Assembly: GCA_014654705.1 (NCBI GenBank)
Contig: JACVZY010000050.1
Span: forward strand, 1-45,715
DNA from: Ignavibacteria bacterium
Lineage (GTDB): Bacteria; Bacteroidota; Ignavibacteria; Kapaibacteriales; UBA4661
Direction: 5' to 3'
DNA: 45,715 nt
Shown one piece after another: positions 1 through 45,715 of the stretch; the first letter of the stretch is position 1, and every line of letters begins with the position of its first letter. Under the pieces are notes generated by a model. The model was not told where the DNA came from and did no database searches. It worked only from the letters and a program-made list of their open reading frames with translations. Made by a program: the position numbers and the translations under genes.

Positions 1-1
1 A

Positions 2-49
2 GACTGGCTGCCGCTTTGATTGCTCTGATTTTTAACTTTTAATTGGCAT
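2..49 (+). repeat. Left copy of 48-bp terminal inverted repeat
   Basis: These 48 bases, beginning GACTGGCTGCCGC and ending AATTGGCAT, are the exact reverse complement of the last 48 bases of the window (45668-45715). Identity stops at position 50, although the next AAT again agrees. A perfect match of this length at both extreme ends is best explained by a dispersed repeat at which the assembly broke on both sides. Inverted copies of a mobile-element end or an invertible segment are alternatives. No transposase lies next to it. Confidence 0.9.
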
Positions 50-218
50 TAATAACCAAATGCCACGAAATGCCATACGCAAAGGCATAAAGAACAGCAT
101 GAACAAGGTCAATAAAAACAATAATGAAGGCAGTATCTACAAGAATGCGAGCGCGGCGGCGAGCATCAGTACGCGGCAAAAACGAAGGCAGGATGAATGA
201 GCGAAGAAAGCATTGCAT
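39..218 (-). CDS. Possible small membrane protein (uncertain)
   Basis: This is a 59-residue open frame starting with ATG at 218. The product has a basic segment (DARRRAR, about residues 23-29) followed by one long hydrophobic stretch (ILVDTAFIIVFIDLVHAV, about 30-47), as in a small membrane protein or the tail of an RDD-type protein. I recognise no family. The last residues and the TAA stop lie inside the terminal repeat (2-49), so the reading frame may simply run into repeat sequence. The rest of 219-402 holds no convincing gene and probably carries the promoter of the next gene. Confidence 0.25.
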   Translation of the reverse strand: MQCFLRSFILPSFLPRTDARRRARILVDTAFIIVFIDLVHAVLYAFAYGISWHLVINAN

Positions 219-402
219 ACTGCTTGTAGTATAAATTGAGGTACGATGACGAGGCGAAGGCAGATTTCAGAGGGCAAAATTAGTGATAAGTTTTCTGCCT
301 CGCAAAAGGAAAAAAAATGTATATTTCGCCTCGCAAGCCCGTGTTCTTCCTTGTTTTTCGATGCTTTTACTCAAAGCATACCACTAACTAACTTTTACAA
401 CC

Positions 403-1611
403 ATGACTAATATTTTCGTTACTGAGCGTCTTGCTGCGATTCTTCCACGTGTGCGCGACTTTGTGCAGCAGGAATTATTTCCTCTCGAAAGCGCATATCT
501 TCACGGTTCTTTTCGGGCGCTGGAGCCAACGTTGCAAGGTTTACGCTCGCGTGTGAAGGGCATGGGCTTGTGGGCACCACATTTGCCCGTGGAAGACGGC
601 GGATTAGGGCTGACACTCACGGAATTTGGACTTTTGAGTGAAGAATTGGGACGCAGCCCGCTTGGACACTATACCTTCAACTGCCAAGCACCGGACATTG
701 GGAATATGGAACTCTTACACCAATTCGCTACGCCGGAACAGAAACATATATTTCTGGAGCCACTTATGCGCGGCGATATCCGCTCGTGCTTTGCTATGAC
801 TGAACCGGAATTTGCGGGATCGAACCCTGTAAACATGGCGACCACCGCCACTCGTGAAGGTAGCGAATACGTGATACATGGACATAAATGGTTTACCTCA
901 TCTGCCGATGGTGCATCCTTTGCCGTGACGATGGCGGTGACGAACCCTGAGGAAGCGCCGCACAAACGCGCCAGTATGATTCTCGTCCCGACCTCAACGC
1001 CGGGCTTTACACTTGTGCGGAATATCAAAATTATGGGCGAAGAGGGTGACAGCTACGCCAGTCATGCGGAAGTACGGTTTGAAAATTGCCGCGTTCCGAT
1101 AACGAATTTGCTCGGAAAAGAGGGCGAAGGTTTTGCGCTCGCACAGCACCGTTTGGGACCCGGACGGATTCACCATTGTATGCGCTTTGTGGGGATTAGT
1201 GAACGAGCGCTGGACATGATGTGCCGCTACGCAGTATCGCGTGAACTTGCCCCGGGTAAGCCCCTTGCGAGTAAGCAAATCATTCAGGCATGGATAGCAG
1301 AAAGTCGTGCGGAGATAGATGCAGCGCGGTATATGGTGTTGCACACTGCCGACGGTATTGACAAACACGGTGCTCAGGCAATGAAAGAATCTATTTCCAC
1401 GATTAAATTTTTTGTAGCAAATGTACTTCAACATGTGCTTGACCGTGCTATTCAGACGCATGGAGCGCTTGGTATCACGGACGACACGATACTTTCTTAT
1501 TGGTATCGGCACGAACGCGCTGCTCGGATTTACGACGGACCCGACGAAGTGCATAAAACCGTACTGGCAAGGACAATTCTGAAGCAGTACGGATACAATG
1601 TGGAAATGTGA
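403..1611 (+). CDS. Acyl-CoA dehydrogenase (ACAD10/11-like)
   Basis: A 402-aa FAD flavoenzyme of normal family length, predicted to oxidise an acyl-CoA to the trans-2-enoyl-CoA in the cytoplasm and pass electrons to ETF. The FAD/substrate motif MTEPEFAGSNP lies near residue 133, the WFTSS segment near 164, and GRIHHCMR is typical of the ACAD10/11 branch. At the C-terminus YDGPDEVH (377-384) replaces the YEGT of medium-chain enzymes, so Asp378 occupies the position of the MCAD catalytic Glu, as in the ACAD10/11 branch. rsmE follows after 9 nt, so the two are probably cotranscribed although functionally unrelated. Substrate chain length cannot be told from sequence. ATG at 403 gives the usual N-terminus. 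Confidence 0.93.
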   Translation: MTNIFVTERLAAILPRVRDFVQQELFPLESAYLHGSFRALEPTLQGLRSRVKGMGLWAPHLPVEDGGLGLTLTEFGLLSEELGRSPLGHYTFNCQAPDIGNMELLHQFATPEQKHIFLEPLMRGDIRSCFAMTEPEFAGSNPVNMATTATREGSEYVIHGHKWFTSSADGASFAVTMAVTNPEEAPHKRASMILVPTSTPGFTLVRNIKIMGEEGDSYASHAEVRFENCRVPITNLLGKEGEGFALAQHRLGPGRIHHCMRFVGISERALDMMCRYAVSRELAPGKPLASKQIIQAWIAESRAEIDAARYMVLHTADGIDKHGAQAMKESISTIKFFVANVLQHVLDRAIQTHGALGITDDTILSYWYRHERAARIYDGPDEVHKTVLARTILKQYGYNVEM

Positions 1612-1620
1612 GAGTAAGTA

Positions 1621-2316
1621 ATGGAATGTCTCTACGCTCCTGATATTGAACCCCACAGCACAAATGCCATTCTGACAGGCGATGAAGCCCAACACGCCCG
1701 CGCACTCCGTTTGCGAACAGGGGAGAACATAATGCTCTCCAACGGGCGCGGTTACTGTGCTGATGCAGTGGTGGAAGAAATCTCGAAGGAAGAGGTAACG
1801 TGCCGCCTTGTGCGTATTCTTCCTGAGCATGGCGAGTTGTCGTACCGAGTGACTATTGCCTTGGGCATTTTGGATAATCGTGAACGTATGGAATTTGCTC
1901 TGGAAAAAGCAATTGAGCTTGGTGCAAGCGATTTTGTGCCGCTTTTGACCAAATATAGCGAGCGTGATCGCACCAAACCGGAGCGCCTCGCCGCGAAAGC
2001 GCTTGCCGCCATGAAGCAATCGCATCGTGCGCGATTGACTCGCCTCCACGAACCAATGACCCTGCAAGCACTCCTGACGATGCTCTCTACAGAAACGCGC
2101 ATTATTCTTGCCGATACTGAAGGGCAGAAGCCTTCCCCGTACGATGCTGAAAGCATCTGTTTGTGCGTTGGACCCGAAGGCGGATTTTCGGAAGAAGAAC
2201 AAATACTATTACGGAATGATGCTCGCACTATGCTCTGGATGCTTGCGCCGACGCGCCTTCGCGCGGAAACAGCCGCATTATCGGGCTTGAGCGCACTCAC
2301 GCTGTTTCATCAATAA
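1621..2316 (+). CDS. rsmE: 16S rRNA (uracil(1498)-N3)-methyltransferase RsmE
   Basis: A 231-aa SPOUT-class methyltransferase that methylates N3 of U1498 in 16S rRNA using S-adenosylmethionine. The N-terminal PUA-like part contains HARALRLRTGE. The SPOUT core shows ELGASDFVPLLTKYSER, MKQSHRARL, the SAM-binding loop VGPEGGF (about 183-189) and the C-terminal LRAETAALSGLSAL that forms the knot. Length and motif order match the family. It sits 9 nt behind the acyl-CoA dehydrogenase and is followed by a bidirectional terminator, ending this transcription unit. Confidence 0.95.
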   Translation: MECLYAPDIEPHSTNAILTGDEAQHARALRLRTGENIMLSNGRGYCADAVVEEISKEEVTCRLVRILPEHGELSYRVTIALGILDNRERMEFALEKAIELGASDFVPLLTKYSERDRTKPERLAAKALAAMKQSHRARLTRLHEPMTLQALLTMLSTETRIILADTEGQKPSPYDAESICLCVGPEGGFSEEEQILLRNDARTMLWMLAPTRLRAETAALSGLSALTLFHQ

Positions 2317-2333
2317 AGGAAATTTATCTAGCG

Positions 2334-2382
2334 AAACGCCCGCAGAAAATCACACGTTGTTGTGCGTTTTCTGCGGGCGTTT
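2334..2382. terminator. Bidirectional terminator between rsmE and enoyl-CoA hydratase
   Basis: A 16-bp perfect inverted repeat (AAACGCCCGCAGAAAA at 2334-2349, its complement at 2367-2382) closes a GC-rich stem. A-rich and T-rich arms give a U-tract in either direction. It lies between two convergent genes ending at 2316 (+) and 2409 (-). Confidence 0.85.
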
Positions 2383-2408
2383 TGATGTTTTGACGATTCG
2401 TTTTGCTT

Positions 2409-3185
2409 TTATTGACCTTTCCAGACAGGGATACGTTTTTCCATAAATGCCTTCATGCCCTCGCGAGCATCGTCGGTGGTGAGCAGTAAGTAGAAGTTTT
2501 TACGCTCAAATTCCAAGCCCATTTCGATGCTAAGGTCAAACGATTTCAAGACTGCTTCTTTGCCTTCGCGGACAGCAATTGCTGGCATAGAGGCTATTTC
2601 TTTTGCCATCGCAATAGCTCCATCCAACCACTCGGCAGCCGGAACGATACGAGAAACCAAGCCCATATCGAAGGCTTCTTGTGCCGTGAAATTCCGTCCG
2701 GTCAAAACGAGATCCATTGTGCGGGCTTTGCCAATAGCTTTCGTCATGCGTTGTGTGCCACCGGCTCCGGGTATCAGCCCAAGTTTAATTTCGGGTTGAC
2801 CAAATTGCGCAGTTTCTGAGGCAACAATCATATCACAGAGCATAGCTAATTCACAGCCACCACCAAGTGCAAAACCGCTCACTGCCGCAATAATCGGTTT
2901 TTTGATGCCACGCATATCTTCCCACGCAGAGAAGGGGTTGCGTACCATCATCTGCACAGCCGTCGCGTCGCTCATCTCGCGTATGTCCGCGCCTGCGGCA
3001 AAGGCGCGCTCGTCACCGTGCAGAATCATGCAACGGATGTTTGGGTCGGCATCATACGCTTGCATTGCATGAAGAATTTCCGACATCGTTTTAGTGTTCA
3101 GCGCATTCAAAACCTTCGGGCGATTAAGCTGTACAGCACCAACGCCGTCGGCTGGGCTGGAAAGGATGATGTTATCGTATTGCAT
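2409..3185 (-). CDS. Enoyl-CoA hydratase (crotonase family)
   Basis: A 258-aa crotonase-fold protein predicted to hydrate trans-2-enoyl-CoA to (S)-3-hydroxyacyl-CoA in beta-oxidation. The oxyanion-hole segment AGADI is at 64-68. Both catalytic glutamates of true hydratases are present: Glu112 in GGGCELA and Glu132 in QPEIKLGLIPGAGG. This argues against a degenerate crotonase paralogue. It is monocistronic: an ftsH terminator lies upstream and a bidirectional terminator downstream. A Bacteroidota-type promoter (3257-3287) and a palindromic site (3295-3323) precede it, suggesting control by an acyl-CoA-responsive regulator (inference). Confidence 0.93.
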   Translation of the reverse strand: MQYDNIILSSPADGVGAVQLNRPKVLNALNTKTMSEILHAMQAYDADPNIRCMILHGDERAFAAGADIREMSDATAVQMMVRNPFSAWEDMRGIKKPIIAAVSGFALGGGCELAMLCDMIVASETAQFGQPEIKLGLIPGAGGTQRMTKAIGKARTMDLVLTGRNFTAQEAFDMGLVSRIVPAAEWLDGAIAMAKEIASMPAIAVREGKEAVLKSFDLSIEMGLEFERKNFYLLLTTDDAREGMKAFMEKRIPVWKGQ

Positions 3186-3256
3186 AAAACGGGAAAATGT
3201 GTGGGGTGAAACAGAATGAGTAATGAAGTCAGAATCCTGATAGAATCAGGGTGCTG

Positions 3257-3287
3257 CGAAGTTAGTAAAGAATATATCCTTTGCAAA
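3257..3287 (-). promoter_or_regulatory. Candidate promoter of the enoyl-CoA hydratase
   Basis: Reading the minus strand, TTTG (3284-3287) is followed after exactly 19 nt by TAACTTCG (3257-3264), one mismatch from the Bacteroidota -7 consensus TAnnTTTG. The implied start site is about 65 nt upstream of the ATG at 3185. Confidence 0.5.
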
Positions 3288-3294
3288 AGAAAAA

Positions 3295-3323
3295 GTTGAT
3301 ATGTCAACAAAAAACATATCAAC
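3295..3323. promoter_or_regulatory. Palindromic operator candidate (GTTGA-N4-TCAAC)
   Basis: The site GTTGATATGTCAAC (3295-3308) is itself a dyad. It is nested in a larger inverted repeat, GTTGATATGT (3295-3304) against ACATATCAAC (3314-3323). It abuts the -33 element of the enoyl-CoA hydratase promoter. The same 5+5 dyad occurs upstream of phaE at 40500-40513. Size and symmetry suit a TetR- or MarR-type dimer; no such regulator gene is in the window. Confidence 0.45.
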
Positions 3324-3350
3324 TATATTGAGAGACGTTCACCTTCCAGC

Positions 3351-3390
3351 GCAAAAAACAAGGCAACCACTCTCTTGGAGTGATTGCCTT
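3351..3390 (-). terminator. Rho-independent terminator of ftsH
   Basis: The inverted repeat AAGGCAACCACTC / GAGTGATTGCCTT (3360-3390, one mismatch) forms a stem with a short loop. Minus-strand transcription reads a run of Ts just after it (3352-3358). It lies about 55 nt past the ftsH stop. Confidence 0.8.
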
Positions 3391-3444
3391 GCAAATTACC
3401 CTGCGAAATGCAAGGCGATAGAAATTTATCAAGGAGCCTATAGG

Positions 3445-5565
3445 TTACACCGTCGGTGGCGTAATTTCAGGCTTCTCAGAGCCATTGTGCGGTGCGGCGG
3501 TTGCCGGATCGTCGGGAGCAACACCGTTGCCATTTTTTGCCGTGCCATATGGCACTCGTTTTTCGCGTGTAGAAGGTGGTAGTTCCTCGCCACGCATAAT
3601 CATATCTAGTTCTTCAGCGTCAAGAATCTCACGCTCAAGCAGGACTTTTGAGGTCTTGTGGAGCATTTCGATATTCTCGCGCAAGAGTGCTTCTGCTTGG
3701 TGCATGGATGTTGTGACAATACGGCGAATCTCGTCGTCAATGATACGCGCTGTTTCGTCGCTAAACTGACGAGGATGCGCCATTTCGCGGGCAAGGAAGA
3801 CTTCTTCGTCTTTGCTGGCAAAGTTCAGCGGTCCGAGTTTCTCGCTCATTCCCCATTCGCAGACCATCTTGCGAGCAAGCATTGTTGCACGTTCGATGTC
3901 GTTGCCTGCACCGGTTGTAAGCTGATTGAAAACGATTGTCTCGGCGGCACGCCCGGCGAGCAAGGTAATAAGACGCGTTTCGAGGTAATCTTTCGAGTAC
4001 GTGTGAGCGTCTTCATTGGGAACATATGAGGTAACGCCGAGCGCACGACCGCGCGGAATAATTGTAACCTTGTGAACGGGGTCGCTGTACGGAAGAAGTT
4101 TCCCTGCAAGCGCGTGTCCCATCTCGTGATACGCAGTTACTTCTTTCTCTTTTTCGGAAATAACCATACTTTTCCGCTCAACGCCCATCAGAATTTTATC
4201 TTTTGCGCTTTCGATGTCGTCCATCGTTACAAAATCTCTATTCTTGCGAGCGGCAAAAAGAGCGGCTTCATTCATCAAATTCGCAAGGTCAGCACCGGAA
4301 AGTCCCGGCGTACCGCGTGCAACAATTTCCAAATTCACATCCGGCGCGAGCGGAATATGACGGGCATGAACTTTCAAAATGCCTTCGCGTCCGCGTACAT
4401 CGGGGCGATCAACGACTACTTGGCGGTCGAAGCGTCCCGGTCGCAAAAGTGCAGGGTCGAGAACATCAGGGCGGTTCGTGGCTGCAACAACGATAATACC
4501 GATATTCTGCTCAAAACCGTCCATCTCGACAAGAAGCTGATTGAGGGTCTGCTCACGCTCATCGTGTCCGCCGCCTAAGCCTGCACCGCGATGGCGACCA
4601 ACGGCATCAATCTCATCAATAAAAATGATACACGGAGCGCTGCGTTTTGCTTGCTCAAAAAGGTCGCGCACACGGCTTGCACCCACGCCGACGAACATTT
4701 CCACGAAGTCCGCGCCGGAAATGGAGAAAAACGGTACGTCTGCTTCGCCAGCAATTGCTCGGGCAAGAAGAGTTTTGCCTGTGCCCGGAGGTCCGAGCAT
4801 CAGAACGCCATGGGGAATTTTACCGCCCAAGCGTTGGAATTTATTGGGGTCACGAAGGAATTCGATAATTTCTTCAAGTTCATATTTTGCTTCGTCCGCA
4901 CCAGCTACGTCTTCAAAGGTCACGGTCTTTGCGTTTTCATTCATCAGACGCGCACGGGCTTTGCCGAAGGAGAAAATACCACGTGTGCCGCCCGGTCCGC
5001 CTCCGCCGCCCTGCATCCGGCGCATGACAAAGAAGTAAACTCCAATCAAGATAAGCCACGGCAAGAAGGAAATGACCATACTCAACCAAGGGCTGTCGCC
5101 TTCTTCGTAGCGCCAGACGATACCTTTATCCGCCCAAGCCTTCTCGGTCTCGGAATCCAATACGCCCAAACGTGTGAAAAAGCGCTGTACTTCGACTTGT
5201 CCTGTGCCATTAGGCTTCAGGATGCTTACTTTCTCACGCAGAACACCGTGAAAAACAAAGTCATTAAGCTGCGATTTAGAAATTGTTGCCGATTCGATTT
5301 TCCCTGCTTCGAGGAATTGTTTGTACTCGGTGTAGGTAACGGACACTTCCGATTGCTGTCCGCTACTGACGAGCATATACATTACGACGACAAAGCCGAA
5401 AATGAAGAGCCATATCATCGCCGTTTTCATGACTTTGCCTGCTGGGGATTCGTCATTATTGTTATTGCGCAAACCCTTGAGATTATTCTTGTTATCACGG
5501 TTTTGCGGGCGATTCGGCTTTTTCGGCTCGCTGTTGTTCGTGTTTTTGCGTTCATCAGCTGCCAT
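3445..5565 (-). CDS. ftsH: ATP-dependent zinc metalloprotease FtsH
   Basis: A 706-aa membrane-anchored AAA+ protease that extracts and degrades membrane and unstable cytosolic proteins. The N-terminus has an Asn/Lys-rich cytosolic leader of about 45 residues, two transmembrane helices (about 47-67 and 160-180) and a periplasmic loop between them. The AAA module follows: Walker A GPPGTGKT (about 258), Walker B IIFIDEID and the second region of homology [20 protein letters not shown]. The zinc site HEMGH lies near 479. The C-terminal 50 residues are Pro/Asn-rich and probably disordered. It lies downstream of hpt and tilS, a widely conserved arrangement, and ends at its own terminator. Confidence 0.97.
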
Positions 5566-5806
5566 TCTGTTCTCCTTTGGAGCGCTGTAAGCGTCAGGAA
5601 ATCGTGCTTACAAGCGATGAGTGAAAGACGAAAAGTTGTTATTTTACTTCGATTGATGTTGCTTTGCAAAGGGGGAGTGCAAATGAAAAATTTACACGTT
5701 CCTGAGTTTTTGTTTTGGTACGAAATCGCACAACTCTTACTGTTCCTTGTACACTACGACGACAGTAGAGCGAAAAACGTTTGATGATGTCTGGTGAGAG
5801 ATGACC

Positions 5807-6364
5807 TTACGGGGTTTCGTGCAGGATATAGACATCAGCGAGATTGCGTCCGAGTTCGTTGTAATCTAGCCCATAGCCGACAATAAAGAGCGGCGAAATT
5901 TCAAACCCTACGTAATGTGTTGATACCGTACCTTTGCATACTTCGGGCTTCAGGAAAAGCGTTGCGATTTTAAGTGATGCGGGGTTCATTTCTTCGAGAT
6001 GTGCAAGAATTTGTTTGACCGTCAAGCCTGTATCAACAATATCTTCGAGAACAATGACGTGCTTGCCGGTCAAATCCATACCTGTATAATGCGTTACGTT
6101 CACCTTGCCCGACGAGTGCATACCCGTACCGTAGCTTTCAGCGCGTATGAATTCGAGTCTGCACGGCAGATTAACTTCACGAATGAGGTCGGTTGCGAAA
6201 AGAATACTGCCTTTAAGTACTACGACGAATACTACCTCGCTTGCATTGTAATCCGACGTAATCTGAGCACCGAGACGCTTGACTGCATCGTGGATTTGCT
6301 CGCGGGTAATAAATTTTTTGAAATGCTTATCGTGGAGTTCCAGAATATCGTTGTTACTCATCAT
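5807..6364 (-). CDS. hpt: Hypoxanthine phosphoribosyltransferase
   Basis: A 185-aa type I phosphoribosyltransferase that salvages hypoxanthine (and probably guanine) with PRPP to make IMP/GMP. VVLKGS (48-53) is the pyrophosphate loop and VIVLEDIVDTGLT (103-115) is the PRPP-binding motif with its two acidic residues. The start is ambiguous between the two leading Met codons. It lies between tilS and ftsH; the 240-nt gap to ftsH leaves room for a separate ftsH promoter. It complements the adenine deaminase at 27.1 kb, whose product hypoxanthine is the substrate here. Confidence 0.95.
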   Translation of the reverse strand: MMSNNDILELHDKHFKKFITREQIHDAVKRLGAQITSDYNASEVVFVVVLKGSILFATDLIREVNLPCRLEFIRAESYGTGMHSSGKVNVTHYTGMDLTGKHVIVLEDIVDTGLTVKQILAHLEEMNPASLKIATLFLKPEVCKGTVSTHYVGFEISPLFIVGYGLDYNELGRNLADVYILHETP

Positions 6365-6414
6365 CGTCGTTAAAAGAATGTGATTGTGTACTGTTCGTGT
6401 AAACGCTTGTTTAG

Positions 6415-6422
6415 CAAAATTA
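6415..6422 (-). promoter_or_regulatory. Candidate -7 element upstream of hpt
   Basis: On the minus strand TAATTTTG matches the Bacteroidota TAnnTTTG element perfectly and lies about 50 nt before the hpt start. No convincing -33 TTTG is seen at the expected distance, so this is a weak call. Confidence 0.3.
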
Positions 6423-6454
6423 GTGTGTTGTGTGGGTGCTAGACACCCGCCACG

Positions 6455-8962
6455 CTATATTTTTTCTTGGGGTGGAGCGGGAAGAACAATTCCTTTTGGG
6501 CGGCGGAACTCCAACCGCAGTGCTTTATGGGCATCGGGCGGAAGGCGAAATTGATCGCTCAAACGCAAGCCACAAAGCCATATTACTTGCTCTCCTTCGG
6601 GCATAGCAGCAGTGAGTACCAAAATATTTTGACGGTTAAAAAAGGAAATTTTAGAGTTGGTAAGGTAATCACTTACTTTCATTGTCCCCTTCATTCCAAG
6701 CGGCGTGAAGACATCTCCGGGTTGCCACGTGCGGAGCGTCATACGATATGGCAGCGCGCGGGTATCGAGAAATTCGACCGCAGGGTCGGCGGTGAATTTG
6801 ACATTTTTTCGGTCAATTTCCTCTAAAATAATCTGCCAGCCGCCAAAATCATAGCGATTGTTCTTCTCCACACGGACGTTGATATTATGCACTCCGGGGG
6901 CGGGCGAAAGTAAAATTGCCGTGCGGTCGCGGAGCGCAATAAAACCCCGCATGACATCTACTTTTGCACCTACTTCGGCGTCCACAAGCGACAGGACTCT
7001 ATCAACGGCATCAAAGCCAAGAGCGAGACCAAAACGGCGCTGCACCACACGGCGAACCATTTCTGTCTGCAAAAAGCGCTTCTGTACACGGAGCGCCGTT
7101 ACCGTCAGACCAATGTACGGCTGAAATTCATCTTCCACTAAAGCGGTTGGCAAAGCACGTTCCACTGCGTCGCGTACGATATCCTCCGCACCCGAAATAA
7201 TCTGCGATGTACGGTGCAACACATCAACAATGCCTGATGAATACTCACGTTCCAGCAATGGCAGAAGTTCATTGCGAATTTTATTACGACGAAAAACCGA
7301 CTGTGAATTGGAAGAATCCTCGCGCCATGACAAACCACGAAGCGTTGCGTACTCTTGAATCTCAGTTTTTTTCATACCTAGAAGCGGACGCAGCAATTTG
7401 GTGTGTTCGCCAAAAGCACGTTGCGCAGGAATACCGGAAAGCCCCGTCAGACCCGAACCACGTAGCATATTCATCAGCACGGTCTCAACCGAATCGTTCA
7501 GCGTGTGTGCCGTCAAGACGGCATCAGCACGGCGTTTGTAGGCGACAAATTCTAAAAATTTATAGCGTAATTCGCGTCCTGCTTGTTCGAGAGTCATACT
7601 TTGAATCTCCGCAAAGCGCTCTACATCTGCCCAAGCGATGTAGCAAGGAACGTCGTACCGCTTACACGTCTCGCGGACAAAATTGGCATCATTGTCTGAT
7701 TCTATGCCACGCAGACGATGGTTAAAATGCACTACGGCTACTTGTACTTGTCGCTTTCCGCTCATGAGGGCATTGTTCCGAGCAAGGCACATCAGCATAT
7801 CCAAAAGAACAATCGAATCCACACCACCGCTTACGGCGACGACTACTTCTGAACTTGCGGGCATCTCGGCTTCGTAGCGCAAGACATTCTGAAGGCGCTC
7901 GTGAAAGGTCTTCAGAGCCGTAGGCATGGTTTCAAAGACAGCATCAATGGGTACGGCAGCCGGATAAACTCGTTCCTGGCGGTTCGGAAAGCGTTGCATA
8001 CCGCGACGTGCCTGTGTGTCGGCGGGTCTGTGCGGATTGGGCGCATACATTTTGAAACCGATAGCCGGATGCAAATCGACACCAGGCGGGCGAGGCTTTT
8101 CCGATGACTTGGGGCTAGGCACATAACGCCCACTATTGCGGGCGATGAGAACTTCTTGTATAGTCTCAATAATGTCGCCGAAAGGACTTTTCACATGGTC
8201 GGGCTCGTCGGGCAATTGCACTCTGCGAGCAGGTTTTGGCACAGGAGTACCTTCTTCACCTGTCTGGTCGCCGACGCTACGAGCGTGGCGTGTGCGGGCT
8301 GGCGTGAGCGCTTGCTTGGGAGTAAGTTCCGCACCGCTTGCCGTTTTCTCTTCTCCGTCTTGGGAAATGCGCATTGGCTGCGGAATAGTCTGCGTCTGGC
8401 GTTCTGCCACATATCGCATGAGAGCTTGTTCCATCCGAACGCTGTACAAAGTATCGCTTAGAGACGCTTCGGAAGCGGGATGGAGATACAGATGTTCATT
8501 CTCCAGCGTCGTAAACGATGCGGGAAGCTGAGGAGTAAAGGGATTGACGGGGATAATGCGACTTTCTGCCTGTGGTTCAGGACGATGCTCTACCCGAGAT
8601 TCTGTGCGCTCTCTGGGCGGCGTGGTGCGTGGAGTACGAGACGGTGAACTTACACGAGACGTACGCCCACCACGTGGCGAGTCGGGACGGAAGCCTTGTC
8701 GAAAGTTATCTCGCGGAAAATTGTCGCGTGGAAATTCATCCCGTGAGGGAGAGCCATGCGAAGCGCTGTTGCGCGAAGCATTACCGGTGGGCGAATCGGT
8801 GCGCCCCTGGTTACTGCGCCGTATATTAGTATTAGGGCGTGGCGCAGTGCTGCGTGGCGGATTACCGCGTGGGGTACCATGACTGCCGGAGTACGGCGTT
8901 TCGTCAAAACGGGAGCGCCCCGAAGTGCTTGATTGCTGGGGGCGTGAGGGTCGTCGTGCCAT
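6455..8962 (-). CDS. tilS: tRNA(Ile)-lysidine synthase TilS with long disordered N-terminal extension
   Basis: The 835-aa product carries TilS in its C-terminal part. The ATP PP-loop SGGVDS lies near residue 377, followed by HFNHRLRG, RELRYKFLE, AHTLNDSVETVLMNMLRGSGL and RPLLGMKK, then the C-terminal TilS substrate domains. TilS converts C34 of tRNA-Ile2 to lysidine so that it reads AUA. The first roughly 340 residues are not part of any TilS I know. They are rich in Arg, Pro, Ser and Asn with short repeats such as RDNFPRDNF, and are predicted disordered. The extension is a single open frame with no stop. An internal ATG at 7927 (MPTALKTF) would give a normal-sized enzyme and cannot be excluded as the true or a second start. 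The neighbours hpt and ftsH are classical TilS partners. Confidence 0.9.
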   Translation of the reverse strand: MARRPSRPQQSSTSGRSRFDETPYSGSHGTPRGNPPRSTAPRPNTNIRRSNQGRTDSPTGNASRNSASHGSPSRDEFPRDNFPRDNFRQGFRPDSPRGGRTSRVSSPSRTPRTTPPRERTESRVEHRPEPQAESRIIPVNPFTPQLPASFTTLENEHLYLHPASEASLSDTLYSVRMEQALMRYVAERQTQTIPQPMRISQDGEEKTASGAELTPKQALTPARTRHARSVGDQTGEEGTPVPKPARRVQLPDEPDHVKSPFGDIIETIQEVLIARNSGRYVPSPKSSEKPRPPGVDLHPAIGFKMYAPNPHRPADTQARRGMQRFPNRQERVYPAAVPIDAVFETMPTALKTFHERLQNVLRYEAEMPASSEVVVAVSGGVDSIVLLDMLMCLARNNALMSGKRQVQVAVVHFNHRLRGIESDNDANFVRETCKRYDVPCYIAWADVERFAEIQSMTLEQAGRELRYKFLEFVAYKRRADAVLTAHTLNDSVETVLMNMLRGSGLTGLSGIPAQRAFGEHTKLLRPLLGMKKTEIQEYATLRGLSWREDSSNSQSVFRRNKIRNELLPLLEREYSSGIVDVLHRTSQIISGAEDIVRDAVERALPTALVEDEFQPYIGLTVTALRVQKRFLQTEMVRRVVQRRFGLALGFDAVDRVLSLVDAEVGAKVDVMRGFIALRDRTAILLSPAPGVHNINVRVEKNNRYDFGGWQIILEEIDRKNVKFTADPAVEFLDTRALPYRMTLRTWQPGDVFTPLGMKGTMKVSDYLTNSKISFFNRQNILVLTAAMPEGEQVIWLCGLRLSDQFRLPPDAHKALRLEFRRPKGIVLPAPPQEKI

Positions 8963-9099
8963 TCGTTATAGGTGTTGTGCGGCGAGTAAGTGTGAGGAAG
9001 TATCAGATGAAGCACACTGTTTTAGTAAAAGCAATCCTTGGCGCGGAGGAAATTCTCTGCGGCGCGACCGAGCGCACAATTGCTGGCTCCATGCCTACC

Positions 9100-10137
9100 T
9101 TACATCGCCATTGCGTGTTCTGCGTATTCTGTGAATTCTGCTGAAGATTCTTCAGCGTCTTGGCGTTCCGAAAGCTGCGCATGATAGAGCCAAAGTCGCT
9201 CTTCTACCTGTGCAAAACTATCATAACGCATGATATCGCGGCGGACAGATGAAGCATCGTAAAGACCCTTCAAATAGCCACTGTAAAACTTTCTAAATTC
9301 CCGCACTGCCAGTCCCTCGCCTTTGAACGCCACCGAATGACGTAAATGCTGCAAGCAGAGATCAATGCGCTCTTGCAGACTAGATGGAGCTTCAAGTTCG
9401 CCAGTACGAAGATAGGTTTTTGCTTGGCGAAAAATAAATGGATTGGTAATGGCTGCTCTGCCAATCATTACCGCATCACAACCCGTCTCATTAAAGGCAC
9501 GCTGGCAATCTTCAGGCGTATTCACGTCGCCATTCAGGATAATGGGGATGTTCACGGCGTTTTTCACTTTTTCCACCCACGTCCAGTCGGCTGCACCCTC
9601 ATGCCCCATATCGCGTGTACGGCAGTGAATCGCCAGCGCTGCAATTCCTGCTTCTTGCTCCAACCGCTTTGCCAAATCAACAATGATAATGGAGTTTTTG
9701 TCCCATCCAAGCCGTGTTTTGACTGTTACCGGCAGTTCAACGGTATCAACAAGGGTTTTTGCCATTGTGACCATCGTATCGGGTTCTTTGAGCAATGCCG
9801 CACCCGCGCTACGAACGACCACGTTTTTTACCCAGCAACCGCAATTGATGTCAATAAAATCGGGTCCCGATGCCTCTGCAATAAGCGCGGCTTCTTTCAT
9901 CACGTCCAAATTTCCGCCAAAAATCTGGATGGCAACCGGGTGCTCGTCCTCGTGAAGGGTGAGCTTTTTAACGGAACGCCCTGCATCCCGTACCAATCCT
10001 TCGGAGGAAATAAATTCAGTATAAACAATATCTGCACCCAAGGCACGGCAGAGTACGCGAAACGGTAAATCGCTCACATCTTCCATTGGCGCAAGCAGTA
10101 CGCCTTGTTCAACTTCAACAGTTCCTATTTTCATCAT
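9100..10137 (-). CDS. dus: tRNA-dihydrouridine synthase (DusB-like)
   Basis: A 345-aa FMN enzyme reducing uridines to dihydrouridine in tRNA. Family motifs are APMEDVSDLPFR (15-26), the active-site segment INCGCWVKNVV with Cys101, GAALL, the TIM-barrel segment ILNGDVNTPED and the FMN phosphate site MIGRAAITNPFIF. The residue after the catalytic Cys is Trp102 where most Dus enzymes have Pro. Start is either of two tandem ATGs (10137 or 10134). It is divergent from queC across 170 nt and could head an operon with tilS (137-nt gap). Confidence 0.93.
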   Translation of the reverse strand: MMKIGTVEVEQGVLLAPMEDVSDLPFRVLCRALGADIVYTEFISSEGLVRDAGRSVKKLTLHEDEHPVAIQIFGGNLDVMKEAALIAEASGPDFIDINCGCWVKNVVVRSAGAALLKEPDTMVTMAKTLVDTVELPVTVKTRLGWDKNSIIIVDLAKRLEQEAGIAALAIHCRTRDMGHEGAADWTWVEKVKNAVNIPIILNGDVNTPEDCQRAFNETGCDAVMIGRAAITNPFIFRQAKTYLRTGELEAPSSLQERIDLCLQHLRHSVAFKGEGLAVREFRKFYSGYLKGLYDASSVRRDIMRYDSFAQVEERLWLYHAQLSERQDAEESSAEFTEYAEHAMAM

Positions 10138-10307
10138 TTTTCGGTAAATTGTCAGGGTAGAACGCAGTTATATTCAGGGTACGCTCAGAGAAAGTAAGCA
10201 TTCAAACGGCGTTGTGGCAATTTTCTTTGCCTTTTTAGACTGAAAAACCTACGTTTCTTGCTAAAACTATCAAACACCAAAGATACAAAAACTTCCCGTC
10301 TTGACGA

Positions 10308-11021
10308 ATGAATAAATCCAATACCAAACCTGAAATAAAGCCTCTCGCTGTTGTTCTCCTGAGCGGCGGCATGGATTCTGCCGTGTGCGCTGCCATTGCT
10401 CATGCGGCAGGCTATGAAATTGCGGCGCTGCATCTGAACTATGGACAGCGCACACAAGAGCGCGAACTTCGGTCATTTCACACAATTGCAGATTTCTACG
10501 GAGTAGAAAAACGCCTCGCGGTGGATGTAACCCACTTTGCGGCAATAGGCGGTAGCAGCCTCACCGACACAACCATCGAAGTTTCGAGTGCGGATTTGGC
10601 AACAACCGCCATCCCGACCAGCTATGTTCCCTTCCGCAACGCAAATATTCTGGCGATTGCGGTGAGTTGGGCGGAAGTGCTGAGCGCAAAGGCACTTTAT
10701 ATCGGCGCTGTGGAGGAAGATGGGAGCGGCTATCCTGATTGCAGGCGTGAATTTTACGAGGCATTCCAAAACGTCATTGATGCCGGCACAAAGCCTGAAA
10801 CGCGCATTACGATTCACACGCCCGTCATCACATTTTCCAAAAAAGATATTGTCTTGAAAGGCGCTGAAGTAGGTGCTCCGCTCCATCTGACGTGGAGCTG
10901 CTACAAGCGCAACGACGTGGCTTGCGGGGAGTGCGATTCGTGCGCCTTGCGCTTACGTGGCTTTCAGCTTGCCGGATTGGATGATCCGATTGAGTATGCG
11001 GTGAAGCCTGATTATCAGTGA
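10308..11021 (+). CDS. queC: 7-cyano-7-deazaguanine (preQ0) synthase QueC
   Basis: A 237-aa ATP-dependent enzyme converting 7-carboxy-7-deazaguanine and ammonia to preQ0, the step before QueF in queuosine synthesis. The PP-loop SGGMDS is at 19-24. The structural zinc site is Cys198, Cys206, Cys209 and Cys212 ([15 protein letters not shown]). The gene stands alone between the divergent dus gene and the convergent efflux operon, and no other queuosine gene is in the window. I looked for a preQ1 riboswitch in the 170-nt upstream gap and saw none. Confidence 0.95.
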
Positions 11022-11085
11022 GAAGACTACCCCAATAAGCCCCAAAAATGCTCCACCACTCGTTTTTTTTTGTGGCATTGCGCCT

Positions 11086-12366
11086 TCAATGCTGGTGTCC
11101 GCCACCCGCGCCGCCGCGTAACTGCCGCTCCGAATCCAGCAAAAATCCGCCGCTTGCCACGACTTTTTCTCCCTCAGATAGCCCCGACAAAATCTGCACT
11201 TTGCCGTCAAACTTTGCTCCCAGAGTTACGTGCCGCGCCTCAAATTTGTTCGTTTCGCCACGCACCTGTACCCAAACGATGGATTGCTTGCCCGTTACCA
11301 GCACCGCATCATTGGGCACAGTTAAGCCTGTGCCTCCATTGAGCGTGAATACTGTTTCGGTGTACATTGCCGGACGCAGCCTCCCATGAGGATTCTGCGT
11401 TTCAATACGAACTTTCACCGTGCGTGATTCTGCATTCACAACGGGGTAAATAAACGCTACGCGCCCTTTGAAGGTTTCGTTAGGATACGTCTGTATTCTG
11501 AGAGCAACCGATTGACCAATCTTCACCGCCGCCACGTCGGTTTCATATAGTTCCGCCAAATTCCAGAGCGTGGATAGATCGGCAATTTCAAAAAGCGGTG
11601 CGCCAATGTTCACATACGTTCCCTCTACGACTTTTTTCTCTATTACCGTACCGCCAGATGGCGCATACATGGTGGTTGTTATCGGTGTCTCTCGCGTTTG
11701 TTCAAGCGTTTGCACCTGTTCACTTGTCATGCCCAAAATCATGAGGCGCTGTCTTGACTGTTCGACAATCTTCGACCCCGCACCACTGCTCAAACTTGCC
11801 AATTGCTGATTCTTTACGGCAAGGATAAATTCCGTTTGTGCTTGCATAAGTTCGGGGCTGTACAAATCAAAAAGACGCTGCCCTTTGCGAACGGTCGTTC
11901 CCGACTGGTTCACATACAGTTTTTCAATCCGTCCTGCCACGCGGGCAGTGATACTACGGCGGTTCTGCTCTGCGAAATCCAGCGTTCCAATGGCAGTAAT
12001 GGTACGGTGAATTGGTTCACTTTGCACTATTGCTGTTTGTACGTCCGCCAATACGCGACTTTGACCCGTAACGACAAGCTCGCCCATCGTATGTTCTGCG
12101 TGAGGATTTTCCTCTGAAGAGTGTCCTTCGTGTGAATCGTCAGCATATTCTTTTGCTTCGGGGCTGTTTTCCAACACCAAATCCATCTGACAAATCGGAC
12201 AGATACCTTCTTTGTCGGAGATAACATTTGGATGCATTGGGCAGATATATTTGACGGGCTTTGCAGCTAGTGTAGCGGTGGAATCGTTGTGTCCCGTGTG
12301 CTGTGCAGTTTTTTGTGAACACGCAGCAAAGCTCAGGAATAGAATGGCAATGATGAGGTGTCTCAT
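11086..12366 (-). CDS. cusB: CusB-type efflux adaptor lipoprotein with heavy-metal-binding domain
   Basis: The 426-aa periplasmic adaptor (membrane fusion protein) of the RND pump, joining CusA to CusC. A lipoprotein signal ends at Cys16 (LSFAAC). Residues 39-64 form a heavy-metal-binding domain with the pairs CPMHP (42-46) and CPICQM (56-61). The usual CPxCGM has become CPICQM. After a His-rich linker come the HlyD barrel, an alpha-helical hairpin (about 150-215) and beta-barrel segments such as GTYVNIGAPLFEIADL. It is the last gene of the cus set and ends with a His-containing tail (GGGHQH) that might bind metal. A palindromic element separates it from cusC. Confidence 0.92.
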   Translation of the reverse strand: MRHLIIAILFLSFAACSQKTAQHTGHNDSTATLAAKPVKYICPMHPNVISDKEGICPICQMDLVLENSPEAKEYADDSHEGHSSEENPHAEHTMGELVVTGQSRVLADVQTAIVQSEPIHRTITAIGTLDFAEQNRRSITARVAGRIEKLYVNQSGTTVRKGQRLFDLYSPELMQAQTEFILAVKNQQLASLSSGAGSKIVEQSRQRLMILGMTSEQVQTLEQTRETPITTTMYAPSGGTVIEKKVVEGTYVNIGAPLFEIADLSTLWNLAELYETDVAAVKIGQSVALRIQTYPNETFKGRVAFIYPVVNAESRTVKVRIETQNPHGRLRPAMYTETVFTLNGGTGLTVPNDAVLVTGKQSIVWVQVRGETNKFEARHVTLGAKFDGKVQILSGLSEGEKVVASGGFLLDSERQLRGGAGGGHQH

Positions 12367-12380
12367 AGTTGTAAAGATTT

Positions 12381-12440
12381 GGAGTGCGGAATATTAATTC
12401 CGCAATTGTTGAAAAAGACGGAATTATAATTCCGCACTCC
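12381..12440. repeat. Island palindrome element, copy 1 (cusC/cusB gap)
   Basis: The left arm GGAGTGCGGAAT-ATTA-ATTCCGC and the right arm ACGGAAT-TAT-AATTCCGCACTCC flank a 14-nt A-rich centre. Each arm is a small palindrome and the whole element is a larger one. It lies 11 nt after the cusC stop and 15 nt before the cusB start. Confidence 0.9.
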
Positions 12441-12450
12441 GGTTGAAAAA

Positions 12451-13809
12451 TTATCGTAGGGGTTCGCCAAGAAGAAGTTCAAGCTGCGCCAGTGCAAGGT
12501 GATATTGCTCGCGCGCCATAAGCACATCATCGCGCTTCATCAGCAGCATCCGCTCAGTGTCCAAAAGCTCGCTAATACTCGTTTGCCCAGATTGCAAACC
12601 CGCAAGCTGCGCGTCGAAGGTGCGTTCGTAGAGCGGAATGACGGTGCTTTCAAGGATTTCTGCGGTTTGCGCAGCAGTTTGCATTTTTTGAAGCTGTTCT
12701 TCCATTTGCGCGGACAGCATGAGGGTCATGTTCTCGCGCTCCAACGTCTGTGCTTGCGTTATAGCGGCGAGTTCTTGCGCTTTAGCGGTGTACTTGGCAG
12801 ACGACCACGGCGCGAAGGGCAGCGTGATTTGCGCCATGAGGCTATACATAAAATCCGGTGAGGCATTTGGCGCACGAACGATATATGCAAATGGTGATTC
12901 CAGCGCACCTGTGAAGAGTGTTGAGTTTGCTGTAAGCGTCATGCCTTGAGGCATTCGCATAATCATTCCTTGCAGCATTACGTCCGGTATTGCTTCTTTT
13001 TCGACGGAAACGCGCTCCGCTTCAGTCATGGCAATCATGCTATTCATGCGCCTGAGCGTTGGGTTCGAGACTGCAAGTGCTTGAAGGCGTTCCCGTGCCT
13101 GTGTTTCCGTAAAACGGCGTTCTGCAAGGACGGGGGTAATTTCAAAAGAATTTGTGTTTGTGCGTCCTACAAGCGCAGCGAGCATGGAAAGTGCTGTTTT
13201 GCGTTCATTGCCAAGCGTGGTTTGTTTCAGGAGCGCGAGGGATTTTTCCGCTTGCAGACGCAGCACTTCGGCGTAGGAAAAGCGTCCCGCCTGCACCTGT
13301 GAGGAAGCCACTTCAATCGAACGCTCCAAAACGGTCGCGGTGCTGGCGTAAATCTCGCGCTGCCGGTCAATGCGCCACAGCATCGTGTACGCAGTCGTGA
13401 TATCCGAGCGGAGTTTTGCGGCAAATTCTTTTGTGCGCTCTTGTTCGTTTTTTACTCGCGACCGCTCCATATCTTGCATTGCATCAAGTTTTCCGCCCAA
13501 CATAAACATTTGTGAGGCGTAAAAATTGTTCGATAGTGCGCCGTTCACAATGTTGAAATTACCGACTTGTACTTGTTCTACCGACACTCCCGCTTGCGGC
13601 GGCGGCAATGCACCTGCGGCTTGAGTACGATGCTCGGCAGCTTGGACGGTGAAAGCATAAGCGCGAAGCTGCGGGTTGTTTCGCATTGCTTCCGAGATCA
13701 AGGAATCAAGTGGCTGTGCTACTATTGGTCTGATTACAAATAGAGAGCAGCAGAGCGCGAGTATGAGAGCAAAAAAGGTTCGCATATTTATGGTATTGTT
13801 AATTCTCAA
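12451..13809 (-). CDS. cusC: TolC/CusC-type outer-membrane efflux protein
   Basis: A 452-aa outer-membrane channel component of the metal efflux pump. A Sec signal peptide precedes mature AQPLDSLISEAM (cleavage near residue 31). The body is long amphipathic helices with the duplicated outer-membrane-efflux-protein pattern typical of TolC, including ADKDM-like alpha-barrel segments and QTSISELLDTERMLL near the C-terminus. A second ATG at residue 9 (13785) gives a more conventional signal peptide. cusA ends 33 nt upstream, with no palindrome element in that short gap. Confidence 0.88.
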   Translation of the reverse strand: MRINNTINMRTFFALILALCCSLFVIRPIVAQPLDSLISEAMRNNPQLRAYAFTVQAAEHRTQAAGALPPPQAGVSVEQVQVGNFNIVNGALSNNFYASQMFMLGGKLDAMQDMERSRVKNEQERTKEFAAKLRSDITTAYTMLWRIDRQREIYASTATVLERSIEVASSQVQAGRFSYAEVLRLQAEKSLALLKQTTLGNERKTALSMLAALVGRTNTNSFEITPVLAERRFTETQARERLQALAVSNPTLRRMNSMIAMTEAERVSVEKEAIPDVMLQGMIMRMPQGMTLTANSTLFTGALESPFAYIVRAPNASPDFMYSLMAQITLPFAPWSSAKYTAKAQELAAITQAQTLERENMTLMLSAQMEEQLQKMQTAAQTAEILESTVIPLYERTFDAQLAGLQSGQTSISELLDTERMLLMKRDDVLMAREQYHLALAQLELLLGEPLR

Positions 13810-13841
13810 AAATTCAACAATTCAAGTCATTCCAGACTTGG

Positions 13842-16800
13842 CTAATGGCTCATCCAGCCCGCCATCTTTGAGACTTCCAGCGTTCCCTTTTTCCAGGCGC
13901 GTTCTTTCATTATCACAAAGAGCACGGGCGTAACGACCAACACGTGAACAGCAGACGTAAGCAGTCCGCCAATCATCGGCGCGGTGAGCGGTTTCATCAC
14001 GTCCGCGCCTGTGCCTGTTGCCCACATGACGGGAACAAGTCCAATCATTGCCGTTAGCACAGTCATCAACTTCGGGCGCAGACGCAATACGGAGCCTTCC
14101 ACTGCTGCGTCGTAAATGTCTTGCAAGACAAGCGCACCACGCTCCCCACGCTGCACGGCAAGCAAGCGTTTATCCAATGCCTCGTGCAGATAGACCACCA
14201 TCACCACGCCTGTTTCCACCGCAACCCCGTAGAGTGCGATAAAGCCCACCCACACAGCAATCGAAAAATTATAGCCTAGCGCGTAAATCATGTACATTCC
14301 GCCAATAAGCGCGAACGGCACGGACAGCATCACTACGCCCGCTTCGACGTAATCTTTGAGCGTGAAGTAGAGCAAAACAAAAATGAGCAAAAACACAACG
14401 GGCATAATAATTTTAATAGTGCGGTCAGCGCGAATTTTATGTTCGTACTGTCCGCTCCATTCCACCGAATAACCCGCAGGAAGTTTTAATTTTTCCGAAA
14501 TTGCCCGTTGTGCGTCCTCAACAACGCCGCCCATGTCGCGCCCACGAGCGTTCATAAACACGACTGCCCTGAGCGAGCCGTGTTCGCTGTTTATCATGGA
14601 TGGTCCGCTCACCACGCGAATATCGGCGAGGTAGGAAAGCGGCACAAAGGTTTGTGATGAACTTTGTCCGCCTGAAAGCAGGGAAGAAGAGTTTACTGCA
14701 TCAGAACCCGCACCACTACTCACTTCCCGAACAGGAGTGGCGGAATTCATTCCGCCTGTACTTCCCATTCCACCGTCCGTACCATTGCTTGCACCCACGC
14801 TCATTCCACCGCCAGCACCGGCGTTCATACTCGAAGCACTTGCACCCCGCCCCGAAGAAGGAGTAGGAATCGGTACAATCAGTCGCTCCAACTCCTCAAT
14901 ACTTTCGCGGGAATCCCGTGCAAAGCGCATCCGCATTGGGAAGCGCATCCGCCCGTCCAGAATCACGCTTAAGTTTTGCCCACCGATGGCAGTTTCAATA
15001 ATGTCCTGCACATCGGCAATTTTCACGCCGTACCGCGCTGCGGCTTCGCGTTTAACGCTTATGTCCAAGTAATAGCCGTTTTGAGCGCGGTCGGCGACCA
15101 CATCTGCTGCGCCCGGCACGGTTTTCAATATTTCTTCGGCTTTGATCGCATACTCCTCCAATGTGTCCAGATTATCGCCATAAATTTTGAAGCCAATATC
15201 TGTGCGAACACCCGTAGAAAGCATATTGATACGGTTGATGATAGGCTGTGTCCAACCATTACGAACACCCGGTATTTGAAGTTTTTTATCCAGTTCGGCG
15301 ATAATGTCTTTTTTGCGAAGACCAGCCCGCCACTCTTCTTTGGGTTTGAGCAGAATGATTGTCTCAATCATACTCACCGGCGCATTATCCGTCGCAGTTT
15401 CGGCGCGTCCTGCCTTGCCCAGAACATGAGCAACTTCGGGGATGGTTTTGATAATGCGATCTTGCTCTTGCAAAATGCGGTTTACCTCTGGCGTGGAGGC
15501 GTTTGGCAGCGTGACGGGCATATACAAGATTGAACCTTCGTCGAGTGGTGGCATAAACTCCGAACCCGTGTTCATTATCATCGGAATCGTTGATACAAGC
15601 GCAATGATATTGATTGCCATTGTGGTTTTGCGCCATTTCAGCACCCAATGGATAATCGGTTCGTAGAGGCGTTTGAAAAAACGTGTGATAAGATTGGAAT
15701 CTTCAGGTTTAAAGTTGCCACGCATAAGCATGGTCATCAGCACGGGAATGAGCGTTATCACCACGATTGCCGATGAAAAAAGTGCGAAGGTTTTGGTGAA
15801 CGCAAGCGGCTTGAAGAGTTTGCCTTCTTGTCCGGTGAGCAAAAAGACGGGCAAAAACGACACAAGGATGATGAGGTCGCTGAAAAATATTGCCCGCCCG
15901 ACCTGTTTGGCAGAATCAATCGAAATGCGCTTGTACTCATCGGGCGTAAGATGTCCTTTTTGCTCAATGGCATGGGCGATATTGCGGTACGAATTTTCCA
16001 CGAGAACGATGGAAGAATCCACAATCACACCGACAGCAAGGATAATCCCGCCCAAACTCATAATGTTTGAAGTGATTCCAAAAATGTACATTAGGATAAA
16101 CGACATCAAGACAGCAATCGGCAGTTCGATGATAATGCGAAGGATACTCCGCCAATGCAAAAGGAAGATTCCCACGATAATCGCAACAACGATAGCAGCT
16201 TCAATCAAGGCGCGTTCCAATGTACCGACCGCCGCTTCAATCAACGTCGAGCGGTCGTAGGAAGCAGAAATCTCCACGCCCTCGGGCAGTCCGGGCGTGA
16301 TGTCTTTGATTTTTTGCTTCACTCGCTCAATCACAGCACGGGCGTTTTCGCCGCTTCGCATGACGATGATTCCGCCAACAGCCTCGCCCTTGCCGTCTCT
16401 ATCCATCGTGCCGCGCCGAATATCGCCCCCAAGCTGTACGGAGGCGATATGCTTCATCATGATCGGAACACCATTGGAAGCGGTGCGGATGACGGTGTTC
16501 TCAATATCTTGCTTGGAGGTGATGTAGCCCTGCCCGCGCACGAAATACTCTGCGTCGCTGATTTCAAGGAGCTTGCCGCCTACTTCGTTATTACTACGTT
16601 GGAGCGAACTCACAACTTCCGATACACTGAGATTGTATGAGCGAAGTTTCATGGGATCAATATCCACCTGATATTGCCGTACAAAGCCGCCAATACTCGC
16701 CACTTCTGCAACCCCCTCCACTGCCGCGAGCTTATAGCGCACATACCAATCCTGCACGGCGCGGAGCGTCCCCGCATCATAGCGATGGCTTGCATCCTTG

Positions 16801-17237
16801 CTTTCGAGCGTGTACCAGAAGACGTGTCCAACGCCTGTGCCGTCGGGTCCGAGCGTTGGCGTAACGCCGGCGGGAAGTTTTGCTTGAATCACGTTCAAGC
16901 GCTCCAATACGCGGTTGCGAGAAAAGTACAAATCCGTATTGTCCTCAAAAATGATGAAGACAAACGACATCCCGAACATCGAAGAAGCGCGTACTGCCTT
17001 GACCTGTGGCAATCCTTGAAGATTGGACACAATCGGGTAGGTTACTTGATTCTCGACCACTTCGGGCGAGCGTCCCATCCATTCGGTAAAGACAATAACT
17101 TGATTTTCCGATAAGTCGGGAATGGCATCCACCGGCAAACGCGCCACGGCAACCACGCCGAAGCCGATAATGATGAGATATGCCAACAGCACGAGAAAGC
17201 GATTCTTCGCGCTCCATTCGATGATATTTTCAATCAT
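13842..17237 (-). CDS. cusA: CusA/CzcA-type heavy-metal RND efflux transporter with Gly/Ser/Met insertion
   Basis: A 1131-aa inner-membrane proton/metal antiporter. The transmembrane-4 motif reads LAVGVIVDSSIVLVEN (about 399-414). The first Asp of divalent CzcA pumps is replaced by Ala, as in CusA, which favours monovalent Cu(I)/Ag(I) (inference from family). Twelve membrane segments and the large periplasmic loops are present. The protein is about 80 residues longer than usual because of a low-complexity insert at roughly 790-865. This insert is rich in Gly, Ser and Met (GGMSVG, GGMGSTGGMNS) and lies between PIPTPSS and VPLSYLADI, within the second periplasmic loop. Part of the insert is encoded by an arm of the island palindrome (14734-14756). 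Confidence 0.95.
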   Translation of the reverse strand: MIENIIEWSAKNRFLVLLAYLIIIGFGVVAVARLPVDAIPDLSENQVIVFTEWMGRSPEVVENQVTYPIVSNLQGLPQVKAVRASSMFGMSFVFIIFEDNTDLYFSRNRVLERLNVIQAKLPAGVTPTLGPDGTGVGHVFWYTLESKDASHRYDAGTLRAVQDWYVRYKLAAVEGVAEVASIGGFVRQYQVDIDPMKLRSYNLSVSEVVSSLQRSNNEVGGKLLEISDAEYFVRGQGYITSKQDIENTVIRTASNGVPIMMKHIASVQLGGDIRRGTMDRDGKGEAVGGIIVMRSGENARAVIERVKQKIKDITPGLPEGVEISASYDRSTLIEAAVGTLERALIEAAIVVAIIVGIFLLHWRSILRIIIELPIAVLMSFILMYIFGITSNIMSLGGIILAVGVIVDSSIVLVENSYRNIAHAIEQKGHLTPDEYKRISIDSAKQVGRAIFFSDLIILVSFLPVFLLTGQEGKLFKPLAFTKTFALFSSAIVVITLIPVLMTMLMRGNFKPEDSNLITRFFKRLYEPIIHWVLKWRKTTMAINIIALVSTIPMIMNTGSEFMPPLDEGSILYMPVTLPNASTPEVNRILQEQDRIIKTIPEVAHVLGKAGRAETATDNAPVSMIETIILLKPKEEWRAGLRKKDIIAELDKKLQIPGVRNGWTQPIINRINMLSTGVRTDIGFKIYGDNLDTLEEYAIKAEEILKTVPGAADVVADRAQNGYYLDISVKREAAARYGVKIADVQDIIETAIGGQNLSVILDGRMRFPMRMRFARDSRESIEELERLIVPIPTPSSGRGASASSMNAGAGGGMSVGASNGTDGGMGSTGGMNSATPVREVSSGAGSDAVNSSSLLSGGQSSSQTFVPLSYLADIRVVSGPSMINSEHGSLRAVVFMNARGRDMGGVVEDAQRAISEKLKLPAGYSVEWSGQYEHKIRADRTIKIIMPVVFLLIFVLLYFTLKDYVEAGVVMLSVPFALIGGMYMIYALGYNFSIAVWVGFIALYGVAVETGVVMVVYLHEALDKRLLAVQRGERGALVLQDIYDAAVEGSVLRLRPKLMTVLTAMIGLVPVMWATGTGADVMKPLTAPMIGGLLTSAVHVLVVTPVLFVIMKERAWKKGTLEVSKMAGWMSH
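14734..14756. repeat. Island palindrome arm embedded in cusA
   Basis: The plus strand reads GGAGTGGCGGAATTCATTCC then GCC, matching one arm of the intercistronic element with a single extra G. On the coding strand it is in frame and encodes GGMNSATP within the Gly/Ser/Met-rich insert. Confidence 0.7.
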
Positions 17238-17256
17238 GATGTTTCGTTTGTTTATT

Positions 17257-17312
17257 GGAGTGCGGAATTTATTCCGCGATTATTGAAGAAGGCGGAATAT
17301 ATTCCGCACTCT
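17257..17312. repeat. Island palindrome element, copy 2 (PepSY/cusA gap)
   Basis: The arms are GGAGTGCGGAAT-TT-ATTCCGC and GCGGAAT-AT-ATTCCGCACTC with a 14-nt centre. It lies 6 nt after the PepSY-protein stop and 20 nt before the cusA start. Confidence 0.9.
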
Positions 17313-17317
17313 CGTCG

Positions 17318-18094
17318 TTATTTATTTGCTCTTCGCCGCAAAAGTGGTGTTGTCATGCCCCAGAGCAGAAATCCACTCAAGACCGTTATCACGCCAAATG
17401 CCGAGAAACCGCGCAAAATCCAGTTATGGAAATTGTCGCGCGTCTGGAAGTCCAGAATGTGGAACATCCACAGAAAATCCCATACCCGCCACTGAGCATT
17501 GCGCCGCGCTGTCACAATACCGCGTTCTGCCGAAACGTACAGATGCGTACCGCTTTCGTGGTCAAACGTGATGCGATATGCTGGGAGCGGCTTCTCGCGG
17601 TATTCCGACGAGGGCGTTACGGAATCAACCCGCTCCACACTGACTACTCGCGCTTCGGGTGCAAAATCTGCTTCGGCTACTGCCTGTGCATCCTTCGCAG
17701 TGAGCGGCGGGCGAAATTCTCCGCGTGTGGCGTGAACAAGTGCGAAGTGCGTTGTTGTGTGTTCTACATTACCATTACTATTACGTTGTTGCAGTTCGTA
17801 TTCGAGTTCATACATTGGTTCGCGCATCACCTCGCGCAAACTCACTGCTTTTACACGCCGCACAGTGGAAACATGTTGCTGCAATGCCGCAATCGCTGTA
17901 CTCACGGGAACGACGTGCAGCGTATCAAGGGCAAAAGCAGGATGCTGATGCGCTACAAACGGATCGCCGTGAACATCATCAATGGAGTTCCACGCGAAAA
18001 AGAATCCGCTTATCGTCCAGAATAATAATTGAACACCGATGCTCAAACCCAAGTAGCGATGAGCCTTGCGAAACCAGATAATGCGAAATTTCAT
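17318..18094 (-). CDS. PepSY-domain membrane protein
   Basis: A 258-aa inner-membrane protein. It begins MKFRIIWFRKAHRYLGLSIG, with a first transmembrane helix at about residues 14-32 (LGLSIGVQLLFWTISGFFFAW). A periplasmic PepSY-like region follows with alternating strands and acidic residues (DAQAVAEADFAPEARVVSV). The C-terminus has a last helix, FGVITVLSGFLLWGMTTPLL. PepSY proteins of this type are common in copper and iron islands and are thought to act in redox or metal handling; the exact role is unknown. I chose ATG 18094. The frame extends to an ATG at 18166, but that N-terminus would be encoded by the palindrome element. Confidence 0.8.
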   Translation of the reverse strand: MKFRIIWFRKAHRYLGLSIGVQLLFWTISGFFFAWNSIDDVHGDPFVAHQHPAFALDTLHVVPVSTAIAALQQHVSTVRRVKAVSLREVMREPMYELEYELQQRNSNGNVEHTTTHFALVHATRGEFRPPLTAKDAQAVAEADFAPEARVVSVERVDSVTPSSEYREKPLPAYRITFDHESGTHLYVSAERGIVTARRNAQWRVWDFLWMFHILDFQTRDNFHNWILRGFSAFGVITVLSGFLLWGMTTPLLRRRANK

Positions 18095-18143
18095 CAATGA
18101 TACTTTCTGAAATAGTGTGTAGTTGAAGTGGTTTTGACGTGTT

Positions 18144-18208
18144 GAAGTGCGGAATTTATTCCGCAATAATCAATTTGTTGTAAAAGAGGAGAATACATTC
18201 CGCACTCC
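18144..18208. repeat. Island palindrome element, copy 3 (multicopper oxidase/PepSY gap)
   Basis: The left arm GAAGTGCGGAAT-TT-ATTCCGC is intact. The right arm is partly decayed (GGAGAAT-AC-ATTCCGCACTCC). It begins 6 nt after the multicopper oxidase stop. Confidence 0.85.
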
Positions 18209-18213
18209 AGTAT

Positions 18214-19758
18214 TTACGCTACCTCGAAATTCAGCATCATGCCGTCGTCTTCGTGTTCAAGATTATGGCAATGCACCAAGTACAATCCGCGATATTTGTC
18301 GAAGCGCAAAATCACTCGCACCGTCTCGCCCGGATTCACCAGCACGGTATCCTTCCAGCCTTTATCAACGGCGGTGAGTGTGCCGATTGAGCGCGACAAG
18401 ACTTGAAACTGTGTGCCGTGAATGTGCATCGGATGTGGCTCATCGCCTTTATTTTGAAACTCCCAAATCTCGGTCGCGCCAAAAGCAATTTTTTCATCAA
18501 CGCGCTCCATAGCGAACAGTTTACCGTTGATGGTGTGACGCATCATTTCGCCACCGCTGGTGCTGCCGTGCGGGCTTGTGCCACCTTCAAACGACATCAT
18601 TTCCATATTCAATGAAAAGGTTCGTGTTTTTGTTGCTTGAGCAGTATTAAGGCGTTCAATGGGTGTGAGCGTAGTCGGGATCACCACTTGGCGCGAAGTT
18701 TGGCGTTTGACGTTGAAGCGCAGAATGGGCATTGCTACGCCTTGTTTGTAATTGCTCATTGTCATTCCGCTTGTGCCACCGTGCGGTGTTGAGGAGGCGA
18801 GCGCAGCAGGTAGCATAAAGTCCAACGTTTTGAACAGCACCGAACCATTCATAGCAACACTCGAAAAGTCTACCAGAATTTCAACGCGCTCGCCCGGAGA
18901 CAGCATCACACTTGTAACGCGCTCCGCCGCGTCAATCAAGCCGCCGTCTGTGCCGATAACGTGAAACGCCATGCCGTTTTCAAACCCCAGCTTCATCACT
19001 CGTGCCGTCGCGCCGTTCACAATGCGGAAGCGATACACGCCATTTTCGACATCGAGATAAGGAACAGGAACGCCGTTCACAAACATCGTATCGCCCAGAT
19101 AGCCTGTCATTACGTCCGCCATCGAAGGTGCATAGACAAAGCGTTTCACTTGTTGAAAGCGTTTGTCTTGCAGCACAAGCGGCACATCAAATTCGCCCGA
19201 AGGCAATCCTAAAGTGGCTTCTGCGGCGGGGTCTTCCACGATAAATAAGCCCGCCATGCCCATATAGGTTTGCCGTGCCGTGTTTTTGTGCGGGTGCGGG
19301 TGATACCAATACGTTCCGGCGCGGTCAAGCACGGGGAAGTTGTACGCAAATGAACCACCTCCGGCTTTAGCAATATCTTTCGGATGTCCGTCCATGTTGG
19401 AGGGAACGGTCAAACCGTGCCAATGGATATTGGTCTCGGTCGAAAGTTGATTTTGAAGCTGCGCTGAAAATGCCGCACCTTTGCGAAGGCGAATGGTTGG
19501 CGCAAGCACTGAACCGCCAAAGCCCCACGCTTGCACAGATGCACCTTGTACGTCAAGATTCACACTACCCGCACTGATAGTGCCGCCATTCCAGACAGGC
19601 GGCAAACGAAGCGGCAAGCCTGTTTCCATGCCGATACCAACATCGGACATATCGCCCATATTCATGGAATTCATGCAGCTTTGCAAAAAATTTCCACCCG
19701 CAAGAGCAAGGGCAGAGCCGCTTGCGAGGTGGAGGAATGTTCGACGATTGGTATTCAT
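18214..19758 (-). CDS. Multicopper oxidase (CueO/CopA-like), Tat-exported
   Basis: A 514-aa periplasmic multicopper oxidase, likely oxidising Cu(I) to the less toxic Cu(II). The N-terminus NRRTFLHLASGSALALAGG is a twin-arginine signal. It is followed by LQSC, a near-lipobox, so lipid anchoring is possible. All four copper motifs are present: HWHG (about 110), HPHPH (about 153), HPMHIHG (about 437-443) and HCHNLEHEDDGMM near the C-terminus. These provide the type 1 and trinuclear T2/T3 ligands. A modest Met content rather than a long Met-rich insert is seen. It lies between the membrane cupredoxin and the PepSY protein. Confidence 0.95.
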   Translation of the reverse strand: MNTNRRTFLHLASGSALALAGGNFLQSCMNSMNMGDMSDVGIGMETGLPLRLPPVWNGGTISAGSVNLDVQGASVQAWGFGGSVLAPTIRLRKGAAFSAQLQNQLSTETNIHWHGLTVPSNMDGHPKDIAKAGGGSFAYNFPVLDRAGTYWYHPHPHKNTARQTYMGMAGLFIVEDPAAEATLGLPSGEFDVPLVLQDKRFQQVKRFVYAPSMADVMTGYLGDTMFVNGVPVPYLDVENGVYRFRIVNGATARVMKLGFENGMAFHVIGTDGGLIDAAERVTSVMLSPGERVEILVDFSSVAMNGSVLFKTLDFMLPAALASSTPHGGTSGMTMSNYKQGVAMPILRFNVKRQTSRQVVIPTTLTPIERLNTAQATKTRTFSLNMEMMSFEGGTSPHGSTSGGEMMRHTINGKLFAMERVDEKIAFGATEIWEFQNKGDEPHPMHIHGTQFQVLSRSIGTLTAVDKGWKDTVLVNPGETVRVILRFDKYRGLYLVHCHNLEHEDDGMMLNFEVA

Positions 19759-19778
19759 AGTGTTTTTTGTAAAAAGAT

Positions 19779-19835
19779 GGAGTGCGGAATTTTAATTCCG
19801 CCCGTTTGAAAATTGCGGAATAAATTCCGCACTCC
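19779..19835. repeat. Island palindrome element, copy 4 (cupredoxin/multicopper oxidase gap)
   Basis: The arms are GGAGTGCGGAAT-TTTA-ATTCCGC and TGCGGAAT-AA-ATTCCGCACTCC. It starts 5 nt after the cupredoxin stop and ends 21 nt before the oxidase start. Confidence 0.9.
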
Positions 19836-19839
19836 GTAT

Positions 19840-20217
19840 TTACCGCACTACGATTTTACCCCGCAGCATATTCATTCCGCACGTAAACTCGAACGTGCCT
19901 GCTTTAGTGGGGGTTATGTCTATAACGGTTGTTTCAAACGCGGGCAAATCACGCCGCAACTTGAACTCGCTGAACACTAATTCTTCCGAGCAACTTGAAG
20001 TTTCATCCCGGTAGAATTTCAAGCGCACTGGTTTTCCTTGTGCTACTTCGATAATATCCGGCGAATAGCCACCTTTAACAGTGATAACGACTTCTTGAAC
20101 GCCAGAATTATTCACGGTTGCAGCTTTCGTTTCGCGTTTGCCTAAGAAAAAATACCAAAGGACAAATGCTGAGAGTCCAACACCGCCAAGCGTTACGAGA
20201 ATTTGAGATGTATCCAT
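19840..20217 (-). CDS. Membrane-anchored cupredoxin-like protein
   Basis: 125 aa: one N-terminal transmembrane helix (about 5-25), a short linker, then a single cupredoxin-type beta sandwich (about 40-125). Candidate copper ligands are Cys76 (SSCSEEL), Cys113, Met115 and Met117 (CGMNM). The His usually found before the loop is absent, so the site would be unusual for a blue copper protein. Similar anchored domains accompany CopA and CusA genes and are thought to hand copper to efflux or oxidase partners (inference). The YihY gene ends 70 nt upstream. Confidence 0.82.
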   Translation of the reverse strand: MDTSQILVTLGGVGLSAFVLWYFFLGKRETKAATVNNSGVQEVVITVKGGYSPDIIEVAQGKPVRLKFYRDETSSCSEELVFSEFKLRRDLPAFETTVIDITPTKAGTFEFTCGMNMLRGKIVVR

Positions 20218-20287
20218 AATGATATGTGTTTGTTCGTTAATAAAAATTTCCTGTACAAAAGCCTACGATAAGCATTGCAGGGGCGAC

Positions 20288-21220
20288 TTACTCTTTCTTC
20301 GGCATCTGTTCGCTTTCATTTTGCCACACAGCCGAACGAGAAGGCTGAAAATTATGTCCGTATCGCTCGGCATAGACCTTCGTAAACACTGCTCCAAAAA
20401 ACAGTATTAAGCACGAGTACCAAACCCAGAGCAGCATCAAAATCACCGAACCCGCCGCTCCGTATGGAGAACCCGGCTGCGAATTGCCGAAATAAAAACC
20501 CAATGCCGTTTTTCCGATAGTGAACAGAAACGCTGTGATAGTCGCTCCCACCCACACACTTCTCCATTCCATATCCACATCCGGCAGCACTTTGTACAAC
20601 AGCGCAAAGAGAAGCGTCGTGATGCCGAAGGAGACCACAAAATTGATTATCTGAAAAACATACAGCATAAAATCTGGAAGCGAGGCTTTAATCCAATCGC
20701 TTAAAATGCTCAACATGGAAGAAAGTAGGAGCGAGATGAGAAGCAGAAAACCAATAGCGATAATAACGCCAAAAGAGGTTACTCGCACCTCCAGAAGCCG
20801 CTTCCATCCTCCCTTGGCGGGGTCAGGCTTCACATTCCATATTGCGTTCAAGGATTCTTGAAGAGACAAAAAAACGGATGTGGAGCCGAACAGCAGCGTC
20901 GCTATGCCAATAATCGTAGCAATCACGGAACTGCCCGTTTTCTGCGCGTTGACAATCATACTCTGCACCTGCGAGGCTGATTCCGTCCCAATAAGCGAGC
21001 CTATTTGGTGGACGATTTCTCCTTCGACCGCTTCCTTTCCCAAAAAAGTACCGGCAATGGTCGTGATGATAATGAGCAACGCCGGAAGGGAAAAAATAGA
21101 ATAATATGCCACAATTGCGCTAAGGTCGAAAGGATTCTCATCCATCCATTTTTTGGAGGTTTGTACGATAAGGGAAGGGACATCCTTAATAAAACCGAAT
21201 CGTTCGGAAGATGTAGGCAT
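20288..21220 (-). CDS. YihY/BrkB-family inner-membrane protein
   Basis: A 310-aa polytopic protein with about six hydrophobic segments and the family pattern: IVAYYSIFSLPALLIIITTIAGTFLG near residues 35-60, LFGSTSVFLSLQESLNAIWNV in the middle, and GSPYGAAGSVILMLLWVWYSCLILFFGAVFTKVYA near the C-terminus with the conserved PYGAAGS. The family was once misnamed ribonuclease BN; its molecular function is unresolved. It is translationally close to copA (14-nt gap), which makes it an odd guest in a copper operon. Confidence 0.9.
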   Translation of the reverse strand: MPTSSERFGFIKDVPSLIVQTSKKWMDENPFDLSAIVAYYSIFSLPALLIIITTIAGTFLGKEAVEGEIVHQIGSLIGTESASQVQSMIVNAQKTGSSVIATIIGIATLLFGSTSVFLSLQESLNAIWNVKPDPAKGGWKRLLEVRVTSFGVIIAIGFLLLISLLLSSMLSILSDWIKASLPDFMLYVFQIINFVVSFGITTLLFALLYKVLPDVDMEWRSVWVGATITAFLFTIGKTALGFYFGNSQPGSPYGAAGSVILMLLWVWYSCLILFFGAVFTKVYAERYGHNFQPSRSAVWQNESEQMPKKE

Positions 21221-21233
21221 AATGTTCTCACTC

Positions 21234-23528
21234 CTATATTTTTATCGTTTTCAGGCGCAGTGCGTTTGTCAGCACCGACACGGAACTCATTGCCATTGCC
21301 GCAGCTGCTATCATGGGACTGAGTAGCCAGCCGGTGAAGGGAAAGAGCAAGCCCGCCGCAAGCGGAATACCAAGCACATTATAGACAAACGCAAAAAAGA
21401 GATTCTGTTTAATATTTGCCATCGTGCGCCGCGAAAGGTCTATGGCACGAACAACATCTCGAAGGTCGCTTCGCATAAGTGTTACACTTGCCGCTTCCAT
21501 TGCAATATCTGTTCCCGCACCAATGGCTATGCCCACATCTGCCTGAGCAAGCGCGGGTGCGTCGTTGATGCCGTCGCCAACCATTGCCACGATGTTGCCT
21601 TCACTTTGCAGTTGCTTCACTGCATTAGCTTTGTCGTGCGGTAGCACTTCAGCAAATACGCGCGTGATACCGACCTCAGCCGCAATCGCCTCTGCCGTTT
21701 GGCGGTTGTCGCCAGTGAGCATCGCCACCTCGATGCCTCGCGCTTGTAGTGCTTGTATTGCCTCGCGTGAGCTTGCACGCACAACGTCTGCCACCGCGAT
21801 AACAGCAACAAGCTCTCCGTCAATCGCTACAAACATTGCCGTTCGTGCTTTTGCAACAAGACGTTCTAAAGTTTGTGCAGCCGCTTCGGTCAGGGAAATC
21901 TGCTCCGCTTCCAATAGTTTGGCATTGCCGATAACGACTGTTTTGCCATCGACTATTCCTTTCGCGCCTTTGCCTTGTACCGCCGTAAAATGGTGAACAG
22001 GCAAAAGAGAGATTTTTTCTCCGGACAAGTTCTGCAATAAAGGCGTTGCATAACGCACAATAGCAGCAGCCAGTGGATGTTCGGAGTTTGTTTCCAGCGA
22101 AGCCGCAAGCCGAAGGACAGTGACCATGCGCGTCGCTTCGACAAGTGGCACTACGTCTGTCACCGACGGCTCACCTTTGGTAATCGTTCCGGTTTTGTCC
22201 AGCACAACTGACGAGATTTGATGGGCTTTTTCCAAACTTTCGGCATTGCGAATGAGAATGCCGTGTTCTGCGCCTTTGCCCGTACCAACCATTATCGCCG
22301 TGGGCGTGGCAAGTCCCAGAGCACATGGACAAGCAATGATGAGCACCGCAACAAAGTTTACGAGTGCAAAGGGAAGTCGTGTATCAGCGGGCATAGCATT
22401 GAACCAGACGACAAACGTAAGAATCGAAATTGCCACCACCGTCGGCACGAACACACCGCTAATGGTATCGGCAAGGCGCTGAATCGGTGCTTTTGAGCCT
22501 TGCGCTTCTTCCACAAGGCGCACAATTTGCGCCAATGCGGTTTCGCTGCCAACCTTTGTGGCACGAAAAACGAAGCGTCCTGTTTTGTTCACCGTGCCGC
22601 CGAAGACGGTTGCGCCTTGTGCTTTTTCCACAGGCAAACTTTCGCCCGTGAGCATGGATTCATCCACCGATGACGCGCCTTCCATGACTTCGCCGTCGGT
22701 TGCGATTTTTTCACCCGGGCGCACCACCACCATATCGCCCGTGTGGACGTGTTCAATCGGCACGTCGGTTTCTTGACCGCCCACCAACACTCGTGCTGTT
22801 TTTGCTTGCAAACCGATGAGTTTTTTTATTGCTGCCGAAGTTTGCCCTTTTGCCCGCGCTTCCAAAACTTTGCCGAGCAGAATAAGTGCGATAATCGTCG
22901 CCGTTGTATCGTAATAGACCTCTGCTCTCATGCCGTGTTCTTCAAAAATAGAAGGGGCAATCGTTGCAACGAGGCTGTATGCAAACGCAGCACCCGTGCC
23001 GACGGCGATAAGCGTGTCCATGTTGGCAGCGCGGTGCAAAAACGTGTTGTATGCAGAAACGTAGTATTCACGACCGCTATACAGCAACACGGGCAGTGTG
23101 AGTGCAAGCAGAATGTAGTTCAGTGCTTGCATTCCGATTGTTTCATGGAAAAAATGCTCTACGCTTGGGAAAAGCATGGTCATCGAAAGCGGCATAATCA
23201 CTGCTACCAGAAGAGTGGCAACAATGAAGCGACGTTGAAGAGCAGCGTATTCGGCAGTTTTGCGGGCTTCGGCAGCTTCGGCTTGAGAAGTGCGGTTTTG
23301 GTCGTGTTTGATTTCGTGTGCGCCATAGCCCGCATCTTCCACAGCCTTTTTGAGAATGTCCAGATTCACGTGATCAGTCGCAAAGGTAACGGTTGCTTTT
23401 TCGGAGGCAAGATTAACGGCGGCTCGCTGCACTCCAGGTGTTGTCGAGAGTGCATCTTCGACCATTGCCGCGCACGATGCACAACTCATGCCGGTAATCT
23501 CCAGTGTTGCTGTTTGCTCGGTCTTCAT
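21234..23528 (-). CDS. copA: Copper-exporting P1B-type ATPase CopA
   Basis: A 764-aa Cu(I) export ATPase of the inner membrane. One N-terminal HMA domain carries GMSCASC (residues 13-19). Eight membrane segments follow, with the ion-path motif CPC near 400 ([13 protein letters not shown]). The phosphorylation site DKTGTIT is near 443, the nucleotide-domain SEHPLAAAI carries the HP motif, and the hinge is [10 protein letters not shown]. These identify a P1B-1 monovalent copper pump. Its start codon overlaps the stop of the upstream chaperone gene by 4 nt (ATGA), indicating translational coupling of the copper donor and the pump. Confidence 0.97.
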
Positions 23529-23764
23529 GACAGTTCCTCATTGTGGTGGTCGGGCAAAAGAACATATTTTCCTTTAGCAACCTTTCCAAGTTCGGCATTA
23601 AGCGCTTCAGTTTCGATGTGCCGAGTCATTCTGATTTCTACGCGGGAGTATGGTTGCAGTGCGGTTTTCACCTCGGTCACGCCGTCAATGCTGCTCAAAA
23701 TGCGCGAAACAGTGCGCTCGCAGCCCGAGCACGTCATACCGGGGATTGCAAATGTGTGTGTCAT
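23525..23764 (-). CDS. CopZ-like copper chaperone (HMA domain)
   Basis: A 79-aa single HMA domain, [19 protein letters not shown], with Cys12 and Cys15 as the Cu(I) pair. It is predicted to deliver cytosolic Cu(I) to the HMA domain of the coupled CopA. The C-terminus [11 protein letters not shown] adds two His residues that could influence metal transfer. It overlaps copA by 4 nt and lies 120 nt downstream of the regulator gene. Confidence 0.93.
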
Positions 23765-23883
23765 GGTTGTTTCTCCAAAAATGGTTGTCGTTGAGAAAAA
23801 GTAAATCTACACTACAAAAATACCGCTTGCTCACTGTCAGAATCTTACACAATTCCAGAAAAGGCTTGCACAATTTCAAAAGC

Positions 23884-23955
23884 GGAGTGTGGAATTTATT
23901 CCGCCTGTGTTTCCGTCGCTTGTTTTGAGATATTGCCGAATGAATTCCGCACTCC
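23884..23955. repeat. Island palindrome element, copy 5 (3' end of the HMA-AraC gene)
   Basis: The left arm GGAGTGTGGAAT-TT-ATTCCGCC and the right arm GCCGAAT-GA-ATTCCGCACTCC are separated by a longer centre than in other copies. The element overlaps the coding sequence: it encodes the last 20 residues of the regulator and its stop codon at 23896. Confidence 0.85.
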
Positions 23956-24531
23956 AATCTCTTCAAGCGGGATGCGGTGCTGGTACGCACGCGAACGCTT
24001 AAATTCGCTTGGTGTGAAGCCAGTTTCTTGTTTGAACTGCCGCGAAAGATGCGCCGGACTACTGTATCCAAGGCTGTATGAGATTTCGCTTGCCGTGCGT
24101 TCGCCGTAGGTGAGTAATTCCTTTGCACGCTCAATTTTTTGTAAAATGAAATACCGTTCTATCGTGACGGCTTCCACCGATGAGAATAAATGGCTCAGAG
24201 TTGCGTAATCTCTACCAACATCTCTACCGACGCGCTTAGCAATAATGTCGGAAAGATTCTCGTGCATTTCGCTGAGGTCTTCGGACTGCACAAGGTCAAT
24301 AATGAGTGTCTTGATGATTTCGACAAGTTTGGCAGCATCTGTTTCCAAAAGCTCAAAGCCGTTTGCGTGGAGGCGTTCTTTGAGTATCGTTCTGTCGAGA
24401 TGATCACCATCCACAACCACTTCGCCAAGTGTTACGTTTTGTACGTTAAGCCCAAGCGATGTCAATTCTTCGCGCACAACGCGAATGCAGCGCGAACAAA
24501 CCATGTTTTTGATGTGGAGTGTTGTTGTCAT
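23896..24531 (-). CDS. AraC-family regulator with N-terminal HMA-like metal domain
   Basis: 211 aa. The N-terminus is HMA-like (MTTTLHIKNMVCSRCIRVV; Cys12 and Cys15) and spans about 70 residues. A short helical linker joins it to a C-terminal AraC-type double helix-turn-helix (about 115-190; ASEISYSLGYSSPAHLSRQFKQETGFTPSEFK). The layout suggests direct sensing of Cu(I)/Ag(I) by the CxxC head and control of the island genes (inference). I chose ATG 24531 because upstream frame extension would run into a palindrome element. The tail after IPLEEI is encoded by another copy of the element. The paralogue at 42 kb stops at the corresponding residue. Confidence 0.85.
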   Translation of the reverse strand: MTTTLHIKNMVCSRCIRVVREELTSLGLNVQNVTLGEVVVDGDHLDRTILKERLHANGFELLETDAAKLVEIIKTLIIDLVQSEDLSEMHENLSDIIAKRVGRDVGRDYATLSHLFSSVEAVTIERYFILQKIERAKELLTYGERTASEISYSLGYSSPAHLSRQFKQETGFTPSEFKRSRAYQHRIPLEEIGVRNSFGNISKQATETQAE

Positions 24532-24554
24532 AAGATTTTGGATGTAAAAAAAGC

Positions 24555-24610
24555 GGAGTGCGAAAATGTATTTCGCAATGTTGAAGAAGGCGGAATACAT
24601 TCCGCACCCC
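24555..24610. repeat. Island palindrome element, copy 6 (DUF2911/regulator gap)
   Basis: The left arm GGAGTGCGAAA-ATGT-ATTTCGC differs from other copies at both sides of the stem in a paired way (GCGAAA with TTTCGC instead of GCGGAA with TTCCGC). The right arm is GCGGAAT-AC-ATTCCGCACCCC. It begins 6 nt after the DUF2911 stop and ends 24 nt before the regulator start. Confidence 0.88.
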
Positions 24611-24615
24611 GGTTG

Positions 24616-25182
24616 TTACAGCACCTTAACGGGCAAGGAAAGAGCGAGTTTTTCCCAGCAAACCGAAATTGTACCTTCGTTGTTGCTCGTTGCTTGTATG
24701 TCATATCGCAGCGCTTCTTGGAACGTGTCAAGCGACTTCGGTGTTACCTTTACTCGCACCACGTCTAACTTTTCATCATAATCATCGGCAAGATGCTGGT
24801 CGTGGTTTGTGTTCAGGATAACAGTCCACGTGTCTTTTGCGGGAATGGTGAAGAGCGCATATACGCCAGCTTTCACGGTCTTATCGCCAATCTTTACGTC
24901 TTTGCTGAACTCCACCGTTGTTGCATTATGTCCGCCCGTCACCCAGACGGTACCGTAGCCGACCAAGCCACCCCATATCGTGCGCCCACGCACGCTGGGC
25001 GAGGAATAATCAATCGAAATTTTTGCGTTGCCGATTGTACCGTCTGCTGTCAAGCGTGGGCTTTTCACAACTTTTGGTACAGGGCTGACGGTATCGGCTT
25101 TTGTGGCGGGTGTGGTTTGTGCGTGTGCGACTGCAGACATTCCAAGGAGCGCGAGCGTTACGATTGCTGTATAGTGTTTCAT
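24616..25182 (-). CDS. DUF2911-family secreted protein
   Basis: 188 aa with a Sec signal peptide (MKHYTAIVTLALLGMSAVAHAQ). A DUF2911 domain follows: ISIDYSSPSVRGRTIWGGLV near residue 60, GGHNATTVEFSKDVKIG, VKAGVYALFTIPAKDTWTVI and LNTNHDQHLADDYD. The domain is common in Bacteroidota and its function is unknown; export to the periplasm is supported by the signal. ATG 25182 is chosen because longer versions would be encoded by the palindrome element. Location inside the copper island may be functional or incidental. Confidence 0.88.
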   Translation of the reverse strand: MKHYTAIVTLALLGMSAVAHAQTTPATKADTVSPVPKVVKSPRLTADGTIGNAKISIDYSSPSVRGRTIWGGLVGYGTVWVTGGHNATTVEFSKDVKIGDKTVKAGVYALFTIPAKDTWTVILNTNHDQHLADDYDEKLDVVRVKVTPKSLDTFQEALRYDIQATSNNEGTISVCWEKLALSLPVKVL

Positions 25183-25198
25183 AGATTTCGTAAAGAGT

Positions 25199-25255
25199 GG
25201 AGTGCGAATTTTAATTCGCTTTTTGATGTCGCTGGCGGAATAAATTCCGCACTCC
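25199..25255. repeat. Island palindrome element, copy 7 (small HMA/DUF2911 gap)
   Basis: The left arm GGAGTGCGAATT-TT-AATTCGC has lost one G of the stem and the matching C, keeping it palindromic. The right arm GCGGAAT-AA-ATTCCGCACTCC is consensus. It ends 17 nt before the DUF2911 start. Confidence 0.88.
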
Positions 25256-25264
25256 AAGTGAACA

Positions 25265-25322
25265 ATTATTTCTTACGGTCATACTGGTAGCATATTATTT
25301 CTTACGGTCGTACTGGCAGCAC
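25265..25322. repeat. 29-bp imperfect tandem duplication at a gene 3' end
   Basis: Bases 25265-25293 and 25294-25322 are near-identical (ATTATTTCTTACGGTC followed by ATACTGGTAGC or GTACTGGCAGC). The second unit encodes the end of the small HMA protein and its stop; the first is a duplicated copy just past the stop. Confidence 0.85.
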
Positions 25323-25684
25323 TCGGCAAGGTTGTTGTATGCGCCGTCGTTTGCTTTCACATTTTGTGTATCATAACCAGCAGCAGCAACCTTTTCTTCA
25401 ATTTTTTTCATGGTGATTTTGCTGTCATCATAGCTGACGGAAAGAGTCTTGGTGGTTTTATTCCACGTTGCCGACTCAATACCTTCAACGCCTTTGAGCG
25501 ATTTTTCAATCGTTTTCTTGCACATACCGCAGTTGCCCCAGATCTTTACGGTCTCTTTTTTTTGTGCGCCAAAGGCATTTGCGCTGACAAATGCTATACT
25601 TACAAGAACAAGTGCAAGAAGCCCAAGAATGGTGTTTGCACTGAATGTGCGCTTTGATGCGCTTGTTTCACAGCAGGGTTTCAT
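25295..25684 (-). CDS. Small exported/anchored HMA-domain protein
   Basis: 129 aa. A Cys-containing N-terminus (MKPCCETS) precedes one hydrophobic segment at about 19-36 (ILGLLALVLVSIAFVSANAF), acting as signal or anchor. An HMA-like domain follows with GNCGMC (Cys52, Cys55) and GVEGIESATWNKTTKTLSVSYDD. The C-terminus ends with LAECCQYDRKK, a second Cys pair. It likely binds Cu(I) or a similar soft metal in the periplasm (inference). ATG 25684 is chosen: the frame is open to 25735, but that part is palindrome sequence. The 3' end has been tandemly duplicated (25265-25322). Confidence 0.85.
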   Translation of the reverse strand: MKPCCETSASKRTFSANTILGLLALVLVSIAFVSANAFGAQKKETVKIWGNCGMCKKTIEKSLKGVEGIESATWNKTTKTLSVSYDDSKITMKKIEEKVAAAGYDTQNVKANDGAYNNLAECCQYDRKK

Positions 25685-25712
25685 AGTGTGTTTATTAAAA
25701 AGTGAAAAAATT

Positions 25713-25738
25713 GGAGTGCGGAATTCATTCCGCACTTC
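25713..25738. repeat. Island palindrome element, copy 8 (single-arm form)
   Basis: GGAGTGCGGAAT-TC-ATTCCGCACTTC is a 26-bp palindrome that fuses the outer ends of the element without the two-arm centre. It lies 29 nt upstream of the small HMA gene. Confidence 0.85.
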
Positions 25739-25748
25739 GATTAGTGTT

Positions 25749-25982
25749 TTAATGCGTTTCTAAAAAATTGCCTTGCGGACCAACGCCGTAAATATGCGTT
25801 AGTTTTGCGCCGTGATGTCCGGTAACAGCGACCGCGACAGCCGTTGCGACTGCAGTGAGCAGTACGAATGTTTCGACCAGAAATCGGAGAAAGGGGAGAA
25901 GAAAATTTAGAAACAAAGCACGACAAGCCGCACGGAAGGTATCAAGAGTGATACTCCGGCGGTTAGGCTTGGAGAAAGAGGT
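25749..25982 (-). pseudogene. Remnant of a membrane protein, DUF2231-like C-terminus
   Basis: Directly after the TAA of the upstream Cys-rich gene, the same frame stays open to a TAA at 25749. Its end reads LLPFLRFLVETFVLL, a hydrophobic helix, and then VTGHHGAKLTHIYGVG and PQGNFLETH. The TGHHGA...GVG end resembles DUF2231-type membrane proteins. There is no ATG; a TTG at 25916 could start a 55-aa one-helix peptide. I read it as the truncated 3' end of a lost gene, with a functional mini-protein as the alternative. Confidence 0.45.
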
Positions 25983-26390
25983 TTAAATCAGAAGGGAACG
26001 GAACAGGACAGGGATGTCCGAACTTCGGGAAGGAGGATGAGTATCGAAGGCAACGGTGCAAATAGCGTGTTTCTCACTCACTGCCAAAGCGGATGCAGAG
26101 GGAAGAACCGCATATAGAATTGAAACAGAAGCCGTAGGTGCGGCAGTTGAAGCAGTAAGCACACCGTCAGGATTAAATTCGCTCACATGAAGCTCATTAT
26201 GACAACAATCTTTCTCGCAACAATCGGCAGAATCACTTTCCTCGTGATTACAGTCACATTTTTTCGCGCTTCCAATAGAAATACTATCCATTTTCTCACC
26301 GCAAAAATGGTACACGAGCGGTGGTCCGCTTATCGCAACAAGCAGATGTGCTGTGAGCACAAAGGATAGTATTTTAGAAAAGAGTCTCAT
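25983..26390 (-). CDS. Cys-rich secreted protein (HYC_CC_PP-like)
   Basis: 135 aa with a hydrophobic signal segment (about 7-24) and the HYC-type motif VYHFCGEKMDSISIG. A dense Cys/His cluster follows: CDCNHEESDSADCC and EKDCCHNELH (residues about 45-68). It ends in the family-like THPPSRSSDIPVLFRSLLI. Such proteins in Bacteroidota often precede metal-related TonB receptors. Here the island follows instead, and it could scavenge copper in the periplasm (inference). ATG 26390 gives the proper signal peptide and lies just below a good promoter. Much of its C-terminal half is low-complexity (TASTAAPTASVS). Confidence 0.75.
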   Translation of the reverse strand: MRLFSKILSFVLTAHLLVAISGPPLVYHFCGEKMDSISIGSAKKCDCNHEESDSADCCEKDCCHNELHVSEFNPDGVLTASTAAPTASVSILYAVLPSASALAVSEKHAICTVAFDTHPPSRSSDIPVLFRSLLI

Positions 26391-26402
26391 AATCAATACA
26401 AC

Positions 26403-26433
26403 GTAACTTACAAAAAAATGTTGCGTTGGCAAA
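26403..26433 (-). promoter_or_regulatory. Candidate promoter heading the metal island
   Basis: On the minus strand TTTG (26430-26433), 19 nt, then TAAGTTAC (26403-26410). The -33 element and spacing fit the Bacteroidota consensus; the -7 element matches TAnnTT. It ends about 13 nt before the ATG at 26390 and is the most upstream promoter of the island. Confidence 0.45.
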
Positions 26434-26493
26434 TGATTTCTTCCCATGTTGAGGATTTGCTCTATCACACGGTAGCTCAAACGCTCATTATTC

Positions 26494-26724
26494 TAGCGCT
26501 CAAGAGCAGCAACAGTTTGCGGTGTAATTGAAGATTTTGGTTCGAGGACTCTGACAACACCACCGAAGTTTGGTTATGTCTATGCAATGGGAAAAGGCTG
26601 GAATTTGCATATACAAGCAATTGTCCGCAATGAAGAGCTTATTGAGCGCATGAAAGACACGGCGCAAATGTTTTGGGAGAAAATAGAAAAAAAAGAGGAG
26701 GATTGGAGAAAGTTTAGGACGTGA
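26494..26724 (+). pseudogene. 3' remnant of an unrecognised gene beside tRNA-Leu
   Basis: This frame is open between a TAG just upstream and TGA at 26722-26724. It reads like real protein: GVIEDFGSRTLTTPPKFGYV, then YAMGKGWNLHIQAIVRN, EELIERMKDTAQMFWEKIEK and KEEDWRKFRT. There is no start codon except an internal Met (about 45 residues from the end). The style (HIQAIVRNEELIE...FWE) faintly recalls the C-terminus of YqaJ/lambda-type exonucleases, but this is not certain. A terminator follows immediately. Likely a decayed fragment. Confidence 0.4.
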
Positions 26725-26737
26725 AAAGGACGAAAAC

Positions 26738-26776
26738 AAAAAAGGCTTCAAACATTGTAGATTTGAAGCCTTTTTT
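26738..26776. terminator. Bidirectional terminator
   Basis: The 11-bp stem AAGGCTTCAAA / TTTGAAGCCTT (26742-26752 and 26762-26772) has As before it and six Ts after it. It can end the plus-strand remnant gene and minus-strand transcription from the tRNA genes. Confidence 0.85.
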
Positions 26777-26789
26777 ACCATGAAGGCAG

Positions 26790-26874
26790 TGCAGAAGGTG
26801 GGAGTCGAACCCACACGGATGTTAAGTCCACAGGATTTTGAGTCCAGCGCGTCTGCCGGTTCCGCCACTTCTGC
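26790..26874 (-). tRNA. tRNA-Leu (anticodon CAA)
   Basis: An 85-nt class II tRNA. The acceptor arms are GCAGAAG and CTTCTGC with discriminator A. The T arm carries GGTTCGACTCC, a long variable arm (TGTGGACTTAACATCC) is present, and the anticodon loop CTCAAAA gives CAA (reads UUG). CCA is not encoded. One T-T mismatch is visible in the anticodon stem. Confidence 0.93.
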
Positions 26875-26899
26875 GTACAGACAATCAGTTGTAGAAAAA

Positions 26900-26921
26900 A
26901 AGCCTCGTTTTATGGAGGCTT
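26900..26921 (-). terminator. Small hairpin between tRNA-Val and tRNA-Leu
   Basis: AAGCCTC / GAGGCTT with an 8-nt loop, followed on the minus strand by seven Ts. It may terminate or process the tRNA-Val transcript. Confidence 0.6.
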
Positions 26922-26924
26922 TTG

Positions 26925-26999
26925 TGGGCAGTGAGGGATTTGAACCCCCGACATCCTGCTTGTAAGGCAGGCGCTCTGAACCAGCTGAGCTAACCGCCC
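26925..26999 (-). tRNA. tRNA-Val (anticodon UAC)
   Basis: 75 nt; acceptor GGGCGGT paired with ACTGCCC (one G-U), discriminator A. The D arm is TTAGCTCAGCTGG, the anticodon loop CTTACAA gives UAC, and the T loop is GGTTCAAATCC. CCA is not encoded. Confidence 0.95.
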
Positions 27000-27031
27000 G
27001 TATTCATTGATAACAAGTATCAAATACAGAA

Positions 27032-27062
27032 TTGCAATATAACAGGATTGCTACTATATTTG
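27032..27062 (+). promoter_or_regulatory. Promoter of adenine deaminase
   Basis: TTG (27032-27034), 20 nt, then TATATTTG (27055-27062), a perfect TAnnTTTG -7 element. Transcription would start near 27069, giving a short leader before the ATG at 27082. Confidence 0.6.
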
Positions 27063-27081
27063 CAAATAAAATTTCTTTTCA

Positions 27082-28773
27082 ATGCATATTTTTTTCGTCA
27101 TGCCGAATACAACTGTAAAATCGTTTCCCCTTAGTGGAATGATAGTCAACGTTTTAGAACGCACAATTCGCGGCGGAACACTCCATGTACACAATGGAAA
27201 AATTTCTGCCATAGACTATGATGATAAGAATTATGACACTTTTCTTCTTCCCGGGTATGTGGATGCGCACGTCCACGTGGAAAGCTCCATGCTTGTACCG
27301 TCGGAATTTGCTCGGATGGCAGTGGTGCACGGTACAGTCGGAACAGTCTCTGACCCCCATGAAATCGCAAATGTGTTGGGAATAGCAGGTGTGCGTTACA
27401 TGATTGACAATGCAAAACGGGTCAATTTCAAATTTAATTTTGGTGCTCCCTCATGCGTTCCGGCAACGACGTTTGAAACAGCCGGTGCAGTCGTAACGGC
27501 GGCAGATATTCGTGAGTTGTTTGAGAAGGATGGGTTGAAATATTTAAGCGAGATGATGAATTTTCCGGGTGTCCTTTTCCGTGATGAAATGGTCATGGAG
27601 AAAATTCGTATCGCGCATGAACTCGGACGACCCGTAGATGGTCACGCTCCCGGATTGCGTGGGACTGATGCTGAAAAGTATATTTCTGCCGGAATTTCTA
27701 CCGACCACGAGTGTTTTACGCTCGAAGAGGCGCTAGATAAAGTGAAGCATGGCATGAAAATTCTTATACGGGAAGGCTCAGCAGCAAAAAACTACGAGGC
27801 GCTTCATTCCTTGATTTCCAGCCACCCCGCCCTGACGATGTTTTGCAGCGACGACAAACACCCCAACGACCTTGCCGTCAGCCACATTGACGAAACAGTA
27901 CGCCGCTCGGTGGCTAAAGGTCACGATGTGATGAACGTACTGCAATGTGCTTCGGTTAATCCTGTCGTGCATTATGGCTTAGAGATTGGTTTGCTGCGCG
28001 TCGGCGATGCGGCTGATTGTATTGAGGTAAATAATCTCAGAGAGTTCAAAACCCTCAGAACTTTTATCAATGGTGAGTGTGTTGTCCAGAATGGACAAAG
28101 TCGCATCGAGCGTGTAACTGCGCCACTACTGAACAACTTTCATTGCTCGCCAAAGCAAGCATCTGATTTTCATGTTGAAGCAAATTTAGGTGGTCTGAGT
28201 AGCAATCGTGCCTCCGTAACTGTTCGTGTTATTGAGGCTTTGGACGGACAACTTATCACCAAAGAAATCCACGAAGTACTTCAGGTAGAGAGCGATGGGA
28301 TTCAAGGCGATACCGAGCGCGACATTCTAAAAATGACCGTCGTCAATCGCTACAATAACGCCCAGCCGGCGGTTTGTTTTATCAAAAACTTCGGCTTGAC
28401 TCGCGGCGCAATTGCTTCCTGCGTCGGGCATGATTCTCACAACATTATAGCCGTCGGCGCAAGCGATGAAGAACTTGCAAAGGCAGTAAATGCTATTATC
28501 GCCTCTGAAGGTGGTATTTGTGTGGTGGACGGTGACAGCACAGACATACTGCCGCTTCCCGTGGCAGGCATTATGACCAACGACGATGGCTATGCGGTTG
28601 GTGAAGCGTATTCTCGTATTGACGCAAAGGCGAAAGCCCTTGGTTCCAAGCTCCACGCACCCTTTATGACACTTTCCTTCATGGCACTTTTAGTTATCCC
28701 CGATTTGAAACTCAGTGATAAAGGTTTGTTTAGCGGTAATAAATTTGCTTTCACACCACTCGTTGTAACTTGA
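27082..28773 (+). CDS. ade: Adenine deaminase
   Basis: A 563-aa amidohydrolase that converts adenine to hypoxanthine and ammonia in purine salvage, feeding Hpt (5.8 kb). The metal site DAHVHVESS (61-69) follows the beta-strand LLPGYV. Other family segments are VSDPHEIANVLG, the DGHAPGLRG loop, STDHECFTLEEA, CSDDKHPNDL and the C-terminal adenine-deaminase domain with GGICVVDG and LPVAGIMTND. An alternative ATG at 27100 (MPNTTVK) would trim six residues. The HD-domain gene starts 9 nt after its stop. Confidence 0.95.
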   Translation: MHIFFVMPNTTVKSFPLSGMIVNVLERTIRGGTLHVHNGKISAIDYDDKNYDTFLLPGYVDAHVHVESSMLVPSEFARMAVVHGTVGTVSDPHEIANVLGIAGVRYMIDNAKRVNFKFNFGAPSCVPATTFETAGAVVTAADIRELFEKDGLKYLSEMMNFPGVLFRDEMVMEKIRIAHELGRPVDGHAPGLRGTDAEKYISAGISTDHECFTLEEALDKVKHGMKILIREGSAAKNYEALHSLISSHPALTMFCSDDKHPNDLAVSHIDETVRRSVAKGHDVMNVLQCASVNPVVHYGLEIGLLRVGDAADCIEVNNLREFKTLRTFINGECVVQNGQSRIERVTAPLLNNFHCSPKQASDFHVEANLGGLSSNRASVTVRVIEALDGQLITKEIHEVLQVESDGIQGDTERDILKMTVVNRYNNAQPAVCFIKNFGLTRGAIASCVGHDSHNIIAVGASDEELAKAVNAIIASEGGICVVDGDSTDILPLPVAGIMTNDDGYAVGEAYSRIDAKAKALGSKLHAPFMTLSFMALLVIPDLKLSDKGLFSGNKFAFTPLVVT

Positions 28774-28782
28774 ATTCAAACT

Positions 28783-29220
28783 ATGTCCAACCTTGCCCAT
28801 GCCATTGCTCTTGCCGCATTAGCGCACGAACACCAAAAAGACCGCGCCGGAAAAACGTATATCCTGCACCCGCTCCGCCTGATGTTTCGCATGACTACCG
28901 AAGCGGAAATGATTGCCGCCGTGCTGCACGATGTGGTGGAAGATACCGAATGGACAATAGAATTGCTCCGCGAAGAAGGCTTCGGTGAAGATGTTCTTTT
29001 TGCAGTGGATTGCCTCACGAAGCGTGATGGAGAGCCATACATGGCGCTTATTGAGCGAGCACAAAAAAGCCCGATAGCCCTGCGCGTAAAAATTGCAGAC
29101 TTGGAGGACAACATGGACGCAAAGCGTTTGGACAGGCTCTCTGCCTATGATGCCGACCGTTTGCAAAAATACCACGCGGCGTGGCGCATATTGCAAGATG
29201 CCTTGTACCAAAGCAGGTAA
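28783..29220 (+). CDS. Small HD-domain protein, Mesh1/SpoT-like (p)ppGpp hydrolase candidate
   Basis: 145 aa, consisting only of an HD domain laid out as in the hydrolase half of Rel/SpoT: RAGKTYILHP (His29), LHDVVEDTEW (His49, Asp50, Glu53, Asp54) and KIADLEDNMD (Asp106, Asn110). No synthetase, TGS or ACT domain is present, so it fits a stand-alone small alarmone hydrolase. It is slightly shorter than metazoan Mesh1. Cotranscription with adenine deaminase (9-nt gap) ties purine salvage to alarmone turnover (inference). Other HD phosphohydrolase activity is the alternative. Confidence 0.8.
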   Translation: MSNLAHAIALAALAHEHQKDRAGKTYILHPLRLMFRMTTEAEMIAAVLHDVVEDTEWTIELLREEGFGEDVLFAVDCLTKRDGEPYMALIERAQKSPIALRVKIADLEDNMDAKRLDRLSAYDADRLQKYHAAWRILQDALYQSR

Positions 29221-29260
29221 ATTGCCAACAAGGAAATCCCTGCTTCCAACACGTAATTCC

Positions 29261-29291
29261 TTCGCTATCTTTCGCCGTTTTGCTATATTCG
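29261..29291 (+). promoter_or_regulatory. Candidate promoter of the S9 peptidase gene
   Basis: TTCG (29261-29264), 19 nt, then TATATTCG (29284-29291), each one mismatch from the Bacteroidota elements. The predicted start near 29298 would exclude the TTG at 29299 and supports the ATG at 29332. Confidence 0.4.
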
Positions 29292-29331
29292 CAGCGAATT
29301 GACGTTTTTCTTCACGTTCCCCGCTTGGCTC

Positions 29332-31572
29332 ATGTCTTTTTCCCCGCTATCCCAGAAAGCGCTTGCACTCATTGCTACGCTCTTCATAACGGCAACGTTC
29401 AACCAATCATCGTTTGCGCAAAACACCTCCCAACAGACTCAGGCACCCTCCGCACAAAAAATAACAGTCGAAGGTATTTATACCGGCAAATACCGTGATA
29501 TTACGGCATTACCTGTGAAAACATGGCTGTCGGACGGCTCGCTTGTACTATTTGATGTGCGGAAGCCTGCGGCAGAGCGCGGATATGAAATTGTGAATCC
29601 ACAAACAGGAAAGCGTTCGCCACTTTTTGATATGGCAAAAGCCCGTACAAGTATGAAAGCGCTTCGCAGCACGGAGAACTTTCCGCCGCTTACGTTCAAT
29701 GCCAACGGTTCGTTTGCCTACATTGATTTGGGCGAAGACATTGTGCTGCTCGACGTGAAAACCGCAGAATTTCGCGCTGTGGCAAAAGGCGTGAAGGACG
29801 AAACAACACGCTTCTCGCCCGACGGCACGAAACTGGCATACGTCAAAAGTAACGACCTTTATCTGTATGACATAGCAAAGCAAGCAGAGACGCGCCTTAC
29901 GGGCGACGGTTCTGCAACTATTCTGAATGGAACGCACTCATGGATTTACTGGGAAGAGGTCTTTGATCGCGACGACCGAGGTTTTTTCTGGTCACCTGAC
30001 TCCAAAGCGATTGCCTATTATCAAAGCGATGAGTCTATGGTAAGCCAAGTAACCTTCCCCGATATTAAACCTGCTGTGCCGGATAACATCGTACAGCGTT
30101 ATCCAAAAGCAGGAACGACGAATCCGAAAGTGAAACTAGGCATTATTGAACTGGACAAACCTACACAAACAACATGGCTGGATGTTACGGCAGGCGTGAA
30201 CGCAAGCATTGAGTATTTGGCTCGTGTGCAATGGCTTCCAAGCGGGAAGCAACTTGCCGTTCAGACGATGCCGCGCAATCAATACGAAGTTACGGTTCAT
30301 TTGGCAGACCGCGCCACAGGCAAAATGACGGCACTGCTCACGGAGAAAGATTCGGGCTGGGTAAATTTGAACGACGACCTGCATTTTTTCAAAGATGGTA
30401 AGCGTTTCCTCATTGCATCCGAGCGTACGGGTTTTAACCATCTCTATCTGTACAGCACGGATGGAAAATTGCTAAATACCGTTACCAAAGGTGCGTGGGC
30501 TGTTGGCGAAGCACGTGGCAAAGCCATTCAAGCCGTCGATGAAACAAAAGGCTTAGTGTATTTCAAGGCAAGCGAAAAATCAAGCATGGAGCGCCATTTG
30601 TACGTAATCAAACTGGACGGCTCAGGAATGAAGCGACTTAGCGATGAAGCGGGTTCGCATAATGTCGAATTCAACGATGCCGCTACCTACTACACCGATG
30701 CTTACTCAAACATCACAACGCCGACTGCACTTCGTCTTCACAGCGCTGACGGCAAGCGTGTCCAAGAGATTGCCCCGGCTAATGTACAAGCCGCGTCTGC
30801 GTATAACCTCCAATATCCCTCGCTCTTTAGTATTCCGGTGGATAAAGAATTCCAAATGCCGGCGCAAATTCTGAAGCCACGCGACTTCGATGCGAAAAAG
30901 CGCTATCCTGTGATTATCTATGTTTATGGTGGACCGTCTGCGCCCAATGTCGTTAATGGTTGGCAGAGTGATAATTATTTTTATCAAATCCTTGCCGATG
31001 CAGGTTATTTGGTCGTGAAGGTGGATAACCGCAGCGCTGCTGCCATTTCAAAAAAATTTGAAAATACTTGCTTGAAGCAGCTTGCGGGCGATAGCGAGTT
31101 GAACGACCTGCTGGCGGGCGTGAATTGGCTCAAGCAGCAAAACTACGTGGACTCAGCGCGTATCGGCGTGTGGGGTTGGTCGTTCGGCGGGGCATTTACC
31201 CTGCAAGCTATGACGCACTCTACTGCTTTCAAAGCGGGTATTGCCGTTGCCGCACCGACTGACTGGCGCTTCTACGACACGAAATACACCGAAGCATTTA
31301 TGAAAACACCACAAGACAATCCCGACGGCTACGACAAAACAAATGTGAACAATCATGCGAAAAACCTGCATGGACGCTTGTTTCTCGTGCAAGGCACCTA
31401 CGACGACAATGTTCATCCACAAAATGCGTGGAATTTTATCAACAGCCTTATCCGAGCCGACAAACACTTCGATTTGATGGTGTATCCTATGCGCAAGCAC
31501 GGCATTGCAGACGCTCCGGCGCGTATTCACCTTTACAATGCAATGGTAGATTTTTGGAAGAGAAATCTCTAA
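29332..31572 (+). CDS. Dipeptidyl-peptidase IV-type S9 serine peptidase
   Basis: 746 aa, exported (signal about 1-29: LALIATLFITATFNQSSFAQ). An N-terminal eight-bladed propeller carries the dipeptide-binding Glu pair in IYWEEVFDRDDRGFFWSPDS. The C-terminal alpha/beta hydrolase has Ser617 (GWSFGG), Asp692 (YDDNVHPQN) and His723 (RKHGI). These define DPP4-like removal of Xaa-Pro dipeptides from peptides in the periplasm. I prefer ATG 29332 to the in-frame TTG at 29299 because it starts a clean signal peptide and sits below a plausible promoter. Confidence 0.93.
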   Translation: MSFSPLSQKALALIATLFITATFNQSSFAQNTSQQTQAPSAQKITVEGIYTGKYRDITALPVKTWLSDGSLVLFDVRKPAAERGYEIVNPQTGKRSPLFDMAKARTSMKALRSTENFPPLTFNANGSFAYIDLGEDIVLLDVKTAEFRAVAKGVKDETTRFSPDGTKLAYVKSNDLYLYDIAKQAETRLTGDGSATILNGTHSWIYWEEVFDRDDRGFFWSPDSKAIAYYQSDESMVSQVTFPDIKPAVPDNIVQRYPKAGTTNPKVKLGIIELDKPTQTTWLDVTAGVNASIEYLARVQWLPSGKQLAVQTMPRNQYEVTVHLADRATGKMTALLTEKDSGWVNLNDDLHFFKDGKRFLIASERTGFNHLYLYSTDGKLLNTVTKGAWAVGEARGKAIQAVDETKGLVYFKASEKSSMERHLYVIKLDGSGMKRLSDEAGSHNVEFNDAATYYTDAYSNITTPTALRLHSADGKRVQEIAPANVQAASAYNLQYPSLFSIPVDKEFQMPAQILKPRDFDAKKRYPVIIYVYGGPSAPNVVNGWQSDNYFYQILADAGYLVVKVDNRSAAAISKKFENTCLKQLAGDSELNDLLAGVNWLKQQNYVDSARIGVWGWSFGGAFTLQAMTHSTAFKAGIAVAAPTDWRFYDTKYTEAFMKTPQDNPDGYDKTNVNNHAKNLHGRLFLVQGTYDDNVHPQNAWNFINSLIRADKHFDLMVYPMRKHGIADAPARIHLYNAMVDFWKRNL

Positions 31573-31637
31573 AACGAAAAATCTATCAGCCAACAAAAGC
31601 AAATAACTTCACATCCCGGAATTAGGAGACTATACAA

Positions 31638-33188
31638 ATGAGTAATCGTGTCGAACAGTTGGAAAAACTTCGCGCCGAGGCGCTCTTGGGTGGTGGCAAA
31701 GACCGCCTTGCTTCGCAACACAAACGCGGCAAATTGACAGCCCGTGAGCGCTTAGATGTGCTGCTGGACGAAAATTCGTTCCAAGAAATTGACATGTTTG
31801 CACGTCACCGCTCGACGAATTTCGGAATGGAAAAGCAGCGCCCGCTTGGCGACGGCGTTATTACGGGCACAGGCACGATAGATGGGCGCATTGTGTGCGT
31901 GTTTTCGCAGGATTTCACGGTCTTTGGCGGCTCGCTTTCGGAAGTGTATGCTGGAAAAATCTGCAAAATCATGGATTTGGCGATGAAAATCGGCGCTCCG
32001 GTCATCGGTCTCAACGACTCCGGTGGAGCACGAATCCAAGAAGGCGTAGTTTCGTTAGGTGGTTATGCAGATATTTTCTTGCGTAATACCCTTGCAAGCG
32101 GCGTTATCCCACAGATTTCTGTGATTTTGGGTCCTTGTGCGGGCGGCGCTGTCTATTCGCCGGCTATCACCGACTATATCTTCATGGTTCGCGGCACGTC
32201 GTATATGTTCGTTACTGGTCCCAATGTGGTAAAAACCGTTACGCACGAAGAAGTTACCTTCGACGAATTAGGTGGTGCCGATGCTCACGCCAGCAAATCA
32301 GGCGTGGCACATTTCGCGTTGGACAACGAAATCGAATGTTTGAAAGCTGTCCGCAAAATGATGAGTTTTATGCCATCCAATAACCGCGACACGCTACCCT
32401 ACAAACCCACTAAAGACTCACCAACGCGCCTTTGCTACAAACTTGATACGATAGTTCCCGATAATCCAAACAAGCCCTACGATATCAAAGACGTAATCCG
32501 CGAAGTCGTGGATGAGGGTGATTTCTTTGAGGTTCATTCTGATTTTGGTCCTAGCCTCGTTGTGGGTTATGCCACACTGGACGGCAAACCGATTGGTATT
32601 GTTGCCAATCAACCTGCTGTCATGGCGGGTGTACTTGATCTTACCTCCAGCGTCAAGGGCGGGCGTTTTGTGCGCTTCTGCGATGCCTTCAATATCCCGC
32701 TTGTCGTCTTTGAAGATGTACCGGGCTTTTTGCCAGGCACTGACCAAGAGTGGCGTGGTATTATCCGCCATGGTGCAAAATTGCTGTACGCCTTCTGCGA
32801 GGCAACTGTGCCGAAAGTCACGATTATTACTCGCAAGGCATATGGTGGCGCATATGACGTGATGAACTCAAAGCATATTCGCGGCGATTTTAACTATGCC
32901 TGGCCCACCGCAGAAATTGCGGTAATGGGTGCAAAAGGTGCGGTGGAAATTCTACACGCCAAAGAAGTACAGAAAGCGCCTGAGAACGAACGCGCTGCCT
33001 TGCTGGCACAAATGGAAGCCGAATACAACGAAAAATTCTGTAACCCCTTTGAAGCTGCCGAACGTGGCTTTATTGACGATATTATCATGCCGCACGACAC
33101 ACGCCGACGACTTATTCATGCCCTGAAAATTCTCGAAACGAAAGTAGATACAAACCCGAAGAAAAAGCACGGGAATATTCCGTTGTAA
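31638..33188 (+). CDS. Acyl-CoA carboxylase carboxyltransferase (beta) subunit
   Basis: 516 aa with two crotonase-like halves. It transfers CO2 from carboxybiotin to propionyl-CoA, acetyl-CoA or a related acyl-CoA. Motifs include [50 protein letters not shown] with the acyl-CoA oxyanion glycines, and [12 protein letters not shown] with [20 protein letters not shown]. Length matches PccB. The biotin carboxylase/BCCP partner is not next to it. A good Shine-Dalgarno-like TAGGAG lies 11 nt before the ATG. Propionyl-CoA is the most likely substrate; this is inference from family. Confidence 0.93.
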
Positions 33189-33239
33189 TACTTGATAATG
33201 AGAACGCTCCAATAATTTTTTTGCTGCTTATGCGTTTCT

Positions 33240-34463
33240 ATGGTGGACACGCCGAAGAGCGTATTTCTCGTTCACCGAATTTCACCAAAAAAAAACATCA
33301 TGGGATATACCAGTCTCAAACCCTCGGAACAAGGGCAATTCTCACCCGAATATGAAGATGCACGCCGACGAAGCGGTTGGATATTGCCTCTGGGGTTATT
33401 CATTCTTACGTTCTTCTCAACGCTCATGGCAGGTGCAGCATGGGCGGGACAAAACTTTTTGGAAGTAACGACATGGAGCTACGGCTTGCAGTATGCACTG
33501 CTTATTCTGACGTTCTTAGCTGCGCATGAATTTGGGCATTATTTTGCAGCGAAATATCACGGCGTTGATGCCACGCTGCCCTATTTTATCCCCGTACCGC
33601 CTCTTTTCATGCCCTTTGGCACTGCCGGAGCAGTTATCCGCACCCGCACAGCAATTATGAGCCGCAAGGCGCTCTTTGATATTGGTGTTTCCGGACCGCT
33701 TGCAGGCTTTGTGGTTTGTGTTGTTTTTCTTGCGATTGGCTTTATGACACTACCACCTCAAGAATTTTTGCTCAATATCCATCCCGAATATCGCCAATTT
33801 GGTGGCGCAATACCTGATTACGGCTTGCATTTTGGCGGGACACTGCTTTATGGATTCTTTGAGCGCGTCTTTGCTAATCCCAATAGCTGGTTGCCGCCGA
33901 TGAACGAAATGTATCATTACCCGTACTTGTGCGTCGGCTGGTTTGGTCTCTTTGTTACGTCCATGAATCTCCTTCCGATAGGTCAACTTGACGGCGGTCA
34001 TATTGCCCACGCAATGTTTTCCTACGGGCAGGCGCGTATTGGTCGCATCGTCTGGTGGGGAATCGCCTTACTGGGTTTGGGGTCGGTGTTAAGTTATGTC
34101 CACAGCCGCATCATGTTCGATTCGCCGGACTCGCTCTATATGTTCTTCCAGTCGCTGCTGCTGCCGCCTCTGAACGCACTCCATACTATTGCTCCGTCGT
34201 ACTACCAAGCATGGAGCGGATGGGTCTTGTGGGCACTCATTCTGCGATTCCTCATTCGCATTGAGCATCCCTACGTGGATGACGATGAGCCGCTAGACAC
34301 AAAACGCATGGCAGTTGGTTTTCTGGCAGCATTGGTACTGGTGGTAAGCTTTTGCCCGGCAGGAATTTTTGATATTGAACGCACCGAGCAGAACGCTGTT
34401 CCCAAGAGCATTCCTCGTAAAAGCGGTGAGATGACCCATAATCATTCTGCCATCCGCCCGTAA
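33240..34463 (+). CDS. Site-2 protease family (M50) membrane metalloprotease
   Basis: 407 aa, polytopic. The zinc motif HEFGH is at 96-100, followed by a helix with the conserved FIPVPP and FGTAGAVIRTRT (loop), then GVSGPLAGFVV. The third ligand lies in NLLPIGQLDGGH (Asp near 250). This is the intramembrane protease core; no PDZ domain is visible. Such enzymes clip transmembrane anti-sigma factors or signal-peptide remnants; the substrate here is unknown. A second ATG at 33300 (MGYTSLKP) may be the real start, since residues 1-20 look unlike the family. The C-terminal 20 residues are polar. Confidence 0.9.
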   Translation: MVDTPKSVFLVHRISPKKNIMGYTSLKPSEQGQFSPEYEDARRRSGWILPLGLFILTFFSTLMAGAAWAGQNFLEVTTWSYGLQYALLILTFLAAHEFGHYFAAKYHGVDATLPYFIPVPPLFMPFGTAGAVIRTRTAIMSRKALFDIGVSGPLAGFVVCVVFLAIGFMTLPPQEFLLNIHPEYRQFGGAIPDYGLHFGGTLLYGFFERVFANPNSWLPPMNEMYHYPYLCVGWFGLFVTSMNLLPIGQLDGGHIAHAMFSYGQARIGRIVWWGIALLGLGSVLSYVHSRIMFDSPDSLYMFFQSLLLPPLNALHTIAPSYYQAWSGWVLWALILRFLIRIEHPYVDDDEPLDTKRMAVGFLAALVLVVSFCPAGIFDIERTEQNAVPKSIPRKSGEMTHNHSAIRP

Positions 34464-34499
34464 ACTGTTGTATGTAGCCATTTCTGATGCTTCATCGAA

Positions 34500-34527
34500 A
34501 TCGGATAGAAAACCATATCGGATAGAA
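34500..34527 (+). repeat. 11-bp direct repeat upstream of dprA
   Basis: ATCGGATAGAA occurs at 34500-34510 and 34517-34527 in the 95-nt gap before dprA. The 17-nt periodicity may be chance or a regulator site. Confidence 0.6.
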
Positions 34528-34558
34528 GCCACTACTAAACAATAACCGACGAGATTGT

Positions 34559-35668
34559 ATGCCCCTCCCTCACAATTGGACATTGAATGAAGTGCTGGCT
34601 CTTTCGCTTGTACCACGCATAAAATCAGTTGATTTGCGGAATCTCGTGGAGCGCTACGCCTCGTTGGAGGCATTGCTTCAGGCGGCTCCGAGCGAAATTC
34701 AGAAAGCTCGTATTACATCCGACACGCTTTTTACCAGTACTACAAGTGCTTCCTTGCTTGAGGCAGCGAATAAGCAGCAGGAACTTTGCAATAACCATAC
34801 TGTGCGGGTAGTTTCGTTTTGGGATGAGGACTATCCTCAGTTGCTCAAAGAAATTTTTTACCCGCCAACACTCCTCTATGTACGCGGTCGTTTGCAAGCG
34901 CCCGACGCGGCGGCAGTGGCGATTGTGGGCACGAGGCGCTGTACCGATTATGGCAAAATGGTCACAGAGCAATATGCCGAATACTGTGCCGCTTCGAGGG
35001 TAGTCGTTGTTAGTGGCTTGGCAACTGGTGTTGACACCTTTGCTCATAAAGCAACCTTAGTAAAGGGTGGCATCACCTATGCTGTGATTGCCAGTGGTAT
35101 TGATAAAATTAGCCCCAATATTTCTGCACAACGAGCACAAGAAATCGCTGAGAGCGGCGCTGTCATTAGTGAGTATCCCTGCGGAACTGTTGCGCAACCT
35201 GCCTACTTCCCGCGCCGAAATCGTATCATTAGTGGTATTGCACAGGGAACACTGGTGGTGGAGAGCGGTGAACGGGGCGGCTCGCTTATTACAGCACAAT
35301 TTGCAATTGACCAGAACCGAGAGCTTTTTGCCGTTCCAGGGCGCATCTATTCTGAGCGTAGCAAGGGGACAAATCTATTACTTCAGCGCTCCCAAGCACA
35401 GCTCACGCTCACGCCCCACGATATGCTTCAAACGCTGGGTTTTGTGGGGAAAGAAACTTCCCAAGCGACAAGTGTCGAAGCTCCTCCCGAACTCAGTGCA
35501 CTGGAAAACAGTATCTACAAGGAACTTGACGGCGATCCCATACATATCGAAGCGCTTTCTGCCAGAACGGGGCTGGCGGTGCAGGATTTGCTTGTGATAT
35601 TGCTCGAACTAGAATTTAAGGGGCTTGTGCGGCAGTTAGCCGGAAAGCAGTTCATGCGGCGAAACTAA
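34559..35668 (+). CDS. dprA: DNA-processing protein DprA
   Basis: A 369-aa Rossmann-like protein that loads RecA on incoming single-stranded DNA during natural transformation. An N-terminal helix-hairpin-helix/SAM-like segment (LSLVPRIKSVDLRNLVERYASLE) precedes the core with AIVGTRRCTDYG, VSGLATGVDTFAHK, GIDKISP, EYPCG and FPRRNRIISG. Near the end come VVESGERGGSLITAQFA and the C-terminal winged helix (DPIHIEALSARTGLAVQDLL). All conserved glycines and the GxRR motif are present, so the gene looks functional. No other competence gene is in the window. Confidence 0.95.
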   Translation: MPLPHNWTLNEVLALSLVPRIKSVDLRNLVERYASLEALLQAAPSEIQKARITSDTLFTSTTSASLLEAANKQQELCNNHTVRVVSFWDEDYPQLLKEIFYPPTLLYVRGRLQAPDAAAVAIVGTRRCTDYGKMVTEQYAEYCAASRVVVVSGLATGVDTFAHKATLVKGGITYAVIASGIDKISPNISAQRAQEIAESGAVISEYPCGTVAQPAYFPRRNRIISGIAQGTLVVESGERGGSLITAQFAIDQNRELFAVPGRIYSERSKGTNLLLQRSQAQLTLTPHDMLQTLGFVGKETSQATSVEAPPELSALENSIYKELDGDPIHIEALSARTGLAVQDLLVILLELEFKGLVRQLAGKQFMRRN

Positions 35669-35759
35669 GACAAATAATACAACAATGTTAGCCGCACTTT
35701 AATTCTGACAATACCTCCACATTAAGCGACTTGAGCCTTTTCTACTTTTATTCCTTGTC

Positions 35760-36701
35760 ATGTACACCATTCAACTGCCTAATTTTCATGGTCCTTTCGA
35801 CCTCCTGCTTTTTTTTATTAAGCGCGACGAACTCAACATTCACGATATTCCTATTGCGCGGATTGCGAATGAGTTTTTGGAATACACACGGATTATCGAG
35901 TTACTTGATTTAGAGCTTGCCGGAGAATTTCTCGTCATGGCTTCGACGCTTATGCAGATTAAAGCAAAGCTCCTTTTGCCCGAAGAAAAAAAAGAAGGTG
36001 AAGACGGACAAGCCGAAGAAGACCCACGTGCTGAACTGGTGCGGCGCTTGCTCGAATACAAACGGTACAAAGAAGCTGCAGAAGAGCTTCAAACAATGTC
36101 GGAATCGCAGCGTTACATTTACTATCGACAATTTTTTGAGGCAGACAGCAAAGATGACCCCGCAACAAACGACGAACTTGCCCACTTGACACTGTTCGAC
36201 CTGTTAGCAGCATTCTCACGGGCATTGCAGAAAGCCCCTAAAGCTCCCACACCGCACACTATTGAGCGTGAACCCGTGACGATAGAAGATCAAGCCGCGC
36301 TCATTATGGCACTCTTCGCCTACCGCGACGAAGTCCCATTCTCGGAACTGGTAACTGGTACAGACCGCTCTACACTTGTTGTTACCTTCCTTGCGCTCCT
36401 TGAGATGATGCGCAGCCACAACCTCACAATACGCCAACACGAGCAATTTGATGAAATCATTCTCTGCAAACCCGCCTCCGACGATGAAAGTACGTCTGCC
36501 GAACCATATCCGCCAATGACCACGCCGGAAGTAGGCAGTACCGATGACGGCATAAGTAGCCTCAAGGAGCTAAAACAGCGCGAACGCCGCGAACGTGGCG
36601 GTCAGAGTCCTGCGCTTCGGGCAACCAGCTCGCTTGATACTACCGCCCTGGAAGCAACAACAAAGGCTGCAAGCCAAGCGCAGCCGCTCGGCACGAACTA
36701 G
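35760..36701 (+). CDS. scpA: Segregation and condensation protein A
   Basis: 313 aa kleisin of the Smc-ScpAB condensin. The N-terminal Smc-neck-binding part FHGPFDLLLFFIKRDELNIHDIPI and the helix LAGEFLVMASTLMQIKAKLLLP are canonical. The C-terminal winged helix contains VTFLALLEMMRSHNLTIRQ. After about residue 240 there is a 70-residue polar tail (SLKELKQRERRERGG and Ala/Thr-rich) not found in typical ScpA. scpB, the usual next gene, is absent; a terminator and a convergent gene follow instead. Confidence 0.94.
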   Translation: MYTIQLPNFHGPFDLLLFFIKRDELNIHDIPIARIANEFLEYTRIIELLDLELAGEFLVMASTLMQIKAKLLLPEEKKEGEDGQAEEDPRAELVRRLLEYKRYKEAAEELQTMSESQRYIYYRQFFEADSKDDPATNDELAHLTLFDLLAAFSRALQKAPKAPTPHTIEREPVTIEDQAALIMALFAYRDEVPFSELVTGTDRSTLVVTFLALLEMMRSHNLTIRQHEQFDEIILCKPASDDESTSAEPYPPMTTPEVGSTDDGISSLKELKQRERRERGGQSPALRATSSLDTTALEATTKAASQAQPLGTN

Positions 36702-36711
36702 ATCCCAAAAA

Positions 36712-36775
36712 TCAAAAAAGCGCCGAAGTGTGCTGTATCTATCACGATACCAGACATTCTTCGGCGCTTGTTTGC
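36712..36775. terminator. Bidirectional terminator between scpA and the MaoC-type hydratase
   Basis: AAGCGCCGAAG (36718-36728) pairs with CTTCGGCGCTT (36759-36769). A-run on one side and T-rich bases on the other serve both convergent genes. The loop is about 30 nt. Confidence 0.8.
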
Positions 36776-36788
36776 TTAGATTTTCGCG

Positions 36789-37187
36789 TCAGACGCGCAC
36801 TGTCGCTTCACCTTCGATAACAACTTCACCCCTACTATTTGTTCCGGTAATTTTCAGCGTTACAATCGGCTTCCCTTCTACGATTGAAGCCACTTCTACA
36901 CTTGCTGTTACTTCGTCGCCAATAAAGACCGGACGCAGAAACTTCACTGTTTGTCCCATAGCAATAGTGCCCTCGCCCGGCAAATCCATGCCGATAACGC
37001 CTGAAAAGAGACTAGCCACGAGTGCTCCGTGGACAACGCGCTGCTTGAAAATAGTATTTTTTGCATATTCAGCATCGAGATGAATCGGGTTCTTGTCAAG
37101 AGAGATTGCGGCAAATTGTTGTACGTCCTCTTCCGTAAAGGCTTTGGTAACGCTGGCTTTATCGCCGATTTTAACTTGTTTTGGCAT
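36789..37187 (-). CDS. phaJ: MaoC-family (R)-specific enoyl-CoA hydratase (PhaJ-like)
   Basis: A 132-aa single hot-dog domain that hydrates trans-2-enoyl-CoA to (R)-3-hydroxyacyl-CoA. The hydratase-2 motif is complete: FAAISLDKNPIHLDAEYA with Asp31 and His36 as the catalytic dyad, followed by QRVVHGALVASLFSGVIG. Placement 130 nt downstream of phaC strongly suggests it supplies monomers to the PHA synthase from beta-oxidation intermediates. ATG 37187 gives the usual N-terminus MPKQVKIGD; longer frames to 37289 lack family similarity and cover a hairpin. Confidence 0.88.
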   Translation of the reverse strand: MPKQVKIGDKASVTKAFTEEDVQQFAAISLDKNPIHLDAEYAKNTIFKQRVVHGALVASLFSGVIGMDLPGEGTIAMGQTVKFLRPVFIGDEVTASVEVASIVEGKPIVTLKITGTNSRGEVVIEGEATVRV

Positions 37188-37237
37188 GATATATACAGGG
37201 AATGATGAGGAAAAAACTAGGAAGCGGTAAAAAACAC

Positions 37238-37304
37238 TTTGAGTGCTGAGTCTTGATAGACAAAACGTAGAGACGTCCGCTCTTCTCAAGGCTCAACACT
37301 CAAA
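37238..37304. repeat. Long imperfect hairpin between phaC and phaJ
   Basis: The 19-nt arm TTTGAGTGCTGAGTCTTGA (37238-37256) matches the complement of 37286-37304 with two differences. The loop is 29 nt. It lies 16 nt after the phaC stop. No T-run follows on the minus strand, so an mRNA-stabilising or attenuating hairpin is as likely as a terminator. Confidence 0.75.
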
Positions 37305-37319
37305 ATGAAGGAACAAAAT

Positions 37320-38441
37320 TTAGACTTTCGAGCGCTCTAAAATCCAGCTGGAAATAGCCGGAGCAACATATTTCTGCGACTGACCGCTCATGAACACGCC
37401 CACGTGTCCGCCCGGGAACTCTACCATTTGCTTGTCTTTCGAGCCAACAGCATCATAAAGGGGCTTTGCACATTCCGGCGGAACAAGGTGGTCTTGTGCA
37501 GCATAAATCGAGAGGACAGGCATTGTTACTTTCTTGAAATCTACTTTGCGTCCGTCAATGTCATACTCATTTTTCGAGAGTTCGTTACCGATAAAGACAC
37601 GCTTGGTGTATTCGCGGTACGCCTCGCCTGGTTGACCGGGGCTATCGAACAACCAACGCTCCATGCGGAGAAAGTTTGCCACTTTTTCTTTGCTGTCCAT
37701 GATATTGACAAAGGTGTGGAATTTTTGGAGGCGCTGCATTGGCTTCACCATGAGGAAGCCAGCATTCATCACTTCGCCGGAGATAGTACCAACGGCATCG
37801 GCAATGGGGTCGGGATTCACATGCTGTGCCCATTTGAAAATGAGGCTGTCCGGCAAATTGAACTCGAATGGCGTTACGACCGTAACAAGATTGCGTATTT
37901 TTTCGGGGAAGAGTGCAGAATAGATAAGTGCGCTTGTGCCACCCTGACAAATACCAAGCAAATTTACGCTTGGCTGCCCCGACGTTTTGCGCATATAGTC
38001 AATGCAAGAATCAAGATAATCCACATAATCCCCGACTTCACGATAGCGGTCGGCGCGTGTCGGGTAGCCCCAATCTATCGTATAGACATCGAGACCAGCA
38101 TCCATCATCTTTTTGACAAAACTTTTGTCCGGCTGCAAATCCAGAATATATTCTTTATTCACGACCGCAAAATTGAGCAGGAGTGGCACTTTGCAGGTGG
38201 CGTTGGGGTTCGGATAGTGATAGAGTTTAATTTTACCACCATCCACATCCAGCACCTTCACGCGGGGCGTTTGTCCAACGGACAAATCATCTTCAGTCAT
38301 TTCTTTCAGATGCTGCAAGCCGCGGACAACCTTGCTACTCATCTCGGTCATATCTTTCATAAACTGTCCGGGTTCAAGAAACGGGATTGAGCGCTTGTCC
38401 GCCGTTTTGGCGCTACCGTTCTTTTCTGCTGTTTGTGCCAT
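37320..38441 (-). CDS. phaC: Class III PHA synthase subunit PhaC
   Basis: A 373-aa alpha/beta-hydrolase that polymerises (R)-3-hydroxyacyl-CoA on the granule surface together with PhaE. The lipase-like box LLGICQGG carries the nucleophile Cys (about 164). The Asp lies in AAQDHLVPPE (about 316) and the His in GGHVGVFMSG (about 346). The class I/II N-terminal domain is missing, which defines class III. Its substrate preference is expected to be short-chain. The order on the minus strand is small coiled-coil gene, phaC, phaJ; phaE lies further upstream in its own unit. Confidence 0.95.
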   Translation of the reverse strand: MAQTAEKNGSAKTADKRSIPFLEPGQFMKDMTEMSSKVVRGLQHLKEMTEDDLSVGQTPRVKVLDVDGGKIKLYHYPNPNATCKVPLLLNFAVVNKEYILDLQPDKSFVKKMMDAGLDVYTIDWGYPTRADRYREVGDYVDYLDSCIDYMRKTSGQPSVNLLGICQGGTSALIYSALFPEKIRNLVTVVTPFEFNLPDSLIFKWAQHVNPDPIADAVGTISGEVMNAGFLMVKPMQRLQKFHTFVNIMDSKEKVANFLRMERWLFDSPGQPGEAYREYTKRVFIGNELSKNEYDIDGRKVDFKKVTMPVLSIYAAQDHLVPPECAKPLYDAVGSKDKQMVEFPGGHVGVFMSGQSQKYVAPAISSWILERSKV

Positions 38442-38493
38442 AGTGTGGCTCCATTGGGAAATTGAGTTAAAATATATGGTGGATTATTGGGGT

Positions 38494-38709
38494 TCAATTT
38501 AAGGACTGCCATGTTCCTGTTATGCCTTTGACGGTATGCACGGTCGTTTGAGGCGATGCGGCCGCACGACGCTTTATCATGCGCTCAAATCGGCGCTCTA
38601 CGTGCTCTAAACGAGTGTTGATTTCGTGCAGCATAGCATTTGCCTGCTCTTGCCCGGAAAGAATTCTTTCCAGCAGCGTCAGTATTCGTTGCCCTTGTTC
38701 TTCAGTCAT
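38494..38709 (-). CDS. Small coiled-coil protein between phaE and phaC
   Basis: A 71-aa protein starting MTEEQGQRILTLLERILSGQ. Heptad-like hydrophobics run from about residue 5 to 45 (ILTLLERIL, ANAMLHEINTRLEHVERRF), followed by a basic segment (ERMIKRRAAA) and a polar tail. I recognise no family. Short amphipathic coiled coils are typical of phasin-like granule proteins and of the PhaE C-terminus, and its position 52 nt before phaC suggests a PHA-granule role (inference). ATG 38709 is preferred over 38766. A phaE terminator lies upstream, so it probably has its own promoter. Confidence 0.65.
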   Translation of the reverse strand: MTEEQGQRILTLLERILSGQEQANAMLHEINTRLEHVERRFERMIKRRAAASPQTTVHTVKGITGTWQSLN

Positions 38710-38832
38710 GGCGAGTAGAGAGGTTAGAGATGATGTGGAATATGTAGTTAAAAAAGAAACGGGCATATTGTTGATAAACCGAGTACGATTATGGAAGGCG
38801 TTTCGCTAAACACAGGTCTCAGCTACCAATAT

Positions 38833-38868
38833 AAAAAAAAACCTGACAATTCGTTACGATTGTCAGGT
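38833..38868 (-). terminator. Rho-independent terminator of phaE
   Basis: ACCTGACAAT (38841-38850) pairs with ATTGTCAGGT (38859-38868). The minus strand continues with nine Ts. It lies 60 nt past the phaE stop, separating phaE from the phaC unit. Confidence 0.85.
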
Positions 38869-38927
38869 GAAAAATGTTTTTCTTTGCCTAAAGCCGGTAA
38901 AGCGCATCAAGACGCGTGCTTTATGTC

Positions 38928-40367
38928 TTATTTTTTAGCTGCGGGTTTCTTTGCGGGAGCTTTTTTTGCGGGAGCTGCTTTTGCTGCGGGTGCTTTGGAA
39001 GCAACTGTTTTTGGTGCAATCGTAGCAGTAGCGGCTTTCGGAGCGGCGGCTTTGGAGGCAGCTGCTTTCGGTGCGGGTTTGCCACCAAGCGTTTCGATTG
39101 CTTCTTCTTGCTCGGCAAGTTTGCGCTCCAAGCGGCGTACTTGCGTTTTGAGGAAGTGGATGGATTGGTACGCTTCGTCCAATTCGGAGCGTGTAGCAAT
39201 TGGGAGTTCGCTAATCATCAATTCAATAAACTTATCGGTCTGCTCTTTGACGCGAGCACCGGAAACAGAGAGTTCGCCTTGCAATTTGGCATATTCATCT
39301 TTATTGAAGAGAATATCGAATGCTTTTTCGCTGGAACCAACAAAGATGTGGAAGAATTCGTCGAAGGTGCGCGGTGCTTTTTCTGCTTTTGCTTGCTCAA
39401 TGATATAGGTGGTCATGTTCGTCAAGGCATCTTTACCAGTCGAAAAGACCATTTGTTGCATTTTGGTGTAATGAGCAGCAAAGAGAACGTAGGATTTAAG
39501 CATTTCTTGAAGCAGCTCAATCGCAACGCGGTCACGTCCGAAGAAAACCATGTTGGTAAGCGGGTTGACAGGCTTTTGCATATTGTCAATCATCTTCACA
39601 TACAATTTCGCAGCTTCATCCACGTTACCCGAAGCGAAGGCTGACATAGCTTTGGTGGACATTTGGGTAATGTCACCAACGCTTGTACCGGCAATTTGAC
39701 CGACATCACCCAAATACTTGACAAGAGTGTTGATTTGGTCGGTAAATTTTTTCATGGTCTCCTCAGCTGGGAAGCTGAAGGTTTGCGAGATGATTTTGTT
39801 GTATTCATCAAGGCTGAGATACTTCTGAAGCATTTCCGCCGTCAAGCCCGTATCCTGAGCCATTTTGATAACAGGCGACATCAGCTCGGAAAGTTTGAAA
39901 TAGGTTTGTGCCATGGTGGTCAGGTTATTTACCGCACCGACGACCACGCTCCCGTTATTGACCATATCCGACATTGCAGCCGGAACCCGACCCATGGCAC
40001 CCATCCATGAGCTGTACAGATTTTTCCATGTATCATAAAGCGAGGTAATATTGCCCATGAAGGCAGGCATGCTAGCAAGATTACCAATGCTACCGAGATT
40101 GCCGATATTCGGAATCATATTGAACGGGAATGATGAGGACTGCTTTGCATCATCGCCCATACCACCGATATTCGCAAATCCGGTGAAGGAGCTACCGGTA
40201 TTGCTAAGCGTCGTTGCCACGGTGCCCGCAAGGTCGCCAAGCATCGTAGAGATATTATTCGTAATGTTGTTTGGTAGCACTTCGCCTGCTGCATCTGCAG
40301 CTTTTTTGACGACTTCCATTTGCATATTGAGGAGGTCGGTAAAGATATTGCCGCTTGTAGTAGCCAT
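38928..40367 (-). CDS. phaE: Class III PHA synthase subunit PhaE with histone-H1-like C-terminal tail
   Basis: A 479-aa partner of PhaC. The N-terminal part is helical and Asn/Gly/Ser-rich (NIFTDLLNMQMEVVKKAADA, about 8-27; FPFNMIPNIGNLGSIGNLAS). The PhaE core contains YDTWKNLYSSWMGAMGRVP. The C-terminal PhaE signature has FDILFNKDEYAKLQGEL and the coiled coil ELDEAYQSIHFLKTQVRRLE. The last roughly 50 residues (from about 430) are an Ala/Lys/Pro repeat (KAAAPKAA, KAAPAKKAPAKKP) like the PhaF/AlgP/histone-H1 tails that bind DNA. ATG 40367 follows a CGGAG ribosome site; the longer frame to 40451 would overlap the promoter. Confidence 0.92.
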   Translation of the reverse strand: MATTSGNIFTDLLNMQMEVVKKAADAAGEVLPNNITNNISTMLGDLAGTVATTLSNTGSSFTGFANIGGMGDDAKQSSSFPFNMIPNIGNLGSIGNLASMPAFMGNITSLYDTWKNLYSSWMGAMGRVPAAMSDMVNNGSVVVGAVNNLTTMAQTYFKLSELMSPVIKMAQDTGLTAEMLQKYLSLDEYNKIISQTFSFPAEETMKKFTDQINTLVKYLGDVGQIAGTSVGDITQMSTKAMSAFASGNVDEAAKLYVKMIDNMQKPVNPLTNMVFFGRDRVAIELLQEMLKSYVLFAAHYTKMQQMVFSTGKDALTNMTTYIIEQAKAEKAPRTFDEFFHIFVGSSEKAFDILFNKDEYAKLQGELSVSGARVKEQTDKFIELMISELPIATRSELDEAYQSIHFLKTQVRRLERKLAEQEEAIETLGGKPAPKAAASKAAAPKAATATIAPKTVASKAPAAKAAPAKKAPAKKPAAKK

Positions 40368-40424
40368 GGAAAACTCCGTAGGAAAAGGAAAATGTTGGAC
40401 AAAATTTGAGTTGTTTTTCAAATG

Positions 40425-40453
40425 CAAATCTACGAAATCAAGCCGATGCACAA
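40425..40453 (-). promoter_or_regulatory. Promoter of phaE
   Basis: On the minus strand TTG (40451-40453), 18 nt, then TAGATTTG (40425-40432), a perfect TAnnTTTG element. The leader before ATG 40367 would be about 50 nt. Confidence 0.5.
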
Positions 40454-40499
40454 GCGAAAAAAAGCAATAATGAAAATTATTTCATTATCAATTCAGAAA

Positions 40500-40536
40500 G
40501 TTGACACATCAACCATTGATATTTCGACTGTTGATG
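40500..40536. promoter_or_regulatory. Palindromic operator candidate and half-sites upstream of phaE
   Basis: GTTGACACATCAAC (40500-40513) is a GTTGA-N4-TCAAC dyad like that at 3295-3308. Further TTGA-type half-sites follow (CATTGATAT, then GTTGATG ending near 40536). It lies about 47 nt upstream of the phaE -33 element. Confidence 0.45.
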
Positions 40537-40599
40537 TACTGGCAGGTAATTTTCTTTTTTTGGATTTTCTGCGATAAAATGAAATTTCTCTCTTTGTGG

Positions 40600-40810
40600 T
40601 GTAACGCTTCCTCCTCACATAATATCTACATTTTCTTAGAACGTGGCATGAGACCTAAATCCGTGATGAACACTACAGGACACAGCGACTTCAAAATGAT
40701 AAAAAGAATACATCCGTCTCACTGAAAACGTTGTAGCGCAAGGAGTAGCAAACATTTGGAACGAAATATCACCGGAATTCAGCAATTCTCGTTTTGTCAT
40801 AACCTTTTGA
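40600..40810 (+). pseudogene. Tyrosine recombinase (integrase) C-terminal remnant, frameshifted
   Basis: The frame reads LERGMRPKSVMNTTGHSDFK then MIKR, the conserved end of phage-type integrases (GHS box). A one-base insertion near 40708 shifts the frame. In the shifted frame the sequence continues YIRLTENVVAQGVANIW and ends at TGA 40808-40810. The catalytic Tyr thus lies in KRYIRLT across the shift. Upstream, the catalytic-domain sequence is decayed (SHNIYIFLERGM resembles HTFATLALERGM). No complete gene remains. Confidence 0.6.
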
Positions 40811-40942
40811 AAAAGAATATGTTGGGTGCGTTGTTGGGCAATTTTTGTACGGTTGCTTTTATGAACTATTGAGTATTGGAGTGTCTTTCAGCGAATCTCG
40901 TCGTTATGCCCCGCAAGCAAGGAAGAACGCCATTCTTTGATG

Positions 40943-41832
40943 CTACTCCTTGAGTAGTACATCACACCAATCGTCGCGATGACTGCTGTCATTGAACTCA
41001 AGCGCTTGAGCTTGAAAACCGCTCTCGGGCGCCTCCCAAAATTTCATCTTTGGGTTCAACGCGCCGCTCACCCGCGCAAACAACTCATCAGCCGCCGCTT
41101 GCACTTGGTCAACCCAAAAAGCCAAATTGCCAGAAGATAGTGACAGTCGGGACTTGCCGACCGTATCTGCCGAATGTGAGGTGCGTTGGCAAACAACGCA
41201 TATTCAACAAAAAGCAAAACTCTCTCGGCATAATGCAGGCGCAACATCTCGACCAGACGCTTGGCTGCATTCCGCTCACAATAGTTCTTCACCGAACGCA
41301 TCCTGCAAAGGTGATTGGCTCGACGGCAAGCGCAAATACCTACGCTTTGTCGGGATAGACAATCACCGCTACTAAGGCAGCATGGTGGTAGCTCGTGTTC
41401 CCGTCTTGATACTTCTTCACGGTGCAGCAGGAGCAATGAACCTTGGTCGAAGAAAAGTGTTCTACCCGTCAGTGGAAATAATCGACGCCTTGTCTGCAGC
41501 TTGATAGCCATAGGAATCCAGAACCTTTGTACTCTCAAGATGTGTGAAGACCTCCGCGAAGCTATAGCGCAGCGAATCGACAGGAACCTCGTCAAAATCG
41601 TTCGCATTTGCACATCGCTTGGTATGGTTTGTATCCCATAGACGCGCAGCAAGTTGCCATCTTCCATGCGCGTCCGCTCTTGGAAATTGAGCAAGGACAG
41701 GCTTTTGGGCGTATTGCTGAGCGAGTATGGGCTATCGCTTGCTCGGTTGTCGGCTATGTCGGCGAACTGCGTGCTCAGGTCGCTCATGAGCATATCGAAG
41801 TTCAGAGGTGTAGGGTGTTTTGATGTTCGCAT
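40943..41832 (-). pseudogene. Degenerate DDE transposase (IS4-like superfamily)
   Basis: The start MRTSKHPTPLNFDML and segment SPYSLSNTPKSLSLLNFQER, then YGIQTIPSDVQMRTIL, match the N-terminus of a common IS transposase family. The family then continues in other frames: EVPVDSLRYSFAEVFTHLES with STDG and an in-frame TAG (41462-41464), TVKKYQDGNTSYHHAALVAV with another TAG, then VKNYCERNAAKRLVEML back in the first frame, and WVDQVQAAADELFARVSGAL to 40943. At least three frameshifts and two stops are present and the C-terminal third is missing. The 254-codon open frame at 41068-41832 is therefore a composite of frames, not a protein. No terminal inverted repeats were found. Confidence 0.75.
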
Positions 41833-41954
41833 GATGCAAAACTACATAATTATCAAACGAGTAGAGCATTTTTAGAAATGATTTTTCCAAGCCGAGAATT
41901 GCTGGTTGGGTCATTTTTTTGGAATTTTGCTATAAAGTAACGAATTTCGCTTTT

Positions 41955-41979
41955 CAAAGACAGTACAGGGCTGTCTTTG
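41955..41979 (+). other. Leader hairpin upstream of the second AraC-type gene
   Basis: CAAAGACAG (41955-41963) pairs with CTGTCTTTG (41971-41979) around a 7-nt loop, followed by TTCTCTTATTC. It lies about 90 nt before the likely start and could be an attenuator or the terminator of something lost. Confidence 0.5.
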
Positions 41980-42068
41980 TTCTCTTATTCTGCACTAAGA
42001 CTGCTACCCAAATATCAACTATTTTGTTTTTCAAATCAAGCAATGCAATATCATCCTCTCTCAGCATC

Positions 42069-42650
42069 GTGGAGGCTCAACATCAATTGAAACTCTACAT
42101 TAAGTATATGGTAAGTAACCGCTGCAAAATGCTGGTCAAATCGGAGCTAAATAAGCTCGGGCTAGTCTATGGGGCTGTGGATTTGGGGGAAGTGGAGGTA
42201 AGGTCGGAGATAGATAACAATCAACTGCGCGTGCTGCGAGTTGCCTTGGCAAAGGCGGGTCTGGAAGTAATGGACAATAAAAAGGCAATGTTGGTTGAAA
42301 AAATTAAAACTATTATCATTGAGATGGTGCATTATTCAGATAACATACCACGCGTAAAAACTTCTGACCTTCTTACCGAAAAGCTGGAGCTTGACTATAC
42401 CTATTTGGCAAATCTTTTTTCGGCAGCAACTGGTATCACTATTGAATATTTTATTATTCAACATAAGATTGAGCGCGTCAAAGAGCTGCTGCTCTATGAC
42501 GAACTCAATCTCACGGAAATTTCGTATATGTTGGACTACAGTAGCGTCGCCCACTTATCCCAACAGTTCAAAAAAGTGACGGGTCTCACACCCACATACT
42601 TCAAGAGCCTTAAGGAGCATAAACGGCGTATCAATCTTGAAGATGTGTAG
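42069..42650 (+). CDS. AraC-type regulator, paralogue of the metal-island regulator with degenerate HMA head
   Basis: About 193 aa from a GTG at 42069 (VEAQHQLKLYIKYMVSNRC). The frame is open upstream to ATG 41919, but those 50 residues look untranslated. The protein aligns end to end with the regulator at 23.9-24.5 kb: KLYIKYMVSNRC against TLHIKNMVCSRC, then DLGEVEV against TLGEVVV. The AraC double helix-turn-helix follows (LTEISYMLDYSSVAHLSQQF, TGLTPTYFK). The first Cys of the CxxC pair is lost, so metal binding is doubtful and it may sense something else. It ends HKRRINLEDV, where the other copy has the repeat-derived tail. It is convergent with the TonB-domain gene. Confidence 0.75.
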   Translation: MEAQHQLKLYIKYMVSNRCKMLVKSELNKLGLVYGAVDLGEVEVRSEIDNNQLRVLRVALAKAGLEVMDNKKAMLVEKIKTIIIEMVHYSDNIPRVKTSDLLTEKLELDYTYLANLFSAATGITIEYFIIQHKIERVKELLLYDELNLTEISYMLDYSSVAHLSQQFKKVTGLTPTYFKSLKEHKRRINLEDV

Positions 42651-42703
42651 TATGTGTTTTCTACCAAATATGGCACACAAAAACGATACTGAAGTACTTA
42701 GCA

Positions 42704-43252
42704 TTACATCAAGCGGTAGATAACCGGTACAGAAATCCAACGTTCAATACGCTTGCCTTTGTTAATTGCTGGCGTAAAACGTGCTTTTGAAACAGCTATT
42801 CTTGAAGGCTCATCGAATATCACATTAGAAGAGTTTTCAACAAAAGACCTCGTAACGCGACCGCTCTTTCCGACCAGTCCACGAACACGCACTCGCCCTT
42901 CAATCCCCTTTGCCATTGCATCTTTAGGATAGGTAATTGCCTTTCTGAGGGACTCCATATCAGTCTCCGGTTCTTTATCAACCGGTGTTGGGTCATATGC
43001 CTCAGGGTGTGAGTTTTTTATCTCAGCAGCCACTTCTTCGGCTTTGTCCTCAATAGCTTTTGCTATGGAGTCTTTAGCCACTTGAGCTGCTTTTTCTACC
43101 GAATCCGCCGCCGCAATTGCTCTTTCTTTCGCAGCTACTGCTGCTGCCGTGGAATCAGCTTTATTGACAATAGGTTCTTGTTTGCTCGTAGAGCAACCCC
43201 AGATTGCAAGCACGAGAACGGCAGAAATTGCCAGTTGATACGTTGTACGCAT
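42704..43252 (-). CDS. TonB C-terminal domain lipoprotein
   Basis: 182 aa with a lipoprotein signal ending LAIWGC (Cys20). An Ala/Lys/Glu-rich helical spacer (about 25-85) follows, then a TonB C-terminal domain (about 100-182: YPKDAMAKGIEGRVRVRGLV, GKSGRVTRSFVENSSN, ARFTPAINKGKRI and ISVPVIYRL). Classical TonB has an N-terminal inner-membrane helix; here the domain is lipid-anchored, which puts its role in energy coupling in doubt. It may act as an outer-membrane or cell-wall-spanning partner. It starts a run of small envelope genes on this strand. Confidence 0.82.
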   Translation of the reverse strand: MRTTYQLAISAVLVLAIWGCSTSKQEPIVNKADSTAAAVAAKERAIAAADSVEKAAQVAKDSIAKAIEDKAEEVAAEIKNSHPEAYDPTPVDKEPETDMESLRKAITYPKDAMAKGIEGRVRVRGLVGKSGRVTRSFVENSSNVIFDEPSRIAVSKARFTPAINKGKRIERWISVPVIYRLM

Positions 43253-43345
43253 AAAAATATCCTTGAAAATAGAGTGAAAAAAGTAGTTAGTTGTCCATGT
43301 ATTGATAAGTGGAGATTTCGTGCTCCACAGGAAAATTTAATTCCG

Positions 43346-43504
43346 TTATTTGAAAAATCTCCTGCCCTGGATCAATTGAAAGAGAACAGCAATAACAGCT
43401 ATAACTAGCAATATGTGAATAAGCCCACTGGTGCTGTAAACAAAAACGCCGAGCACCCAACCAATGACAAGAACGACAGCGATAAGATACAAAAGATTAT
43501 TCAT
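43346..43504 (-). CDS. lmo0937-type small membrane protein
   Basis: A 52-aa peptide: MNNLLYLIAVVLVIGWVLGV, then FVYSTSGLIHILLVIAVIAV and LFQLIQGRRFFK. Two transmembrane helices joined by a short turn (GLIHILLVIA is the family signature) and a basic end are typical of lmo0937-family proteins, common in stress-response clusters of Bacteroidota and Firmicutes. Function is unknown. It lies between the TonB-domain and PorT-type genes on the same strand. Confidence 0.85.
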   Translation of the reverse strand: MNNLLYLIAVVLVIGWVLGVFVYSTSGLIHILLVIAVIAVLFQLIQGRRFFK

Positions 43505-43577
43505 GATATTTTTCGTAGTGAAGTGTGAAAGTATTATGGTTATGAAAAATGCTATGAAAGCAGATTTTTGAGTTTTT

Positions 43578-44234
43578 CTAATTCAGGGCAAGCGACGCAT
43601 AAATGCTGAAGACGCTATTTCGTGCGTCCGGGAAGGTGTAGGTTGTTCCCAAGAATGAACGCTCTCGACCAATTTTTGTTAAGCCAAAACTGTATCGTGC
43701 ACCGATGCTTATTGAGCCAAAGTCAATCCCGGCACCCAGCGCAAGCCCTGCATCGAACCTATTGTAATCATCATTATTGATATTGTTTTCAAAGTCGAAA
43801 CTGCTCACATTGGAGACGTTCTTTACCGTCCCATTCAGCAAATACGATATGTAGGGACCAAAATGAATGTTCACAATGTCTATCGGGTTGATCACAACCA
43901 AAACGGGCAGTTCTAAATAATTAAGACCAAATCGGGCAGTACCGGTCGCAAACACATTATTATACGCGACCTCAGACCCCTTGGTCGTGTAGGAGAGTTC
44001 AGGTTGAATGGCAAGAAAACTTGCGAGAGGGAGCTTCGCAAACAAGCCAAGATTAAAACCAATAAGCGCTTGCACATTGTTGGCATCTTGTATATTCAGG
44101 TTAGAAAAATTAAGACCACCTTTGATACCGGCTCGTGCGGATGGAGAACTTCGGTTTTCCTGTGCATTGCAGGTACCGTAAGGTATGCAAGCGAGAAAAA
44201 AAAATACAAAAGCTGGAAGAATGAGATGTTTCAT
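43578..44234 (-). CDS. PorT-family outer-membrane beta-barrel protein
   Basis: 218 aa with a Sec signal (MKHLILPAFVFFFLACIPYG, cleavage near residue 24). The rest alternates short polar and aromatic strands: GIKGGLNFSNLNIQ, GFNLGLFAKLPLASFLAIQP, ELSYTTKGSE, LNYLELPVLVVI and GPYISYLLNG. It closes with GISIGARYSFGLTKI-like strands and a terminal SIYASLALN. This pattern is an eight- or ten-stranded outer-membrane barrel of the PorT/OmpW-like type abundant in Bacteroidota. A transport or adhesion role cannot be told. Confidence 0.88.
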   Translation of the reverse strand: MKHLILPAFVFFFLACIPYGTCNAQENRSSPSARAGIKGGLNFSNLNIQDANNVQALIGFNLGLFAKLPLASFLAIQPELSYTTKGSEVAYNNVFATGTARFGLNYLELPVLVVINPIDIVNIHFGPYISYLLNGTVKNVSNVSSFDFENNINNDDYNRFDAGLALGAGIDFGSISIGARYSFGLTKIGRERSFLGTTYTFPDARNSVFSIYASLALN

Positions 44235-44318
44235 ACAATATTTTTTGAGAAGTGAAGAAATATGGGAGAAATTTGATATTTCTGCAGTGAGAGTAGTTTT
44301 GTGGTGGTACTCGAACGG

Positions 44319-44540
44319 TTAGGTACGCTCTTTTTTGCTGCGGGCAAGTACCACGACTCCGCAAACAATCAACGCTCCACCGACAATTGGCGACCACTGA
44401 AGAGAGTGGTTATTATCTTTGTTAATGCTAAGCGGACCTATATCCACTACCTTTTCTGTCGTCACAAAATTAAATCCTGTATATGCCATCATCAGTGCTC
44501 CGATGAGGATAAGTGCAATTCCGAGTGCTCTAATATTCAT
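44319..44540 (-). CDS. DUF3185-like small membrane protein
   Basis: 73 aa: one N-terminal helix (ALGIALILIGALMMAYTGF), a conserved linker FVTTEKVVDIGPLSI, then a second helix (WSPIVGGALIVCGVVVLA) and a basic end (RSKKERT). The TTEKVVDIGP linker is the family hallmark. Function unknown; often found near other stress or envelope genes, as here. Confidence 0.82.
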   Translation of the reverse strand: MNIRALGIALILIGALMMAYTGFNFVTTEKVVDIGPLSINKDNNHSLQWSPIVGGALIVCGVVVLARSKKERT

Positions 44541-44877
44541 AGTTTTCAGTTATAGGTGTTTTGTATCTTGTTGGTAGTAAAATTGCTGTCTGCGCAAGAG
44601 GCTACTTTGCTAGATTAACAATGACTTCGTACTGAACTCCTCTTTTGGGAACAAACCCTTTGCAGAGAAATCTATCGTAAGTGCTAGTCCTGTTGAGGCT
44701 GTTACGACGGAAAGAAGGGCTGCGAGGCTCTATTATTATGGAGGGGTTATACATGGTGTACTGGTTTGGTATAATAGTTCATATAGTAACTCCAACAGCG
44801 CTAATTTTCTACTGTTGGTCGTTATTTTGTGAATAATATCAGCACGATACTATTTCTGCGATTGACAATGTATCTTT

Positions 44878-45042
44878 TTACTCATTGTCGCCATTCTTGA
44901 TTTGGTGTATCCTCATCAGCTCATCATTACTGGGGTGGGCTGTCATTTCTATAGCAGAGCGGATTTTTTTATAGGTTTGGTGCGAACAAAGGAGCACTGA
45001 TGCGTCAATGGTAGTTTGCAAGAACTTCTTCGGCAGTACCAT
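44878..45042 (-). CDS. Possible 54-aa protein in the 44.5-45.1 kb gap
   Basis: An ATG-initiated frame encodes MVLPKKFLQTTIDASVLLCS, then HQTYKKIRSAIEMTAHPSND and ELMRIHQIKNGDNE. Composition is protein-like and the frame stays open upstream (YWHELTEC before the Met), so it may be the end of a longer lost gene. I recognise no family. Elsewhere in 44541-45073 I see no convincing gene; a plus-strand frame at about 44620-44830 lacks a start. Confidence 0.35.
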   Translation of the reverse strand: MVLPKKFLQTTIDASVLLCSHQTYKKIRSAIEMTAHPSNDELMRIHQIKNGDNE

Positions 45043-45073
45043 AATACATTCTGTGAGTTCGTGCCAATAGAAT

Positions 45074-45541
45074 CTATCGCTTATTATTCACGGTCAGATT
45101 CTTCAGTGCTGTTCCAATACCATCCATGTCGTGTGTAAACTCGCGTTTGAACGATTCCCAATCGCTCTGGCTTTTATCGTAAGCATCAATGCGAATTTTC
45201 ATTTCCTTATTCTTCTGTTCTAACTCATTGATGCTTTTCTCAAACATTCCATCAAAGATTTTTCCGGGCTTTTTTATTTCTGCTTTCAGGTCTGCAATGA
45301 TAATTTCATTGCTCTTGATTGCCGCTTCCCATTCGCTTTTAAGCACTTTCCACGCTTCAGCATTTGCTGTTTTTTGTGCTGCGGTGTTTGCCTTGTTCTG
45401 CTCTAGTTTCAAATCCTGATTGGCATCTTGCACTTTTTCTTTTGCCTCTGCTATTTTTTGGTCTGCCGATTGGCAGCCGCTAAAGACTGCCTCCGCCATA
45501 AACGCGGCTGTTACAGCGAGAATGATAATTGTTTTTTTCAT
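45074..45541 (-). CDS. Coiled-coil lipoprotein
   Basis: 155 aa with a lipoprotein signal ending in VFSGC (Cys23). It is followed by an almost wholly helical, Lys/Glu/Ala-rich body (KIAEAKEKVQDANQDLKLEQ, NKANTAAQKTANAEAWKVLK) to about residue 125. A C-terminal part FKREFTHDMDGIGTALKNLT follows. No catalytic motif is visible. Similar proteins occur in Bacteroidota stress clusters, and a structural or envelope-spanning role is plausible. The upstream gap (45542-45667) runs into the right terminal repeat. Confidence 0.8.
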   Translation of the reverse strand: MKKTIIILAVTAAFMAEAVFSGCQSADQKIAEAKEKVQDANQDLKLEQNKANTAAQKTANAEAWKVLKSEWEAAIKSNEIIIADLKAEIKKPGKIFDGMFEKSINELEQKNKEMKIRIDAYDKSQSDWESFKREFTHDMDGIGTALKNLTVNNKR

Positions 45542-45667
45542 GGTATGTGTTGTATCGAATGAATATGAATGCCAATGAAAAATTCATTTCAAGAGCAGAT
45601 TTTGGTGAATTGGAAGGGATTGCACAGACTACACGGGTATTGAAGAGCTTTTGTACATAATACATTG

Positions 45668-45715
45668 ATGCCAATTAAAAGTTAAAAATCAGAGCAATCA
45701 AAGCGGCAGCCAGTC
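45668..45715 (-). repeat. Right copy of 48-bp terminal inverted repeat
   Basis: Exact reverse complement of bases 2-49. The copy begins ATGCCAATTAAAAG and runs to the last base of the window, so its true outer boundary is not seen. Confidence 0.9.

Follow-up and report, generated by a model that had tools for sequence, protein, structure and literature searches.

A Lys/Ala/Pro tail on the class III PHA synthase subunit PhaE of Kapaibacteria is a candidate nucleoid anchor

The nucleoid tethers of storage granules named in the accessible text of PMC13052382 are PhaM, PhaF, PhaH and AlgP. PhaM of Ralstonia eutropha, also described in the available part of PMC3556143, has a PAKKA motif that is reported in the accessible sections of PMC11352279 to attach PHB granules to the nucleoid, and the protein activates PhaC1 (PMC13052382, same extract). 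PhaF of Pseudomonas putida consists, according to the portion of PMC5658603 at hand, of a granule-bound N-terminal part and a positive C-terminal part with eight AAKP-like repeats and non-specific DNA binding, and AlgP of Pseudomonas aeruginosa has a predicted disordered, KPAA-rich C-terminal domain required for storage-granule spacing (PMC9239181, available sections). In a literature search with thin coverage of subscription papers, followed mostly as listings, no description of a PhaE with a nucleoid tail came up.

In class III synthases, PhaE and PhaC are located together on the growing granule. The window analysed here, 45,715 nucleotides of a contig of an Ignavibacteria bacterium (JACVZY010000050.1), encodes a 479-residue PhaE on the minus strand (38928..40367), in a frame whose translation has no internal stop. 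The assignment rests on PF09712, which scores 83.7 bits against a cut-off of 25.7 over residues 110-413; TIGR01834 gives 67.5 bits, below its stricter cut-off of 154.95, and its match ends at residue 422. The class III catalytic subunit gene phaC (37320..38441, 373 aa; TIGR01836, 383.3 bits, cut-off 365.3) lies 3' of phaE on the same strand, followed by a MaoC-type hydratase gene (36789..37187, minus strand; PF01575, 78.3 bits) whose product possibly supplies monomer. A search with PhaC gave five named relatives, all MAGs of Candidatus Kapaibacterium or Ignavibacteria with identities of 79-96%.

Between phaE and phaC lies a 71-residue ORF (38494..38709, minus strand) without a family above cut-off, which might encode a small synthase partner. 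ORFs with the same TWQSLN end occur in 7/13 related loci (L008, L009, L010 and L015-L018), some of which are copies of one genome. At one of these, L018 (positions 1-13089, from the MAG Prado071), the small ORF precedes phaC and tblastn with PhaE gave no match within the 13 kb locus. The window genome also has a second phaE (L002 195-2886, contig C118) of about 24% identity to the first; this second PhaE has only a short basic end, and its gene adjoins an ORF judged by eye to be phaC-like.

The C-terminal Lys/Ala/Pro tail of PhaE spans residues 426-479 (38931..39092, minus strand, by translation; stop codon 38928-38930). An earlier note on this DNA had described the last 50 residues as Ala/Lys/Pro repeats, and the count agrees, with 22 Ala, 13 Lys, 8 Pro, 3 Thr, 2 Ser, 1 Ile, 1 Val and neither Asp nor Glu. 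Its coordinates, 38928-39081, cover approximately these 50 residues and the stop, and the basic tail begins slightly earlier, near residue 426 (base 39092). The tail is therefore no part of the described PhaE family, whose models PF09712 and TIGR01834 stop at residues 413 and 422, respectively. The AlphaFold model (18 sequences, mean pLDDT 45) has a helix at 393-427 and then coil, at low confidence throughout, and is too poor to prove that the tail is disordered. A true HC2 histone was rejected as an identity for the tail: PF07382 reaches 15.5 bits on residues 425-479 against a cut-off of 40, and the genome search with this model found no match at E ≤ 1.

The composition of the tail is extreme among the ORFs sampled from this genome. 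As background we took 2059 ORFs of at least 70 aa, called by length and overlap alone, from 2.32 Mb (about 41%) of the genome, in non-random stretches picked by contig. The K+A+P count of the last 50 residues averages 9.3 (sd 3.4), and the 43 of PhaE is the highest. Five ORFs reach at least 25, namely PhaE, SucD (42), UvrA (34), a protein that matched nothing in Pfam (30) and RsfS (28), with SucD, UvrA and RsfS identified by Pfam.

Two adjacent PAKK[AP] motifs, PAKKA then PAKKP, occupy 38943..38972 on the minus strand (pattern matches 38944-38957 and 38959-38972). Both fall within the C-terminal end KAAPAKKAPAKKPAAKK, the most conserved part of the tail, and two such motifs arose in 145/20000 shuffles of the tail letters. 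PAKK is present in PhaE of the window and of loci L015, L016, L017, L005 and L007, and is missing from the PhaE tails of L006, L003 and L004, that is, from 3/9 genomes. As a DNA pattern, PAKK[AP] has 28 matches in this genome versus 9 for the reversed control. Of nine that were looked up, six fall in stop-to-stop frames shorter than 50 aa. Two more are internal to longer frames (155 and 172 aa) and not near their ends, and the ninth is 13 codons short of the end of a frame of 304 aa. The motif alone is thus non-specific. An earlier DNA pattern, SCNAARSCNSCNAARSCN, was uninformative, with 17 matches versus 18 for its reversed control and the UvrA tail as the sole tail among the loci.

Other proteins of the lineage end in similar tails. 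The succinyl-CoA ligase alpha subunit, SucD (L049 12650-13891, minus strand), has a 76-residue Lys/Ala/Pro tail, and such SucD tails, 54-87 residues long with a net charge of +11 to +19, are found in 9/10 family genomes; in this genome the SucD tail differs from that of PhaE in lacking PAKK and in that its lysines are mostly single. The ribosome silencing factor RsfS (L091 9829-10698, minus strand) ends in roughly 180 residues with much Lys, Ala and Thr. In each of the seven of ten genomes where the search motif caught it (all except G003, G008 and G009), RsfS has a tail, 112-183 residues long with a net charge of +5 to +28. UvrA (L187 7088-10300, plus strand) has a Lys-rich C-terminal tail, and the protein without a Pfam match (L194 15459-16553, plus strand) a Lys/Ala/Pro tail containing PAKK. 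This spread over SucD, RsfS, UvrA and the Pfam-less protein suggests a portable polycation and does not imply granule tethering; a reading of granule segregation from the tail alone is not supported.

The same motif also occurs on a nucleoid protein. In G000, PAKK[AP] matches on contig C95 (4963-4976 and 4981-4994) lie in frame behind an HU domain (C95:5013-5282). An in-frame pair follows the same HU protein in all eight genomes with listed matches (G000-G007; G008 and G009 are not among them), with starts 18 bases (6 codons) past the domain for the first motif and 36 or 42 bases past it for the second, as judged from motif positions and 14-base matches. A further HU-family protein is encoded in each genome, and in G000 none of the 28 listed PAKK[AP] matches lies on its contig. 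One real nucleoid protein of the genus therefore bears the motif of PhaE, with two in-frame copies in each, the difference being that HU is itself a DNA-binding protein. The resemblance to DNA-binding tails on which the earlier note had remarked is thus borne out, by the PAKKA reported for Ralstonia PhaM and by the doubled PAKK[AP] on HU.

Set beside the described tethers, PhaE comes closest to PhaM of R. eutropha (Cupriavidus necator), which, as far as the accessible sources describe it, shares a C-terminal PAKKA and association with a synthase. The comparison is with the published description of PhaM, which is a phasin-like protein of its own that activates a class I synthase, and not a subunit of a class III enzyme as PhaE is. 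PhaF, in the available text, is a phasin with AAKP-like repeats, whereas PhaE is a synthase subunit with a PAKKA cluster. AlgP, again from partial text, acts on polyphosphate granules through a repeat region of 154 aa, as against about 50 in the PhaE tail. PhaE has one weak phasin-model stretch (TIGR01837, 15.7 bits, E 0.012, cut-off 94.7) that does not place it in PHA_granule_1. Neither TIGR01837 (PHA_granule_1) nor PF09361 (Phasin_2) has a match in any of the ten family genomes, which leaves no sign of another tether from either family; a tether unrelated to them, for example of the PhaM or PhaH families, which lie outside the models used, may be present.

The basic end of PhaE is a property of the family. 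PhaE scores above cut-off in 9/10 family genomes, the tenth, G009, being 70% complete, and in all nine the window-type PhaE ends in a Lys/Ala-containing basic tail with 19-43 K+A+P per last 50 residues. Long tails have 41-43 (G000 43, G007 43, G003 42, G008 42, G006 41), two genomes are intermediate (G004 29, G002 26) and two lower still (G005 20, G001 19); the second PhaE, present in five genomes, has 16-19. The tails of PhaE, SucD and RsfS in G005 are rich in Ser/Thr rather than Ala/Pro and are still net basic, which suggests that charge, more than the Ala/Pro spelling, is kept. In these comparisons L024 (G155) was excluded as below the family cut-off, and the pairs L010/L015, L008/L016, L009/L017 and L003/L019, whose printed PhaE tails are identical and which are apparently the same genomes, were counted once by genome.

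The comparison of PhaE ends covered the family, the phylum and plasmids, with Gammaproteobacteria and Cyanobacteria, including Allochromatium vinosum, outside it. Among 395 genomes sampled from the phylum, nine have a PF09712 match, eight of them above cut-off, and the four above-cut-off PhaEs from outside the family have short basic ends with a K+A+P of 12-14. Plasmids were represented by thirteen records that match PhaC. In seven, PhaE lies beside PhaC (one annotated as a hypothetical protein) with a K+A+P of 4-15; these come from Rhizobiales and haloarchaea, and six of the seven have no tail, a short basic end occurring in Bosea alone. Five haloarchaeal plasmid records have no PhaE beside PhaC, and a Priestia plasmid encodes a class IV PhaR with 20 K+A+P per 50 and a net charge of +3. 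The window PhaE as query gave no match on plasmids at E ≤ 0.01 and none on viral contigs; a PDB search returned five matches at E ≤ 1, none named PhaE, the best being a designed repeat protein (E 0.0005). An expansion peculiar to this strain, which would have undone the proposal of the earlier note, is rejected by the basic tail in 9/9 family genomes with PhaE and by the lysines retained in close orthologs.

This retention was examined against L015, the closest distinct ortholog. The core of the protein has a dS of 0.92 and a dN of 0.023; for the tail, dS is 1.54 and dN 0.114, the dS values being approximate for so short a stretch. Substitutions in the tail are confined to exchanges between A, S, T, P and V, the aligned lysines are kept in 12/12 cases, and the last 17 residues are identical in protein with 7/51 bases different. 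Neutral simulations, 5000 runs per rate under a single indel-free HKY-like model whose parameters were assumed, kept on average 4.8, 2.5 and 1.3 of 13 lysines at rates of 0.5, 0.92 and 1.5 substitutions per site. The highest numbers kept were 11, 9 and 6, and the observed retention was never reached. Between L016 and L017 the tail shows no amino-acid substitution, one gap and a dS of 0.08. On these comparisons, the tail lysines are under purifying selection between close orthologs. At larger divergence tail dN rises to 0.235 (window versus L016), 0.317 (window versus L005) and 0.324 (L006 versus L007), and in these pairs, whose alignments are uncertain, single aligned lysines change; the lysine total stays at 13 in the tails of the window, L015, L016, L017 and L005.

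We propose that the tail is a PhaM-like nucleoid anchor carried on a synthase subunit. Of the readings considered this one ranks first; we judge it about evenly poised, with anchoring likely rather than established. The tail would be a disordered polycationic extension of PhaE that binds DNA non-specifically through its lysines, above all those of the conserved C-terminal PAKKA block. The active synthase complex, and hence the nascent granule, would thereby be held at the nucleoid, and granules would be spaced and shared between daughter cells, as by PhaM in Ralstonia. The conservation of the tail, its PAKKA motif, the matching motif pair on HU and the lack of a TIGR01837 or PF09361 protein, all read from sequence, point this way. 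Against it, SucD bears a similar tail with no evident reason to bind DNA, the K+A+P count is only 19-20 in 2/9 genomes, PAKK is missing in 3/9, the second PhaE has a short basic end, the second HU-family protein has no PAKK[AP] on its contig, and single lysines shift at larger divergence. The next-ranked reading, less probable and held tentatively, is that the tail is a general-purpose polycation found on several unrelated proteins, which binds any polyanion (RNA, ribosomes, polyphosphate or DNA) or acts as a solubility bristle and has no part in granule placement. The five ORFs sharing such tails within 2.32 Mb, the recurrence of SucD tails in 9/10 family genomes and of RsfS tails in the seven of ten read, and the Ser/Thr-rich yet net basic tails of all three proteins in G005 count in favour of this reading. 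It is weakened by the rarity of such ends (5/2059 ORFs with a K+A+P of at least 25) and by the single-lysine, PAKK-free tail of SucD, unlike that of PhaE; UvrA (PF17755) and HU (PF00216) belong to DNA-binding families, which fits DNA as one target.

Two further readings confine the tail to the enzyme or deny it a function. That it works inside the synthase, where its charge would matter for steering PhaE oligomerisation, PhaC activation or contact with the granule surface, seems unlikely to us. Its position directly after the helix predicted at 393-427 in the low-confidence model would suit such a role, as would the short basic ends on four PhaEs from elsewhere in the phylum and the K+A+P-rich end of the Priestia class IV PhaR; length and spacing vary, however, while composition is kept, a pattern more in line with a non-specific polycation than with a shaped interface, and six of the seven Rhizobiales and haloarchaeal plasmid PhaEs do without a tail, with a short basic end in Bosea. 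A neutral low-complexity expansion by replication slippage is very improbable. Tandem units of 15 and 18 bases, short but detectable, do occur in the tail DNA, and close orthologs differ by indels of four to five residues, yet synonymous sites have diverged strongly with the lysines kept, to a degree that the neutral maxima fall short of.

If the tail is indeed an anchor, the suggestion of the earlier note that synthesis and chromosome attachment are joined in one protein would hold in so far as the tail sits on a synthase subunit. Its novelty is reduced: PhaM already combines synthase activation with DNA binding, which makes PhaE a variant and not a new principle. A broader proposal, which we regard as doubtful, is that the class III synthase of Kapaibacteria anchors itself to the chromosome via PhaE and that the same PAKKA/AKP tail is a lineage-wide tag gathering SucD, RsfS and a repair protein around the HU-coated nucleoid. 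With similar tails on SucD, RsfS and UvrA, the question widens to whether such tails are a localisation signal or a generic polycation. None of the tethers named in the accessible text of PMC13052382 (PhaM, PhaF, PhaH and AlgP) is a synthase subunit. A tether inside PhaE, if true, would let a class III synthase be placed without the help of a separate phasin, and would be simple to test in E. coli.
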